A stretch of 64,000 bases of DNA from the NCBI RefSeq assembly GCF_040807025.1, contig NC_090967.1:3718001-3782000 (forward strand). Reading direction: 5' to 3'. The translations under genes were made by a program, and so were the position numbers. Within the stretch, counting starts at the first letter, position 1, and every line of letters begins with the position of its first letter. Origin of the DNA: Struthio camelus (lineage: Eukaryota > Chordata > Aves > Struthioniformes > Struthionidae). This document shows positions 1 through 64,000 of this stretch, piece after piece. The notes under the pieces are model-generated. The model was given only the letters and a program-made list of their open reading frames with translations. It was not told the DNA's origin and made no database searches.

Positions 1-342
1 GCCCCACGCCTGCCTCTCTCTCCCATGCCTGGACAGGAATCATGCAGAGTGTGGGCCCACGCTGCAACAGGGCCTCGTAATCACAGCACCACGGGTTTGT
101 GGTCTGCCAGTGCTCTTCTGCAAAGAGGTTGTCGCTGGACTCTCTTCCCTACAGGCTGGTTTAGGCACGGTTGGCAGTGTCGTCAGCCCAGTCTGACTCA
201 CTCGCTCGCCAGCATGGCCACGGGGCTCACAGACGTGTCCCCCAGGCTCTCGCTTTCCCCACTCGCCTTCCTCAAATTTGTCACAGTGCCCCTTGACCAC
301 CTCCTGCTGCCGCCCAGCTAACGCATTTCTCTCTCCTTCCAG
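1..342 (+). other. MUC16 intron sequence upstream of first visible exon
   Basis: No SEA-like exon can be read here. In the downstream array a D exon precedes each linker exon by only 118 bp, but no D exon homologue lies at that distance upstream of 343. The stretch is therefore taken as the 3' end of a longer intron, with a pyrimidine-rich acceptor ending at 342. Short open frames on both strands have no recognisable content. Confidence 0.5.
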
Positions 343-1134
343 AGTACACCGAGCCCCCGCTGCTGCCAAGTGAGTATCTCCAGGAGCTGGTGGTAGTGGG
401 AGAACGGGCAATGGCCTGGGCCCCTTGACGCACGGTTTCCTGCCCATAGGCTTTTGCCTGCTCCACGGGGCCTGCCGGCAGGCGGGCAGCTCTAGCAATG
501 GCCCACTCTGACGTTGCTCTCCTTTCCGTAGCAGCCAGGCCAACTACAACTCCAGCCACCGCCCTGGAACGGTTCACCCTCAACTTCACCCTCACCAGTC
601 TCGCCCACACCCAAGACTTGGCAACTCCCCACTCCAGGGAATTCAACGAGACGCAAAAAGCCTTAACCTCCTTGGTAAGCGCAGGCCTGCCTGCCCTCGC
701 TCCCTCCTTCTCAGCCACCTCGCGTTCCCCCGGGCGCGTGCTGCTCTCGAGGAACGCCAGCTCTTTGGCGCACGATGACGAGCTCCCCCAACCCTCTCTT
801 TGGCAGCTCGACCCCATCCTTGGCAACAGCAGCCTGGGCCCCGCTTACGCAGCATGTGAAGTGACAGCGTTCAGGTAAGGGCGCCGGAGACACCGCCGAG
901 GCTCCAGCCCCTTTCCATTGGCACCGGGCACCCCAAACTAACCCCAAGTTTCCTGTGCCAGGCCTGAAGCGCGTGGCAGCGGCAGCGTGGTAGACGCCGT
1001 CTGCACCTACCGGCACGACTCCTCCGCCCCGCCGTTGGACAGGGTGGGCCTTTACCACCAAGTGAGCAACAAGACCAAAGGCATCACGCAGCTGGGCCCC
1101 TACAGCCTGGACAAGGACAGCCTCTACGTCAACG
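343..1134 (+). CDS. MUC16: MUC16 SEA unit 1 (exons A0, B0, C0, D1)
   Basis: Exons are 343-369 (linker, Y-T-E-P-P-L-L-P), 532-674, 807-874 and 962-1134. Exon B0 carries the L-E-R-F-T-L-N-F-T strand with an N-glycosylation sequon. C0 carries the conserved Cys (A-A-C-E-V) and D1 its partner Cys (D-A-V-C-T-Y). B0 and C0 differ clearly from the near-identical units downstream. D1 is a hybrid: its first 30 bases are unique, while from about 993 to its end it is identical to D2, D3 and D4. The C0-D1 intron is only 87 bp, against 391 bp in units 2-4. The start of D1 encodes G-S-G-S-V-V-D, which resembles a SEA autocleavage sequence. Confidence 0.92.
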
Positions 1135-4100
1135 GTAAGCACCTAGGCCTCCCCACCTCCTCTGCTTTCCTGCAGCAGCCTTGCGTAGCAGCCTTTCCCA
1201 GTCCCCGGGCCCCGGTGCCAGCTCCAGCTCATGACTCGCTCTCTCTTTGCAGGTTACAACGAACAGCCAGTCCTGCCATGTGAGTAGCTCTGAGGGGAAG
1301 GCTGGCGTCCAAAGGCCGCGGGTTTCTCGCGGGTCTCCCTGCCTGGCTGAGGCAGCCGGGGGCCAAGGCTGGTGATGCCTGGGGGAAGCGGGGAGCACGC
1401 TGACCTTCCCCCTCGAGAGCAGCGCCAGGAAGGAGCGCGGGCTGGTGCGAGACCTTGGCGTTTCTCCACCCAAAGCCTTCACGCCCTGGCTCTTGCACCT
1501 TTTCATTCCGCGTCTGTGCTCCTTGCAGCTGCCAGCCCCACACAGACAACAGTTCCCGCCCTTGAGCGCTTCACCATCAACTTCACCATCACCAATCTCC
1601 CCTACAATTCCGACCTGGCAATTCCTCACTCCGCAAAGCTCAACACTACCCAGAGAGTCATGGCCACCTTGGTAAGCAGCCCACCGCTCTGCCACGGCCA
1701 GGGGGCCTGCGGGCCTCGGGGGGCGGCAGGTGTGCAGGAGCAGGGCAGTGCCGTGCCTTAATTGTGAATCCCCTCCCCTTTGCAGCTCAAGCAGCTTCTG
1801 AAGGAAGCCAGCATCGGCCCTGCTTTCCTCGGATGCGAGCCAGCAGCTTTCAGGTACGGGGCCAGGCCAGCCCATTCCCTTGGCGGGTCCCAGGACCAGG
1901 CAGCCTGGCATGCTCCGGCCTGGTCCGCCCCCTCGCCCTCCGGAGGCAGGGCCTTGCCCCTGCTGCCCTCCCATCTCGGGGCTTCCCCCTGCTGCTCGCC
2001 CTCCCACCCGTGGAGGGTCTTGGCACGGCCCCTAGACGGCTCTCGCACCTTGCGTGCCCTGACCCCATGGGAACGACAGCAGGGCCAGGCTGCAGCCAGG
2101 AGAGCAGCGGCAAGCGTCCACGCGCAGGCGGGGACTGCCGAGCAGGCGTTGCCGCAAGCACACGGCGGAGGAAGCCCTACTGGCCGACCTCGCAACCAGA
2201 GGGTGCACGAAAGAGGAGCTCAGGCATCGCCTTGTGTTTTTCAGGCCAGTGAGGCAAGGGGACAACACCGGGGTGGACGCCGTCTGCACCTACCGGCACG
2301 ACTCCTCCGCCCCGCCGTTGGACAGGGTGGGCCTTTACCACCAAGTGAGCAACAAGACCAAAGGCATCACGCAGCTGGGCCCCTACAGCCTGGACAAGGA
2401 CAGCCTCTACGTCAACGGTAAGCACCTAGGCCTCCCCACCTCCTCTGCTTTCCTGCAGCAGCCTTGCGTAGCAGCCTTTCCCAGTCCCCGGGCCCCGGTG
2501 CCAGCTCCAGCTCATGACTCACTCTCTCTTTGCAGGTTACAACGAACAGCCAGTCCTGCCATGTGAGTAGCTCTGAGGGGAAGGCTGGCGTCCAAAGGCC
2601 GCGGGTTTCTCGCGGGTCTCCCTGCCTGGCTGAGGCAGCCGGGGGCCAAGGCTGGTGATGCCTGGGGGAAGCGGGGAGCACGCTGACCTTCCCCCTCGAG
2701 AGCAGCGCCAGGAAGGAGCGCGGGCTGGTGCGAGACCTTGGCGTTTCTCCACCCAAAGCCTTCACGCCCTGGCTCTTGCACCTTTTCATTCCGCGTCTGT
2801 GCTCCTTGCAGCTGCCAGCCCCACACAGACAACAGTTCCCGCCCTTGAGCGCTTCACCATCAACTTCACCATCACCAATCTCCCCTACAATTCCGACCTG
2901 GCAATTCCTCACTCCGCAAAGCTCAACACTACCCAGAGAGTCATGGCCACCTTGGTAAGCAGCCCACCGCTCTGCCACGGCCAGGGGGCCTGCGGGCCTC
3001 GGGGGGCGGCAGGTGTGCAGGAGCAGGGCAGTGCCGTGCCTTAATTGTGAATCCCCTCCCCTTTGCAGCTCAAGCAGCTTCTGAAGGAAGCCAGCATCGG
3101 CCCTGCTTTCCTCGGATGCGAGCCAGCAGCTTTCAGGTACGGGGCCAGGCCAGCCCATTCCCTTGGCGGGTCCCAGGACCAGGCAGCCTGGCATGCTCCG
3201 GCCTGGTCCGCCCCCTCGCCCTCCGGAGGCAGGGCCTTGCCCCTGCTGCCCTCCCATCTCGGGGCTTCCCCCTGCTGCTCGCCCTCCCACCCGTGGAGGG
3301 TCTTGGCACGGCCCCTAGACGGCTCTCGCACCTTGCGTGCCCTGACCCCATGGGAACGACAGCAGGGCCAGGCTGCAGCCAGGAGAGCAGCGGCAAGCGT
3401 CCACGCGCAGGTGGGGACTGCCGAGCAGGCGTTGCCGCAAGCACACGGCGGAGGAAGCCCTACTGGCCGACCTCGCAACCAGAGGGTGCACGAAAGAGGA
3501 GCTCAGGCATCGCCTTGTGTTTTTCAGGCCAGTGAGGCAAGGGGACAACACCGGGGTGGACGCCGTCTGCACCTACCGGCACGACTCCTCCGCCCCGCCG
3601 TTGGACAGGGTGGGCCTTTACCACCAAGTGAGCAACAAGACCAAAGGCATCACGCAGCTGGGCCCCTACAGCCTGGACAAGGACAGCCTCTACGTCAACG
3701 GTAAGCACCTAGGCCTCCCCACCTCCTCTGCTTTCCTGCAGCAGCCTTGCGTAGCAGCCTTTCCCAGTCCCCGGGCCCCGGTGCCAGCTCCAGCTCATGA
3801 CTCGCTCTCTCTTTGCAGGTTACAACGAACAGCCAGTCCTGCCATGTGAGTAGCTCTGAGGGGAAGGCCGGCGTCCAAAGGCCGCGGGTTTCTCGCGGGT
3901 CTCCCTGCCTGGCTGAGGCAGCCGGGGGCCAAGGCTGGTGATGCCTGGGGGAAGCGGGGAGCACGCTGACCTTCCCCCTCGAGAGCAGCGCCAGGAAGGA
4001 GCGCGGGCTGGTGCGAGACCTTGGCGTTTCTCCACCCAAAGCCTTCACGCCCTGGCTCTTGCACCTTTTCATTCCGCGTCTGTGCTCCTTGCAGCTGCCA

Positions 4101-7100
4101 GCCCCACACAGACAACAGTTCCCGCCCTTGAGCGCTTCACCATCAACTTCACCATCACCAATCTCCCCTACAATTCCGACCTGGCAATTCCTCACTCCGC
4201 AAAGCTCAACACTACCCAGAGAGTCATGGCCACCTTGGTAAGCAGCCCACCGCTCTGCCACGGCCAGGGGGCCTGCGGGCCTCGGGGGGCGGCAGGTGTG
4301 CAGGAGCAGGGCAGTGCCGTGCCTTAATTGTGAATCCCCTCCCCTTTGCAGCTCAAGCAGCTTCTGAAGGAAGCCAGCATCGGCCCTGCTTTCCTCGGAT
4401 GCGAGCCAGCAGCTTTCAGGTACGGGGCCAGGCCAGCCCATTCCCTTGGCGGGTCCCAGGACCAGGCAGCCTGGCATGCTCCGGCCTGGTCCGCCCCCTC
4501 GCCCTCCGGAGGCAGGGCCTTGCCCCTGCTGCCCTCCCATCTCGGGGCTTCCCCCTGCTGCTCGCCCTCCCACCCGTGGAGGGTCTTGGCACGGCCCCTA
4601 GACGGCTCTCGCACCTTGCGTGCCCTGACCCCATGGGAACGACAGCAGGGCCAGGCTGCAGCCAGGAGAGCAGCGGCAAGCGTCCACGCGCAGGCGGGGA
4701 CTGCCGAGCAGGCGTTGCCGCAAGCACACGGCGGAGGAAGCCCTACTGGCCGACCTCGCAACCAGAGGGTGCACGAAAGAGGAGCTCAGGCATCGCCTTG
4801 TGTTTTTCAGGCCAGTGAGGCAAGGGGACAACACCGGGGTGGACGCCGTCTGCACCTACCGGCACGACTCCTCCGCCCCGCCGTTGGACAGGGTGGGCCT
4901 TTACCACCAAGTGAGCAACAAGACCAAAGGCATCACGCAGCTGGGCCCCTACAGCCTGGACAAGGACAGCCTCTACGTCAACGGTGACTTTTTTTTCCCC
5001 TCTCTTATTTTGTATGATATGCAATTTCCCTTTCTCCATTTATTTTTATTTTTCCACTTATATTAAATCATTGATGTGGGGAATTTTCTCATGTAATGAG
5101 ATTTAATACTTGTGTATTCTCCACCGTATAGACTGCAGTTTTTTCTTTTATTAAGTAAATACAGAAGAGTCATTTTTCAATTATATTGAATACTCTTCAA
5201 TATTGTTGTTAGCCTTTTACTCACTGTAATGTAATTTAGTATAATTAATATTAATGAGGTCATCTCTGATTATTTTATTCAATTTTATTACACGTTCAGT
5301 GAACCTCTTCTCTCTTTACTTTTTGTTTCTACATCTTGTTCTTTGCTTTCCAGTTCTTTTTTTTTTTTTTTTTTTTTTTAAATCTTTAACAAATGTGTTT
5401 TTGCATTTCAGAATACAGTGAAGCATATCGTGTGCCAGGTAAATGTCTTTAGATACTATTTTACACTTTCATTAGAAACAGAATTTTTATCTGCAGGAAA
5501 TTATCAGGAAAATCCTACAGATACCATAATATATCATAACTTGTGTGGTGGTGACTGTAAATAGTATATTTTCCAAGAAAAGGATAATATAGTTATAGTA
5601 ACAGAAATTTTGGTATGATTACATCATCCATTGACTAATTAATGAAACTTTAGTTATTGATTTTCTTGTCACTTGCTTTTTTTTCCTCCAGGTTTGATTC
5701 CTGCTACAGCTGCATCTCCAGCAACTGAGCAATTCACAATGAATTTCACCATAACTAATCTTCCATACTCTAGTAGTCTCCGAAATCCCAATTCTGCCAA
5801 ATTTAGTGCTACAGGAAGAGTTTTGATTGCTCTGGTAAGTTTGATGAATTCCTGTTTTTCTTTGATATTGTGCTTATGTAAGCATAGTTAACTTGTAATT
5901 TTTATTCTTCAGCTGGATCAACTGTTCAAAATGACCAGTATTCACTCTGTGTATACAGGATGCAAAATGATGGCATTCAGGTAAACATAATCATTTAGAT
6001 TTGGAAAATGCATATTTTCATGCTATACTATGTTATGCAAATGGATCTTAATCACTTAATTCATCACTTTTTTTAATTCTGAGGCTGCACATAACTATGA
6101 GAAGTCATTACATTTCTTTACAGATGGGTCTTTATAAATGTACTTTACTTCATGCTTTTATCTGAAAAGTCAAATGCTTTTTCAGCATTTTGACGACACA
6201 GTTGAGTTAATCATCATAGGGGGGAAAAATACCTTTTCTGGTCTACCTGGCAATCTGATTGTGCTACGGAAACAAAACCCACCAATACATATCATGAATA
6301 TTGAATTCTGGAACCGAACAGGATGTATTCTAATTTCTCTAGAGCTACACAAAAAAGTGAGGATACTGGAGTAGATGCTGTCTGTACCTACAAGAGAGAT
6401 CCTGCTGCTCCCCAGTTTGACCGAGTGAGGGTTTACCATGAAGTGAGCAACAAGACCAATGGCATCACCAACTTAGGAATATACAAGCTGGACCAGGAAA
6501 GCCTGTATATCAATGGTAAAGTGTTGATTCCCATATGCTGTGGGGATATTCATACGGCTAATAATCTATAGTTGCCTAGTGATTAAAACACAGCAGTGAC
6601 TTCTGTGCAGATGAATAGCATCTTAAATGCATATGTACTTGGGCTCAAAGCTATGTACTTGATAATTCACAAAGCTCCATCATCTACACAAGTTCTCCTC
6701 TGAAAGCAGCACTTAAATCTTCATAGCAGTAAAGGCAACTAAGTTCAGCACCATTTAGGAACCTCACCTTGTCATTTACAATGGAGTTGTCTTCAAAATA
6801 ACACTGCCCTGCACTGTGTAAATAGTTTAAGTGACTGCTCAGAAACAGCACATCTTTTGTCCTCCCGTGGAATCTTTCATCTGTACAAATATCTCTGAGT
6901 CAGCAGCCTAACTCGTTATTTCCTCTCTGTTTCCAGATTACCATGAAGCCCATCTCTTGCCTTGTAAGTACTTTAAGTAATTAAAAAGGCATGATGCCTA
7001 AAGTGTCAGTACAAGAGATACACAGATGAATGCCTGATTGGAGAGCTTCCCTTTCTTAGCTTTTTCATGGAGCTATAAGTAAAAATAAGGTGCAAACATT

Positions 7101-10100
7101 TAACAGTGAGAAGAATCAGCTACGAAGCACAGTTGTTTATTTACAGGCTTCATTCAAATGTTTCATGAGGCATTATTTCTTCCTGGAAAACAGACTTTAG
7201 TCAAATCAAGGCCTCTGCAGAGGAGTAACTGAATAAAATCCTATGCCCTGCATTACAGAGGAGGTCAGAGGAGATGGTATGAGGAGACCCATTTGCAGAA
7301 ATACATAGCTACACCTGCAGAACGCCAGAGGGTAACTAGTGTTGACATTTCAGTCTCTTCCAAAAGCAACTTCACAAGTAGAAATGGTCAGAGGTTCAAA
7401 GACCTACATGGAGTATCAAGGCTAGTGTGGTTGGAGCACAGATGGAGTTAACTTCGACTCCTCATCTGAAATGGTCAGGTACTTGTTTACAGCCTGGTCT
7501 GCTAGGACTGGCCTTCTATATGAATATGAATGAGCTACAGATTCCTCACCTGCTCTACAACTACATGCCCCACGCTGCTGCTGGCATCATCATTCCCATT
7601 CCATACTGTATTCAGTATAGTGTACATCCATTCCAGCAGAAAAGAACTGTTGAATCTGCTAAAGACAGAGATTAAAAAATAGTTTGCTTTCTACTCACAA
7701 CAAATTTTGTGCTTTTTTTGCAGCAGCATCTCCAGCTCTTCCTCTTGCAAGAACAGAGCGTTTCACAGTGAACTTCACAATAATCAATCTGCTTTACAGA
7801 CCAGAACTAGGAAACCCAAATTCTAAAAAATTCAATGCTACAAAAAACACTCTGACATATTTGGTGAGCATCAGTCAGGTTCTTCCTGTGGCTGTTTGTT
7901 TATTTTTATTTTATTTTCACTGACTTGATTTCTTTTTTTTTTTGACAGCTTGACCACATGCTCAAGAACAGCAGCATTAACTCTACTTACACTGGATGTA
8001 CAGTGGTGGCACTAAGGTAAGAGGCACGTCCTCAAAATGTTTTTTGTTATAAAAGACAATGGCAATTCAAATTTTGGCTGACAATAGGATTATACAGAGA
8101 TCTTTCCTTTGCATATAGTTCCTTCCTGCTTCTATTGTCTCCTAAGTTAGTAGATCCTGTTAAGCTCTTGAGAGTGCAGGAAAAAAATTAGACCTCATAT
8201 ATGATCCCACATGATGGAGGAGAGGGTTAATACATAACTTCTGATTTTACTTGCATTAATTTCACACCAATTTTGCACTAAATAAAAAGAGTAATATGAC
8301 TAATTTTATATGCAGTTCAGTTAGATCATAAGAACACTGTTCTAATTGTATAAAACAGAATGAATACTGCATTTTTAAAATTTGAGGCATTATTTCATTA
8401 AATAATGGTGTTTTACAGTATTTTAACAAGAAATCCAATTCCATGGTAGTTACTGCACAAGCAAATTCAAACAAATGCATGTAAGTGCCATTCAGGCTGT
8501 AAGCAAGCACGTAACTTTTCAGATCTGTGAAGAACAGAGATGACACTGGCGTGGATGCAGTCTGCACATACAGAGCCAACACAACCGCTACTAAATTTGA
8601 CCGAGTCATGGTTTATTGTGAGCTCAGCAGGATGACAGCCAGCTGCACTGAGCTAGGACCCTACAGGCTGGATGCAGCCAGCTTCTATGTTAACGGTAAG
8701 TAGCTGAGTTGATTTGACTGCTGATTTGATACTAGCTGGATGGAGAAACTGAATAAATACCTAACCACAGAAACAGTAGTACCTGCATGGAGGGTGAAAG
8801 GAAATGCCAGCCCAAACAGAAGAGCCACTGTCACTAACAGTTTTCGCACCTTGATTTTCTTTTGAACTAAATAACTGTGCCAAATATAATACATCATGTG
8901 TCATATAATAATATATCACAGGGTGCTCTCCAGAAAAGATCAGGCTTAGCCTCCCAAGACACAATGTATCCCTCTGGAGAGGAACAGCACTAGAACTGGA
9001 CACTCCTTGACAAAAGGGATACTTAAATTGGATTTAGGCAATGGAAGTTTCCTTTTGACTCCTCTGAGGAAGGGAGAATTCTGTGTACTCCTCTATGAAA
9101 AGCAGCAGTTTGCCAACAATATACATTAGCGTAGGTGTTTAATATGCATTCACGCCTAGACAGTCATCAAATCAGTCTTCTTTAATAAATGTTTACACAG
9201 GGTATCTCAGGCAAAAGACATTCAAATTATGTACTCTACTGTGTACAAGAGCTTATGAATTCTAAGCCAGTTTCTCAGATACTGTCCCATTTCTTCCCCT
9301 CCCAGGTTATAATGAACCACAGCATGGACAATGTAAGTACCTTTAAATACCAATCGAAAGGGCAAGAGGATTTTGTTAGTTAGCAATAGCTTAAGACAAA
9401 GGTTGGATTAACCAACTAAAAGCACTACAACACCCATAAAGCAGTGTTATGAGAATCTGGGAGCCCTGCTAGGGTACCAAGCTGCTATGATACAGAGGTC
9501 AACTAGAACACCCAAGAATTTTTCTTCTAGTTTTTCCTCTAGGGATGATGTTCATAACTTATCTTTTCAAGCAATAATTTACCTCAATCATTACAGCTGT
9601 TAATCAAAGTACACAACTTCTGTCACCATCAATAAGGAACTTCACACTGAACTTCACTATAACCAACCTCCAGTTCACTGCAGACCTAGTGATGCCAAAT
9701 TCCAAAAAATTCAAGTCAACAGAAAAAGTCATGCACTATTACGTAAGTCTGGAAGAATCACACCCTGCCTGAGCACAGTTCCTTTGATATCTCTAATGTC
9801 TTACCCTTTTGTGACGTTTTGCTTACATATTTTTGCTCTAGGTTGACCCTCTACTCCAGAAAAGCAGCATTGGCCCTGCTTACATTGGCTGCAATGGGAT
9901 GGCATTCAGGTAAGAGTCACATCTGGGAAAGGTTTGGGTTACCCATTTCTTAAACATGTTGTTTCCCATTTCTCGGTCTATAGAGTGGTAATATTCAACA
10001 CATTAATGCAATGCCATTCTTTGCTATGTCTTTGGTCATATATTAAAAGTTAAGACAGACTTCTCAATAGCCGGCTAAAATATATTGAAACAAATGGCCC

Positions 10101-13100
10101 ATTTCTCAGGTCAGTGAAGAACAGAGATGACACAAGAGTAGATGCCATCTGCAGCTACAGAGATGAGCCTTCAGATCCCACGTTCAACAGAGTGACTGTT
10201 TACCATGAGCTGAGCAACATGACAAATGGCATCACCAAGCTGGGACACTACAACCTTAACAGCCAGAGCCTCTACGTTAATGGTAATGAGACCATTATTG
10301 GCCATTGGCCTCATGAGAATGAGGAGGATTAAATACTCTCCAAAACTGATAACAAAAAGCAGGGGGCAAGTTGTCAAAATCACTAAATTAACACAGTTAA
10401 GAATCAAGTTATCTTTATCCTGAAGTTAGTAATAAAAAACATGAACATGTTTAGCCCTGCTGAGCTTGGTCAGTAGGAAAGAAAAAATATTCTTGGAACA
10501 TTTTCTTAATGATTGTCCCTTTGTTTTCCAGATTATAATGAACCATACACTCTCTCATGTAAGTATTATTTAAGAACAGACACATGGTAAAGCTACTCAA
10601 AGACATAAATTAATTTTTTTTTCCAAATTTGGCAATGCCCATAACAGATCTTGTAATCATGTTATTTATAAGCTTCAGTTTATCTGCTCCAGGTGTAGAG
10701 GGAAAAATAGTAATAATGTTGTATCTTATAAAGGTTCTGCACTTATTTTGTCTGTATAATTTTTATTCTTGCTTACAGTTATGAAGCCATCCACCACCCA
10801 AAGCCCAGGGCCAACAACAGAGCAGTTTACACTGAACTTCACTATAACCAACCTCAGGTTCACGACAGACCTAGCGACACCAAATTCTGCTAAATTCAAT
10901 TCTACAGAGAAAATAATGCAAAGTTATGTAAGTTAAAGTCATGTTGTTCTTCGCTGAATTCACCCAGTACTTTGCTTTTCCCTTTCTCATAAGGGAATGT
11001 ACTCACAAATGCTGTTCTTTCTTTATCAGATTGATCGCCTGCTTCAAAGGAGCAGCACTGGCCCTGATTTCACTGGCTGCAAAGTGATAGCATTCAGGTG
11101 AGAGCAGTATAGCTAGGAGATGAACTTAACTTTAGCAAATTAATTTATGGATGTTTGACTGACAATAACACATAGTCCTTTTCCATTTTCAGGATAACAG
11201 CACGTTATAAAAGGGCATAGAAGCTTTATTGTATGGTTTTTATCTTATAAAGCTTTTTTCCCTACAACATTATCCTATCTGAGCAAATAACTTCTGCAGT
11301 TTACCTCTGAATACTATGGATAGAATTTTTTTTTAATCACATATCAGAAAGTAACTAACAGAACTTTCATGACATTTGATTCCTCAGGTCAGTGAGGAAT
11401 AGGGATAACACAGGAGTAGACACCATCTGCAACTATGGAAGTGGCTCTCAAGTGCCCAAATTTGACCGAGCTAAGGTTTACCAAGAGCTAAGGAGCATGA
11501 CCAGTGGCTTTACCAAATTAGGAGTCTATAACCTGGACAACAACAGCCTCTATATCAATGGTAAATGCATGATTTTCTTATTCCTCCAGGCACTGGAGGG
11601 AGTTGGGACCTCCTTAGACTTTAGGTACTTTAGTTATTAATAGCGTAACCTTAAGGGAAAGGTGGCCCCACTGAAGTTTACTGACAACTTATGCACATAA
11701 GACAAAACATATGCTTCTAAGTTTATTGTCATATAGACATTTTGAAGATTTTAATTTCTACCTTACATTTAAGAGTGACTTAATTTTAGTCTTGTCTCAG
11801 TCTCTGAGTTGCATATGAACATTGCACCTGATATCTGTCCTACCTGTATGTGTTTCTAAGAAACGGCACATATTTTCCTCATTGCAGTCTTCACTATTAT
11901 AACACTTCCTTCTACTTAATTAGTAGGTAGTTTGTTTAATGGATTGACACCTACAGGAACTGATTTTGGTGATTCATTCCCGAGTCATCTATTTCATTAT
12001 TCCCTCTTCTCTTTCATTCGTGAAATGTATCATTCTCTTATGTAATCATTCTCTCGCATTTCCTTTCCAGGTTACAATGGACCACCTGAGAGAGCACGTA
12101 AGTGTTTTGTCACTCATTCCAGTGAAAGCTATCAAAGGAGTGGTGCACTCCAAAAATGAGACGGGAACAGATTCTTCAGAGTGGCCTTGAAATTTTGCTA
12201 GGATTGCAAATGTCTTTGAAAGTGAGGATGGCTTTTTGTATGGTGAGATCATAATCCTTCTTCCCTTTGATTATAGCTCTGAGCTCAACTACTGCACCAA
12301 GCCCAACATCCAGGCATTTCACACTTAATTTCACTTTGACCAACCTCCCATACACTGCAGATCTGGATGTACCAAGCACTTACAAGTTCATTTCCACAGA
12401 GAAAATTATCAAACATTATGTAAGTCTGCCTCTGGTTTTGTTCATTTTGTGTGTTATGCTGATGACCTTACTCTGTCTGCATTAAATTCAGGACATGCTT
12501 TTAAGTTTTCTCAACTTTACTCTGTTTCTTTCTCCTCCCAACAGCTTGACCCTCTTTTTAAGAGAGGCAGCATAAGCCCTGTCTACACAGGATGTAGAGT
12601 GATGAGATTTAGGTAAGAGTCCTGAAAGAAAGTTTCCCTTGTCTGCTTTTATACACCCTGGCCTGGAAGTTGTTGTAGTTCTTTCGAAGCCAAAAGACTG
12701 AGGCCTTGTCTATCTGCCTTGCCTTCTCTAGATACAATCAGCATCGTAGCTTAAAAAGGTTAAAATTTACCCTCTGCATCTTCCTAAAAATTCACAATTT
12801 CCTTGCTGGAAGTCATTTTCACATGTAAATGCTCCTGCCGCAGTTCTTGAATATCTCCTCAAAGATGTAGGAGATTGATTGCGCTGATAGGTTTCAATGT
12901 TTATCCTTCCCATTCATAAGTTACATAGGATGTTCTGTTAAGGACATTGCTGATGCTTACAATGCGTCTAACATTTTTGCATAGGTCTGTGAAAGACAGG
13001 GATGACACTGGTGTAGATGCTGTCTGCAGCTACAAAAACAACATCAGCATTGCCAGCTTTGACAGAGAAAAGGTTTATCATGAGCTGAGCACCATGACAA

Positions 13101-16100
13101 AGGGTGTCACCAAGCTAGGGCACTACAGCTTGGAGAAGAACAGCCTGTATGTCAATGGTAAGCATCTGTAAGCAGCATCAAGATACGACTTGAGTCACTT
13201 GGAGTGGAAGAACAAGGAGTGATCTTCATCAGGGTTTGAGTGCTAACGAATTTCTACTTTGGTTTATTGGGATTCCACAGGTTTTGGCATTATGACATAA
13301 TCAATCCAGCACATTGCTGCCATTCTGGAAGGAGTGGTGTCCCTTAAATTGCACAAATTCCTGGATAATTGCATTTTGATATTCATATAAACTAAACAAG
13401 GATCTAGGCGTATTGCTTTTGTGGTGTGTGTGTATAGAGCTGATGTTAAAAAAAAAAAAAAAAATTCAACCTTTTTTTATTTAGGTTTCCACCTCACAGC
13501 TATCACCAGAAAGCCTGTCTTAACTGAAGCTCCAGCCATTTTGGGCTATAATTTCAGCTTTAGAATAATCAATGAAAATCTAACTAATTCAGACTCCCAG
13601 TCTCCAGAATACAAAGCAGCAGTGGAAAGCATCAGTAACAAGGTAAGGAGCTACAGTTCAGAAGTCACCATATCTACACCAAATGACCAGTGACTGCATA
13701 AATCTCTGCCACCTCAGAGGTGAGCACAGGTTTAATTTGTTGTAGATAGTCCAGTGCAGGTCCTCTTCAGCACCAATCCACTAACATAACAATCTGCTAA
13801 AGCCCTAGCTAGGGAAGTTCCCCCTCCCCCCCCCCAAGTGAAGCCATAATGAAGCCTCCTTCAGGTGAAACCTGAGTTGAGTCTGTTTTGCCCATGGAAT
13901 ATGGATCAAGATGACAGCTGTCAGACAGCAGACAAGTGTGCTTTAATAATAACTACTCAGATAAGATAAGGGCTGCCAAGCTGAAAGTCAGACTCCATCA
14001 CTAGAAGGCATATTTTGAAATAAAAGCCATCTCATATGAGAACCTGATTAGCAGAGAAAAATCTGTTGTTGCTCCAAAGTTAGAGGTCCTCCTGCTGCCT
14101 GAAGCATTCCACCATGAGGTCCAGAACTTACATATTTAACGTAACATTTTTATTTCAGATGAACCAACTATATCATCAGAGCAATCTGCAAGATCACTTC
14201 CTGAACTGCAGTGTCACAAGGCTAAGGTTTGTAATACAATTTGATTTTGAATTTTGTTTTCTATGCCCTATCCAAGTCATTCATAGGCTTCCTGGAGCTC
14301 ATGAGTCTGAGTATGTTCTGACTTAGTGGGGATTGACCATGGTCAGTGCTGCACAGCTAACATGGAATATGTTGGAGGGTCTCAAATACGCTTTATTAAT
14401 AAAACTTTTCCTCAGTCACAGTCAGGATTCTTGTAAGGATCTGGGGGAACTGTGGCACTCTATCAGGCCTCTTTGAATATCCCTGTAATTACTGATTGCC
14501 ATCAGCAATCTTACCAGAGGAATAAAGACCGAATGGTGATCATGCAACCTCTGCCTTCCTCCTCCCTTCCTCCAGACTTGGACTCTGCTGGGTTTTAAAA
14601 TGACTTTGGGCATATTTGTAGTGTCCTGCTTCAGTTGGGAAGGAATTTGGACAAGGGACCCTCACACAAGGCTAAAATTTTTGAAGAAAGTCCTGATCCT
14701 TCAAGCTATACATGCAGCATAATCATAACTTAAGTTTGCATGGAGAAGAGGTAGTGGCACTTCATTTGCCATACCTGGCCTAAGGAGAAGCTCCAGAGCA
14801 GTCTATTCCACATCTCTCAGTAGCACCACGTTAGATTAAAACACTCCTTAACACTGAGAATAGCAGGAGCCCCTAGGAAACTGTCCCATATGGAGGCCTC
14901 CTGATCATCAGCTAGCCCATTTGTTTCAGAGCCTCTGTTTCTCTCTCCACAGGCCTGGATCCATAGTGGTTGACTGCAAGTGTTTCTTCCAGCCAGAGCC
15001 CAGCATCAACAGGGCTGCGGTTGAAAGGGCTTTTCAGGATGGGATTTCACATGCGACTGGGCTGCGGCTGGGAAGCAGTTACCAGCTGCAAGGATTCTCA
15101 GTAGACAGTACGTAAAGCTCATAGAAGATCATGAATGTCCCATTTCTACTCAGATTAACCCACTTTGTCATAGCATGCTCAGAATTACCCACTTCCTGAT
15201 CTGTTGGGGGGGGAAGGAAACACTATGTTCCCCCACACTGAATCACTGAACTTAAGCCAGAGTTGGGCCAGTCCTTTGCCAAATTCAGTATGGCTCAGTC
15301 CAGCCAGTGGGGTTATTATATGTTAATATATTATTAACATTATTAAATATATTATTTAAGGGGTTATTATATGTTAATTAAGGCAAAGAAGTGATAACTC
15401 CTCATCAGAATTTCTAAAAGCCTGTTTCTCTCCAAGAGTTTGCTTTTTTTCCCCCCAAGATATACGTATTCCCAAAGCACTGGCCTGGGGAGTTGCTTAA
15501 GGACTGAGCTTTCAAAGGGGTATATTGGGTCTAGGGTGTCCGATCCCAGTGTGACCCATGTTCTCTTAATTTCCTAGGACCTCTCTGGATTTTTCCCAGC
15601 TGGAAGTCCACCAAGCAACACTGATCTGCATAAGAGCCTCCATGTTTCTCTTTGCTATAATTTATTTATATTTTTCCCCTCTATCTCCAGGCTTAGAACT
15701 AGCAATTGAGGCAACAACTCACAGAACACCCCTCCAATCTGAGAAAGAAAGCTTCAGATTAAACTTCAGTATCACCAACCTTCACTACTCTCCAGCACTG
15801 CAGGACACCAAGTCACAGTTGTCCAAAGTGAACAAGCAGAAGATTGAGAAGGAGGTAAAGCTAATAACAGTAGTTTAGACTGAATCCTCTTGTCCAAATT
15901 AAAGCTGTATTAGATTCATTCATTTTGCTTGTTTTGTTTCTTCTCGTCAGCTTGACGTATTCCGAACTAGCAGCCTGAAGGACTACTTTGTTGGCTGTAC
16001 TGTTGAGAGCTTTGGGTATGTCCTGCCTTATAGGCTGTTATTTCAGAGCTGGTTTTCTTTAGTCCCAACAGAACATTTAGCAGAAATGGCACTCGGAACT

Positions 16101-18826
16101 GCAGCATGGTGTTTATGCCTCAGTGACAACCTGTATTCACTCAGTAACACATAGGAGGCACCTTAATTCATTCTCAGTCAGTTTTGCCTTTACCACAGAT
16201 CATTTCTGTCCAAATAAGTTTTTTTTCCTCTCCATGCTAGCAGAGCTATTTTCAAATACAAGCAGCTCCAAAATAAAACAAATAAACTAATTATGTCACT
16301 TAACTTATTCAAACAAGTGAAGACTCAACTCAAACAGATTGGGAAAACAATCATAACTGGCCTGCCTGCTTTTTTGTGTCTTCATCTCCTTGGAGGAACA
16401 AGGAAAGCTGACTGACTTATCTCAGAAATGCCATGCCCAAGATTTAGTGGGTGGATTTCACAATGCCACGCAGCAGTTCCTTCTGTCTAGTGTAAACTGT
16501 ACAAAACTGATCCTATGCTAATAAAGCATTGCTCAGACATCCGCAAACCTGAGCCCAGTGCCTGAGTCCTCTCCTGATGCCTCTCCACTTTATCTGCTCT
16601 TCTATCTAGTTCTGCGCTAGCTTTCTCTTGTCCCATAACAGCAGCTCTGGTCTTCATCCTCCAGGCCTGTCCTTGGGAAAGCTTACACAAGTGTTGCCTC
16701 CATCTGCAAATTCACACTGCACCCCTCCTCGAGGGCTTTACAAAGGGAAGTAGTATATGAGGAGCTGAAACACTTGACGCAAGGGTTCACCAAGCTGGGC
16801 CCCAGCTACCAGCTGGACGAGCATAGTTTGGGTGTTGATGGTGAGTACTGCTGAGTTGATTCAACTTTTGTTAGTTTTGTTTTCATCACATCAAGTGTCC
16901 TGTTCCCCACCTGTCCTACCCTTTCTTTTCCAGGTTACTCTCCACTCAAAACAGCTGAGCAGGAAAGATCTGGTAAGTGCTTTTGTGGAAGCGTTCACCC
17001 CAAAGCTCCTGAATACTTGTTGAGCTACGCTAAATTAGCATAACATGCCTTGAAAAGGTGACTGGACCACTGTCAAGAGCACAAAAGTTTAGGACGCCTG
17101 GGAGACAGGCAGCAAACAGCAGGGACCAGAGCCAGCGAGCCTGGGGAAACCCAAAGTGAAGGGCAGGCAAGAGCAATGGAATTTGGGAAGCTCTAGTACC
17201 AATAAGTTTCAATAACTTCAGTATTTACAAGAGCAAACAAAAAAAACAAAAAAATGATACAAACAGCGCTGAGTACTGCCACAAGCCCAGAACTAACATT
17301 AAACAAAAACAAATCGCAAGTACTCCCAAGCACTGCTTTTCCATGCACTGGGAACACCCTCACAAGCAACTACAGCTTTTTTCCCCAACACCCTTAACGC
17401 TGTCCCCTCCCTGAAAGAGACCTAGCCAGGAGCTGAGACACCTTTGTACTCTCTGAACAGCCTCAAAACCATCCAAGGACCCTAAAGCTAACTGCAATGG
17501 TATTTAGTGTTGTGGATCCTTGCACCCTCACTCTGTTCCACCAAGGCTTCTGCACATCCCTCCCATCTTCACACTGCTGGGGCACATGTGCCTGCAGCCT
17601 CCTTTCCAGTAATTTCACCTCACCCGTGCTGTATAGCACTTTTGAACTTTGACAGGGTGAAAATTGTGTCCCATGTGCAATAGCTACAAGTCAAAAGACT
17701 GATGTGCCTTGATTTTGTTTTTTGCAGAGCTTCCATTCTGGGCAATTATCCTTATCTGCCTCTTCACACTGCTTGGTTTTATCCTCCTACTCCTGTTATG
17801 CTTCCTGGTAAGTGGCCCCTTTGCTGTCACACCTCTTGCTTTTGACTCCTGCAACACCCAGCAGTCCAAAGAGTTGCAGAAAGGGCACTCAGAGACACAC
17901 TCAGAGACCCTACAAGGAATCCAGGTGGGAGCAGTATATCACATGCAACATCAAACGCTGTGCCAAATCCTCTCTCAGTTACTGCCACCCCTTTCAAGGG
18001 CTTGTGCACAGGAGGATAGGGAAGAGTATTTAGCCCACTAAGCAGATTTTTAGGGAAGGAGGCAGTGGATCCTGAGTGAGATCTAGTCCTCTGGAGAGGG
18101 GAAAATATGAAAGTAGAGGAGATGAGGCAAACCCCGAGAGCAGAAGCAGGTTGAATTAGAGGACTTCCTACAAAACTCCTCTTAAACCTTTTCCCTGCAC
18201 AAATTTTTGCAGAATGCCCAGTTTGGAAGAAATATTTTTAAGCAACCCACAGATGACAAGAGAATTGAGAATTTTTTGTTCGGTTCTGATAGCATGCAGA
18301 CTGTAGCAGCCCTGCAGGGCCAGACCCAAGCTGTATCTCATTGGAGATGGCAGAGCAGATCTTTGTCTGGTGCATATTTGCTGGGGGAAAAGTATTTTAT
18401 TAGCACTGTTTCAGCAGTAGCTGTATTTGCTTGACACCAGATAGAACAGAATGGCTAAATCCATACAGAACATGGATTGTCTTTGGAGGTTCAAGAAGAA
18501 AAATTACAGTCAGTAAGATTAGGAGAGAAAAACCTCAGATTCAAAACCAGCAGTTGTACTATTGACTGCCTATGCAGCCTTAGGCAAGTGTCTTCTTTAC
18601 CGCTGAGTTATCCCATCTGTCAAATGGAGGGCATCTCTCCACCCAGTAAGGCGTTCTAAGACCCTCTAATGAAAAGCAAAGTGCATACTTGGTGTTTTGC
18701 AATTAATATTGTTCCCTTTTCCACCAGATTGTCTTTTGCCTAAGAAGAAAGTCAAACCTGTACCAGGTTCAACAGAGTATGTACGGGGTGTATTTCCCAC
18801 ATCTGAACACAAGAAAAGTGCATTGA
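343..18826 (+). CDS. MUC16: MUC16 (mucin-16/CA125), 3' part: 11 SEA domains, transmembrane helix, tail; 5' end outside window
   Basis: Forty-five exons with consistent GT/AG borders and intact phase run from 343 to the TGA at 18824-18826. The product is the C-terminal part of a membrane-tethered epithelial mucin: eleven SEA domains with N-F-T or N-F-S sequons, 8-9 residue linkers, a membrane-proximal peptide, one transmembrane helix and a 32-residue tail. Known MUC16 traits visible here are serial SEA domains, a Cys in exon C paired with a Cys in exon D, repeat endings like S-L-Y-V-N-G-Y-N-E, an L-P-F-W-A start to the membrane helix, and Y-x-V-Q-Q in the tail. SEA units are about 137 residues here, against 156 recalled for human, mainly because linkers are short. 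The N-terminal Ser/Thr-rich mucin domain must lie upstream of position 1. Exons in the first 5 kb are GC-rich and later ones AT-rich. Family assignment is very secure; exact exon borders are read by eye. Confidence 0.95.
1253..2417 (+). CDS. MUC16: MUC16 SEA unit 2 (first full copy of 1283-bp tandem repeat)
   Basis: Exons are 1253-1279, 1529-1671, 1786-1853 and 2245-2417. They total 411 bp, or 137 codons, so the unit is frame-neutral. The linker encodes G-Y-N-E-Q-P-V-L-P. Exon B encodes the strand-helix start with N-F-T and N-T-T sequons. Exon C ends A-A-F-R after the G-C-E motif. Exon D carries V-D-A-V-C-T-Y and ends S-L-Y-V-N-G. All introns are short (118, 249, 114 and 391 bp, counting the one before the linker). 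Confidence 0.94.
2536..3700 (+). CDS. MUC16: MUC16 SEA unit 3 (second tandem copy)
   Basis: Exons are 2536-2562, 2812-2954, 3069-3136 and 3528-3700, each exactly 1283 bp from its counterpart in unit 2. The encoded protein is identical to unit 2. The only differences noticed against copies 1 and 3 are intronic single bases (A at 2521 and T at 3412). Identity of introns as well as exons points to very recent duplication or gene conversion, not selection on the protein alone. Confidence 0.94.
3819..4983 (+). CDS. MUC16: MUC16 SEA unit 4 (third tandem copy)
   Basis: Exons are 3819-3845, 4095-4237, 4352-4419 and 4811-4983, again at exactly 1283 bp spacing. The coding sequence is the same as in units 2 and 3; one intronic difference was seen (C at 3869). 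The final donor differs: the exon ends ...AACG and the intron begins gtgact in place of gtaagc. Right after it the sequence changes to T-rich DNA with no similarity to the other copies. The open frame continues correctly into the linker exon at 5412. Confidence 0.92.
5412..6515 (+). CDS. MUC16: MUC16 SEA unit 5 (first AT-rich unit)
   Basis: Exons are 5412-5438 (linker, Y-S-E-A-Y-R-V-P), 5692-5834, 5913-5980 and 6343-6515. Exon sizes (27, 143, 68, 173) match units 2-4 exactly, and phases are the same. The protein keeps E-Q-F-T-M-N-F-T, the Cys in Y-T-G-C-K and the Cys in D-A-V-C-T-Y, but is much diverged from units 2-4. Codons end mostly in A or T, in contrast to the upstream array. The D exon acceptor is tctctag at 6336-6342. 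Confidence 0.93.
6937..8695 (+). CDS. MUC16: MUC16 SEA unit 6, with two extra cysteines
   Basis: Exons are 6937-6963 (Y-H-E-A-H-L-L-P), 7724-7863 (140 bp, one codon short), 7949-8016 and 8523-8695. The linker-B intron is 760 bp. The standard Cys pair is present (Y-T-G-C-T and D-A-V-C-T-Y). The D exon also has two additional cysteines in V-Y-C-E-L-S-R-M-T-A-S-C (codons at 8617-8619 and 8644-8646), where other units have H/Q and a Gly-Ile/Phe stretch. Reading frame and splice sites are intact. Confidence 0.92.
9306..10282 (+). CDS. MUC16: MUC16 SEA unit 7
   Basis: Exons are 9306-9332 (Y-N-E-P-Q-H-G-Q), 9597-9742 (146 bp), 9842-9909 and 10110-10282. B encodes R-N-F-T-L-N-F-T with two overlapping sequon contexts. 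C encodes S-S-I-G-P-A-Y-I-G-C. D encodes D-T-R-V-D-A-I-C-S-Y and ends S-L-Y-V-N-G. Phases fit the four-exon plan. Introns are 264, 99 and 200 bp. Confidence 0.93.
10532..11560 (+). CDS. MUC16: MUC16 SEA unit 8
   Basis: Exons are 10532-10558 (Y-N-E-P-Y-T-L-S), 10779-10927 (149 bp, two extra codons in the Ser/Thr/Pro-rich linker part), 11030-11097 and 11388-11560. Conserved elements are E-Q-F-T-L-N-F-T, F-T-G-C-K, D-T-I-C-N-Y and S-L-Y-I-N-G. All borders are GT/AG and the frame is open throughout. Confidence 0.93.
12071..13157 (+). CDS. MUC16: MUC16 SEA unit 9
   Basis: Exons are 12071-12097 (Y-N-G-P-P-E-R-A), 12277-12419, 12545-12612 and 12985-13157. B encodes R-H-F-T-L-N-F-T. C has the Cys in Y-T-G-C-R. 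D has V-D-A-V-C-S-Y and ends S-L-Y-V-N-G. This is the last unit with a separate 27-bp linker exon. The 510-bp intron before the linker and the 327-bp intron before the next SEA exon show no other coding signal. Confidence 0.93.
13485..15107 (+). CDS. MUC16: MUC16 SEA unit 10 (penultimate), with canonical G-S-I-V-V cleavage motif
   Basis: Exons are 13485-13642 (158 bp, linker and B fused into one exon), 14159-14226 and 14953-15107. The protein runs from G-Y-N-F-S-F-R-I through N-L-T-N-S-D to Y-Q-L-Q-G-F-S-V-D. Its layout matches the atypical penultimate SEA domain of mammalian MUC16 (Y-K-A-A-V near its helix, L-G-S-S-Y-Q-L near its end). The third exon opens R-P-G-S-I-V-V-D. G-S-(I/V)-V-V is the known SEA autoproteolysis consensus, with cleavage between Gly and Ser. 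The donors after the second and third exons (gtttgt, gtacgt) are weaker than average. Confidence 0.9.
15691..16840 (+). CDS. MUC16: MUC16 SEA unit 11 (membrane-proximal)
   Basis: Exons are 15691-15854 (164 bp, no separate linker exon), 15951-16015 (65 bp, one codon short) and 16665-16840 (176 bp). B encodes S-F-R-L-N-F-S-I-T-N-L, C encodes Y-F-V-G-C-T-V, and D encodes S-V-A-S-I-C-K-F and ends L-G-V-D-G. Order and spacing match the last extracellular SEA domain of MUC16. The loop that holds the G-S cleavage site in unit 10 reads A-Y-T-S-V-A-S here, so self-cleavage is not predicted from the motif. Confidence 0.92.
16934..16972 (+). CDS. MUC16: MUC16 membrane-proximal stem exon
   Basis: This 39-bp exon encodes Y-S-P-L-K-T-A-E-Q-E-R-S, joined in phase 1 on both sides. 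It replaces the linker exon after the last SEA domain and leads straight into the transmembrane exon. The Y-S-P start corresponds to the Y-S-P stem of mammalian MUC16. Acceptor ttttccag at 16926-16933; donor gtaagt at 16973. Confidence 0.88.
17728..17807 (+). CDS. MUC16: MUC16 transmembrane exon
   Basis: An 80-bp exon encodes E-L-P-F-W-A-I-I-L-I followed by an uninterrupted run of Leu, Ile, Phe, Cys and Gly, about 24 hydrophobic residues in total. The L-P-F-W-A-(I/V)-I-L-I opening is a strong match to the MUC16 membrane helix. It joins the stem exon in phase 1 and the tail exon in phase 0. Confidence 0.93.
18535..18635 (+). repeat. MIR-like SINE remnant in last MUC16 intron
   Basis: The order of short blocks, T-T-A-G-G-C-A-A-G-T-G-T-C-T-T then C-C-C-A-T-C-T-G-T-C-A-A-A-T-G-G, matches the central part of amniote MIR/CORE SINEs (gain of 'gggcaagt...cttc' and 'ccatctgtaaaatgg' motifs) in plus orientation. 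Strongly decayed, so borders are approximate. Confidence 0.6.
18728..18826 (+). CDS. MUC16: MUC16 cytoplasmic tail exon and stop
   Basis: The exon encodes 32 residues and a TGA. It begins I-V-F-C-L-R-R-K, a basic stop-transfer stretch, then L-Y-Q-V-Q-Q and M-Y-G-V-Y-F-P-H-L. Basic cluster, Y-x-V-Q-Q and a following tyrosine pair mirror the short mammalian tail, where tyrosine and basic residues contact signalling and ERM proteins (family knowledge). The preceding intron is 920 bp and contains a MIR remnant. Confidence 0.92.
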   Translation: MVFCLRRKSNLYQVQQSMYGVYFPHLNTRKVH

Positions 18827-19385
18827 CATAACAGATGAAGTCTGCTTTCACAGACCAGTTCCATCCACAGATGAAGGAAAGGTGTTTACAACTGCTAGGA
18901 AAATGTTTCTTCTTTAATAAGTTATATTTAGCCTTTTCTCTTATCTTGATGCAAGTCTGCACTATTACAACAACTACTTTCATAGTATGGGAAACTGCCA
19001 ACGCAGATTTTGGGAAAAATATTTTTTGAAGCACTGTAGTATTTTATATAAATATTACACCACCAGCAAAATGAAGACTGCCAGGAACTGCAGTTTTCAG
19101 GGCTGTTCAGTGTTAATGTCAGTTTTCTGAAAAGGGCTTAATTAAGCTAGTTTACAGATTTGCAGGACTGACTACCGTAAATTAAAAACAAGACAGATCA
19201 CTTAGACTTTACTCTTTTTCCTGGTTTCTCTAAAATATCTATTTTAAGCTGATGAAAACATTTTATATTTAATATGTCAAAAGATTATTTAAAGATACAT
19301 TGTTAACTATGAGTGTGATACAACACCCTGTCGTCTTTTAAGATCAATACCGATTTCAGATGAATAAATGTTAGATTTATTGCCA
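18827..19385 (+). other. MUC16: MUC16 3' untranslated region
   Basis: AT-rich non-coding sequence from the stop codon to just past the AATAAA at 19363-19368. The end is an estimate (10-25 bp after the hexamer). No other hexamer was noticed earlier in this stretch. Confidence 0.7.
19363..19368 (+). terminator. Poly(A) signal of MUC16
   Basis: Canonical AATAAA located 537 bp after the MUC16 stop codon, the first such hexamer seen downstream on this strand. Confidence 0.75.
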
Positions 19386-20329
19386 TGAAACGGATTCCTT
19401 TTGTTTCCGTATATCAGCACTTCATCCCCAAACAGGAAAGATTTCTGCCCTACAAAGATCTTATATTTTACTCCTTAGTGGTCTCATTGAGACCTCACTC
19501 CTACAGTGCAGGGTCTGATATCACTTATAATTACTTATTACATCAGGACCTTTTCTCTGTCCCTCTGAACCATGCCGTACTGGACAGATGTGCCCAAAAC
19601 CTCAGTGCCAGGCCTGCAGCGTGCCCTGATTTTTGGCAGAGCACACTGGGTGCTCTTGCAGAAAATTCACACTAGTGTCACAAGGAAACTGCTGGATCTT
19701 GAGCCTGTATTGCCACATGTCCCTGGGAACCAAAAATCTTTTGGAAAGTCTGTCTCCAAATACAATGCCAAAATTTTCTTGAGGAAAACACGCAGAAAGG
19801 CTCACCCCTGCTCCCTCCCTAAGAGCATTTGGGGATCTTAATGCAGCGTTTCAGCACAGGAGATGGTGCTAATCTCTAGGTAATTACTTGATATTATCAT
19901 TAGACAAACTCTCCACTCTGCTGAAAGGGAAAGCACCAGAACTAATGCAACCATGACAAGTCATTAATCCTTCCACTGCAGGCCATGTTTCCATGCAAAC
20001 TGCCTTTTTGCTTTCAAAGCAAAACTGATCAATGGCAGGTTGGCCTCATTCACCTCCCAGGTTCGGTTCCTGAGCATGGACTAGAACATCCTATTTGGAA
20101 GGATTAGAAACTTACTTGCTTGATCAAAGGTTTACAAATGCCCAATATTATGTCAGCAACATCAGCTGAAAAAGTTTTCATAGCTGCTTGCAACAGACCT
20201 CTGTTGGTTTCCATGCTGCTGAGCAAGCCCTGGCTACGACATTGATGCAGGTACAGAAATGCTTTGAATAGAAAGGACTTCTTGGCTCAGCCTTTGAGGG
20301 GAGGCTCTCAGAACCTGAATGACTGAGCA

Positions 20330-20450
20330 GGAGTAAGGAGTCTAGTGGTTAGAGCATCAGCTCCTGTCTCAGGAGCCCACCTCCTGAGGCCTACCCCAAA
20401 TCTTCCACTGACCATCCCCACTGTGCCTTAGTTTCCTTCTCTTCATCTCT
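20330..20450 (+). repeat. MIR-like tRNA-derived SINE
   Basis: Begins with a tRNA A-box-like stretch (agtctagtggttagagca, 20339-20356) and continues through a degenerate B-box region to a 'ccactgacc...ctgtgccttagtttcc' block. This order is typical of MIR in sauropsids. Lies between MUC16 and ACTL9. Confidence 0.7.
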
Positions 20451-23400
20451 CGAACTCCCCAAAGCCCACCTCCCCTTTCACTACAGAACACCATTTCGTG
20501 CCCCCCACAGCAGATGAGCAATGTTAACGGCACACTTGGGGGTGGTGCTGGACAGCTGGCACATACTGGGAGAGGAAGGTGCTATTTTGTGGAAATGTTT
20601 CCTAGAAATTTTGGGTTTGTTTGTTTTTTTAAATGCCATATTCATGGTGAGAAGAGCTGCCTCCCAGCGCAGCATGCCATACCACCCACTTCCTCACCCT
20701 CCCTTACTAAGCACTGAGATGATGGCCAGGGCCCTTGTACCCTAGGCTGTGCCCACAAGACTACCAGGAACTGAAGGAGAGGCCCAATGCATGCTACAGA
20801 GCACGGACTAGCAGCCCCCGCACTAGCACCACTGTCCTGATCAGCCCCGAGGACAAAAGGGAGGGCAGAAAATCAGCCATTTTGCAGTGAAGCTCCTGGC
20901 AGCACCCCCAGAGTTCCAGGGCTTCTCTAAACCTGGCCAGGACATGCAATGTACAACGGGCCATGCGTGCCTTGGCCAGGATTGCCACCATGGCCAGCCC
21001 CGACAGACACCAGCCCTGCCTGCTCATCTCCCCCATCCAACCCTGACAAAGTCCCACCGTGGTTTAAGAGCCAAGACTAGAGCTGAAATATTAAGAAAGG
21101 GGCACCAAGAAAGCTCAGAGAGAAGAGGATTTAGGAGCTGAGAAAGCAGCAGCACCTGCAGAAATTTGCAGGCAAAAAAGAGCCAGACTGGGTTGCACTG
21201 CAGAGACGGGTGGTATCTGCAAACCTCCTTCTGGGGCTGCCTTCCAAGAGGAAGGAGCTGTCACATACCAGTGCGCCTCTTGGCATCCCTTGCATTGTGT
21301 TGCAATGTGCCTCGTGTTATGGTTGGACACCAGCCCACATTTGCTATGGTGCTGCTGTTTCCCAGCAAGCTTGCTCAGGAGAAGGACAGGACCTGAGGGA
21401 CAGCATGGCAAGGCCAGCTCAGCTCAGCAGTGACGCAGGTGCCTGAGCCACCAGCTCACTGACCTGGCCACAGGCAAAGATTTAATCCACCAGTTGCTGA
21501 AGCCAGATGGCTTCTCTTCCTCCAGAGAGGAGGATTAGCACACCCCCAGAGACAGATATTTGACTAGGGTCAAGGCCAAGGGCAGCAGCGAGGCAAGGGC
21601 AGAGCAAGGGGACAAAGAGGCAGAAGGTGGCCCAGCTCAGCCTTGTGGACCTTTCTTGGACACCCTTACAGCAAGCCCAAGCTGCAGCTCAGCCTTCCAC
21701 TGTTGCTTTCCTCCCAGTGGGATCTTAGGCCTCCTGCTCTGTTCTCTGTCCTTACATTGCAGCTACACCAGGGCAATTCCTCTGTTTTTCTTTCCTTATA
21801 TTTGTCTCGGTGTGACTTGACCCAGCCTCTCCACTGCTGCCAGTGTGCAAATCAACTTCTGATGGTCCCTGGCCTCCTCTTTTCTCAGTACAGGGCCAGC
21901 AGGACCTCCCCAGCACTGCCCTGCTAATTGCTGCCTGATAACAGACACTTTATCAGCCTCCTTTTCAGCTCTTAACATTTTATGTTCAGCTCTGGAAACA
22001 AGCTTGAACTGCAGCAATAAAAGATACAGCTGCTTCTCATCATTCTTCTCAGCGATTGCTATTCAGTTTGGCTCTTTCAGACAGAAAAATGCTCCAGCTG
22101 CCTAGGAAAGTAATCAAAAAGCCCTTCGTTTGCATTGCATTTCTTCCCCTGTGCAGCGAGGGCACAATTCAATACACACATCCAGACACTTTGCTGTAAT
22201 CTCTGTTTTTAGCACTGACTCCAGCATCATTTCCCAACCACTAATTTCCATCCTAGTGAAGTTCTCATCTCCAGGGGTGGAACAAGCAGAGCAAGGGCCA
22301 GGCACACGGATCGCAGTAGTGGCTGACCCCAGCTTTGCTTGCTGGGCTTTATAGCTGCACAGCTAAGGGCAAATCAACCCATCCTTTCTGCTTATCCCTC
22401 TCATAGCTTTGTCACTAATTGTGCTTCATCAGCCTTTTCCCTCCTCCAAGAGAGATCTCTCAGCTTCATACAGCCTGCCAGCTGGGAGCTGTGCTGCACC
22501 TAACAAGGAATTTAATTTGCAAAATGGTTGCCTTATCCCGAACAGCAGCCTTACCTTATTGGCACCACAGCTGCTGAATGATGTCCCCCCCTCCCCCAAA
22601 TCCCTGCCAGCCTGCAAGAAGCAAATCTAAACTTCCCCTAGAGCCACTGCTGGGGCCTTGCAGCTCCCCTTCTGTTCTTCTCTGATAAAAGCACCAGTGT
22701 TAGGGACAGCAGGAGACAGGAATTTCAACATTTTGGAATATACTTTGTCCAATACACCAGTAAAGAAGGACCATTAAGCAACTACAGCTTCCCCCTCCCT
22801 CTACGATCATAAAGGGACATTTCTGTCAGCTCTCGTGCCCACAGCACAGAGCAGCCCCTGCCACACCACTGCAGGCCTTTCTCCAAGCTCTGCTGTGAGC
22901 CAGGTCCACCTAGGGCTCTGGATGGACTCTGCAAATAGCCAGGCACCAGCTACACAGCCCACAGAGGCCTTGCTGCACCCAGCCACCTGTAAGCCCTTCA
23001 AACAGCCGGCTCATGGAAACTTTCCTGCATTCAGTCACCGCAGTTCAGTGATTCCCTTCCAAGGGCAGCAGTAAATAACCCCAGGCTAAGGGCACAGCCT
23101 GTGCAGTGCCAGTTAGTCTTTCACAAGCAGTCAAAAGGCTGTTGTAGGTGGCAATCTAGGCAGCTTTTGAAAGGCATTAGGCAGGATTTTACAAGAGTAC
23201 TTCAGGAAATAGGAGCTATAGTTTTCCTTGGGTGTGCATAAGCACAGCCACAAAGGAGCTGCTCCAGCACCAGGTCAGGGTTTCCCCCAGGTGCTGGCTT
23301 GCAGCCAAATAGCATTAGCACAAACAAAAAACCCCAAAGCAGACCAAGAAAATCCCCAGGACACATGAGCTGGTATAAACTGGAGCTAGGTAACACTGTT

Positions 23401-24424
23401 CAGCTTTCCACCTCACTGCCAAAAAAAGCATCCGATACCAGCAAGCATTGTATTGTGGACTTACTGAACTTAATTGGGACCCAGGGGTCTCCCTGCCCAC
23501 TCTCACTAACCCATCCTCCTCCAGCTGCTCCAGCCCCAGACCCCAGCCCCAGCCAAGGGACCAGGAAAGTATCCCTAATGTGCATTTTGAGGCTGCACTG
23601 AGAACAGCCTCACATACATCACAATGCAAAGGCCACCCATCATCCCCTGATCCCACTGACATGCTTACGTCCACAGCAACGTTCCTGTGTCTATCACTAT
23701 GATCTGGTGTTTGGACTGTGCCAGATTAAATAGCAGGGGCCACAATGAACAAAGCCGCCAGCAGGCTGACAGGCGCATCCCCTGGGGCAGGCACTTTGCC
23801 TGGGTTTGGACTCTCTGAATGACTTTTTCTGACCTTGGGAAAACCAGTCCCTTCCTCCCCTGCTCTTGAGCATTTTTGGGAAGGCACCATCTGGCCCAGA
23901 GAAGATACAGGCTCTTACCCATCCACAGAGCCAGGAGGGTTTTACAAGGCAGAGACTTTTAAAAATTATCAGATTCTATTTGTGAAGAGGAACAGCGAGT
24001 TTGGATATTTAATCTGGGTCTCCCCACAGCAATACGAACCTGTGCCTTTTGGGGCAGCCCAGTGCCGATCCTCAACTCTCAATACCCGCATTAGGTGCCT
24101 GAACTGCCCCCACATATCCAGCCTTCAGAGGAGCAATGCTAAAACACTGCTCCTTGGGCTTGAAACACTCAAAACTGGGCACTGTGAAAGACCCTCCAGA
24201 GAGGACTCTTAACTAGATCCCTTTTGCTTTGAGGTAGATTAATTCAAATTCTGGCTGCTCCCTCCCCCTACATTTTTTAAAATCCTAACAAAGTGTAAAA
24301 TTAGCTAGAATAGGAAAGAGCGAAAAAAGCTCCCGAGGTCACAGGTGAGAGATAGCCCAAGCTCAAGAGAGCAACCGCAGTAGCGCAGGGGGTCTGGGTC
24401 TGCTGTGACCAGTTCAGCCCTGGG

Positions 24425-24432
24425 TGATGTCA
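24425..24432 (+). promoter_or_regulatory. CRE-like octamer upstream of ACTL9
   Basis: TGATGTCA differs from the palindromic cAMP response element TGACGTCA at one base. It lies 210 bp before the ACTL9 ATG. Testis genes are often driven by CREM at such sites, so the position fits, but an isolated octamer is weak evidence. Confidence 0.25.
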
Positions 24433-24641
24433 CAGTTCCCTCTACGACAACACAAGCTGTCAAACACAAGGTCCAAACCCACTCCTCGGAAAGCCACCGC
24501 CAATCTCACTGCTGCATTGCCACCCGTCCTTGCAGACGGCCCAAGGACATTGCCACCTTGGCCAGAGTCCAGCTGGGAACAGTGCTTCCAGACTTAGCAA
24601 GCCAAAGAGCAGGGTGTCTGGGGGCAAGAAGTCACTCTCCA

Positions 24642-25856
24642 ATGTCTGCACTGCACAGACTACATGAGGACCTCCCAGATCCAGGATCTGCAAAAGACAC
24701 ATCCTCAGACACAGCTAGTTCCTCATCAAGTGAGCACTCCTTTGAGACAAGAACTGGAGCTGTTGTGATAGATATCGGCACGGGGAGCTGTAAAGCAGGG
24801 TTTGCCGGACAACAGAAACCCAAGTCTGAAATCAGCACCTTGGTTGCCTATCCTTCAGAGCAATTCCTAGGCTCAGAAAAGGCCGGTCCTCACACCTTCT
24901 TCAGGGAGGAAGCCTTGCTTCACACCGATGTTGACATCATTGGGCTTGTGCAGAGCAGCATCATCAACTGGGAGGCAGCTGAAATCCTGTGGCAGCACAT
25001 GTTCTACCATGACCTCATGGTCCCCCCTGAGGAGCACGCTTTACTCATCACAGATCCCCCCCTGAGTCCTATCACCAACCGAGAAAAGATGGTGGAGCTG
25101 GCATTTGAGTCACTGAACTCCCCTGGCATTTACATCGCCTCACAGTCTGTCCTCTCAGTATATGCCCATGGTCAAACTAGTGGTTTAGTTGTGGATGCAG
25201 GCTACGCCGTGACCCACACGGTACCCGTCCATGAGGGTTACAGCTTACCACACGCTGTCGAGAGAATGGATATTGCCGGATCCCACATGACACATTACCT
25301 GATGAAGCTTCTCAGGGACTCTGGGTACACGATCAGTGAAGGGATAACCCAAGTCATAGAAGACATCAAACACAAATGCTGCTACGTTGCTCCTGACTTT
25401 GAAAATGAGTGCTACCTCCCTAAGGCCACCTACACGGTGGATTTCCCCTTACCAGATGGTCAGACCATCAGTCTTGGGAAGGAGAGGTTCCAGTGCCCAG
25501 AGGTGCTCTTCAACCCCCCCCAGGCACACGGGATTTCTTACGTGGGCATTCATGAGATGGCCCAGAGAAGTCTAAACAAAGTTCCAGAAGCGGTCAGGGA
25601 AAAAATGTACAAAAACATCCTCCTGTGTGGAGGCTCCTCTCTCTTTGAGGGGCTAGAGGAGAGGTTTTCCAGTGAGCTCCTCCGAAAAATGCCCTCTAAT
25701 GACAAAATCAGAGTATCTGCCATCCCCTTGAGGAGATATTCTGCCTGGATGGGGGGGTCCATCCTTGCCTCCCTGAAAAATTTCCAATCATGCTGGATCC
25801 GAAAGGAGGAGTACAGCGAACACGGACCATGTATTGTCCATCAGAAATGCTACTGA
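24642..25856 (+). CDS. ACTL9: ACTL9, actin-like protein 9 (intronless)
   Basis: A single 404-codon open frame encodes a divergent actin of the testis-restricted ACTL7/ACTL9 group. In mammals ACTL9 sits in the sperm perinuclear theca and is needed for oocyte activation. A Ser-rich N-terminus of about 44 residues precedes the actin fold. Visible motifs are phosphate-1 D-I-G-T-G-S-C-K-A-G-F-A-G, A-S-Q-S-V-L-S-V-Y-A-H-G with the catalytic Gln kept, phosphate-2 D-A-G-Y-A-V-T-H-T-V-P with Tyr where actin has Asp, L-L-C-G-G-S-S-L-F, and the C-terminal F-Q-S-C-W and K-C-Y. These match ACTL9 better than actin or ACTL7. The length is close to human (about 416). The frame is open further upstream only with a GTG, so the ATG at 24642 is chosen; its start context is weak. 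No introns, as in mammals. Confidence 0.92.
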   Translation: MSALHRLHEDLPDPGSAKDTSSDTASSSSSEHSFETRTGAVVIDIGTGSCKAGFAGQQKPKSEISTLVAYPSEQFLGSEKAGPHTFFREEALLHTDVDIIGLVQSSIINWEAAEILWQHMFYHDLMVPPEEHALLITDPPLSPITNREKMVELAFESLNSPGIYIASQSVLSVYAHGQTSGLVVDAGYAVTHTVPVHEGYSLPHAVERMDIAGSHMTHYLMKLLRDSGYTISEGITQVIEDIKHKCCYVAPDFENECYLPKATYTVDFPLPDGQTISLGKERFQCPEVLFNPPQAHGISYVGIHEMAQRSLNKVPEAVREKMYKNILLCGGSSLFEGLEERFSSELLRKMPSNDKIRVSAIPLRRYSAWMGGSILASLKNFQSCWIRKEEYSEHGPCIVHQKCY

Positions 25857-25986
25857 AGGAGACACTTCACACCGGGCTGAAGGCCACCAAGAGAGCCAAC
25901 AGGTTTCTTTGGCTACCTGGGTGAGAAACACGTATGTATTGATGCACAATTTACTTGTGGCTACAGGATGGCCAGTAGAAAGCAGT

Positions 25987-25992
25987 AATAAA
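25987..25992 (+). terminator. Poly(A) signal of ACTL9
   Basis: AATAAA 131 bp after the ACTL9 stop codon, giving a short 3' UTR as is usual for intronless germ-cell genes. Confidence 0.65.
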
Positions 25993-28900
25993 TGGTTTTG
26001 CTTTATTGAACACTGTCCTTTCCCAGGTTTCACATCATGCAGAGTTGTGGGTTATTTCAGTAGATGCCCCAAATGTGAAACCAGCAGATCCTGCTCCCCA
26101 CAATGCCCCAGTGAAATAGGTGAGGTGCTTCACACAGCCCTTGCTCCATTCCCCCAACCCCTCATCTCAGCCAGCACAGAACTCCCATGCAGCCATACCA
26201 GCCCTGGAGGGCAGCAGAGGCCTGTTCCCCAACTCACTCTGCTGCATCCCCTCCACGCTGTTTGCTCTCTCCAGGCTGTCCTGCAGCCTGGAAAAACTAT
26301 CTTCACCCACAGAAATGCATGTCTAAGGGTTGGAACACAATGACTACCTGCAGCCAGGGTGTCCCAAGCCACAACAGGGGCCTGCTTGCTCAGAAAGGTT
26401 TTATTTATGGGGAGAAAATTGCAGTCCAGGTTGAGCAGCCCAGGGGGCTCTCAGCCTGCATCCTGCCTGCTGGAGACCTCTTGCATAGCCCTGCACAGCC
26501 CAGAGGACAGTGCTGATCATGGTCCCCCACCTCCAGGGCCACTACAGTGGCATCAAAGTGCCATTTCCACCTCCTTGAGGCCACCCAGGAGCTCATGGAG
26601 ACACAGGAATGGAGTCAGGGCATGCAAACACCAGCCCAACCTCCTCACTCCAGCCCAGCTGAACAACAGCCCAGCCAGGAGCAGAATTGCATGGCCCCAC
26701 TTTGCAGAGGAGACTTTCCCTCCAGTACAGCCCAGGCACTCCAGAAAAGGTTTCTAATGCTAAAGCAGGGCCCTGCAGATGTCTCCTATTGTGCATACAG
26801 CCCTTGCAACCACCTCCAAGCACACAAGCACTGGTCATCAATGCCCACATTCCAGCAAAAAAACAGGCACTCGGAGCATACTGCCACGGTACAGACCAAA
26901 CCATGATGTGGGGATGTGGTGGTGGTGGGGGGGAACAGAGCAGAGCAAAACCTCCAAATCCATGACACCCCTAGTTACCTAAGGAATTTTCCTACCTCAC
27001 TGCTAGGAAATGGTCTGACCTCTGTCCATAGCAGCTAAAGGGCCAAGGGGACTCCCAGGCACAACAGGCAGAGCTAGGCTGCTGCTAGCTCCCCCCCCTT
27101 CAGTGCCTTCTCCAGAGAAGAAGACATACTGACCCTCTGGGTTTTGTAGGTCTGAGTGCTTACCGGCCTCAGGGTGCACTTGGCAGCTCCTCAGGGCTCA
27201 GTCACCTCCAGCTGTAGCTCAAGGGACCTGGGCAGCTCTGCAGCCACCTGAGTCACACAGCCCTGACAGTGACCAGCGTGCAGGTACCTTGGCACCAGCC
27301 AGCTCTCCTCCTGACACAGCACATTCCCATGTAGGGTTTCTTCATCCAGCTGCTGCCAGTTCAGAGTCAACAAGAAGCAGGAGCTACAAAAATTCCTCCC
27401 CAGCTGCACTTCATCACTGGGATTTCATCAGGGGCTGAGGGCTCACAGGCACAGGTGTTCCCCAGCTGCAATTAGACACATTGAACCTGCACCATCATCT
27501 TTTCCTCAAGTTGCATCCTTTTATTTTCCAGCCCCCCCCACCTCGATTTTGCTTTCTCATCCTTTTTTATTTCTCTGCTTTCTCTTTTCAGCCCCAAGAG
27601 CTCTTGGCCCCATGAGGACCAGTTATTTAATACTCCCACTCAGGTGGGCAGAGTTAAGGGTATTATGGCAGGCTTAATCCCGTTGTTTGCTGATGCTCTT
27701 GAACATCAACGTGGCAAATTTAATCTCACTTGAATGTAGCTTTTGTGTGAAGGCAAAACCAGGACAGAGGTGTCTACCTCACCTCTCTGGCACAGACTGC
27801 AGCCCTCAATCCCACCCCGTGGCCGGATCCCTGCAGACACCAACACATGCACACAAGCAATTTTCTCACCACAATGGGGAGATAGAGCCGTGGAAACTAT
27901 TTCAAACAATGTCAAGCTCAGCACCAAACCCTCCCACAGAAAGTCCTCAAGAGAAAAATCATGCCAAAGTTACCAAACTGTTGTGAAACTCTGCCGACCT
28001 TTTGAAGCTGGTGTGGGGTTTGGCAACAGCTTTTCAGCTGGTGACACTTTTATTGCACCTTGGTGCCCGGGGCTAGACCTGTTTTGGTCTCTTCACTACC
28101 AGCTGCGTTTGGGGGCTGTGTGGAGCCAGCGGGGTGAGGAGGAGGAAGAGGGCAGAGCTGCAGGGATGCTGCAGGGAGCTTTCCCACAGCTCACTGATGA
28201 GCACAGAGTGGTTGGCTCTCACATTGAGTCAAACTAGCCACTTAATTTCCCCTGAAACTTTCCACAGAAAACAAACTCTTACCTTGCTAGAAACCCAGGC
28301 CACAGAGGTGGGCTAGGAGGAATGAGCAGCTCTTGGGAAAGGAGGGGACAGGCTTGAGGGACACGTGCAGCAAAAGCAGCAGCACGAGCGACCCAAATTT
28401 GTTCCCTGTGAGCCAAAGGGGAAAGCACTGGGGCCAGCCAGGTGCTTTATTCTGCACCCTGGGCGTTAGCCAAAACTTTCAGTCTTTTTTCTGTTCAAGC
28501 AATTTTAAAACAAAGGCTTAAAAGAGGGATAGGACTTGAATTCTTATAATTCTTATCTTTACACTGAGGGCAAGCTCCTTCAGTGGGTACCACCATGGGC
28601 CACAAAAAAAAAAGCCATCACATTTGCAGCTTTTTTAGTCCAGCAAACTCCCCCCCCACTTCCTCTTTTTGTTTGGCAAAAAGCCTGAGCAACAGCATTC
28701 CACCACCCTCTCTCCCCCCGCTTAGGACATGGACCCCCTCCCCAATGTGAGCCGGGTGAGCAGGAAGGTAGTGATGGGGCAAGACAGGCCGATTTTATTT
28801 TGGTATTTCCTTAGCACATCAGAGAAAATGGGGAAAGTGGCAGGACAGGATTCGCTCGTTCTCGTAAGCACTTAATTGCAACCAGGCGAGGGTTGCTCTC

Positions 28901-31900
28901 GGGATGCCTGTGTCAAGGTGTGAGTGGGGAGGCACCTGCGTGTGTGGCTCCAGTCAAGTGGAAATACCGGAAACCTATTCACAAGAGGTTCGGCCTCGCC
29001 TCTGCTAAGGAAACTTTGAACCAAACGTTTTAACCCGTCCCAGTTTCCCGCATTCCTCGACCCCAGTGAAATCCTGCACCCTGCAAAAAGCATTGCTGCG
29101 TTTCAGTCCCGGCAGCAGCACGAGGCCTCGATCCCGGCGGGCTCCCGCTCCCGACAGCTTTGGGAGGCAGCCTCAAAAGCTGCCCTGCGAAAGCTTCGGC
29201 GTCTCCACCCTTGCCTGCTGGCGGCTCGCTCTGCCTCCTGCTCGCTGGCACAATGCAGGGTGCAGCCACCACAGAGGGAAGAAATTGCTCAGCGGCTTGA
29301 CACCTCCGTTTCGCTTTCATCCACCCAAAAGTACTTTCTGCTGCCCATCAGCCTTTCCCCATGGAGGAGGATGGCTCCCTTCACTGGCTCGGGTGTTCGG
29401 CAACGGTGCCGCGAGCCAATGTGCAAACCTCCCCGGGAAGGTGGATGACACCTGGAGGATTGGCACAGCTCAACGGGATCCCAAAAACCGATGCAAAGCT
29501 ATCGAGCACTTGCATTGAGAAGCATCGCTTTTGCAAGCAAAAACGGATGCGGCTTCTTCATGCCGAGGGGAGTAGGGCAGTTCAAAGCTGGGGGCAGCCT
29601 CCAGATCTGCTGGTCACCTCCAGCTCCCTCTGGGTGAGATAAAATAAATATGCATTAGGCGAGACACCCTGCTGCACATCATGGCTTCAGGGCCTAAAGG
29701 GAACGGGGCAACCCTGCATGCTTGGTGTTAAAGCGCTGCATTTCACTGTCCCAGCAGGGCATCAGCTCCTCCACGGGCGTGTATTTGTATTACGAAGAAA
29801 ACCTCTCAGCCGTAAGTCTCAGAGAAATAAGACACCAGGCAGAAAGGGCTGGTAAGATTTTGAGGTTAGTCAAAAATGCTGTGGTAACTTAGCGGAAAGT
29901 ATTTTTCTGCCGTAATCTCATTCTGATGCCAGGCCAAGGTTTTTTGTGCTGTAGGAGAAAGAAATGCAACGAGTGTGGGAGGTGTGAACTGTTGCTACCG
30001 CACTGGGAAGGTGGTGACGACTGGCGAGCTCAAAATGATGCTTGTCAGACTCCCTCCTTGATAGTGGCGTGAGCAAGTAAAGTGGAAAAAAAAAAAGACA
30101 TTATCGGCCTTTTAAAAAAAAAACAAAAAACAAAACCCGAATCAAATAGCTGTGAGACGACCTCGTCAGCAAATGTTATTTAAAAGCAGAGACATTTGCT
30201 AGCATTGTCTCCTCTCTCCCGCGGGTGGGGAGGCTTAACTTAAGACGCAGCCCTTCCGCTCCCTTCCCCTTCACTCACACATTTGCCAGTTTGAAGCAGC
30301 CCTTGGCATCACCCAGTGAAAATATTTTCAAGCAGCAAAAACACCGCCACCTGCGTTGCGAGCTCTCGCACCTGCAGAGCTGCCTCCCTGCTCAGGAAGG
30401 TTTTTCAAAGCCTTGCAAACTCAGAAGTGACAGTGGCAAAAGCAGGGCACAGTTTGGAGGATGGGGACCCTTGCACCCAGGCCATCGTGGCCATCCCAGC
30501 GGAGGTGACACCTCTGCCCTGATGTGGTTTTTTACAGGGGTGACGGTGTGGTGGCAACAGGGGAATGACTTGCTCTCCGTCTCCAGGCGCTCAGCCCTAT
30601 TGCCAGACCGGTGCAAGCTCCTGCCACCGCTGCCACCAAATCGGGACGGCTCGCGGAAGTGCTGAGGACAAGGAGGACCTCTAAGATGCGGAAGCGAGTT
30701 GTAAAACTTCCCATTCATGAGCCACCAACACTTCCTAGCAGGAAGATCGGCGGGTGCGAAGGGGGCCGAGACAGCTCTGCATGAACCTGCTCAGCCTCGG
30801 AGACACCGCTGGGATCACAGGGTGTCTTTAAAACGATGCTCCCCATCCCTCCCCATCCAGTCGGAAACATCAGAGTTCTGGGTGCCCAACTCAAAATTGA
30901 ATTACTATTAAAAAAAAAAAATTGGAAGCTTTTCTTATCAAATTTTGACTTCCAAGCTTGCAGTCCCTATTTCAAAGGTGTTAAGGACAGAAACAGCCTT
31001 TTTCGGATGCAAGTGAGGCTCCGACTCATGCAGGATTGCCAATTCCTGCTTTGAATGCCAAAAACTCGGAGAAAAGAAGGTGCGAAAGTTGCCACCGCTG
31101 CTGTCAGCCAGAATGATTCAGTGTTTGTGCCTCTGCTCCCAGCCCTGCCCTTTGTCCCCAAAAGCCCCCAAAGATGTTGGTGTCCAACCCACTGAAAATG
31201 ATGAACCCACATCACCGAGGAGCAGTTCAAAAAGGTTTTTACTTAAACTAAGCATTCATATTTTGACCCAAAATCCTAGCTCAGATTGTTTAGCTTTCAT
31301 AGCCGTGGCTCAACACTGAGGCCCAGTGGGTAGGACTTTGACATGAATTTAGCCTCTAAAATCAAGGGAGGCGTTTTGCCGTTTCTTGTTCATTGGTGAC
31401 CCCAACGACCTGGTCGTAAGGCTAGTCCTGCCGCTCATCCCCTGCTTCCACGGAGCACCAACTCCGTCCCCTCCCAGCAGCGAAATAAATGATAGCTTTT
31501 AAATTAAATGTTGGAAATTTTGCCTAGCTTGGCAGGGAAAGTCCCTGCCATTGTAGTTAGGGGCTCGGGAGCTTTGAAGGCGGTGGATTTTTCCAGTGGT
31601 TATGCTGCTGACGTAATTAATCACCTTGTAACAAATATGTAGCCACTTGGGATTTCATAGCTGCTTTTATATGCTGCTATGTGGTTATTCAGAATCGCAG
31701 AGCAGCCATGGAGCTGAAATTCAGGGCATCCTGCTTTGCATTCACAGCTTAGTTGGATGCAAACCATGCATAGGCGTTTGCTGGGGCAGAAACTCGCACT
31801 GAAATGTCATGTTCACCGAAAAGCATGTTTTCCTGCTTCTCCAAGGCTCTGGAAAATAAAAGTGCAACAGCATCTTTATTTCCCTCTGAATTTTGTGTAT

Positions 31901-32653
31901 TGGTTTTGCACTTCTATTCCCCCCTCCCCACTCTCACTAGGGAAATTCCCCCAAAGATTATATAATTTTTTTACAAGCAATTCAAGTGGAATATCTGCAT
32001 TTTTATCAGTCAGAAAAATGCTGAAACAATGAGGAAGAAAATCTGGGCTCCTTCAAAACTTTCTTATTTTGTCTAAGAGCTTGAAACTGCCCTTAGCAGA
32101 GGCTGGCTGAGCCGCACGTGCTCTCTTTTTGATCCTTTTTTTTTTATTCTTCTGATCTCCTCGAGCTAATAACGATTTTTTTCCCCTTCTTAATAAATAC
32201 CACAGAAAAGCAGCCAAGCAGAGACCTTGTTGTGATAATAACACATTAATTCTTACTCATTTCTGCCCTGGAAGACATTAGACACTCTCTTGATTAAGCT
32301 CATTGTGATTTCACAGGGGAATATAATTTGATGGGCAGCGCTAAGGGGGCTCCATCCCTGTGCGGGGGGCAAGAAACCACCTGGGTAATTCAGCTCCAGA
32401 GCTAGCTCCGCTCTGAGCTGCTCCCTGCTATCATCTCTTTTCCAAGCCTGTCCCCAAAGGACTGTCATTAACTCTAATAACTGCAATAATGTGATGAGGT
32501 TGGGTAGGGGAGAAGCCTCCAGGACCCCTAAGCCTTGTCTCTACTCAGACGCACACTGGTTGAAGGAGAGATTAGCAAAGATGCAGATAGGTGTATTTTA
32601 TTCCCCCTGGGAACTAGAGAATAAATAAATTGAAAAAAAAAAAAAATCCTAAC
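25993..32653. other. Intergenic region after ACTL9, with a CpG-rich patch near 29 kb
   Basis: No gene recognised. The part around 29.03-29.52 kb is richer in CpG than its surroundings. Several frames of 90-165 codons exist (for example 27743-28237 and 29066-29518) but encode low-complexity or unrecognisable sequence without splice or family evidence. Confidence 0.45.
29030..29520. promoter_or_regulatory. Candidate orphan CpG island
   Basis: Many CpG dinucleotides cluster here (tcccggcgggctcccgctcc, gcttcggcgtc, ggcggctcgctc), while flanking sequence has few. No gene start is evident. It could be the promoter of an unannotated non-coding transcript or a distal regulatory element. CpG observed/expected was not computed. 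Confidence 0.35.
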
Positions 32654-32790
32654 CACAGAATCACACAGAAGCACGGAACGGCCAAGGTTGGAAGGGACCT
32701 CTGGAGGTGATCTAGTCCAGCGCCCTGCTCAGGCAGGGTCCTCTAGAGCATCTAGAGCAGCTAGAACCAGCTGCTGGCTGCCCAGGTGTG
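32654..32790 (-). repeat. CR1 LINE 3' fragment (avian type)
   Basis: Contains cacagaatcacacagaa, ggttggaagggacctctgga and ctagtccagcgccctgctca in order. This is the reverse complement of the 3' end of avian CR1 elements, including the terminal ATTCTGTG-like repeats. It is relatively well preserved and is the clearest hint of a bird genome. The 5' part of the element is missing, as usual for CR1. Confidence 0.85.
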
Positions 32791-35700
32791 GCTGGTGAAA
32801 CTGTTCCCGTCAAAAGTTATTTTCTCCACAGAACAACAACAAAACAAAACAAAAAAAGCTTTTTGTCAAACTGAATTTACAGTAAAAGGATTTATAACTT
32901 TTGTCTTTTTGCTCAAGAAACAAGAAGGAAAACTGTATGACTTCAAATCTGAACCTCTGACATTTCTTGAGGGGGGGAGAAAAGTGCTGACAAACTGAAA
33001 ATTGTTATCAGATGGCAAGCCTTTCACATGCGAGCAAGGAAAAAATAATTTCCTAGTTACTTCTTATGGCTGATTTGTGGGAAAAATCTGCTCCGGAAGG
33101 ATTTGGCCAGCAGTCAGCCAATGAGCAAGGGAAAAGACCAGAAATGAGGAGTCAGGGTCGGAGCTTGATTTTGGTGGCACCAATACAGCGGTACTCAGCT
33201 GGGTCTTGCGTGCCCTGGCTGAGCGCAGCGGCCAATAGCCCAGCTGCCACTTGGAGACCTGAGTTTTCAAGTGGGAAAACGGAGCTGGCAAGTCCTTGTA
33301 GGGCTTCAGCAAGGGCTGACAGTGAGAGGATGAGTCCCCAAGGTGTCCCCTGGGTGCCGAGACTGCCGATGCTCATTCCAAAATCTTCTGCAGCCACAGC
33401 TGGTGAGAAAGGGAAAGCTGAAGAAAAAGGGTTGGGGTTGCCGAGTGCTTTGGCCAGTGGCCGATCCCACCTGGATGGACACTATCCTTCTGGCCAGGCA
33501 CATGTGGTGGTCTCAAGGGGGCACAGCTGGAGCTCTGGCTGACAGGGGGATTTCTGCAGCAGTTTGGGGCATCACGTGGCCACATCAGGGAGCATCAGCA
33601 AGAAAACTTTTTCCATCCTGGTTTTCCACTGCTCTGACCCTTTCCATAGGCCTAGCTGCTAGCAGCCTAACGTAACCACTTTCTGACTTCACTGTCACCA
33701 CTAAATATTCTGGGTTACAGATGTGAAAAGCGAGTATAGGTGTTAAAACTCAGAGGAGTCCCAAGGCAGCGCAGGCAGCTGCCAGCCAAAACAGTTGTTC
33801 CCAAGCAGTGCATTAGGGACCCGGGGGTGGACTGGGGAGGGGACAGCAGCACCGTCCTGCTTCATCCCAACCAGAGTAGCTCAAAACAAGCACAGAAAGG
33901 TGCGAACACAAGGACGTATCTGGGTCTTCCGTTTCTACCAGCTGAAGAAGCCTCTTCTCACATGCCCGGCACCCTCCTGGTGGTGCGGGGATGTTATTAA
34001 TACAGGGGTTTCCCTTGCAGAGGGACACACCAATCCCTTGGACACACAATTGCAATACTCCTCACGCTGCTTTTGCTACACAACGAATTTGCATCTGCAA
34101 CGAAGAAAATCTCCTTCAGGCTTTGCTTCTGCAGCCTGGCTGGCACTTTATTCTCAGCTGGCAGGCAAAGGCAGCACCGCAGACCTGCAAGAAAGGCAAA
34201 GGCATGTGTTTTGAAGACTTGCACATGCAGTGTTGTCCCCCTCACCTGATGTGCATCAGATGTGATTGCCAGTGTCGTTCCCTCCAGACCTCAGGGCTGT
34301 GCAAGCCCCCGTAGCCACAAAGCTCGGGATCTGTGCGAGGAGCAGGGATAAAATGCAGGGGCACCGAAAGAGAGGAGACGATTTCTAGGTTTAGCTTAAC
34401 CTAGTGGGACCCAAATTCTGCTTGTGGATTTTTTACGCAGCAAACCGGCATTTCCGTGGGTGCTGTGCAGATTGCTTCACCCTTGAGTTTGAGTTAATTT
34501 ATGCAAACATCAATAAGCCAAGTTTTCTAGCAGAAAGACAAGAAGAGATAAAGACAGCATGATTCCACTTAAATGCCTCTGCAGGAAAAGGCTCAGTTGA
34601 GTACAGGACTAGGAAGAGAGGGTTAGTCCCTCCTCACCCAGTGGAGGAGACAGCTCGATCCTTGCTCTGCTGCAGCCTCCCTGCACAAAGGATAGGAAAA
34701 AATCATGTAATCCCCCACACTCAAGCCAGTAACGTGGCTCTTCCTCACTGGGGCGCTGGGACACTGCTGATAGATAGCAGCAACTGAGCGATTTGGATGC
34801 CTGGCATTGAGTGTACAGGAGCTGTAAAAGGTGGAAGGAGAAATTGGAGGTGGAAGAGTCTGGTTCGCATAGATGTTTGGGGATGGAGATTGGGTTTGGG
34901 TGCAAGTTTTGGTTAGCTGTTGTTTTATCCAAACCCAGCCCTAACACATCACAAATGCAAAGGCAACTTTAAACATATTAAAAAATATCAGATGAGCTTT
35001 ATTCATTCTGGAGCATTGCTGTCTGAGTAGTTTGTTTGTTTGAGGTCTAGGAGTCATCAAACCTCCCCAGTTGCCTCTGATGTTTTAGCACGCTTATCAA
35101 GTATGAGTAAAGCTATGTGTGAGAAATGAAAGACTGTGGTCTTCAGAAGAACTGATATGAGAAAGCCAGCTTAAAGATGAATACTTTAGTGTAGTCACAC
35201 TTCTTGTGCCGCACTTACTAAATTTTACAGGCTACTGGAAGGGGCTATACTTTCTTTTTCTCTTTTCTTTTTTTCTACAGGGTTGAGCATGAATTTGAAA
35301 GACAGAGTATCTGATAAGAGAAAGATGCATATTAGAAGGCAGCGACGTAAATACAAACTCCCACACACCTAAGATGCCTCTTCAATAATCACTTCATCTT
35401 AAAACACTGGCAAGCACTACTGCACATCAGTCAGGGTATTTGGTAGCCTTAGGAGCAGAGATAGCAACTCCCAAAATGTTTTGCATTAAAAGGGAGCTGG
35501 ATCATGTAACTTGCTTTAGCCCTTTGCAAGCCACAGAGCTAAGTTCTCCGGTGTGGCAGCCTACAATTCTGGTGAGCGTCTCCGAGCTGTCTCTCTAGTC
35601 ATACCTTCAGCCTGTCCTTGCACTGAGGATGGATATGCCTCGTGAACATTTTGAAGTTTATCCTGCCGGCATCCCTATGGAACAGATGAGGCCAAGGGCC

Positions 35701-37439
35701 CCTGGACACGCAGCTCTTCACCGTGGAAATAAGTCCCCCGGAAGCCAAAGCTTGCAGGCACTGAGCCTCAGTGCTGTCTAACTTGCTATGAACTAAACTG
35801 CATTGTCAAGGATCTGATCTTCAGATTCTTCCTATTCCTATTAGAAAGAAGACTGGATATGAGCACAAGAGCAAATTTAATCTGCGATATCTTTTTCAGC
35901 AGGAAACCAATAGGTATACAACCCAGGCAGCTGGGAGCAGAGCCTAGGGATTCGTGTGAGGAGCAGCTCTCATGCAGCTGATAAGTAGGTTAGCATGAGA
36001 TAAGGGGCAGAAATGCTCTTGCTGCCTGTGGTTGATCAGTCAAGCTCCACGCAATCTCTCTGCATAGGAAATAATAAAAACCGGCTCTAACTCCAGCATC
36101 CGCAACCTGCAACTCACCACAAGGGTAAAAGCTTCACTGTAAAAGCAGAGATGCGTTGCTGCAGTCATGTGCATCCTCCCCCTCCACCTGCCCCTCCGGT
36201 CTTGCCTTGCCCAGCTGGTGTCAGTTGGCCTCGATCCAGATAACCTTCTTGTAGCAAGCAACCACCCGAGCACTGAGTTTCACTGCCTGGCTTGCAGTTA
36301 ATTAATACTGCATTAATACTTGTATTAATCTGCGCCCTCAGCTCTCAGGGGAATTGCAAATCTGTGACATCAGGGTAACCTGGCACTGAAGGCACCAACC
36401 TTGTCCAAGTCACTTGGGGTTTACGACAGTGGATATGCAAACCAGAAGTAGTTAACTATTTTCTCTTCTGTATAAAGACCCACCCTCTTCTCTAGAAATA
36501 ATCTCCTGGGACTGACATGGGATTAAATTAAAAGAATCCTATATGTTGGAGATTGGGGAATTCAGTTCAAGTTTGAGGCCCAGCTGCCCATATCTCCTGT
36601 CCGAACCGTGGTTTAGGAATAGGTGTCTACACCACCGCACTGCAGGAGGTGGGAAAAGGCCCCACAGCCTTTGGGATTTTGAGCCATTTTGTAGTGTAAA
36701 GTCTTGTGGCAGTGGGTTTACATCCTTTAAAAGGCAGAATTTGTCCCAGAGCGGTGTGCATCAGCAAAATATGGTCCCTCTACAGCTAGGCTGCTGCATC
36801 CCCTTGTAGCAGGGGCTGCGATGTAGGTACCCAGTTCATTTTGCAAACGATTAATACCGATAGTTGTGTATGGTTTGGAATTTTCCCCTCTAATTATTTC
36901 ATAGTTGTGGAAATATGGCCAAGATTAAATATCAAAGAGATTTTTGAAATGGCATTGCCCTTACATGCACACGCGAGTGCTATACAATAGGTCAAGCAGT
37001 GGGGTATTCTGAATGTAATGCTTATTTCCAGAAGTCATTGCTAACTTTTCCTGCCTCAGTAATGATTCAGTCTTGGTCCTTTGCATGAGCTAAAGGTCAT
37101 CATTAACTCATTCCCTTAAAGGGAAAACTCTGTAGTCATCTCTCCATCTAACACCATGAAGGTGTGAAAAATAGTGCTTGAAATGCGAGAGGTGTTTTTG
37201 CCTTTTTAGAGAGTGCAGTGTTTGGCAGCAGAAGAATGCTCTTTTCAGGGGCACAGGGACAGAAGGGCATTTGGATCCCCCCAAAGCTTCATCCAGCCTA
37301 GCAGCTGTCTCCAAAATTGGTGGATGCTTAGGAGAAACGTTGTGAGAGCAAAGGGAGCTTCCCCTGCCTTCCTGGCTCCTGCAGTCTGCAGTTTAGGGAC
37401 TTCCTGAGCCAGACAGTCTATCCACACCTCTATGTTTAA
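32791..37439. other. Intergenic, no gene recognised
   Basis: Non-coding sequence between two CR1 fragments. The longest frames (for example 33066-33542) are not supported by homology. A small cluster of ATTAATACT-like words sits at 36301-36332. Confidence 0.45.
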
Positions 37440-38060
37440 ATGCCCTGATGGACTTATCCTCCCTGAACTTGTCTAATCACTTTTTGACCTCAGTTATATT
37501 TCTGGCATCCAAAACATCCTGTGGTAACCAGCTCCACGGTTTAACTGTGTACTGCATGAAAAAATACTTCCTTCTGCTTTTCTATTTTAAAGAACTTCTG
37601 TGCACTTTCATTCAATGCCAGCTAATTCTACGCTATGGAAAACTGAGCAATTGCTCCCTGTTCAAATGCTTTAGGTCTTGCATGATGCATATTTAGATAC
37701 CTGTAGGCATGTCCCTCTCAATTACCTCTTTCCTAAATCTGGCTATCTTTAGGTGCCATCCTTGCCTTCTCTTTATTGTATCTTTTTGAAGGCAGGAGGA
37801 CCAGAACGGCACACAGTATTGAAAGCGGGAGTTCACTAGGATGTCAAAATTGCTTTGCAGAATGCTATTAATTTGAAGTTATCATATATGATTCATTAAG
37901 GTCATGGCTTTTTCCTTTGTGCATTAATTTGTATTTTTCAACGTTAAATTGCCCCTGCATGTTCTTCCACAGTCATTCAGGGTGGTAAGATCTTCCCCAA
38001 CTCATCACAGTCATTTTTAGTTGTTGCCAGACTTAATAATTTTATAATACCAGAATCTTT
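37440..38060 (-). repeat. Ancient CR1-family LINE remnant
   Basis: Scattered blocks match the antisense strand of old amniote CR1 elements: 'aaaaatacttccttctgctttt', 'accagaacggcacacagtatt', 'tttgtatttttcaacgttaaattgcc' and 'gtaagatcttccccaa' follow in the expected order. Divergence is high, so borders are approximate and the subfamily is not assigned. Confidence 0.6.
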
Positions 38061-41000
38061 TTTCATTTCACTATTTCCGCCTTATTCTCAGTCACTTACT
38101 GAATGTGTTTACTACACTACAAAAGCCACTGAGGTGCTACTCAGATTAACACCTAAAATGTATTTCCTGGAATTTGTGTGGGGCTTTTGAGCACTTTCCA
38201 TTATGATCAGCAAAATTGTCACCGGTTATAGCAAAATGGCTATATTTTTTAAATTTGAGAAAAAAAAATCTATTGATTATGAAAAGAGGATGTTTGCAGA
38301 GGGGAAAGCACTGCTTTAAAAATAAATATTAAAACAGCATTGCAAGAGTGAGATTCACCTGTGATTGACCGGAGCATTAAGCTCAGAAGGCAAAAGGTTT
38401 ATGTAATGTTTAAATGCCACTGAATGTTTCACCTCTGCTGCAACAAAGGCAAACACCACAATCCTGGGCTCCCTCTCCTTTCGGTCTTTGTGGCCCTCGG
38501 CACCCCAAATTCCCATCTGCGCTTGAGCAGAGGTTCGAGTGGCCGGAGGATGGTGCCTGGCTTTGCTGGAGTGACCAGGCCAGGAGCTTCCCGCGGGGTC
38601 TGGGAAGCTGTTTTGAATCCTTGCAGCCTGCAGAGGGAATTGAAGCACAATCTTTCATTTCCTGGGGAAGTGCTGTAACCACGAGCTCATATGCAAAACA
38701 AAAGGCTGATATTTATACACCATTTCTTCCTCCGCTGGTTGTGCTTTCGAATGAAAGTGATCGTGGTGGCCGCGCTTCGGCAGAGACCAGGCTGGCCACA
38801 CGTGCTGGGGCTCGCTCGCCAGAGGAGCGCCACGGTGGAACCGCGGCCATGCTGCCACCCTAAACATGTGTGTGTGTGCATGCAAATGCATGTGCACGCG
38901 TGTGCATGTGCGTATGTGCAAGCGTGTATGTGATTCCTCCTGCTCAGGTGCCTGCAGGACAAGATGCCAGCATTACTGGGATCAAGGTGTCCCTACAGTG
39001 ATGCTCTCGGGCTCATTCTCACCGACGCAAGCTAGTTTTTGCCTGCAAACCTCTTGACCCACTTTATTTCTCTATTTTGCCTCTATAAAGAACAAACATC
39101 ACCAAATGGTACTGCTAAGTACAGGCCCGTATTTACCAGTGGAAATTATGATGATGTTAAAACTGTGGCATTACTTTACATATGCTTAACTGTGGGTCAA
39201 ATCAACATTACAGTCTTAAATACCAGTTGGTCCTGAATTAGGATGGTGCTTTTGATCTTTCCATTCTGGTCAACAAATTAAAAAAATCAGAATAGGTTTC
39301 CAAAGGGATGCAAGTTCATGGGGAGTAGATCTCTTAACCAAGGCTGACCAGTACTTGTAATAAAACCTAAAATAGACACAAAATGTTAATTGGTTATTTG
39401 TGGTTAAATATAAAACACTTCCACCTCTTTTTGTTAACATAAAAGTGAGCCTCTCTCTTTTTTTTTTTTTTTTTTTGCTTTCTTTCCCTCCCATTTGGGA
39501 CCAAAATGAATTTTGATGCAAAATCTTCCCAAGAGATTTCTAGTTCAGATTTGCAAAGCTACATGATTTCAGAGTTTGACTCAGCACCTGAAATCAAGGC
39601 TGTGGAGTCAAACAGGACGTAGAACGAATCCTCCCCGCCTCCAGGATTCCTGGGACTGCTCAGGAGTACAGTGACCGACCCATATACACCTCTGTTCATC
39701 CACCCCCTCCCACCTGCTCCACGCAGCACTTTGCCATCACGTCTTTCCCCCGACACCACGCTTCTCCATCACAGAAACAAACAAGGCCCCCAGGTCTCAG
39801 GAAATGTGAAATATTTTACTCACCTCCCTCCTTCAGACTCACACACAGTTGCTTTATTATATAACACTCCTCTCTGTAATTAATCAGCTTGAAAACTACT
39901 TAAAACTGCTTTGCAACAAAAGCTGCTTAATGAATTAGCTTTTAAGCCTGAGCAGAACCAGAAATCAGGTCAGATGCATCCCAGGCCAGCCCTCCAGCTT
40001 TCATTACCTAAAGCAATTAGTTCAATAATCGCTCTTATTTGAACATGTTATTAAATATGCAAATTGGGGCTGGAGTAATCAATAGAGATGGCTGGATACC
40101 CCCCAGGCTACCGGTAGGAAACTCTCTCAAGGACAAGGCAGTACAGGCAGAGATACAAGCGTAGTGGAAATACCCTCCCTGTCTGCATCTCCTCCCACAC
40201 GTCCTAAGCCAGGTACGCAGCCCCGGCGGGGAGGAAAAGCTAAACCTGGAAAAAGAGAAATAGTTGAGAGAGGAGCACAAGGAGGTGTGAGATAAAATTA
40301 GGTGTGGGAACAGGGCTGGCTTAACTCACACCTTTTCATCCTCTCCTGCTTGGTCTTCCTGCTGTCCCACCCTTCCCACCATTATACTGCCGTTAACCCC
40401 AACTCCAGGCTCAGCCCCCAGCTCATGCACCAGCAGGGAGACAATAAACAGGAAGTGTTACTCATTTCTTAATACTCTTCAGATGAAGCATGTCTGCTCC
40501 CTGTGAAAAATCCCGGCTCTTGGCACCTGCAGGGTTAAACAGCTCGGGGCTTGCTCTGCTAGGGACCGTCTGCAGCGCAGTGCTGGGGCTACTTCCTCCC
40601 TGCTAGTGCTGAGCTTGGCCTGTGCTGCAAAACTCATCCTAAATAGCAGAGTGAGCTAGTCTACACCAAGCTCTGTCATCAGGCTAGATTGCTGCTGGTA
40701 CCCCCAACTCGTTTGTTTACAGCTTGTTGCATCCTGAAATGCTTGCAACAGGCAGAAAGCCAGAGCAAGGTCCTGGAAGGGTCTTCCCAGTGATGCTTGG
40801 GAAGGGCAGTCATAGGGCAGAGGTGATTTTTTTCTAGCAAAACAATTTCTAAGCCTTCTTATTGCTATGGGCTGTCTCTACCTGTTCAGAGGGGAAGAGA
40901 GGACGGCGGGGAATAGCACAGGAAATCGACACACTTGCGGTTTCTTTTAATCTGCAAGCATCACTGTGTCAAGTTTCACACCTGAAGATGGTTGCAGCAC

Positions 41001-43768
41001 TCTGGTTTCCCTTCATCTCCATAAGTACATCAGCGCTGCCCCCATTGTGCCGCAGCTCAGTGCGGGATGCTGTTTAATCCTTGCCCTTCTTCAAAGCCCC
41101 TTGTTCCCTTTGTGAGCAGGCCTTATCTCCAGGGGATATATTTATCACACTGGTCACTCCTCAGAAAGCAAACTTGGTGCCAATACAATTCCAACAGGCC
41201 ATTTTTTGAAATAGAGTTTTATTAGGCACAACACGTTGATACACCTTACAGCACAGTGCAGTTCTCCCTCCATACAATTCATATTAAGGGCATTCTTTTT
41301 CCAAACCGAGCTAAGATGTGAGGATTATAACCCACATCAGGCAGTGCTGTTTATCCTTTTACACTGTCTTATTATTGGTGCATTTATTTGTTATCAATAA
41401 AATCCTTTCTGGAAAAATATCCCTGACAACTGTCCTTGTTCTGCAAAACCTGTGTTATTCACCTGATTTCCCTATGTTTTCCCTATTATGTTTTCCCCAC
41501 GGTATTCCCCCAATTTCTAGTAGGGCTGGGCAGGCACTGCAGCTTTTCTATCAGTAGGGATACGATAGATTGGCCTCCTTTGCCCCAGCCACCTATTTTC
41601 AAGCAATCTGAAGTTACTTATTCTCTTTGAATCTCTTCTCTTCCATCAGACTGGACTATATTTGTCCATCAAGTCAAAAAAAAAATGTTTAGGAATGACA
41701 GACTGACACAGAAACACAAAACTGCATTAGCCTCATTTCCTTAGGAAACAAGACAAAATGTGGAAGAGGTAGAAAAAGAAAACTGAGGACAAGAAGTTAC
41801 AGATATACCTGGAACACATCCCTGAGGACTCTCTTTGGCTTCTGCTTCGTAAAGCAAATGAATCACCAAGCTCATCTGCCTTGTAGACGTGGCACATCCT
41901 GCAGAATTCAGCACTAAGGTACAGCAGAGTGTCCTTTAAGCGTGTACTGGGAGAAAGCAAGATCAAGAAACTGAGGGGAGCACGCAAGCCCAGTGGTCAG
42001 TACTGGACATCTAAACATGAATTTTACACTTTCCTAGTTTTCACTTTCTCCCCCTGCTTCCACACAGCACCACCTGTACCCTGGAGCTACGCATTCGACA
42101 GCAATTTGTGCGCTCAAAATCCAGACCTAGATCCTAAGTCCATGAAGCGAGTCCACATCCGAGTGCAGACAGCAGACCCCGTGTGGCTCATAAAATGTGG
42201 AGGCTGAGGAACGGAGTAAAGGAGGTCTTAACGTCCTTAAAGAAGCTTCTGCTCATTGACGCTAAGCTAGTTTTAAGCTTAACAAAGCTATAGCAGCAGA
42301 ACCTGCTCAAGATGCCAGGCTGTCCTGCACTGAGCTCTGTGCTACATCGCCGGCGGTCTCAGGTTGGCTGGGTTAAAATACTTCAGCTATATCTAACTTA
42401 CTCCATACTCACTGCCACTGCTGCAGTGCAGACTTTCCCAAAGGCTAAGCAGTAGGAAGGCAGGAAGGACAAGCAAAGTGGCTGTGCAGGTACCCTGAGG
42501 AATACATATGCTATTTGCAGTATGTACACAGGTAAAAAAGGGAGCAAAATGCTTTAAAAGCCTTTAGGGGCTGAGCCAGAAGGTGTTAGCTAATAAACAA
42601 ACAAAACTCTGGCGATCTGGAACAGAGCAGTTTCCGGAGAGGCCGAACTGACACCTCTGTGACCTGGAATAGTTAAATCTAACGCTGACACAGTGCTAGA
42701 AATATCTCAGCATGGACACTCCTTGAATGTCTGGCGAAGGGGCAGAATGTCCCGCAGGAAGCACCACACAGGAGCAGAACACCACTTTGCCCAAGCCTGA
42801 GAGCAGGCTTCCAAAAAGGACTAGGGGCAACTAGTTTGCAGATGCTTCCTAATGCATCTCACTGTATAATTTGTTGGTGAGGGAGCAATTCCCACAACCC
42901 AGATGACACATGTGAAGCCTGAGGGCGGTGAGCGAGATGGAAGCGTTATCCTTGCTGTGTGCGCTTCTAAAGGCTGGCTGCGATTGCTAAGCAGTGCCCC
43001 AGGCTGGAGAGCCATCCTCCTCCAGCAGGAACTTCAGTCCAAGAGATGCAGATGTTAGAGACCATTCACAGACAGCACAGCACTGAGTGAATTGTTAAGT
43101 AATAATTAAAGCAAGCAGCTCTGTCCTTGGGACAGGAGGTGCATCAGGAAACTTCTCTGTTTGGGCACAACAGTATAAGATATAAACAAAGATGACTCTG
43201 AACCACTGTCTCCAGGTGTTGCTCACATGCAAGCCCTCTCTGATATTTCCCCTTAAAGGGACACCCCTCGTGCCCTGGGTACCTGACACTTTCTCAGTCT
43301 CCTAGCTCCTTCATATAGGGATGCAGACCAGTTCCTCCATGTCCCAAAGATCTCTGAAGCAGCGATGTAGCCTTTCCTGTTTTTTGGAAAGTCCAGTCCA
43401 TTTTGCTCCGTATCTGCGGCTCGTTCAGTGATGCTACACACTCTGTGTCAGCACGGATGCAAAAGCCAGTCATTAGTATTATCTTCCTCTATTATTTCTG
43501 AGTGCTGCAAATATGCCAGGCACTGAAACTCAAGAGAAACTTTCAGGGCCAGCTCTCCAGTTTAGCCTCTTAGACTTGGACAGTGTCATAAATACAGATA
43601 GTCAATGAGTACATCCAACTGTGAGTCCAATACTGCCAGTCACATTTTACTCTGATTAATGTATGCAGCCATATGTTAACTAAGATGCTCACTTGTATTT
43701 TAAGCTGGCTAAATAATTTTAAAAGTCATTTTTAAAAAATCTAAAATGTTGAAATGCTTTCTATTAAG
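38061..43768. other. Intergenic, no gene recognised
   Basis: Contains the TG tract, a poly-T run near 39459-39477 and an AT-rich homeobox-site-like stretch at 39870-40095. No coding exon was identified on either strand. Confidence 0.45.
38867..38935. repeat. TG/CG-rich alternating purine-pyrimidine tract
   Basis: An imperfect (TG)n run mixed with CG and CATG steps over about 70 bp. Such sequences are mutable and can adopt left-handed DNA. No gene lies nearby. Confidence 0.7.
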
Positions 43769-43774
43769 TTTATT
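43769..43774 (-). terminator. Candidate poly(A) signal of NFILZ
   Basis: TTTATT on the plus strand, which is AATAAA on the minus strand, about 740 bp beyond the NFILZ stop codon. It is the nearest canonical hexamer noticed on that strand. Confidence 0.45.
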
Positions 43775-44513
43775 GACAATTCTGTTAAAAATCATCTTTT
43801 TTTAAATTTTAGAAATAATTCATTGCAAAATAAGGAAATGTTCTGGCCAACTCAGCTAAAGGTGAGAGAATGTTTTATAAAGGCAATTTCCAAATATGGA
43901 AATATCATTTCTGAAAAATGCCTTATATATTATGCCAGTGTAAATCTACTGCCTTTTTATCACTCTACCTTTTCTTGCTCCTGACAGCTGGGGTGAGAAG
44001 GTCTTTGAAGCTGTTTCCATCAATAGTTTCAACTGTAAAACAAACCCCATTTAAGAGGATGAAAGTGAAAAAAAAAAAAAGAAACAAAAGAAAGGGAATT
44101 AAAATGGTTGCCACACCAAGCACCTGTAGTTGAGGGGTGGAGCCACTACTGTATTACATGCTATGGCTACCAGCACCACTGTCTTAGCCTCTTCCTGCCT
44201 TTGGTCCTTTTACACTTTAGTTTGGTGTGTGAGCAGGGTGAAACTGAGACTTACTGACACAGTGACCAAGGGATCTGGCAGGTCTCCTATGACAAATGGA
44301 GCATCACAGATAATGCAGGGCATCAAATGCAATCATGCTGTAGTGATGCAGCCCAGTCCTATAAACCTCCTATCAATCATTTACACAAAACAGAGAAAAT
44401 TACTTCCCACTTTGAAGCCTAAGATATTTCCCTTTCATTCCCTCCTTCCAAACCCCTCATGTCTTTGGAAGGTCTAGCGCTGGCCTCCCAGAGCGGGCCA
44501 GTCTTCTGCCATG

Positions 44514-45422
44514 TCAGTGGGAGTCCAAGCCGCCCTCCTCCCAGCTGCTTAGGGTTTTGGTCTTAATCCGGAGTTTGTGAGGCAGAGCAGAATAGCTTCG
44601 GCCCTTTGGGTGGTCTTCTGAAGAGCAGGACAGGCTGTGTAGGGGTAGGGGAGAAATTTTGGGCACTTGCTGCTCATCGTCTTCATCCGAGACCGTTCTA
44701 GTGCTTCCTTTGCTCACCTCAGTTAGGCTGGGGAAAGGGGACAAGAAGCAGGCGCTGTCTGACAAGGAGAAATGGTAGGCATATTTGTCTGGGCAGTGGT
44801 AATTGAGGAAAGGAGAGCAAACTGTGGCTCTGAATGCTGAATCAAGCCTTTTCGACTGGTGAAGGCTAAGGTCACCCTGGGTGCCCATGGGAGCCTGCTG
44901 TGAGTCATGGCTGAGGATATTTTTGGAAGGGCCAAAGCTTTTGCATGAAAAGTCAGCTGGCTCCAGCACCTTCGGCACAAAGCTGTTTGTCCTGAAGAAG
45001 CAGGAATCCCTAGCAAAGGACTCTGCCTCGGGAAACGAGGGGGGCACTTTGTGTCCTCTGAAATAAATTCCCAGCAAGTCCTGGACAGAGCAGCCCTGAT
45101 GGGTGCTGGTGTCCGGGCTGATGAGCCCAAAACGCAGTTTCAGGGACAGCAGCTCTGTCCTGAGGATGGCATTCTCCTCACTGAGAGCAGCCAGCTGGGT
45201 CTCCATGGCGAAGTCATTAAGACGCCTCTTCTCCCGTGAGCGCTTGGCTGCCTCATTGTTCTTGCGCCTCTTTTCCCAGTACATGTTGTCCTTCTTCTCA
45301 TCCGGCATGAACTCCCGCTTGCGCCGGGAGGGCCCACTCACCTTGTTGTGGAGGAACTTAGCCTTGCTGTGCTGAAGCCCAAGCTCGCTGACAGTGCTCA
45401 GTGGTGCCATAAAGTTTTCCAT
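44514..45422 (-). CDS. NFILZ: NFILZ, NFIL3-like basic leucine zipper protein
   Basis: One 302-codon exon encodes a bZIP transcription factor of the NFIL3 (E4BP4) group, expected to bind D-box/PAR-type sites in the nucleus, mostly as a repressor (family inference). Residues 33-50 (R-R-K-R-E-F-M-P-D-E-K-K-D-N-M-Y-W-E) and the basic region K-R-R-K-N-N-E-A-A-K-R-S-R (51-63) are nearly identical to NFIL3. The N-x7-R signature is N55 to R63, and heptad positions are M73, L80, L87 and L94. Near the C-terminus, D-E-Q-Q-V-P-K and A-L-P-H-K-L-R-I-K also match NFIL3. The protein is much shorter than NFIL3 (about 460) and its middle is unrelated, so the paralogue NFILZ fits better, as does synteny. The ATG at 45420-45422 has an ideal GCGACCATGG context. 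Upstream, tattttag gives an acceptor, so the exon starts at 45472 and a 5' non-coding exon is expected. Confidence 0.87.
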   Translation of the reverse strand: MENFMAPLSTVSELGLQHSKAKFLHNKVSGPSRRKREFMPDEKKDNMYWEKRRKNNEAAKRSREKRRLNDFAMETQLAALSEENAILRTELLSLKLRFGLISPDTSTHQGCSVQDLLGIYFRGHKVPPSFPEAESFARDSCFFRTNSFVPKVLEPADFSCKSFGPSKNILSHDSQQAPMGTQGDLSLHQSKRLDSAFRATVCSPFLNYHCPDKYAYHFSLSDSACFLSPFPSLTEVSKGSTRTVSDEDDEQQVPKISPLPLHSLSCSSEDHPKGRSYSALPHKLRIKTKTLSSWEEGGLDSH

Positions 45423-45472
45423 GGTCGCCAATGCACCTTGCGTTCTGCCAGTGGGAACCTCGGATGGCAGAA
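45423..45472 (-). other. NFILZ: NFILZ 5' UTR part of coding exon, with splice acceptor
   Basis: On the minus strand ttttatattttag ends just before 45472, followed by non-coding sequence to the ATG. NFIL3 itself has a non-coding first exon and a single coding exon, so the same arrangement is likely here. Confidence 0.6.
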
Positions 45473-45839
45473 CTAAAATATAAAACCGTTACCACTAAAG
45501 GTCTTATTAATTAATAACAATGAATACATTAATATAGCCATGGCATTGTTTTATCTGTGTTGCATTCACACCCAGGAACACTAAGACGAGTACTATACAA
45601 GCAAGTAATCTGAGGATGGTTTCCCTCAGTTATTTCTATTGTTTTGAAGCCATTACTTCAAAATATACTGTCAGCATATCAATGCACTTCCATCTCACCA
45701 GTGTCTGCAAAGTGAATCATGGGGTGCCCCAAAAATACGTATGATTGAGCAGGGAAAGAAAGGATATTTTTACTGGATCAATAAACAAATAAACATTTTG
45801 CCTAAATGAATTCAATCAGGAAAACAAAAATTGATCTTG

Positions 45840-46025
45840 CATACTACTTATCTCCCACTGATCTCAAACTGCCTTACAAAGGAAATAAGCCTCATTGCCC
45901 CTATATTACAGATAAGGCAGGCACAGGGAGGAGAACTGATTTACCTCAAAGTCACATGCCTTAGCAGCTGAAGCAGGAACAAAGACCTACTGCATCCCTG
46001 CTCAGTCTCATTTTCCCTCAAAACT
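45840..46025 (-). repeat. MIR-like SINE remnant
   Basis: The blocks 'cattgcccctatattacagataagg', 'gcacagggagga' and 'acctcaaagtcaca' follow the antisense order of MIR (ccccattttacagatgaggaaactgaggcacagag...). Moderately decayed. Confidence 0.65.
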
Positions 46026-47159
46026 CCAGGTCTCAGTCTGGTAAGCTGGTTTTGATGAGCACTGTGATTTTGATAGGTCTGTGAGCAGATGTGGATGAGC
46101 TCTATGAAAGTGCCATCCAGAAGTGTGCAAAGTACTTTCCTGTATATGCATGGCATCAGTGTGGCAGTAAGTACCAGCACAGCTAGAAAAGAACTAACCA
46201 TGTGAAGATAATGACCATGGTAAAGATAGCATGAAAGACAAATGATACTGTAAATATACAAGCTGTGAATTAAATTAATATAGAAATCACAGGACTACTG
46301 CAAGCAATTATCATGGCAGACATCCCTACCTAAGCTATGAGTTTCTTGTAGCATTGGCATCTTCCAGGAAAACCAAATAAGGCCTCCTGCCTTCAGGCAG
46401 TCTGAGAGGGACTGCTCTGATTAAGCATCAATGTCTATAAAGTAAGCACTTCATCTGGTCACCTCAGACTCCCTCTAAACCCCACTGAGACCTGCTAAGG
46501 GAATTTAGTATGGAATATTTCTCAACCTGAAGTATGGGCTTACATTTGGTCAACTGAAATCTCTGGACTACTGTCCAGAAGGCCTAATTCTGAGAGCCCA
46601 CAGGGACTAATTCAGATTTAGACACATACCTTGCAGGCACCTGAGGTGAGGTAAGTCACATCTTGTGAGTCAATAACTTAAGATTTGGGAAACTACTTCG
46701 CAGAGTCAAGGGGAGACAGTTTGTTACGACAGCCCTCCAGTATGGGTATGGAAGGAGTAGAGGAAGGATCCAACTCAGAAATATTCCATTTAGATACTGT
46801 TCAGGACCTAGGTCCCTTCTAGCAGAAAGCCAGGTCAGAGGGAGCAGCCGGGGCTGAGCCTGATGAGCTGTTACGTCTACAGGACTAGCCCAAAATGGCA
46901 AAGAGCAGCATGATTGTTTCACTTTGTTTGGTAATTAATGCACTGAAGCTTGGGTATTTGCCACATTTCCATCCCCACAGCCCTTACACAAGGCCCTTCA
47001 TTGTAGCCTCATGACTACGTGACTATTACCCACTGTTACCCACGTGACCCACAAGACCAATGCACAAATAATTGTCAAAGAGCCCTCCACGCTTCCTTGC
47101 GGGTTACAATACACTTCACTAGCCCTGCAATACATGCATGGCAGTGCTCTGCCACGTCA

Positions 47160-47225
47160 AGTAGCTAGAATAATAATAGTACCTGTTTATAGAATTGCAA
47201 AGTGCTTTTCTGAGTCATGGGCAGA
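47160..47225 (+). repeat. Possible MIR 3' segment
   Basis: 'gaataataatagtacctgttta' followed by 'ttgcaaagtgctttt' resembles the 3' half of MIR. Short and weak. Confidence 0.35.
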
Positions 47226-49203
47226 ACATCAGCAAGGTTCCTGGTAGAGCTGGTCAGAGCGCTGCAGGAAGGAGGGCTGGCTGACATTTTCAGCTGAGAA
47301 TGTGCCCCTTCTCCCAAGAAAAAAATTTTCTATTTGAAAATTGCCAAAACTCAAGGGAAAAAAAAAAACCAACACAACACTCAAAAGCCTAGCCTTTTTC
47401 AGTTTTTAGCCAGAAACATTCAATTTTGGCATTTTTGACTTTCAAACAAAGACCTAGTTAGTAATCAAATTACATGGCCATATTCAGAGTCTCAGGTGAA
47501 GCAAGAAGTCCAATTACTTTAGAAAGTCTGGACAGCCTTTCTGAAAATCAATACAGCTAATGATCAGCATGACTGATCAGCTCACATTCTTGCTAAATCA
47601 ATTAATTATGAGTCACATGATTTGCTCTTTTCTTGCTGACAGAAAACCAGCTACAAGGAAATGACAATACCTAATTCAAAACCATTCATTCCTCAAAGCC
47701 TGATATCTCTTTAGGCAGGTACTGTACATCCCCCTGCACACAGAAGAGGACAAGTTCAATAAAGGACCTTTAGAGAGAGAAATGATAAATAGCAGTGTTT
47801 GGGCACTCCACCTGTTTTTCACAAGTATTCACACCAACACTAGTGAAAAGAGCTCACATATCTATGGAAAACATAATTCGTAAACATTGTCTGCTTAGAA
47901 TTTGTTTCTGAAATTTTTTGGGGAAAATTTCTGGTGTTTTTCCCTTTCCAATTTTCGTGTAAAAGACCACATTTGAATAGTCTGGTTTTCCAGGAGTGAT
48001 TAGCCATTTCTTAGGAATCTAGCTTCAGAAATCATGCAAAAGACAAAATTTTGAAAGCAGCGTGCTCTCTTCACTTTCTTGCATAGTGCTTTATGAAAAT
48101 CGTATCACTTTTTAAGGTATCTACCTAGTACCCAACAAAGGAGGCATTAAAAATCACTAGTGGATTTTGAAAAATCAAGTAATGCACAAAGCCTTTCCTA
48201 GCCTAAAAATGCTTGCCTTCTATAGATGCTATTTGATTAACTATTTTGTTGCTTGCAGGCATAGATTTGGAGACCTTTAGTATTGGGAGGTGGTGATCTT
48301 TGCACAGTGCAGACTTGCAAAATAGACAAAACCACATCTCTGCTATCAGAATTTGCTCAGTATGACCAGTTTAAATCGGGACAAGTACCATGAAAGCAAT
48401 CTCTGTGCAAATTAGTGTGATTTTGTAATTAAATACATCTGCAAAGTATTTATTTTAATTTAGCCATAACTCTTTGAGATCTTAAGCAGTGTGCAAAGGT
48501 TCTGAGGGTAACTAACAACCAAAACAAAAGAATCTCCTTTAGCATTAATATGTTTGGGGTAATTCCTCCAGTTTTCGATCAAAATTACTTCTGATCTCAA
48601 AGCATCAAAGGGAGAACATCACTGAGGATGCCTGTGGTTTCTGACAGCATCAAGATGCAGAAATATGCTATTGTTTCGGGGTTTAATCACTTACCAGGAA
48701 TTTTTCAGGTTAGTATTTGACGTGACTTCTTTGTTGAATGAGTCAAAGATCAACAGGTGGCTCTTTCACTGCGTAAACTCATCACTCGCATTAGGGAATG
48801 TAGTTTGTTTTCTCCTTGTCCTTCTCTTGCTCCGATGCCTGTCATAAGGTGATCCTATAAGAGGAAGTTTAAGGTTACTGTAACCAACACTCATGGTCCA
48901 ACATAGCTGTGAAACATTGAAATGAAAGGGACCCAGAGTAAGCGTGAGACAGGACAGAAAAAGTCACAACCAACCTGAACTCTTCCTTCCAGCATACTCA
49001 TTCCAGCTCATTTGTTTAACGCTTTTCACATTAGTTTAACCCCTCACACTTTAACTCACTGTGTCAATGTGGGAGTTTTCTTAGGACCCCAAATCAGGGG
49101 TGCCAGGATTGAAGCAGATGGGATGTGAAATCATGCAAAGGGAGTGTTGAGGCTAGGGAAGAGGCAGGAGTCAGGCTGGACAGAGGGCACAGTAGCACTT
49201 GCT

Positions 49204-49225
49204 GGGGGGGGGGAGGGGGGCGGGG
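49204..49225 (+). repeat. G-run with quadruplex potential
   Basis: Runs of nine, six and four G separated by one or two bases. Such a tract can form a G-quadruplex and is also prone to sequencing error. Confidence 0.6.
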
Positions 49226-50589
49226 AAGGTCTGGGGCAGGTGGTAGGAGAAGTGGGAGGCAGAGGAAGTACTAATCGGAGGCAGGATCTGGCCTTTTAAG
49301 GGCAAGGGATGAAATTTTAGCTAGCAAAAGCATTGTTTGAGGCCACAGAGCCTAAACTCTACCTGTTATTTATATCTGCAGCCACAAAGTCTCACATATA
49401 CCCATGTGACATTCATCTTGGGAGGCTCTCCATGAGTGCAGACTCTAGCAATTCAAGTGCACCAGATGTCACACTACTTGAACCCATGAGGACAAGTGGA
49501 AACATTAATATTAGTAAATACGGTAGAAGCATTTTGGTCGAGTGCATTTTGCAACCAACATTTCCGAAGATATCTTGGTACCTATTGTTTCTGCTGCTAT
49601 AAATATGGAAGACAATTACTAGTGAGATTCTGCTACATGTAAGTCTTGCCAGAACATCAGCCACATGCTGTTTTATCTGCATCCCGACTGGAAGAAAAAG
49701 CACAAAAAATGTTGTAAAATAATGATAGCCCTTCAATTTCCACCTCTTATTTGCACTACTGCTGTTAGCTCCGTTCACATACAGCATCTTTCTGAAGCCA
49801 TGCCTATCTGGAGAGAGCAGCCTTTGAACTTTTCCACTCTCTGTCTGTCTGCTCAGACAGATAGGAAAGCCACGTTTTTCCTATAACCACTGCACTGTTA
49901 CATACACAAAAACATGCATTAAAAACTATATCCTTACTACCTCTACACTATATCTAAGTAGTTATGCTGCTGTCCAAGGACAGAAAAGTTGATGAACTTG
50001 GCAAAGATTTGACTCCACGGTTAAATATCTCAATTATCCCTTCAGCCTGTATGGGATCTTTTGGATCTCCGCAAGGGATGCTTCTGGTTGTGAAGAACTG
50101 ATTGTGCAATGTCTCAGTGTAATGCATACACTTAAAGCATTTATGCCTCTGTGAAAATGAGGGTGCATTTGATTGAGGTTTTCCTATATATACTCTGTCT
50201 GGTCACAAGATCCTCATTTCTGATAAAATTGCCTTTCTTCCACTAATAGAATGCCACATTGGGGCTCAGGCTTTAGAGGTTTGGTTCAGACCTATCTCCC
50301 CTTCTTCCTCTTACCTCCACGCTGAGCAGCGTATCAGAGCAAACTCTGATTAATTATATTTTTCAGCAGGTTGTACAAAGCTCTCCAGCAAAAACTTACA
50401 TCTAGCAGGAACTGATTCACTGCAGATCTACAAGATGATATACGCTTTTTAAAAACAAAACATACTGCCTCATAAAACAGCTGGTAAATCTCACTTTTCT
50501 GTGATCAAAAGTCAGGACCTCCCCTCTCAAATTACTTCATTCTTTTTCCCAGAGCTGTGAAGGGCAACCCAGAAGAGTCATAGATATAA

Positions 50590-50995
50590 AAAACTATTTC
50601 TGTACAAAGAAATGATCACTCATTATTTCTCAAGAACAAAGAACACACACTGGTGTTCTCAGTATTTCACAGTAACAAAAGGGAAACATCTTTATACGTC
50701 ATATAATTAAAATCTGGAATTTGTTGCCACAGGATACTGTAGCCACCAAAAGTAGAAGTGGGATCAAAAAAAGATTACACAAATTTATGGCACACAGGAC
50801 GACCGAGGGCTATTAAACAAGATGAACAGGATGCAATTGCAGATTGCTATAAAAAGAAAATAATTATTTCATAGACACCCTGTTTCTTATGCCCCCCTCC
50901 TGACTGTCCTGTTAGAGGCTATTGTCATAGAAAAAAGATCAAGCCAGGTAGAAGTTTGAGATGACTCAGTATGACTGTTCTTACATCCTAAAATA
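50590..50995 (+). repeat. Ancient CR1-family LINE 3' end
   Basis: Blocks 'ctggaatttgttgccacaggatactgtag', 'aaaagtagaagtgggatcaaaaa', 'agggctattaaacaagatga' and the ending 'gatgactcagtatgactgttcttacat' match, in order, the 3' end of old amniote CR1 elements (ending 'tggaccattggtctgacccagtatggccgttcttatgtt'). Plus orientation, heavily mutated. Confidence 0.75.
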
Positions 50996-53900
50996 CTGGT
51001 TGACTTTGGGTATTAAATAAATTTCCAGTGAGTGGGTTATAAAGGTTGTAGAACTGAACCACAGTTGTGGTGTCATCTTTTCTTTGAATGAGAACAGAGG
51101 GTGAATAGAATTACATACAAAGTTCTATCATTTTAATATAAGGAATACCTGTATTTTTTCTTTTCAATTTATTCATTTTCAATATATGAATCTAAATTTT
51201 ACTACTACTCAGTATGACTTCACTTTGCATAAGTTGCAAAGTTTTTCTTAAATCTTTGCATTTCTGTTTATTTCCCCCTATTATATCACAAATTCACATG
51301 TGCAACCACTGATAATATTTCTACGCTTGAAATCTCCTTTGAAAAAAGGAGCTGGGAGGGGTATTCTTAGTCAAGAACAAGAATCAGAAGCCAAGCATAA
51401 ATCTACATATATTTACATTAAATAGGAAGAATCAATGTAATTTAGAAGTCCCTCATTGCATATAGTGACTTAGTATATCTTCTCCAGGCTAGAGACTTCT
51501 TTTCTATATCCTGAAGTGAAAATCTATTTTTTACAACAACAACAACAAAGCCTAGCACAGGATAATCTCAAATGGTTTGATTTGTTGTAATATTGATGTC
51601 CTTTCCCATGACATGGACACATTTAAGCACATAGTGTATATTTGATTTTAAGTATATCTTTAAACAAACAACTTTACCTTAGTGAAAATGGGAACAGAAT
51701 TTGGGATTTAAAAGTTCAAACAGGCACAGACTTTGCCGAAGCTACTCTTGCCTTATGTCAGTATAAATCAGATGATAGTTGTCCATTTTTTCCCTCTTCA
51801 GTTACACCAGCTGCGATTAAATCAGAACTCAGTTGTTAATCTCGAGTCACTCTGGTACATCAGTATCTAACCCACAGGAGTTATTCAGAACTTGCACTGA
51901 TAAAATGAGATAATAAACAGGCCTCAGTGAGCATGGCATGATTTACAAGAGAAACCTCTGAAAACTTCTGCCAGGAACACCATCCTGTAGACACACTGCA
52001 CAAAATTATAAGCACAACATTAGTAAAACAGTTTCATACTTCTCTACTGCTTGTTAACTTTAGTAATAAGAAAAAAAGTCTGTGGTTTGGTAGTATCTCA
52101 CAGTACTCTAAACACTCTGCCTATTTAAGATAAAAGGATACCATTCTAATTACTCATGTTCCTGATTATTTCACATTCATACTAATGTAGTGGTTAATAG
52201 TTGATATTGAGGGACAGGTATTATTCACTTTTCATGTTTCAGTGGGAGACAGCATGGTCTATCGAGTGAAGCAGACAGAAAAGGGGAAAACAGATCACAA
52301 CCTCATGATGTGTATTCCCGAGCTCCAAGACAACTACTTCTACGATTGCTACTCATGGAAGAATCGTTCGTGCTGGTGAAGCTTTAAACTCACATTCAAA
52401 GCAAAATTGACTCAGAAACAACTAGAACATGCCAAAGTCACAAAGCTGCCGTGCGTCTATTTTGCAGCAACACAAATGATTGTTGGCTCACAATGTCAAA
52501 TGTTGCTGCAACTCTGTCAATGTACTGCAATGCCTTTACAGACAGATTTTCAAAATTGAGCATTTTCACCAACAGGCCAGGTTTTAAAAAAGTCTGGCTC
52601 CACTGAAGGTTTGCACTCAATTAGGCATTTGTTTGAAAATCAGACTCTTAAGACCTAGTAAGGATTCTCTGGTGTGGGCAGCTTTTGAAACCTGGCCCCA
52701 GCCACAGATGCTACACTCTTGAAAATTAAACTCTTCTCTACAGATTTGGAGTCCAAAGGATATTTTGAACTTTCAGGAGAACTAAAATTCTAGGCTCATG
52801 GAGATTAAATCATTGCTTCTGGAGCTTAACTACAACAGGTTGCTTTTTAGGGGCTTGGCAGAATCATAATTTTGTATTTTGGTCTTGAGATGTAGGACTT
52901 TGACCCATACAAACCTACCCAAGCTTACCAAACTACCTGCCACAGAACTGTCTGCAGCTTAAGCCGTATAAGCTTTTTTTCAGCTCCTCAGTACTTGTGG
53001 CCAAAGGCCACACCACTAAAGCTGCATTGCTTACTGTAACCAGCCTCAAAACTAGCTCAGGTATGACTCTGCTTGGAACAACCAACCTCTGAATTTTACT
53101 CTGGATCTACAAAGGACCACAAGACTGGAAATGTACTGATTCTTAAAACCTCAAATGTTACTGATGATTCTTTCTTTGCAAACTAGAGTTTTGCAGCTCA
53201 TAGTCGGCAAATCCTCCAGTCTGTGCTGGTGCAGAGTAACAGTACTTCATAGCATTTGCTCCGTGCAACTTACCTCTGCGCCCGAGAAACCTACTTTCAA
53301 AACAAAGGCTCAATATGCCCCAGAAATGCACTTTTTTTTCCTCTAGGAAAAGATTTTAATGAAAGTCCTTTTTTTTCCCCCTTGCTTTATTCCATACTTT
53401 TGAGTGGAAAATATTGATTTTGCAGTAAATCATACTTGGCTGGGATAGCTTAGTTGAATTCTGAAATACTGTGTTCTGAAACTCAAGTGTTTCAGCAGAA
53501 GACCTAAAGCAATGAAATTCTTAGATATTTGTTGGCTCATCTTCGCTGATTTTTTTTTATGATTACTGAAATCTTCTTTGGAAAGCAGACTGCCTGAAAA
53601 ATGGACTGGATACAACTCTATGAGTATTGGTTTTGATATTTTTTACCAGGATATTTTTAGTCATGTTGTTCTTCCAGTTTCAGCACCTACAGGTGGCCTC
53701 TGCTCTGAGAACAAACAAAGCATGAATAACTGAATTGTGTCCTTTTAAAGTCCCTTCTCTCTTGTCATTTCTACACTGTACAACGCAGTGTAGCACAGAG
53801 ATACCTGAGCTATTTCATTTAGGCACAACCTTGCTGAGATAGACTGGAGCTCCCCCAAGCTAATTCATGCCACCCTTGACAAGATCAATTAGACTATGCT

Positions 53901-56900
53901 ACCGCAGCCAGATTGCTTCTACCAACATAACTGCTTTACTGAGCGCACGCTCCAGCGCTATCATAGTACAGAGCACTGTGTTTTGTAAAGCTGTAACACC
54001 TTGTGCAGTGTAAAAGGGCTGGGGTTAAAAGGATTTAGGACAAGAAGGCAAGCTTGCAACAGGGTTCTGAATATTTATGGACTGTGAGTGCTGCTCCATT
54101 CCCCATTTAAGGAAACAAAACTATGCCTGCGAATAAGGACAAGCTAAGGATTTGCAGGACCAGACCTCAAATTGTATCAGATTTGTGTCACATGGCTTAT
54201 AGAAAAGCCATAAATAACACAAAAATATTATTGTACGTAGCACTGTAGGTGAGAGATATGAACCTGCTAACTTGTGTGTGCATTCACTTATTGTAAGTGT
54301 CAGCTTTTGGCCTTTTGTGCTAACAGGAACTGCCAAAGTGTGGCTGCGTTTGCCATGGTGCAATTCAGGCATAGGTTTGTGCAAATCCTTAGGCCTTCAC
54401 TCACATGATTAATGGGAGAACAGAATTAGCCCAGATGCTAATACGGTTGGTTACGGTCAAACAAGCAAATGCTCGTTCATTGTCTGCTGCTCTCGGTACG
54501 TGCAGACCTGCAGATGCTGTCTGCCTCTCTCTGCCTACCCAGAGGGATGGAAAATTCCATCTGCTTCATACTGAAGCTGACAAAAACTGCTGTTGCAACG
54601 GTTTCTTTAAAAGTGAAGACTGATTCACGAAGATAAGCTCGTCATTATCTGAAGGTTATCCCAGATGTGACAGTAATGCCTCGTTGTGAAGAAGAAATGA
54701 GATGCAGTCTACACAGTAAGCCCCTTTCGCGTCATAGAGCAAGAACGTCATTGAAGGCTGTGACGTCCATGATGCCTAAGCGATGCTGACTTTAGTAGGG
54801 CTGTCATTGATTTTAGCAAGTCGGTGGCTTTCAGTCTTGGCAATCGGAAGTCAAGAACCAATAGGAAGGAATTTGACACATTTCTAACCTTTCTTAGGTG
54901 TGATCACCAGTGATTAGCAAGTCTCAAGGAGACATGAAATCCCTATTTTAAAAACTGGGTGGAATCCCTATTTTAAAAACTGGGTGGAATCATTTCCTAA
55001 TGAAAGAGCCCTCCACTCTCTACAAGCTGCAAAGATCACATTGTCAGAGAGTTCATAACAACAGTTTAAAAGGAAAAGCAGAACAAAGCCTGCTAAAAAC
55101 AAGGACCCTCCCACACCTTTTCTAAACTACATTCTTCACCAAACTCCAGCCACCAGGAAAGAAAGCAGCCTCCCACAGCTGATGTTCCTGAATCCTTCCT
55201 TCATCTTTTCAAGTACGTGTTCCGAAACAACCAAGCCAAATACTTTGCCCAGCCAATGAAACGTTCAAGACCTGCCTGATCCCTCATCCTCCTGCTCATC
55301 GCACATTATAAAATATTCCTGATTTTAGAAAACCATATGAGGCCCCCCATCTGCTGCTGAGCTGTAGCAACACAGGTAGCCAGTAGAGCTCCATGGGGTT
55401 TTGCTAACCCAGCAGTGCTGCCATCCATACTCCAGGCATAAAAAATGATTTTGCTTTAAGTGGGCAAACGAAAGGCATCAGTCCCCTTCCCTGCTCCTAG
55501 CTGCAGCATGAGCACCTCCAGTATGTAGGACTGATCACAGCATCCCGTTATTGAACTTATTGCAGGTCCTAAATTAAACTCTTCTCATCGCTTACCCTTT
55601 TGTTTCAGAACGAGAAACTGATGCTCATAAAATAGAAGCCATTTTCCCTAAGATATCTAGAAGTAAGGAGCAGATCAGGAGTGGAGCATATCCATGAGCG
55701 CAAATTTCTATGCATGGTGCCTTTCTCATTATTTTCTGGTAGGAGTGCTCCCATTCTTGTGTTCTTCTGCAGGAGTCCTGTCAAAGGAACTGATGCACTC
55801 TGAAAGCTTTTCTTTCTCTTTTTAAAGGAAATAAGCTGTCCGTAATGGCTCGTCCTGCTGGGCCTCCTCCCCTCATAAGCGTGTGTGAAGGGCACCCACT
55901 ACGGAGCGTGATCGCATCTCTCATTCATTAATTGTTAATATCAAGATTTTCTGTCAGAGGTTTCCCTTTCACTCTGTTATCACAGGAAATAAATGAAACT
56001 TTTGAAGATTTTGCAAGGCAGAGTCATGCATTGGCCACTTTCTGCCTGAGTTTCTATAATACACAGAATTGGTGACAAACCCACTTGTACTAAAGATGAA
56101 ACTCTTCATTTCAGTCCCAACTCATTGAGTGTCTCTGGCTCCAAAGCAAATGAGTCTTTATCAGCACTTAATCAGATTCACAATACATATTTCTGGGTGA
56201 CTGAAATGCAAATGTTTGTGTGTAAACTCACATAGTCCAGTCCTAGAAATAATTTTCCCAGCCTAAAACTGATTGCTGCCGTTTCTTTTTATAATCATTG
56301 GAAGAGAAAATAAGGATCTAAATTAGGACTTGGATTTTAACTGAAACCACACTGGAGTCAAATCTGGAGTCCCTCCTCCAACGCTGCACAACTCAATCCA
56401 GATTTCTGCCAGACCAGCAGAAATCAGAAGCCAGGATATAATGGTTTTTTTTACAGAAATCAGCAATAGAGAGTGAACGATCTCCTCCATCCCTTGCAAT
56501 ATTAATACACATGGTACAATTTCAGTAGATGTAAGCAGCAGGAATTTTACGTTAAATTGCTCGACCGCACGAGAAAAGAGAGAAAGATCTCCTTCCTTCT
56601 CAAAACGCAAAGCTAAATTCTGCTGTGAATTACACTTGCTCAGACTTACTGCACAAGTTGGAAAAAGGAGGAAGCTGTAGCCTTTGCACAGATTTCAACC
56701 AGACACACTTCAGTTTACTCCCCGAAGCTTTTTCTCTTGCCAGGAGCTCTTTCTTTCTCAAAGATTCCCAGGAGCATGGGAGCAGTCCTAGCCCCCCTGG
56801 ACACTGAAATTCAGGGAACACTTCACCTCCCACAGTCGCCACAGCCACATTGACGGTGGAACATGGTAGCTCAGTATACAACCCATGTCAAAACAATCAC

Positions 56901-59900
56901 CTAGCCAGGATGTGGAGAACATTCCTGCAGCCAGTGGAAACTGTGAGAGAAAATCCAAGGAGAAAGGGTAAAGAGCACAAACTGGATTGTGCTCTGAAGG
57001 CTTGTATTTCAGTGCAAAAAATCAGGCCAGGAACCACAATGAGAAGGCCAGTTCCTTAGGTCCTTCCTTGCCGATGGACTGCTGTTTTATAGTCATTCAT
57101 GTGAAAAATGCTGAAAGTCGCCAGTTAATATGACTTTCATAATATTTGGTGTTCTCTTGAAAGCCGCTGAGAACTGAAGTCACTTCATTAGGTAGAAATC
57201 TCAGCTTTCAGTTACAGGAAAACATGTTTGGATGCAAACAAAGGACTAAAATTGTAACACCCTGGAGTCTCAAATACACAAAGGCAGATAGAAAGCTTCC
57301 CTTCAATACAAAAATAACAAAAACAAAACCTCTTCACATTCTGATTTTACCTCTCAACACCACTTGATTTTGGAACCAATTCTGAAATTCTTAAAAACAT
57401 GTTGCAAAAAAGGCATCCTTTTAAGTTAGAGCCGAATGTTTTCTTAGAACAGCTCATGATTTGGAGTCTCTTTATTATGAGACTGCTTTCCGGACGCACC
57501 TCAAAGAATGCATGAGTTTAAAAAGGGGTCTTTTTAAATGAAGCCTCTTAAGTTTGGCAAGGAGAAATGTCAGTGCTTAGATGCATTATTCTTTTCTGAA
57601 ATACTGCCCAGTCTCTGCAGATGATTGCACTAACACGGGCACAGAAGTCTTCCTATTGCTAATTATTGTGATATTATTTTCTGGTAAGCAGAGATGCTAG
57701 ACTTGTGATAACCGGCATGTAATAATAACTGTCTTCCTCACACAACTTTCGAGTATGCTCATCGCCTGCCTTCAGTACATTATTCACAGTCTACACTACT
57801 GGGATAGATCCACCTTATAATATAATGGGCAGATTTCTGCCTACTCAGTTATTTCCAGTCACATTCCCTTTAAATCTTGAACAATCAAAAGCAATGCTGG
57901 CTACTAATCAGTTTTGATATTACCCTGTTTAAAATGTCCACACCTCATATATGGAATGGTTTTGGATTATGGATACTTGAAAGTTTCAGCTACAATTACA
58001 TACAAAGACCAGAATCCTTCATCCAAAGTTTCATTTCCCCCTCTGCCTCCCCAGCCCAACCAGAAAGAATGCAACAAACTGAAAATTTGCACTTTATACT
58101 GCTTCAGTCTATATACTCATAATACACTCATTTTTGCATGGTACATTAGTAAACATGCTGGGGACAATTTTTGAGACAAAAGCCACATAGACTTGGAGCA
58201 CAAAATCTCAGCCATCATCATTACCCTTCAATATGAGACACAAACTTGCATCCCAGGTCCAAATTCTGCTGTTAGAGGGTTCAGCTATACAGAGCAGAAG
58301 AAACCATTTTTTGCTGGGAATGTTATAAATACACAAATCTGTGTTCTGCAGACTGAAGTTGCAGTTTGATCTCATTACACTGTCTAGATGACTACTGTCC
58401 CTCTGTCTAGTTAAATATATACCTGAATTCCCTTGTCAGATGCAAGATTGCAGCTCACATTGAAACATCCTACAACAGAGCTGCATGCGGTGCTCTTTCC
58501 ATGGCTGAACCGAACATCTGAAAACCTGTTTCTATGAAGTCAAGAGAAAGCATTTTGTTTTTATCTGAAATTAAATGTTTCAAGATGACTAATCGCTTTT
58601 CTCTCTTAAAGAATTGATTAATTTCAACATGAAAACACCATCTTGAAGTGAAAATGCACAACATTTTGTTTTGGTAAATTCAAAGTAGAACTTGTTTAGA
58701 AGGATTTTGACTTTTCCTAGAAACAGCTTCCACTTTTTAGTGAAATTATTTTCTAGTGAAACAGAACAGTTTGGGGGTCACTAATATGTCATTGGTTTTT
58801 TGAATTGTAGTATGTTTCAAAAAATTCACCCAGCTGTAATTTGTGAAGTCTACAAATATCCAAGGGCAGATTTTCTCTCCTGCCTTTGTAGTTCTTATTA
58901 CATTGTCAAACAATAATGATGCACATTATCGTATAGAATATGTTAATTTAAATTTGCAAAAATAAAGAGTACGCTTCAGAACCGGTGGCTTCTGCTAGAC
59001 CAATCTGCTTCCTAATATCTGTAATGACAAAAAATACAACTTGCAATAGCAATTAAAGCAATTTTGCTCCCATTTTCAGAAATGACCTATGAAATTCAGA
59101 AGCCAAACTTTCAGTGAGAAGAAATGGGACGTAGGACTGTAGTGGTAACAATCTTGGGTTACAACATATTTTTTTAAAATATTTAGAGATATAGGCATCT
59201 AAATCTCACAGGAAATTAACGAGCCTTCTGAATCTGGTGAACTGGAAGGTTGAATTGTGTTATGATTCAAGAAATCCCAGAGCCAAGTGGGAACGGAGGT
59301 AAGTCCATGCAGACTTTGCTGGAGTACAAGGTGCAAGGATCAGCGGAAAAGAGGAACAGACATTATCAAAAGTGTAAGAGACAATAGCATGAACTATAAA
59401 AGAAAAGAAGAAAACATTAGAACCAGTGCTTTTTAATCCTTTCGTAAATCTAGTCAACACGCCCCGCTGAACTCTTAAAATCAAGGAGATTTTGCAAATT
59501 GGACTTTTAAGGAAGAAAAGCATCTTTTTACTTTTTGGCTAAGTAAGTCCACGCCAGTGTCATCAAAAGTCAGTAAATGGGACAGGAAACTTACTTCCTT
59601 CTCCAGTTTTTCATTTATTTATTTCATGATAGAACACTTCTGAAAAGAATTTCACTATAAATCTTGGAAAAGTATTTTTAGCATGCATTTGATATTAATT
59701 TACTATTACTGTGTGCCTGCTAGCAATAGCAAGATTCTGTAGCTTCAGCTGGATTTTATGTTGCTTATATAAATAACCAAGCAATTACAAATGGCATATT
59801 GAGGTTTGGCAGATTTGCAACATTCAGACAGATATGTATCTCTGTCATATATTCGAATCACCAGCTCTTTCAACAAATACACACTGTTTCATTAAGTTGC

Positions 59901-62488
59901 ATTTTAAATCTACAATCTTACTGCTTATGTAGAAGGGGAAATTTGGTTAATTCCACAGAATTCAGAAGAGCAGTTTCATTTTCTTTTGCATATCAGCTTT
60001 TCTCTCTGAAGTTTTCTCTACTACATAATACTTAGGATGACTGTAAAGCATACCAAGAATATTTGTTCTAACATTAGGCAAACAGCAAAGAAAGGTCTAT
60101 TGCTATTACAACTATCTGAAAGATATTACGGGTCTGAGTCTGCCATGATTTTTTTGTGACAAGGGATATACAAGTTGCCCCAGCGTTGGCACCCAGTGGA
60201 GGGATGGGACGGCTGGAATGACTGCTCTAAGATAGTAGGACATTTCTTTAGGAGTACTTCTAAAGGCCTATTGACAATACATTCCCAATCCCTTTGCCAT
60301 TTAGCTAATGGTAAACAACGATAAGAAGAAACTCCAGGTCATTTTTGCCTGCAGGAGAGGAACTGTAGCATTTTGCAGTTCACTGAGAGCCAGTAGGAAA
60401 AGTGGTTTCAAGGCACAGCCTTTGGCTTTATACTTACAGACATAAGACAGTAAGGGTTCAAGCCGTGGATGCAGATTTCTGTGTGATTTTAAAGTGCTTC
60501 TAACCCCAAAGGCTGCCTCTGAAATGGAGGTTTGTGAACACTTTACGTTCATGACTATAATATTTATCACACCCTGTAATTAATCTAATTAAAATATTTT
60601 ATGTTTTAATTTCTTCACTGTGAAAGTCATTGTTTTGCTGCAGCAATAAAGAGAGAGCACGAATCCTGGGCAGAAAAAGATGGATTAAATAGTCTCGTTC
60701 TTTGCATGAAAATCTCATGACAGTTGTCAGCCTGAGAATTCAAAAGCAAAAGTACCTCACCACAAGCTTCAGAAATAACACACAATAATTTACACCTCCC
60801 TCCAAGTAGAATAAAGGTATATTACCTGACACCTGCCTTTATACAAATCCCCTGAGTGCCTTCACAATAGTGTTCTCTTTTTCTTTCTCTCTCAAACTTG
60901 TTTCAGAGGGAGAAGTCTGAGGAGGACAGGGGGAAATGACAGCAACTCCTCCCCTGTCTTCGAAACGAGATGCAAAGGCTTTTTCAAAGCAAGAGAGGAA
61001 AAGGCTTGCCCCCAGAAGCTTTGTGAACTGAAGAAACACATTATAAGCTGAGCAATGACAGAAAGAAACAAGCAGCACTGCATGGCGCTGGTAATTTGTG
61101 ACAAGTGTTCAATGCCTGGATCATTCAAATTTTGTATCCCCTGTCTCTGTGCTTCTACTGTCATAAGGGACATAGGGAAGGACATATATACATCAGCATC
61201 TGCCTGTATGGAGTAAGCAAAGAGAAATCCAATTTTCAAATATTCTGTTTTCACACTGGCTTTGAAATAAAGGATGAGGTTTTCAGAACAGGGTTTGCAG
61301 CTGGGGCCTCAAGCATTTTGAAAAACTGGCCAGCAGTGTCATAGGAGGATTTTAAAGGGAGGAGAAGAGGATGAGGAGACAGGGAGAGGGAAGCAAAAGG
61401 TTTTAAGCTCATACAAACCAGGTAGAAGAAAAACAGGTTGTGCTTTCAGTGCAGGCTCTCTAGCTTAGGAAGTTCACAGCAGAACTTGTCCTGGTTAAAT
61501 CACAGAGTGGAGCAAATGCTGTTACCATAAGGGACCTCCGTGACAGGAGCTTTTGCTTGGCATTGACAAATATACACTCCGTAATAACCACTGGTGTAAC
61601 TGAGGCCAACTGCCTCTCCCTGCCTCGCAGTCTCAGCAAGCTGGGCTTAAGCCTGGGCATGCAAACGGCTCCCTCAGCCCAGAGCTGGGTCCATCTGCCA
61701 GCATAAGGGTCGCTGGCAGGAGGCCGCCCCATGACGAAGCCACATTTCTACAGGGCTGCTCTGCAGAGGTACGGCAGACTCCTCTTGTTGGAGCTGCAAA
61801 TCCAGCACCTTAAATGCACTGCCTTATCATCACACACTACTGCTGCGCTGGCTGCGCCCAGAGAGATGCCAAGTGATGCTCTAGAAATGACAGAAAGCGT
61901 GCCCGCTGCAGGAAATAAACTCTTCCTTAGTCCCACAGCCAGCCAGGCGCAAGCACGTGAATGATGGCGCTCCTGGCACTAGCCGGAGAGCGAGCCAAGA
62001 CCGACAAGCAGGACAGAGCAGGCACCGAGAAGGTCCCGCTGCTACAAACATGGCAGAAGCATACAACAAACTCAAAAAATACAATCTCCTCCATCACTAC
62101 GGATGGGAAGCAAAATTAAGGAGCGAGATATGAGGCAGTGCAAGATGGTGAGGGCACGTGCACACACCTGTGTACGCACGCAGGTGTGTCTGTGTGCTGG
62201 GAGGCATGGCGGGGAGCAGGGTTAAATGTCAGGAGTTTAGGGAAAGAGGTAAATCCAGGGGCAGGGAAGCATAACGTTCACGGAGAGATTACAGAAGGAA
62301 ACACAGAAGGAAAAAATAACAGGAATTTTTGCTTTGAAAGTCTCCCATGTCCCAGGAAAGCTGGTAGGGGGCCAGGGACGAGCCCTGAAATGGTTTCCTG
62401 GCAGTGCTTTTGCTGCTGCTTAGCCCCACAACCACCAAAAAAGCCCCTATGCTATTAATCTACTGACACCGAGCTGTCACGGACTTAC
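50996..62488. other. Non-coding AT-rich stretch, probably NFILZ intron 1
   Basis: If the donor at 62489/62488 joins the acceptor at 45473, this is part of a 17-kb minus-strand intron. A 25-bp perfect duplication (54938-54987) and a faint MIR-like segment (55588-55685) were seen. No coding exon recognised on either strand. Confidence 0.4.
54938..54987. repeat. Perfect 25-bp direct tandem duplication
   Basis: The 25-bp word beginning aatccctattttaaaaactg occurs twice head to tail with no mismatch, suggesting a recent small duplication. Confidence 0.95.
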
Positions 62489-62640
62489 CTTCGGGGACCA
62501 ACGCAGCCACGGGGAGTCAGCAGGCATCAGCTCCTGGTGCCAGAGCCGCCTGGTGAGGGCGAGCGGGGGAAGATGAACTCCTCTTCTGCCTGACGCTGCC
62601 ACCCCACCTGCTCGATCCTGTCCAGAGAAACATGTCAGTG
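62489..62640 (-). other. NFILZ: Candidate NFILZ non-coding first exon (5' end not defined)
   Basis: On the minus strand the sequence reads CCCCGAAG then gtaagtcc, a near-consensus splice donor inside a CpG island and 17 kb upstream of the NFILZ acceptor. The upper border is arbitrary; the T-rich tracts beyond 62640 make a longer exon less likely. No ATG-led frame of note. Confidence 0.4.
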
Positions 62641-63067
62641 GGTGAGTGAGGACTTTTTCTTGGTTGCTTTTTTTTTCCCTTTTTTTTTTTTTGGACACCC
62701 CCTCCACCTTTTTTTTTTTTGGCATAACCAGATCTTCGGAAAGCGGGAGTCATGCCGCAATTACGTAAGAGCCAAGAGCCGGTGACAGGGCAAGCGGCTT
62801 TGCTCCAGGGTGAGGTGGGCCCCGCCAGCGACGACGACGCAGCTGCTTTCTAGTTTTCTCAGAGCTTCCCGTTAGCGTTTACCCTGAAAACAGCCGGCAG
62901 CTGAGGCGGCGAGCGGGTGGCCTCCCTTCCAAGCCTCAAGTTTTAAAAAACCGGTGTCGGGGTTGAGTCACTCAGGAACCGAAGCGATGCGTGCTTTATA
63001 AACACGGCGGGAGGGAGAAAGAGAAACAGTGAGAGGCGTGAATGGCTGGGCAGAAGGAGAGCTGAGG

Positions 63068-63103
63068 TTTTATATACATATATATAGAGAGAGAGAGAGA
63101 GAA
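63068..63103. repeat. (TA)n/(GA)n microsatellite
   Basis: A short TATATA stretch runs directly into about nine GA units within the CpG island. Confidence 0.85.
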
Positions 63104-63783
63104 GGAAGGCAAAGCGATGTTCCTGATAGATGCAGTGAGATAAATCACAAATAGGTCCGGAGGAGCCCAAACAAATCAGGTTTCCCACTGCCCCGAGGCA
63201 CCTCACGGCCCCTCCCTGCTCCTGGCAGGCGGGACTCTGGCTCCACCACGTCCCCACCAGCCGCCTCCCATCTCCTCACCCGTTTATCCACCTTCTCCCA
63301 GCTGCAGTGTTTTTTCACCCACCCCTATGGTGGTCGTTGCCAGCCTGGCTGCTGGAGAAGGGGCTCAGGCCCTCGTCACGGGCCAGCCGTGGCGCTCCTG
63401 CAGCCGCCATTTTAGGCTTGGGGGCCCTGTGGGTGTCATGGCGTAGCGGAGGCCTCAGTGAAATGCTTCCTGCTCGCCGCCCCACCGGACACGGAGGCCT
63501 GCGCCCCACCACCGGCCCCCTCGGTCGGCTGCTGCTGGAGGCGGAGGCCCGGCCCAGCAGGCCGCGTAGGACCGTCCTGCTGCCTGCTGGGAGCAGCCAG
63601 GGCGGGGGTTTTGCCCCAAAATCCCCTAATCCAAATAAAAGTGGCTGCCCGGGGGCTCTCTGTGTGTCACACAGATGTTGTACCCGGTGCTGTCTCCCGC
63701 CCCATCTGCATGCAAGAAACCATGCTCCCTTGCAGCTGCTTTTGGCAGAAATTCTTCAGCTCCCGACCGTTTCTTGCGCAGAA

Positions 63784-63800
63784 ATGGCTGCGCTCGCAAG
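63784..63800 (+). CDS. Possible first coding codons of a plus-strand gene running out of the window
   Basis: ATG GCT GCG CTC GCA AG is followed by gtatgt, a good donor, within the CpG island. It would encode M-A-A-L-A and then be spliced. The gene cannot be identified from five residues. The same ATG could be fortuitous. Confidence 0.25.
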
Positions 63801-63824
63801 GTATGTGAAAGGGTTTAATATGCT

Positions 63825-63858
63825 TCATTCATTCATTCATTCATTTATTTATTTATTA
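63825..63858. repeat. (ATTC)n/(ATTT)n microsatellite
   Basis: About four ATTC units followed by about four ATTT units, immediately after the candidate plus-strand exon. Confidence 0.85.
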
Positions 63859-64000
63859 AGCAGACTGGAATATTTATGGCTTTCTTCCTTCACATAAAAG
63901 CAGTTGTACTGTTGGCGCGTACTTTTGTGTTAAAACAGCACCTCGTCGGCCCGTCGTAGGAAGTCGCTGCGCGGCGGCCTCCTGCCAAAGCCGCGTAGCA

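Follow-up and report, generated by a model that had tools for sequence, protein, structure and literature searches.

What keeps a block of repeated SEA-domain exons nearly identical, introns included, and how far does the process responsible extend? The question is raised by the first 5 kb of the window (64 kb of the ostrich genome, C26:3718001-3782000, on a contig of 8.03 Mb), which we compared with the rest of the assembly (1.45 Gb searched, 262 contigs). Positions 993-4985 (+) comprise 3.11 copies of a 1283-bp period, termed Y, and contain units Y29, Y30 and Y31. The original prediction had named this period over this span, and identity at lag 1283 across it bears both out; it had also counted exactly three copies, of which the repeat stands and the exact number does not. 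Each unit has 411 coding bases (137 codons) in four exons, D (27), A (143), B (68) and C (173), and is in frame as had been proposed, the exon limits being placed by GT/AG signals and by homology. Y29 (1253-2417, +) has its exons at 1253-1279 (D), 1529-1671 (A), 1786-1853 (B) and 2245-2417 (C), and Y30 (2536-3700, +) and Y31 (3819-4983, +) repeat them with shifts of 1283 and 2566 bases. Upstream lies a unit of a second type, X (unit 28 of 31; 532-1134, +), with exons A at 532-674, B at 807-874 and C at 962-1134; the exon D leading into it is placed at 343-369 (+) by inferred splice sites. Three sites vary among the Y copies, namely 1238/2521/3804 (G/A/G), 1303/2586/3869 (T/T/C) and 2129/3412/4695 (C/T/C). 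The lag comparison and the inferred splice map confirm that these are the only differences and that all three are intronic, and each presents CpG versus TpG/CpA alternatives. Near-identity across 4 kb that includes introns is well past chance level, and the introns are as alike as the exons, which supports the earlier suggestion of recent or ongoing homogenisation.

The assignment of the gene to MUC16, made in the original prediction, is also supported. The protein of the repeat unit is a SEA domain (Pfam PF01390, E 3.2e-22), and three of its four matches among solved structures are named Mucin-16 (best 7sa9_A, E 5.2e-38). The SEA units are of MUC16 type and are preceded by a long N-terminal mucin exon, a Thr/Ser/Pro-rich, stop-free open frame of 13,298 codons (C26:3644865-3684758, about 39.8 kb) made up of 261-bp repeats in higher-order periods of 522, 783 and 1305 bp. 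Six diverged SEA units follow on the same strand (+), 3' of the near-identical copies: U5 (5692-6515, AT-rich, GC3 0.40), U6 (7724-8695, GC3 0.45), U7 (9597-10282, GC3 0.55), U8 (10779-11560, GC3 0.51), U9 (12277-13157, GC3 0.52) and the membrane-proximal U10 (15747-16839), which is the most diverged and gives partial matches only. Beyond them, a hydropathy scan picks out a strongly hydrophobic candidate transmembrane segment at 17745-17804 (+), which may resemble that of human MUC16. Rfam gave no matches within the 64-kb window.

It is the scale of the repeat that was misjudged. The original prediction saw a three-copy event among diverged neighbours; with 100 kb added upstream of the window and the exons mapped, positions 1-4985 (+) turn out to be the 3' end of a 37.8-kb array whose higher-order unit is a dimer (C26:3685200-3722985; 37,786 bp, GC 0.639), within which the window happens to start at 3718001. 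In the single assembly from which all array copy numbers come, it holds 31 units, 17 Y and 14 X, arranged as 14 Y-X dimers of about 2447 bp followed by Y-Y-Y. The downstream neighbours are indeed much diverged, but this is only partly true of the first unit in the window, an X that is identical to Y over 152 bp and is one of 14 near-identical X copies. Among the matches listed for the whole genome, a 420-bp intron probe has all of its 17 within C26:3685216-3722266, and all 88 SEA protein matches lie within C26:3685252-3731162. Mean pairwise differences are 0.0017 for the Y core, 0.0021 for the X core, 0.0003 for the Y-to-X spacer and 0.0028 for the spacer leading from X or Y to Y. Variation across the whole array amounts to 18 substitution sites and two indels, and a single variant, in the second Y, changes the protein (as translated).

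X and Y share 63% of nucleotides and 48% of amino acids in exons A, B and the start of C, and comparison of their introns gave no convincing likeness; to judge from their sequences, they are old paralogues. A block of 152 bp (993-1144, +), consisting of the 142-bp end of exon C and 10 bp of intron, is identical in both, and the final 142 bases of exon C are exactly the same in 30 of the 31 units. A mosaic of this kind is the trace expected from exchange between X and Y, and we propose the block as the site of unequal exchange: a crossover within it gives Y followed by Y, in frame, which would explain the terminal Y-Y-Y run. Copies that are alike in their introns, together with two long-diverged unit types sharing an exchanged block, point to a tandem array that probably evolves in concert. 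Likeness between copies shows no steady fall with distance, and no significant repetition of neighbouring dimer types emerged from a test fixed in advance (P 0.27). One dimer pair, c-d, recurs at dimers 3-4, 6-7 and 8-9 (P 0.0027, the pair having been picked after looking), which looks like block duplication. The original prediction further expected the mucin to vary in length between individuals. Six human sources that were sequenced each have 19 MUC16 SEA repeats (PMC10829539), and the human mucin-exon repeat, which is not the SEA array, has only three length alleles among 296 haplotypes (PMC13345508), so variation of the SEA array between individuals cannot be assumed.

The edges of the array coincide closely with steps in base composition. 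On the right, the homology edge is at 4985 and the maximum-likelihood GC changepoint for positions 1-20000 of the window falls after 4984, 1 bp away (4984-4985); GC drops here from about 65% to about 30%, the 500 bases on the array side having 0.676 and the 500 beyond the edge 0.268. On the left, homology starts at 3685200 by inspection or 3685216 by BLAST, and the changepoint shifts with the stretch taken for analysis (3685231 or 3685399), so that the two are 31 bp apart (narrower stretch, inspected edge) or 183 bp apart; GC in the 500 bases outside is 0.346. All 37 of the 1-kb windows in the array have GC between 0.611 and 0.665, and the 85 background 1-kb windows (mucin exon and array excluded) have a mean of 0.43 and a maximum of 0.572. 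Introns and third codon positions are both affected: array introns have GC 0.60-0.70 and GC3 is 0.78-0.80, against 0.26-0.41 for introns and 0.40-0.55 for GC3 in U5-U9 and the measured spacers. Within the window, the observed/expected ratio of CpG is 0.56 for the array portion and 0.16 for 4986-20000. The abrupt change at 4984/4985 had been missed in the first reading.

Similar edges occur in two other domain families, SRCR and VWD, which were chosen before any composition had been seen, the prediction for VWD being written down ahead. Three near-identical SRCR arrays were picked out on C7, with 150 of 373 candidates scored: S1 (5576381-5623890, 32 units), S2 (5552936-5561605, six units) and S3 (5496500-5505861, six units). 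All have regular spacing, sampled interiors with GC 0.65-0.73 and AT-rich flanks, and their homology edges lie 8 and 0 bp (S1), 32 and 164 bp (S2) and 3 and 128 bp (S3) from the GC changepoint. A VWD array on C9 has an interior GC of 0.593. For this family we examined the left edge of the array and both ends of a detached block. At the left edge, 711 bp separate the changepoint from the start of homology (C9:18967092-18967803) as judged against a 5-kb sample, and this stretch may be homologous to parts of the array outside the sample. The detached block (C9:19015031-19016581, 1551 bp) is 99.5% identical to a unit of the array. Its GC is 0.628, that of the two flanks 0.384 and 0.380, and its ends lie 5 and 9 bp from a changepoint. 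In the five arrays taken together (three families, three contigs), 10 of 11 edges lie 0-183 bp from a changepoint and one at 711 bp, and eight of the 11 fall within the 3-log-unit interval of the changepoint. Interior GC of the three SRCR arrays and the VWD array is 0.59-0.73.

Variants inside these GC-rich arrays lean towards A/T. If the minor state is taken as derived, which is an assumption, the MUC16 array has 15 S>W (G or C to A or T) and three W>S variants (p 0.0075), or 14 and three without a site at which the two states stand at 8:6 (p 0.013). CpG transitions make up 11 of the 18 sites and the remainder divide 4:3, so the excess in the MUC16 array is largely CpG decay. Nine units of S1 give nine S>W, no W>S and three neither (p 0.0039; gapped and multi-state columns omitted). 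The implied mutational GC balance is 0.27 (95% 0.08-0.52), near the values of the flanks, and a scaled bias B of about 1.6 (0.5-3.0) would be needed to hold GC at 0.64. Something therefore opposes mutation inside the arrays. Unbiased homogenisation leaves the balance of base composition unchanged, as theory has established, and so either a bias or a GC-rich founder is required.

GC enrichment accompanies homogenisation in the five arrays but not in the mucin exon of the same gene. The latter has 152 units of 261 bp with a mean best identity of 0.985, yet its GC3 is 0.507 and shows no rise with homogeneity across the 152 units, which argues that homogenisation alone is insufficient. The exon was considered as a second GC-rich case and failed, since its overall GC step (3644889) is mainly a matter of codon position 2 (0.82), with GC3 at 0.51. 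Whether an array gains GC may depend on the length of its units, on whether they contain introns or on the way in which they are exchanged. Diverged SRCR exons at the C7 locus have an inter-exon GC of 0.405 and GC3 of 0.43-0.76. Inter-exon GC is 0.455 in an SRCR cluster on C34, despite one identical exon pair. Conversely, an SRCR cluster on C16 (14501001-14510500) is GC-rich (0.596, GC3 0.72-0.98) although its exons are just 63-71% identical, and is a counter-case because it lacks homogenised copies. A near-identical dispersed SRCR copy on C32 (GC 0.58, CpG 0.25, 200 N) is uninformative. Apart from the mucin exon and the C16 and C34 clusters, which are counter-cases, coding and non-coding sites are enriched alike, and the enrichment is confined to DNA that presumably recombines.

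We think it fairly probable that unequal exchange combined with GC-biased gene conversion explains the 31-unit MUC16 array, the likeness of its copies, its composition and its edges. Exchange and conversion are the likely cause of the likeness; that a GC bias in conversion causes the observed composition is somewhat less secure but on balance favoured, and GC-biased gene conversion is the best candidate for the force that opposes mutation. SEA cassettes, each of four exons with their introns and 411 coding bases, would multiply and shrink by unequal exchange, and exchange and gene conversion would hold the copies alike. Exchange in the shared 152-bp end of exon C would convert Y-X dimers to Y-Y-Y in frame. 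Conversion favouring G/C over A/T would raise the GC of the array, introns included, as far as the homology edge, and the GC-rich zone would stop there because homology-driven repair ends there, so that flanks outside homology remain near mutational balance. The units might instead have been GC-rich before they were amplified, with no biased conversion, and rearrangement might have sharpened the edges by removing transitional DNA, through a deletion on the left and an exon-C exchange on the right. The left-edge intron is in fact rearranged, with a short internal gap relative to the other copies, and the first unit lacks exon D; decay after amplification would also give an S>W excess, and a mucin exon that is not GC-rich and a C16 cluster that is GC-rich without homogenisation both suit such a founder. 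We nevertheless regard it as unlikely, as five arrays, from three families and three contigs, have homology edges that meet GC steps, and the same accident would be needed repeatedly. Moreover, X and Y are both GC-rich, yet over much of their exons each resembles some AT-rich units at least as closely as it resembles the other, and their introns share no detectable likeness. A GC-rich donor locus elsewhere, or any second SEA source, finds no place among the matches listed for the genome: the 88 protein matches (C26:3685252-3731162) and the 17 probe matches are all in the MUC16 region.

Two further explanations seem to us much weaker than a GC-rich founder. Near-identical arrays are easily mis-counted, this one is known from a single assembly and its composition changes abruptly, so the copies might have been multiplied, or unlike sequences joined at 4985, during assembly. 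An artefact is very improbable, however, as the 164-kb stretch contains no N and the copies can be told apart by variants and indels, and a join through shared sequence would presumably need more overlap than the few bases available there. Across 4985 the order of exons and the reading phase are unbroken and comparable edges are found at other loci, and a chimeric join at this position was set aside on these grounds. Selection on composition, through codon use or through RNA or chromatin function, could account for the high GC3 of the array without recombination, but the introns match third codon positions in GC, for which reason codon selection was discarded, and the change follows the homology edge, which on the left is intronic; we consider this the most improbable of the explanations.

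Human MUC16 (CA125) resembles the ostrich gene in its tandem SEA units, of which repeats 1-17 are similar and 18-19 more variable, and in its layout, in which diverged membrane-proximal units come after a homogenised block (PMC10829539). The 19 repeats given in that account compare with 31 near-identical and six diverged units in the ostrich, of 137 codons each; a dimeric higher-order unit and, perhaps, the GC step at the edge further set the ostrich array apart. LPA kringle IV-2 likewise repeats a domain cassette of several exons, introns included, in frame and inside a single gene; its 5.5-kb unit is present in one to more than 40 copies, and variants common to several copies have been attributed to duplication or conversion (PMC4378929). 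Its population copy number is known, and a GC step is not described in the available part of that source (PMC4378929).

We regard the MUC16 array as a case of ordinary concerted evolution whose composition edge is unusually sharp, recurs in other arrays and fits GC-biased conversion. Concerted evolution with high GC is familiar from histones and Hsp70, and GC-biased conversion has reportedly been found in rDNA, by Escobar in 2011. High GC also accompanies concerted evolution in the KRTAP genes, as summarised in PMC4180150. All of these are separate genes or rDNA, whereas the arrays described here are exon-intron cassettes within single genes, with edges resolved at the scale of bases. Mammalian tandem gene arrays also shift in composition as they grow, but in the opposite direction, towards AT and with less recombination (PMC10463633). 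In the zebra finch, conversion is reported to favour G/C at 59%, and recombination to be enriched at CpG islands (PMC12047795). A literature search of limited open-access scope found no description of intragenic arrays whose homology edges carry GC steps.

We would generalise from these arrays tentatively, the case for and against being nearly even: exon-intron cassette arrays in this genome may become GC islands, in which biased repair brings introns and third positions to 0.6-0.7 up to a homology edge of near-base resolution, and arrays of short period, like that of the 261-bp mucin exon, may be homogenised by another, unbiased route, e.g., slippage. If so, the edge of an array records the reach of conversion, and its GC gauges how long the array has been exchanging. 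The usual evidence for biased conversion is a broad correlation between GC and recombination. Where a homology edge within one intron or exon end separates AT-rich from GC-rich DNA, regional confounders drop out, and such edges would be a natural experiment, repeatable at every array of a genome. In arrays of this kind, codon and amino-acid composition would also shift with no selection involved, and lengths of mucin and scavenger-receptor arrays taken from single assemblies call for read support.

The rest of the window contains a single-exon-looking, actin-like ORF of 483 aa at 24405-25856 (+; PF00022, E 8e-108), which is presumably ACTL9-like, and a bZIP ORF of 305 aa with an NFIL3-type domain at 44514-45431 (-; PF07716, PF06529). 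An exact 25-bp tandem duplication of 2.2 copies lies at 54938-54991.
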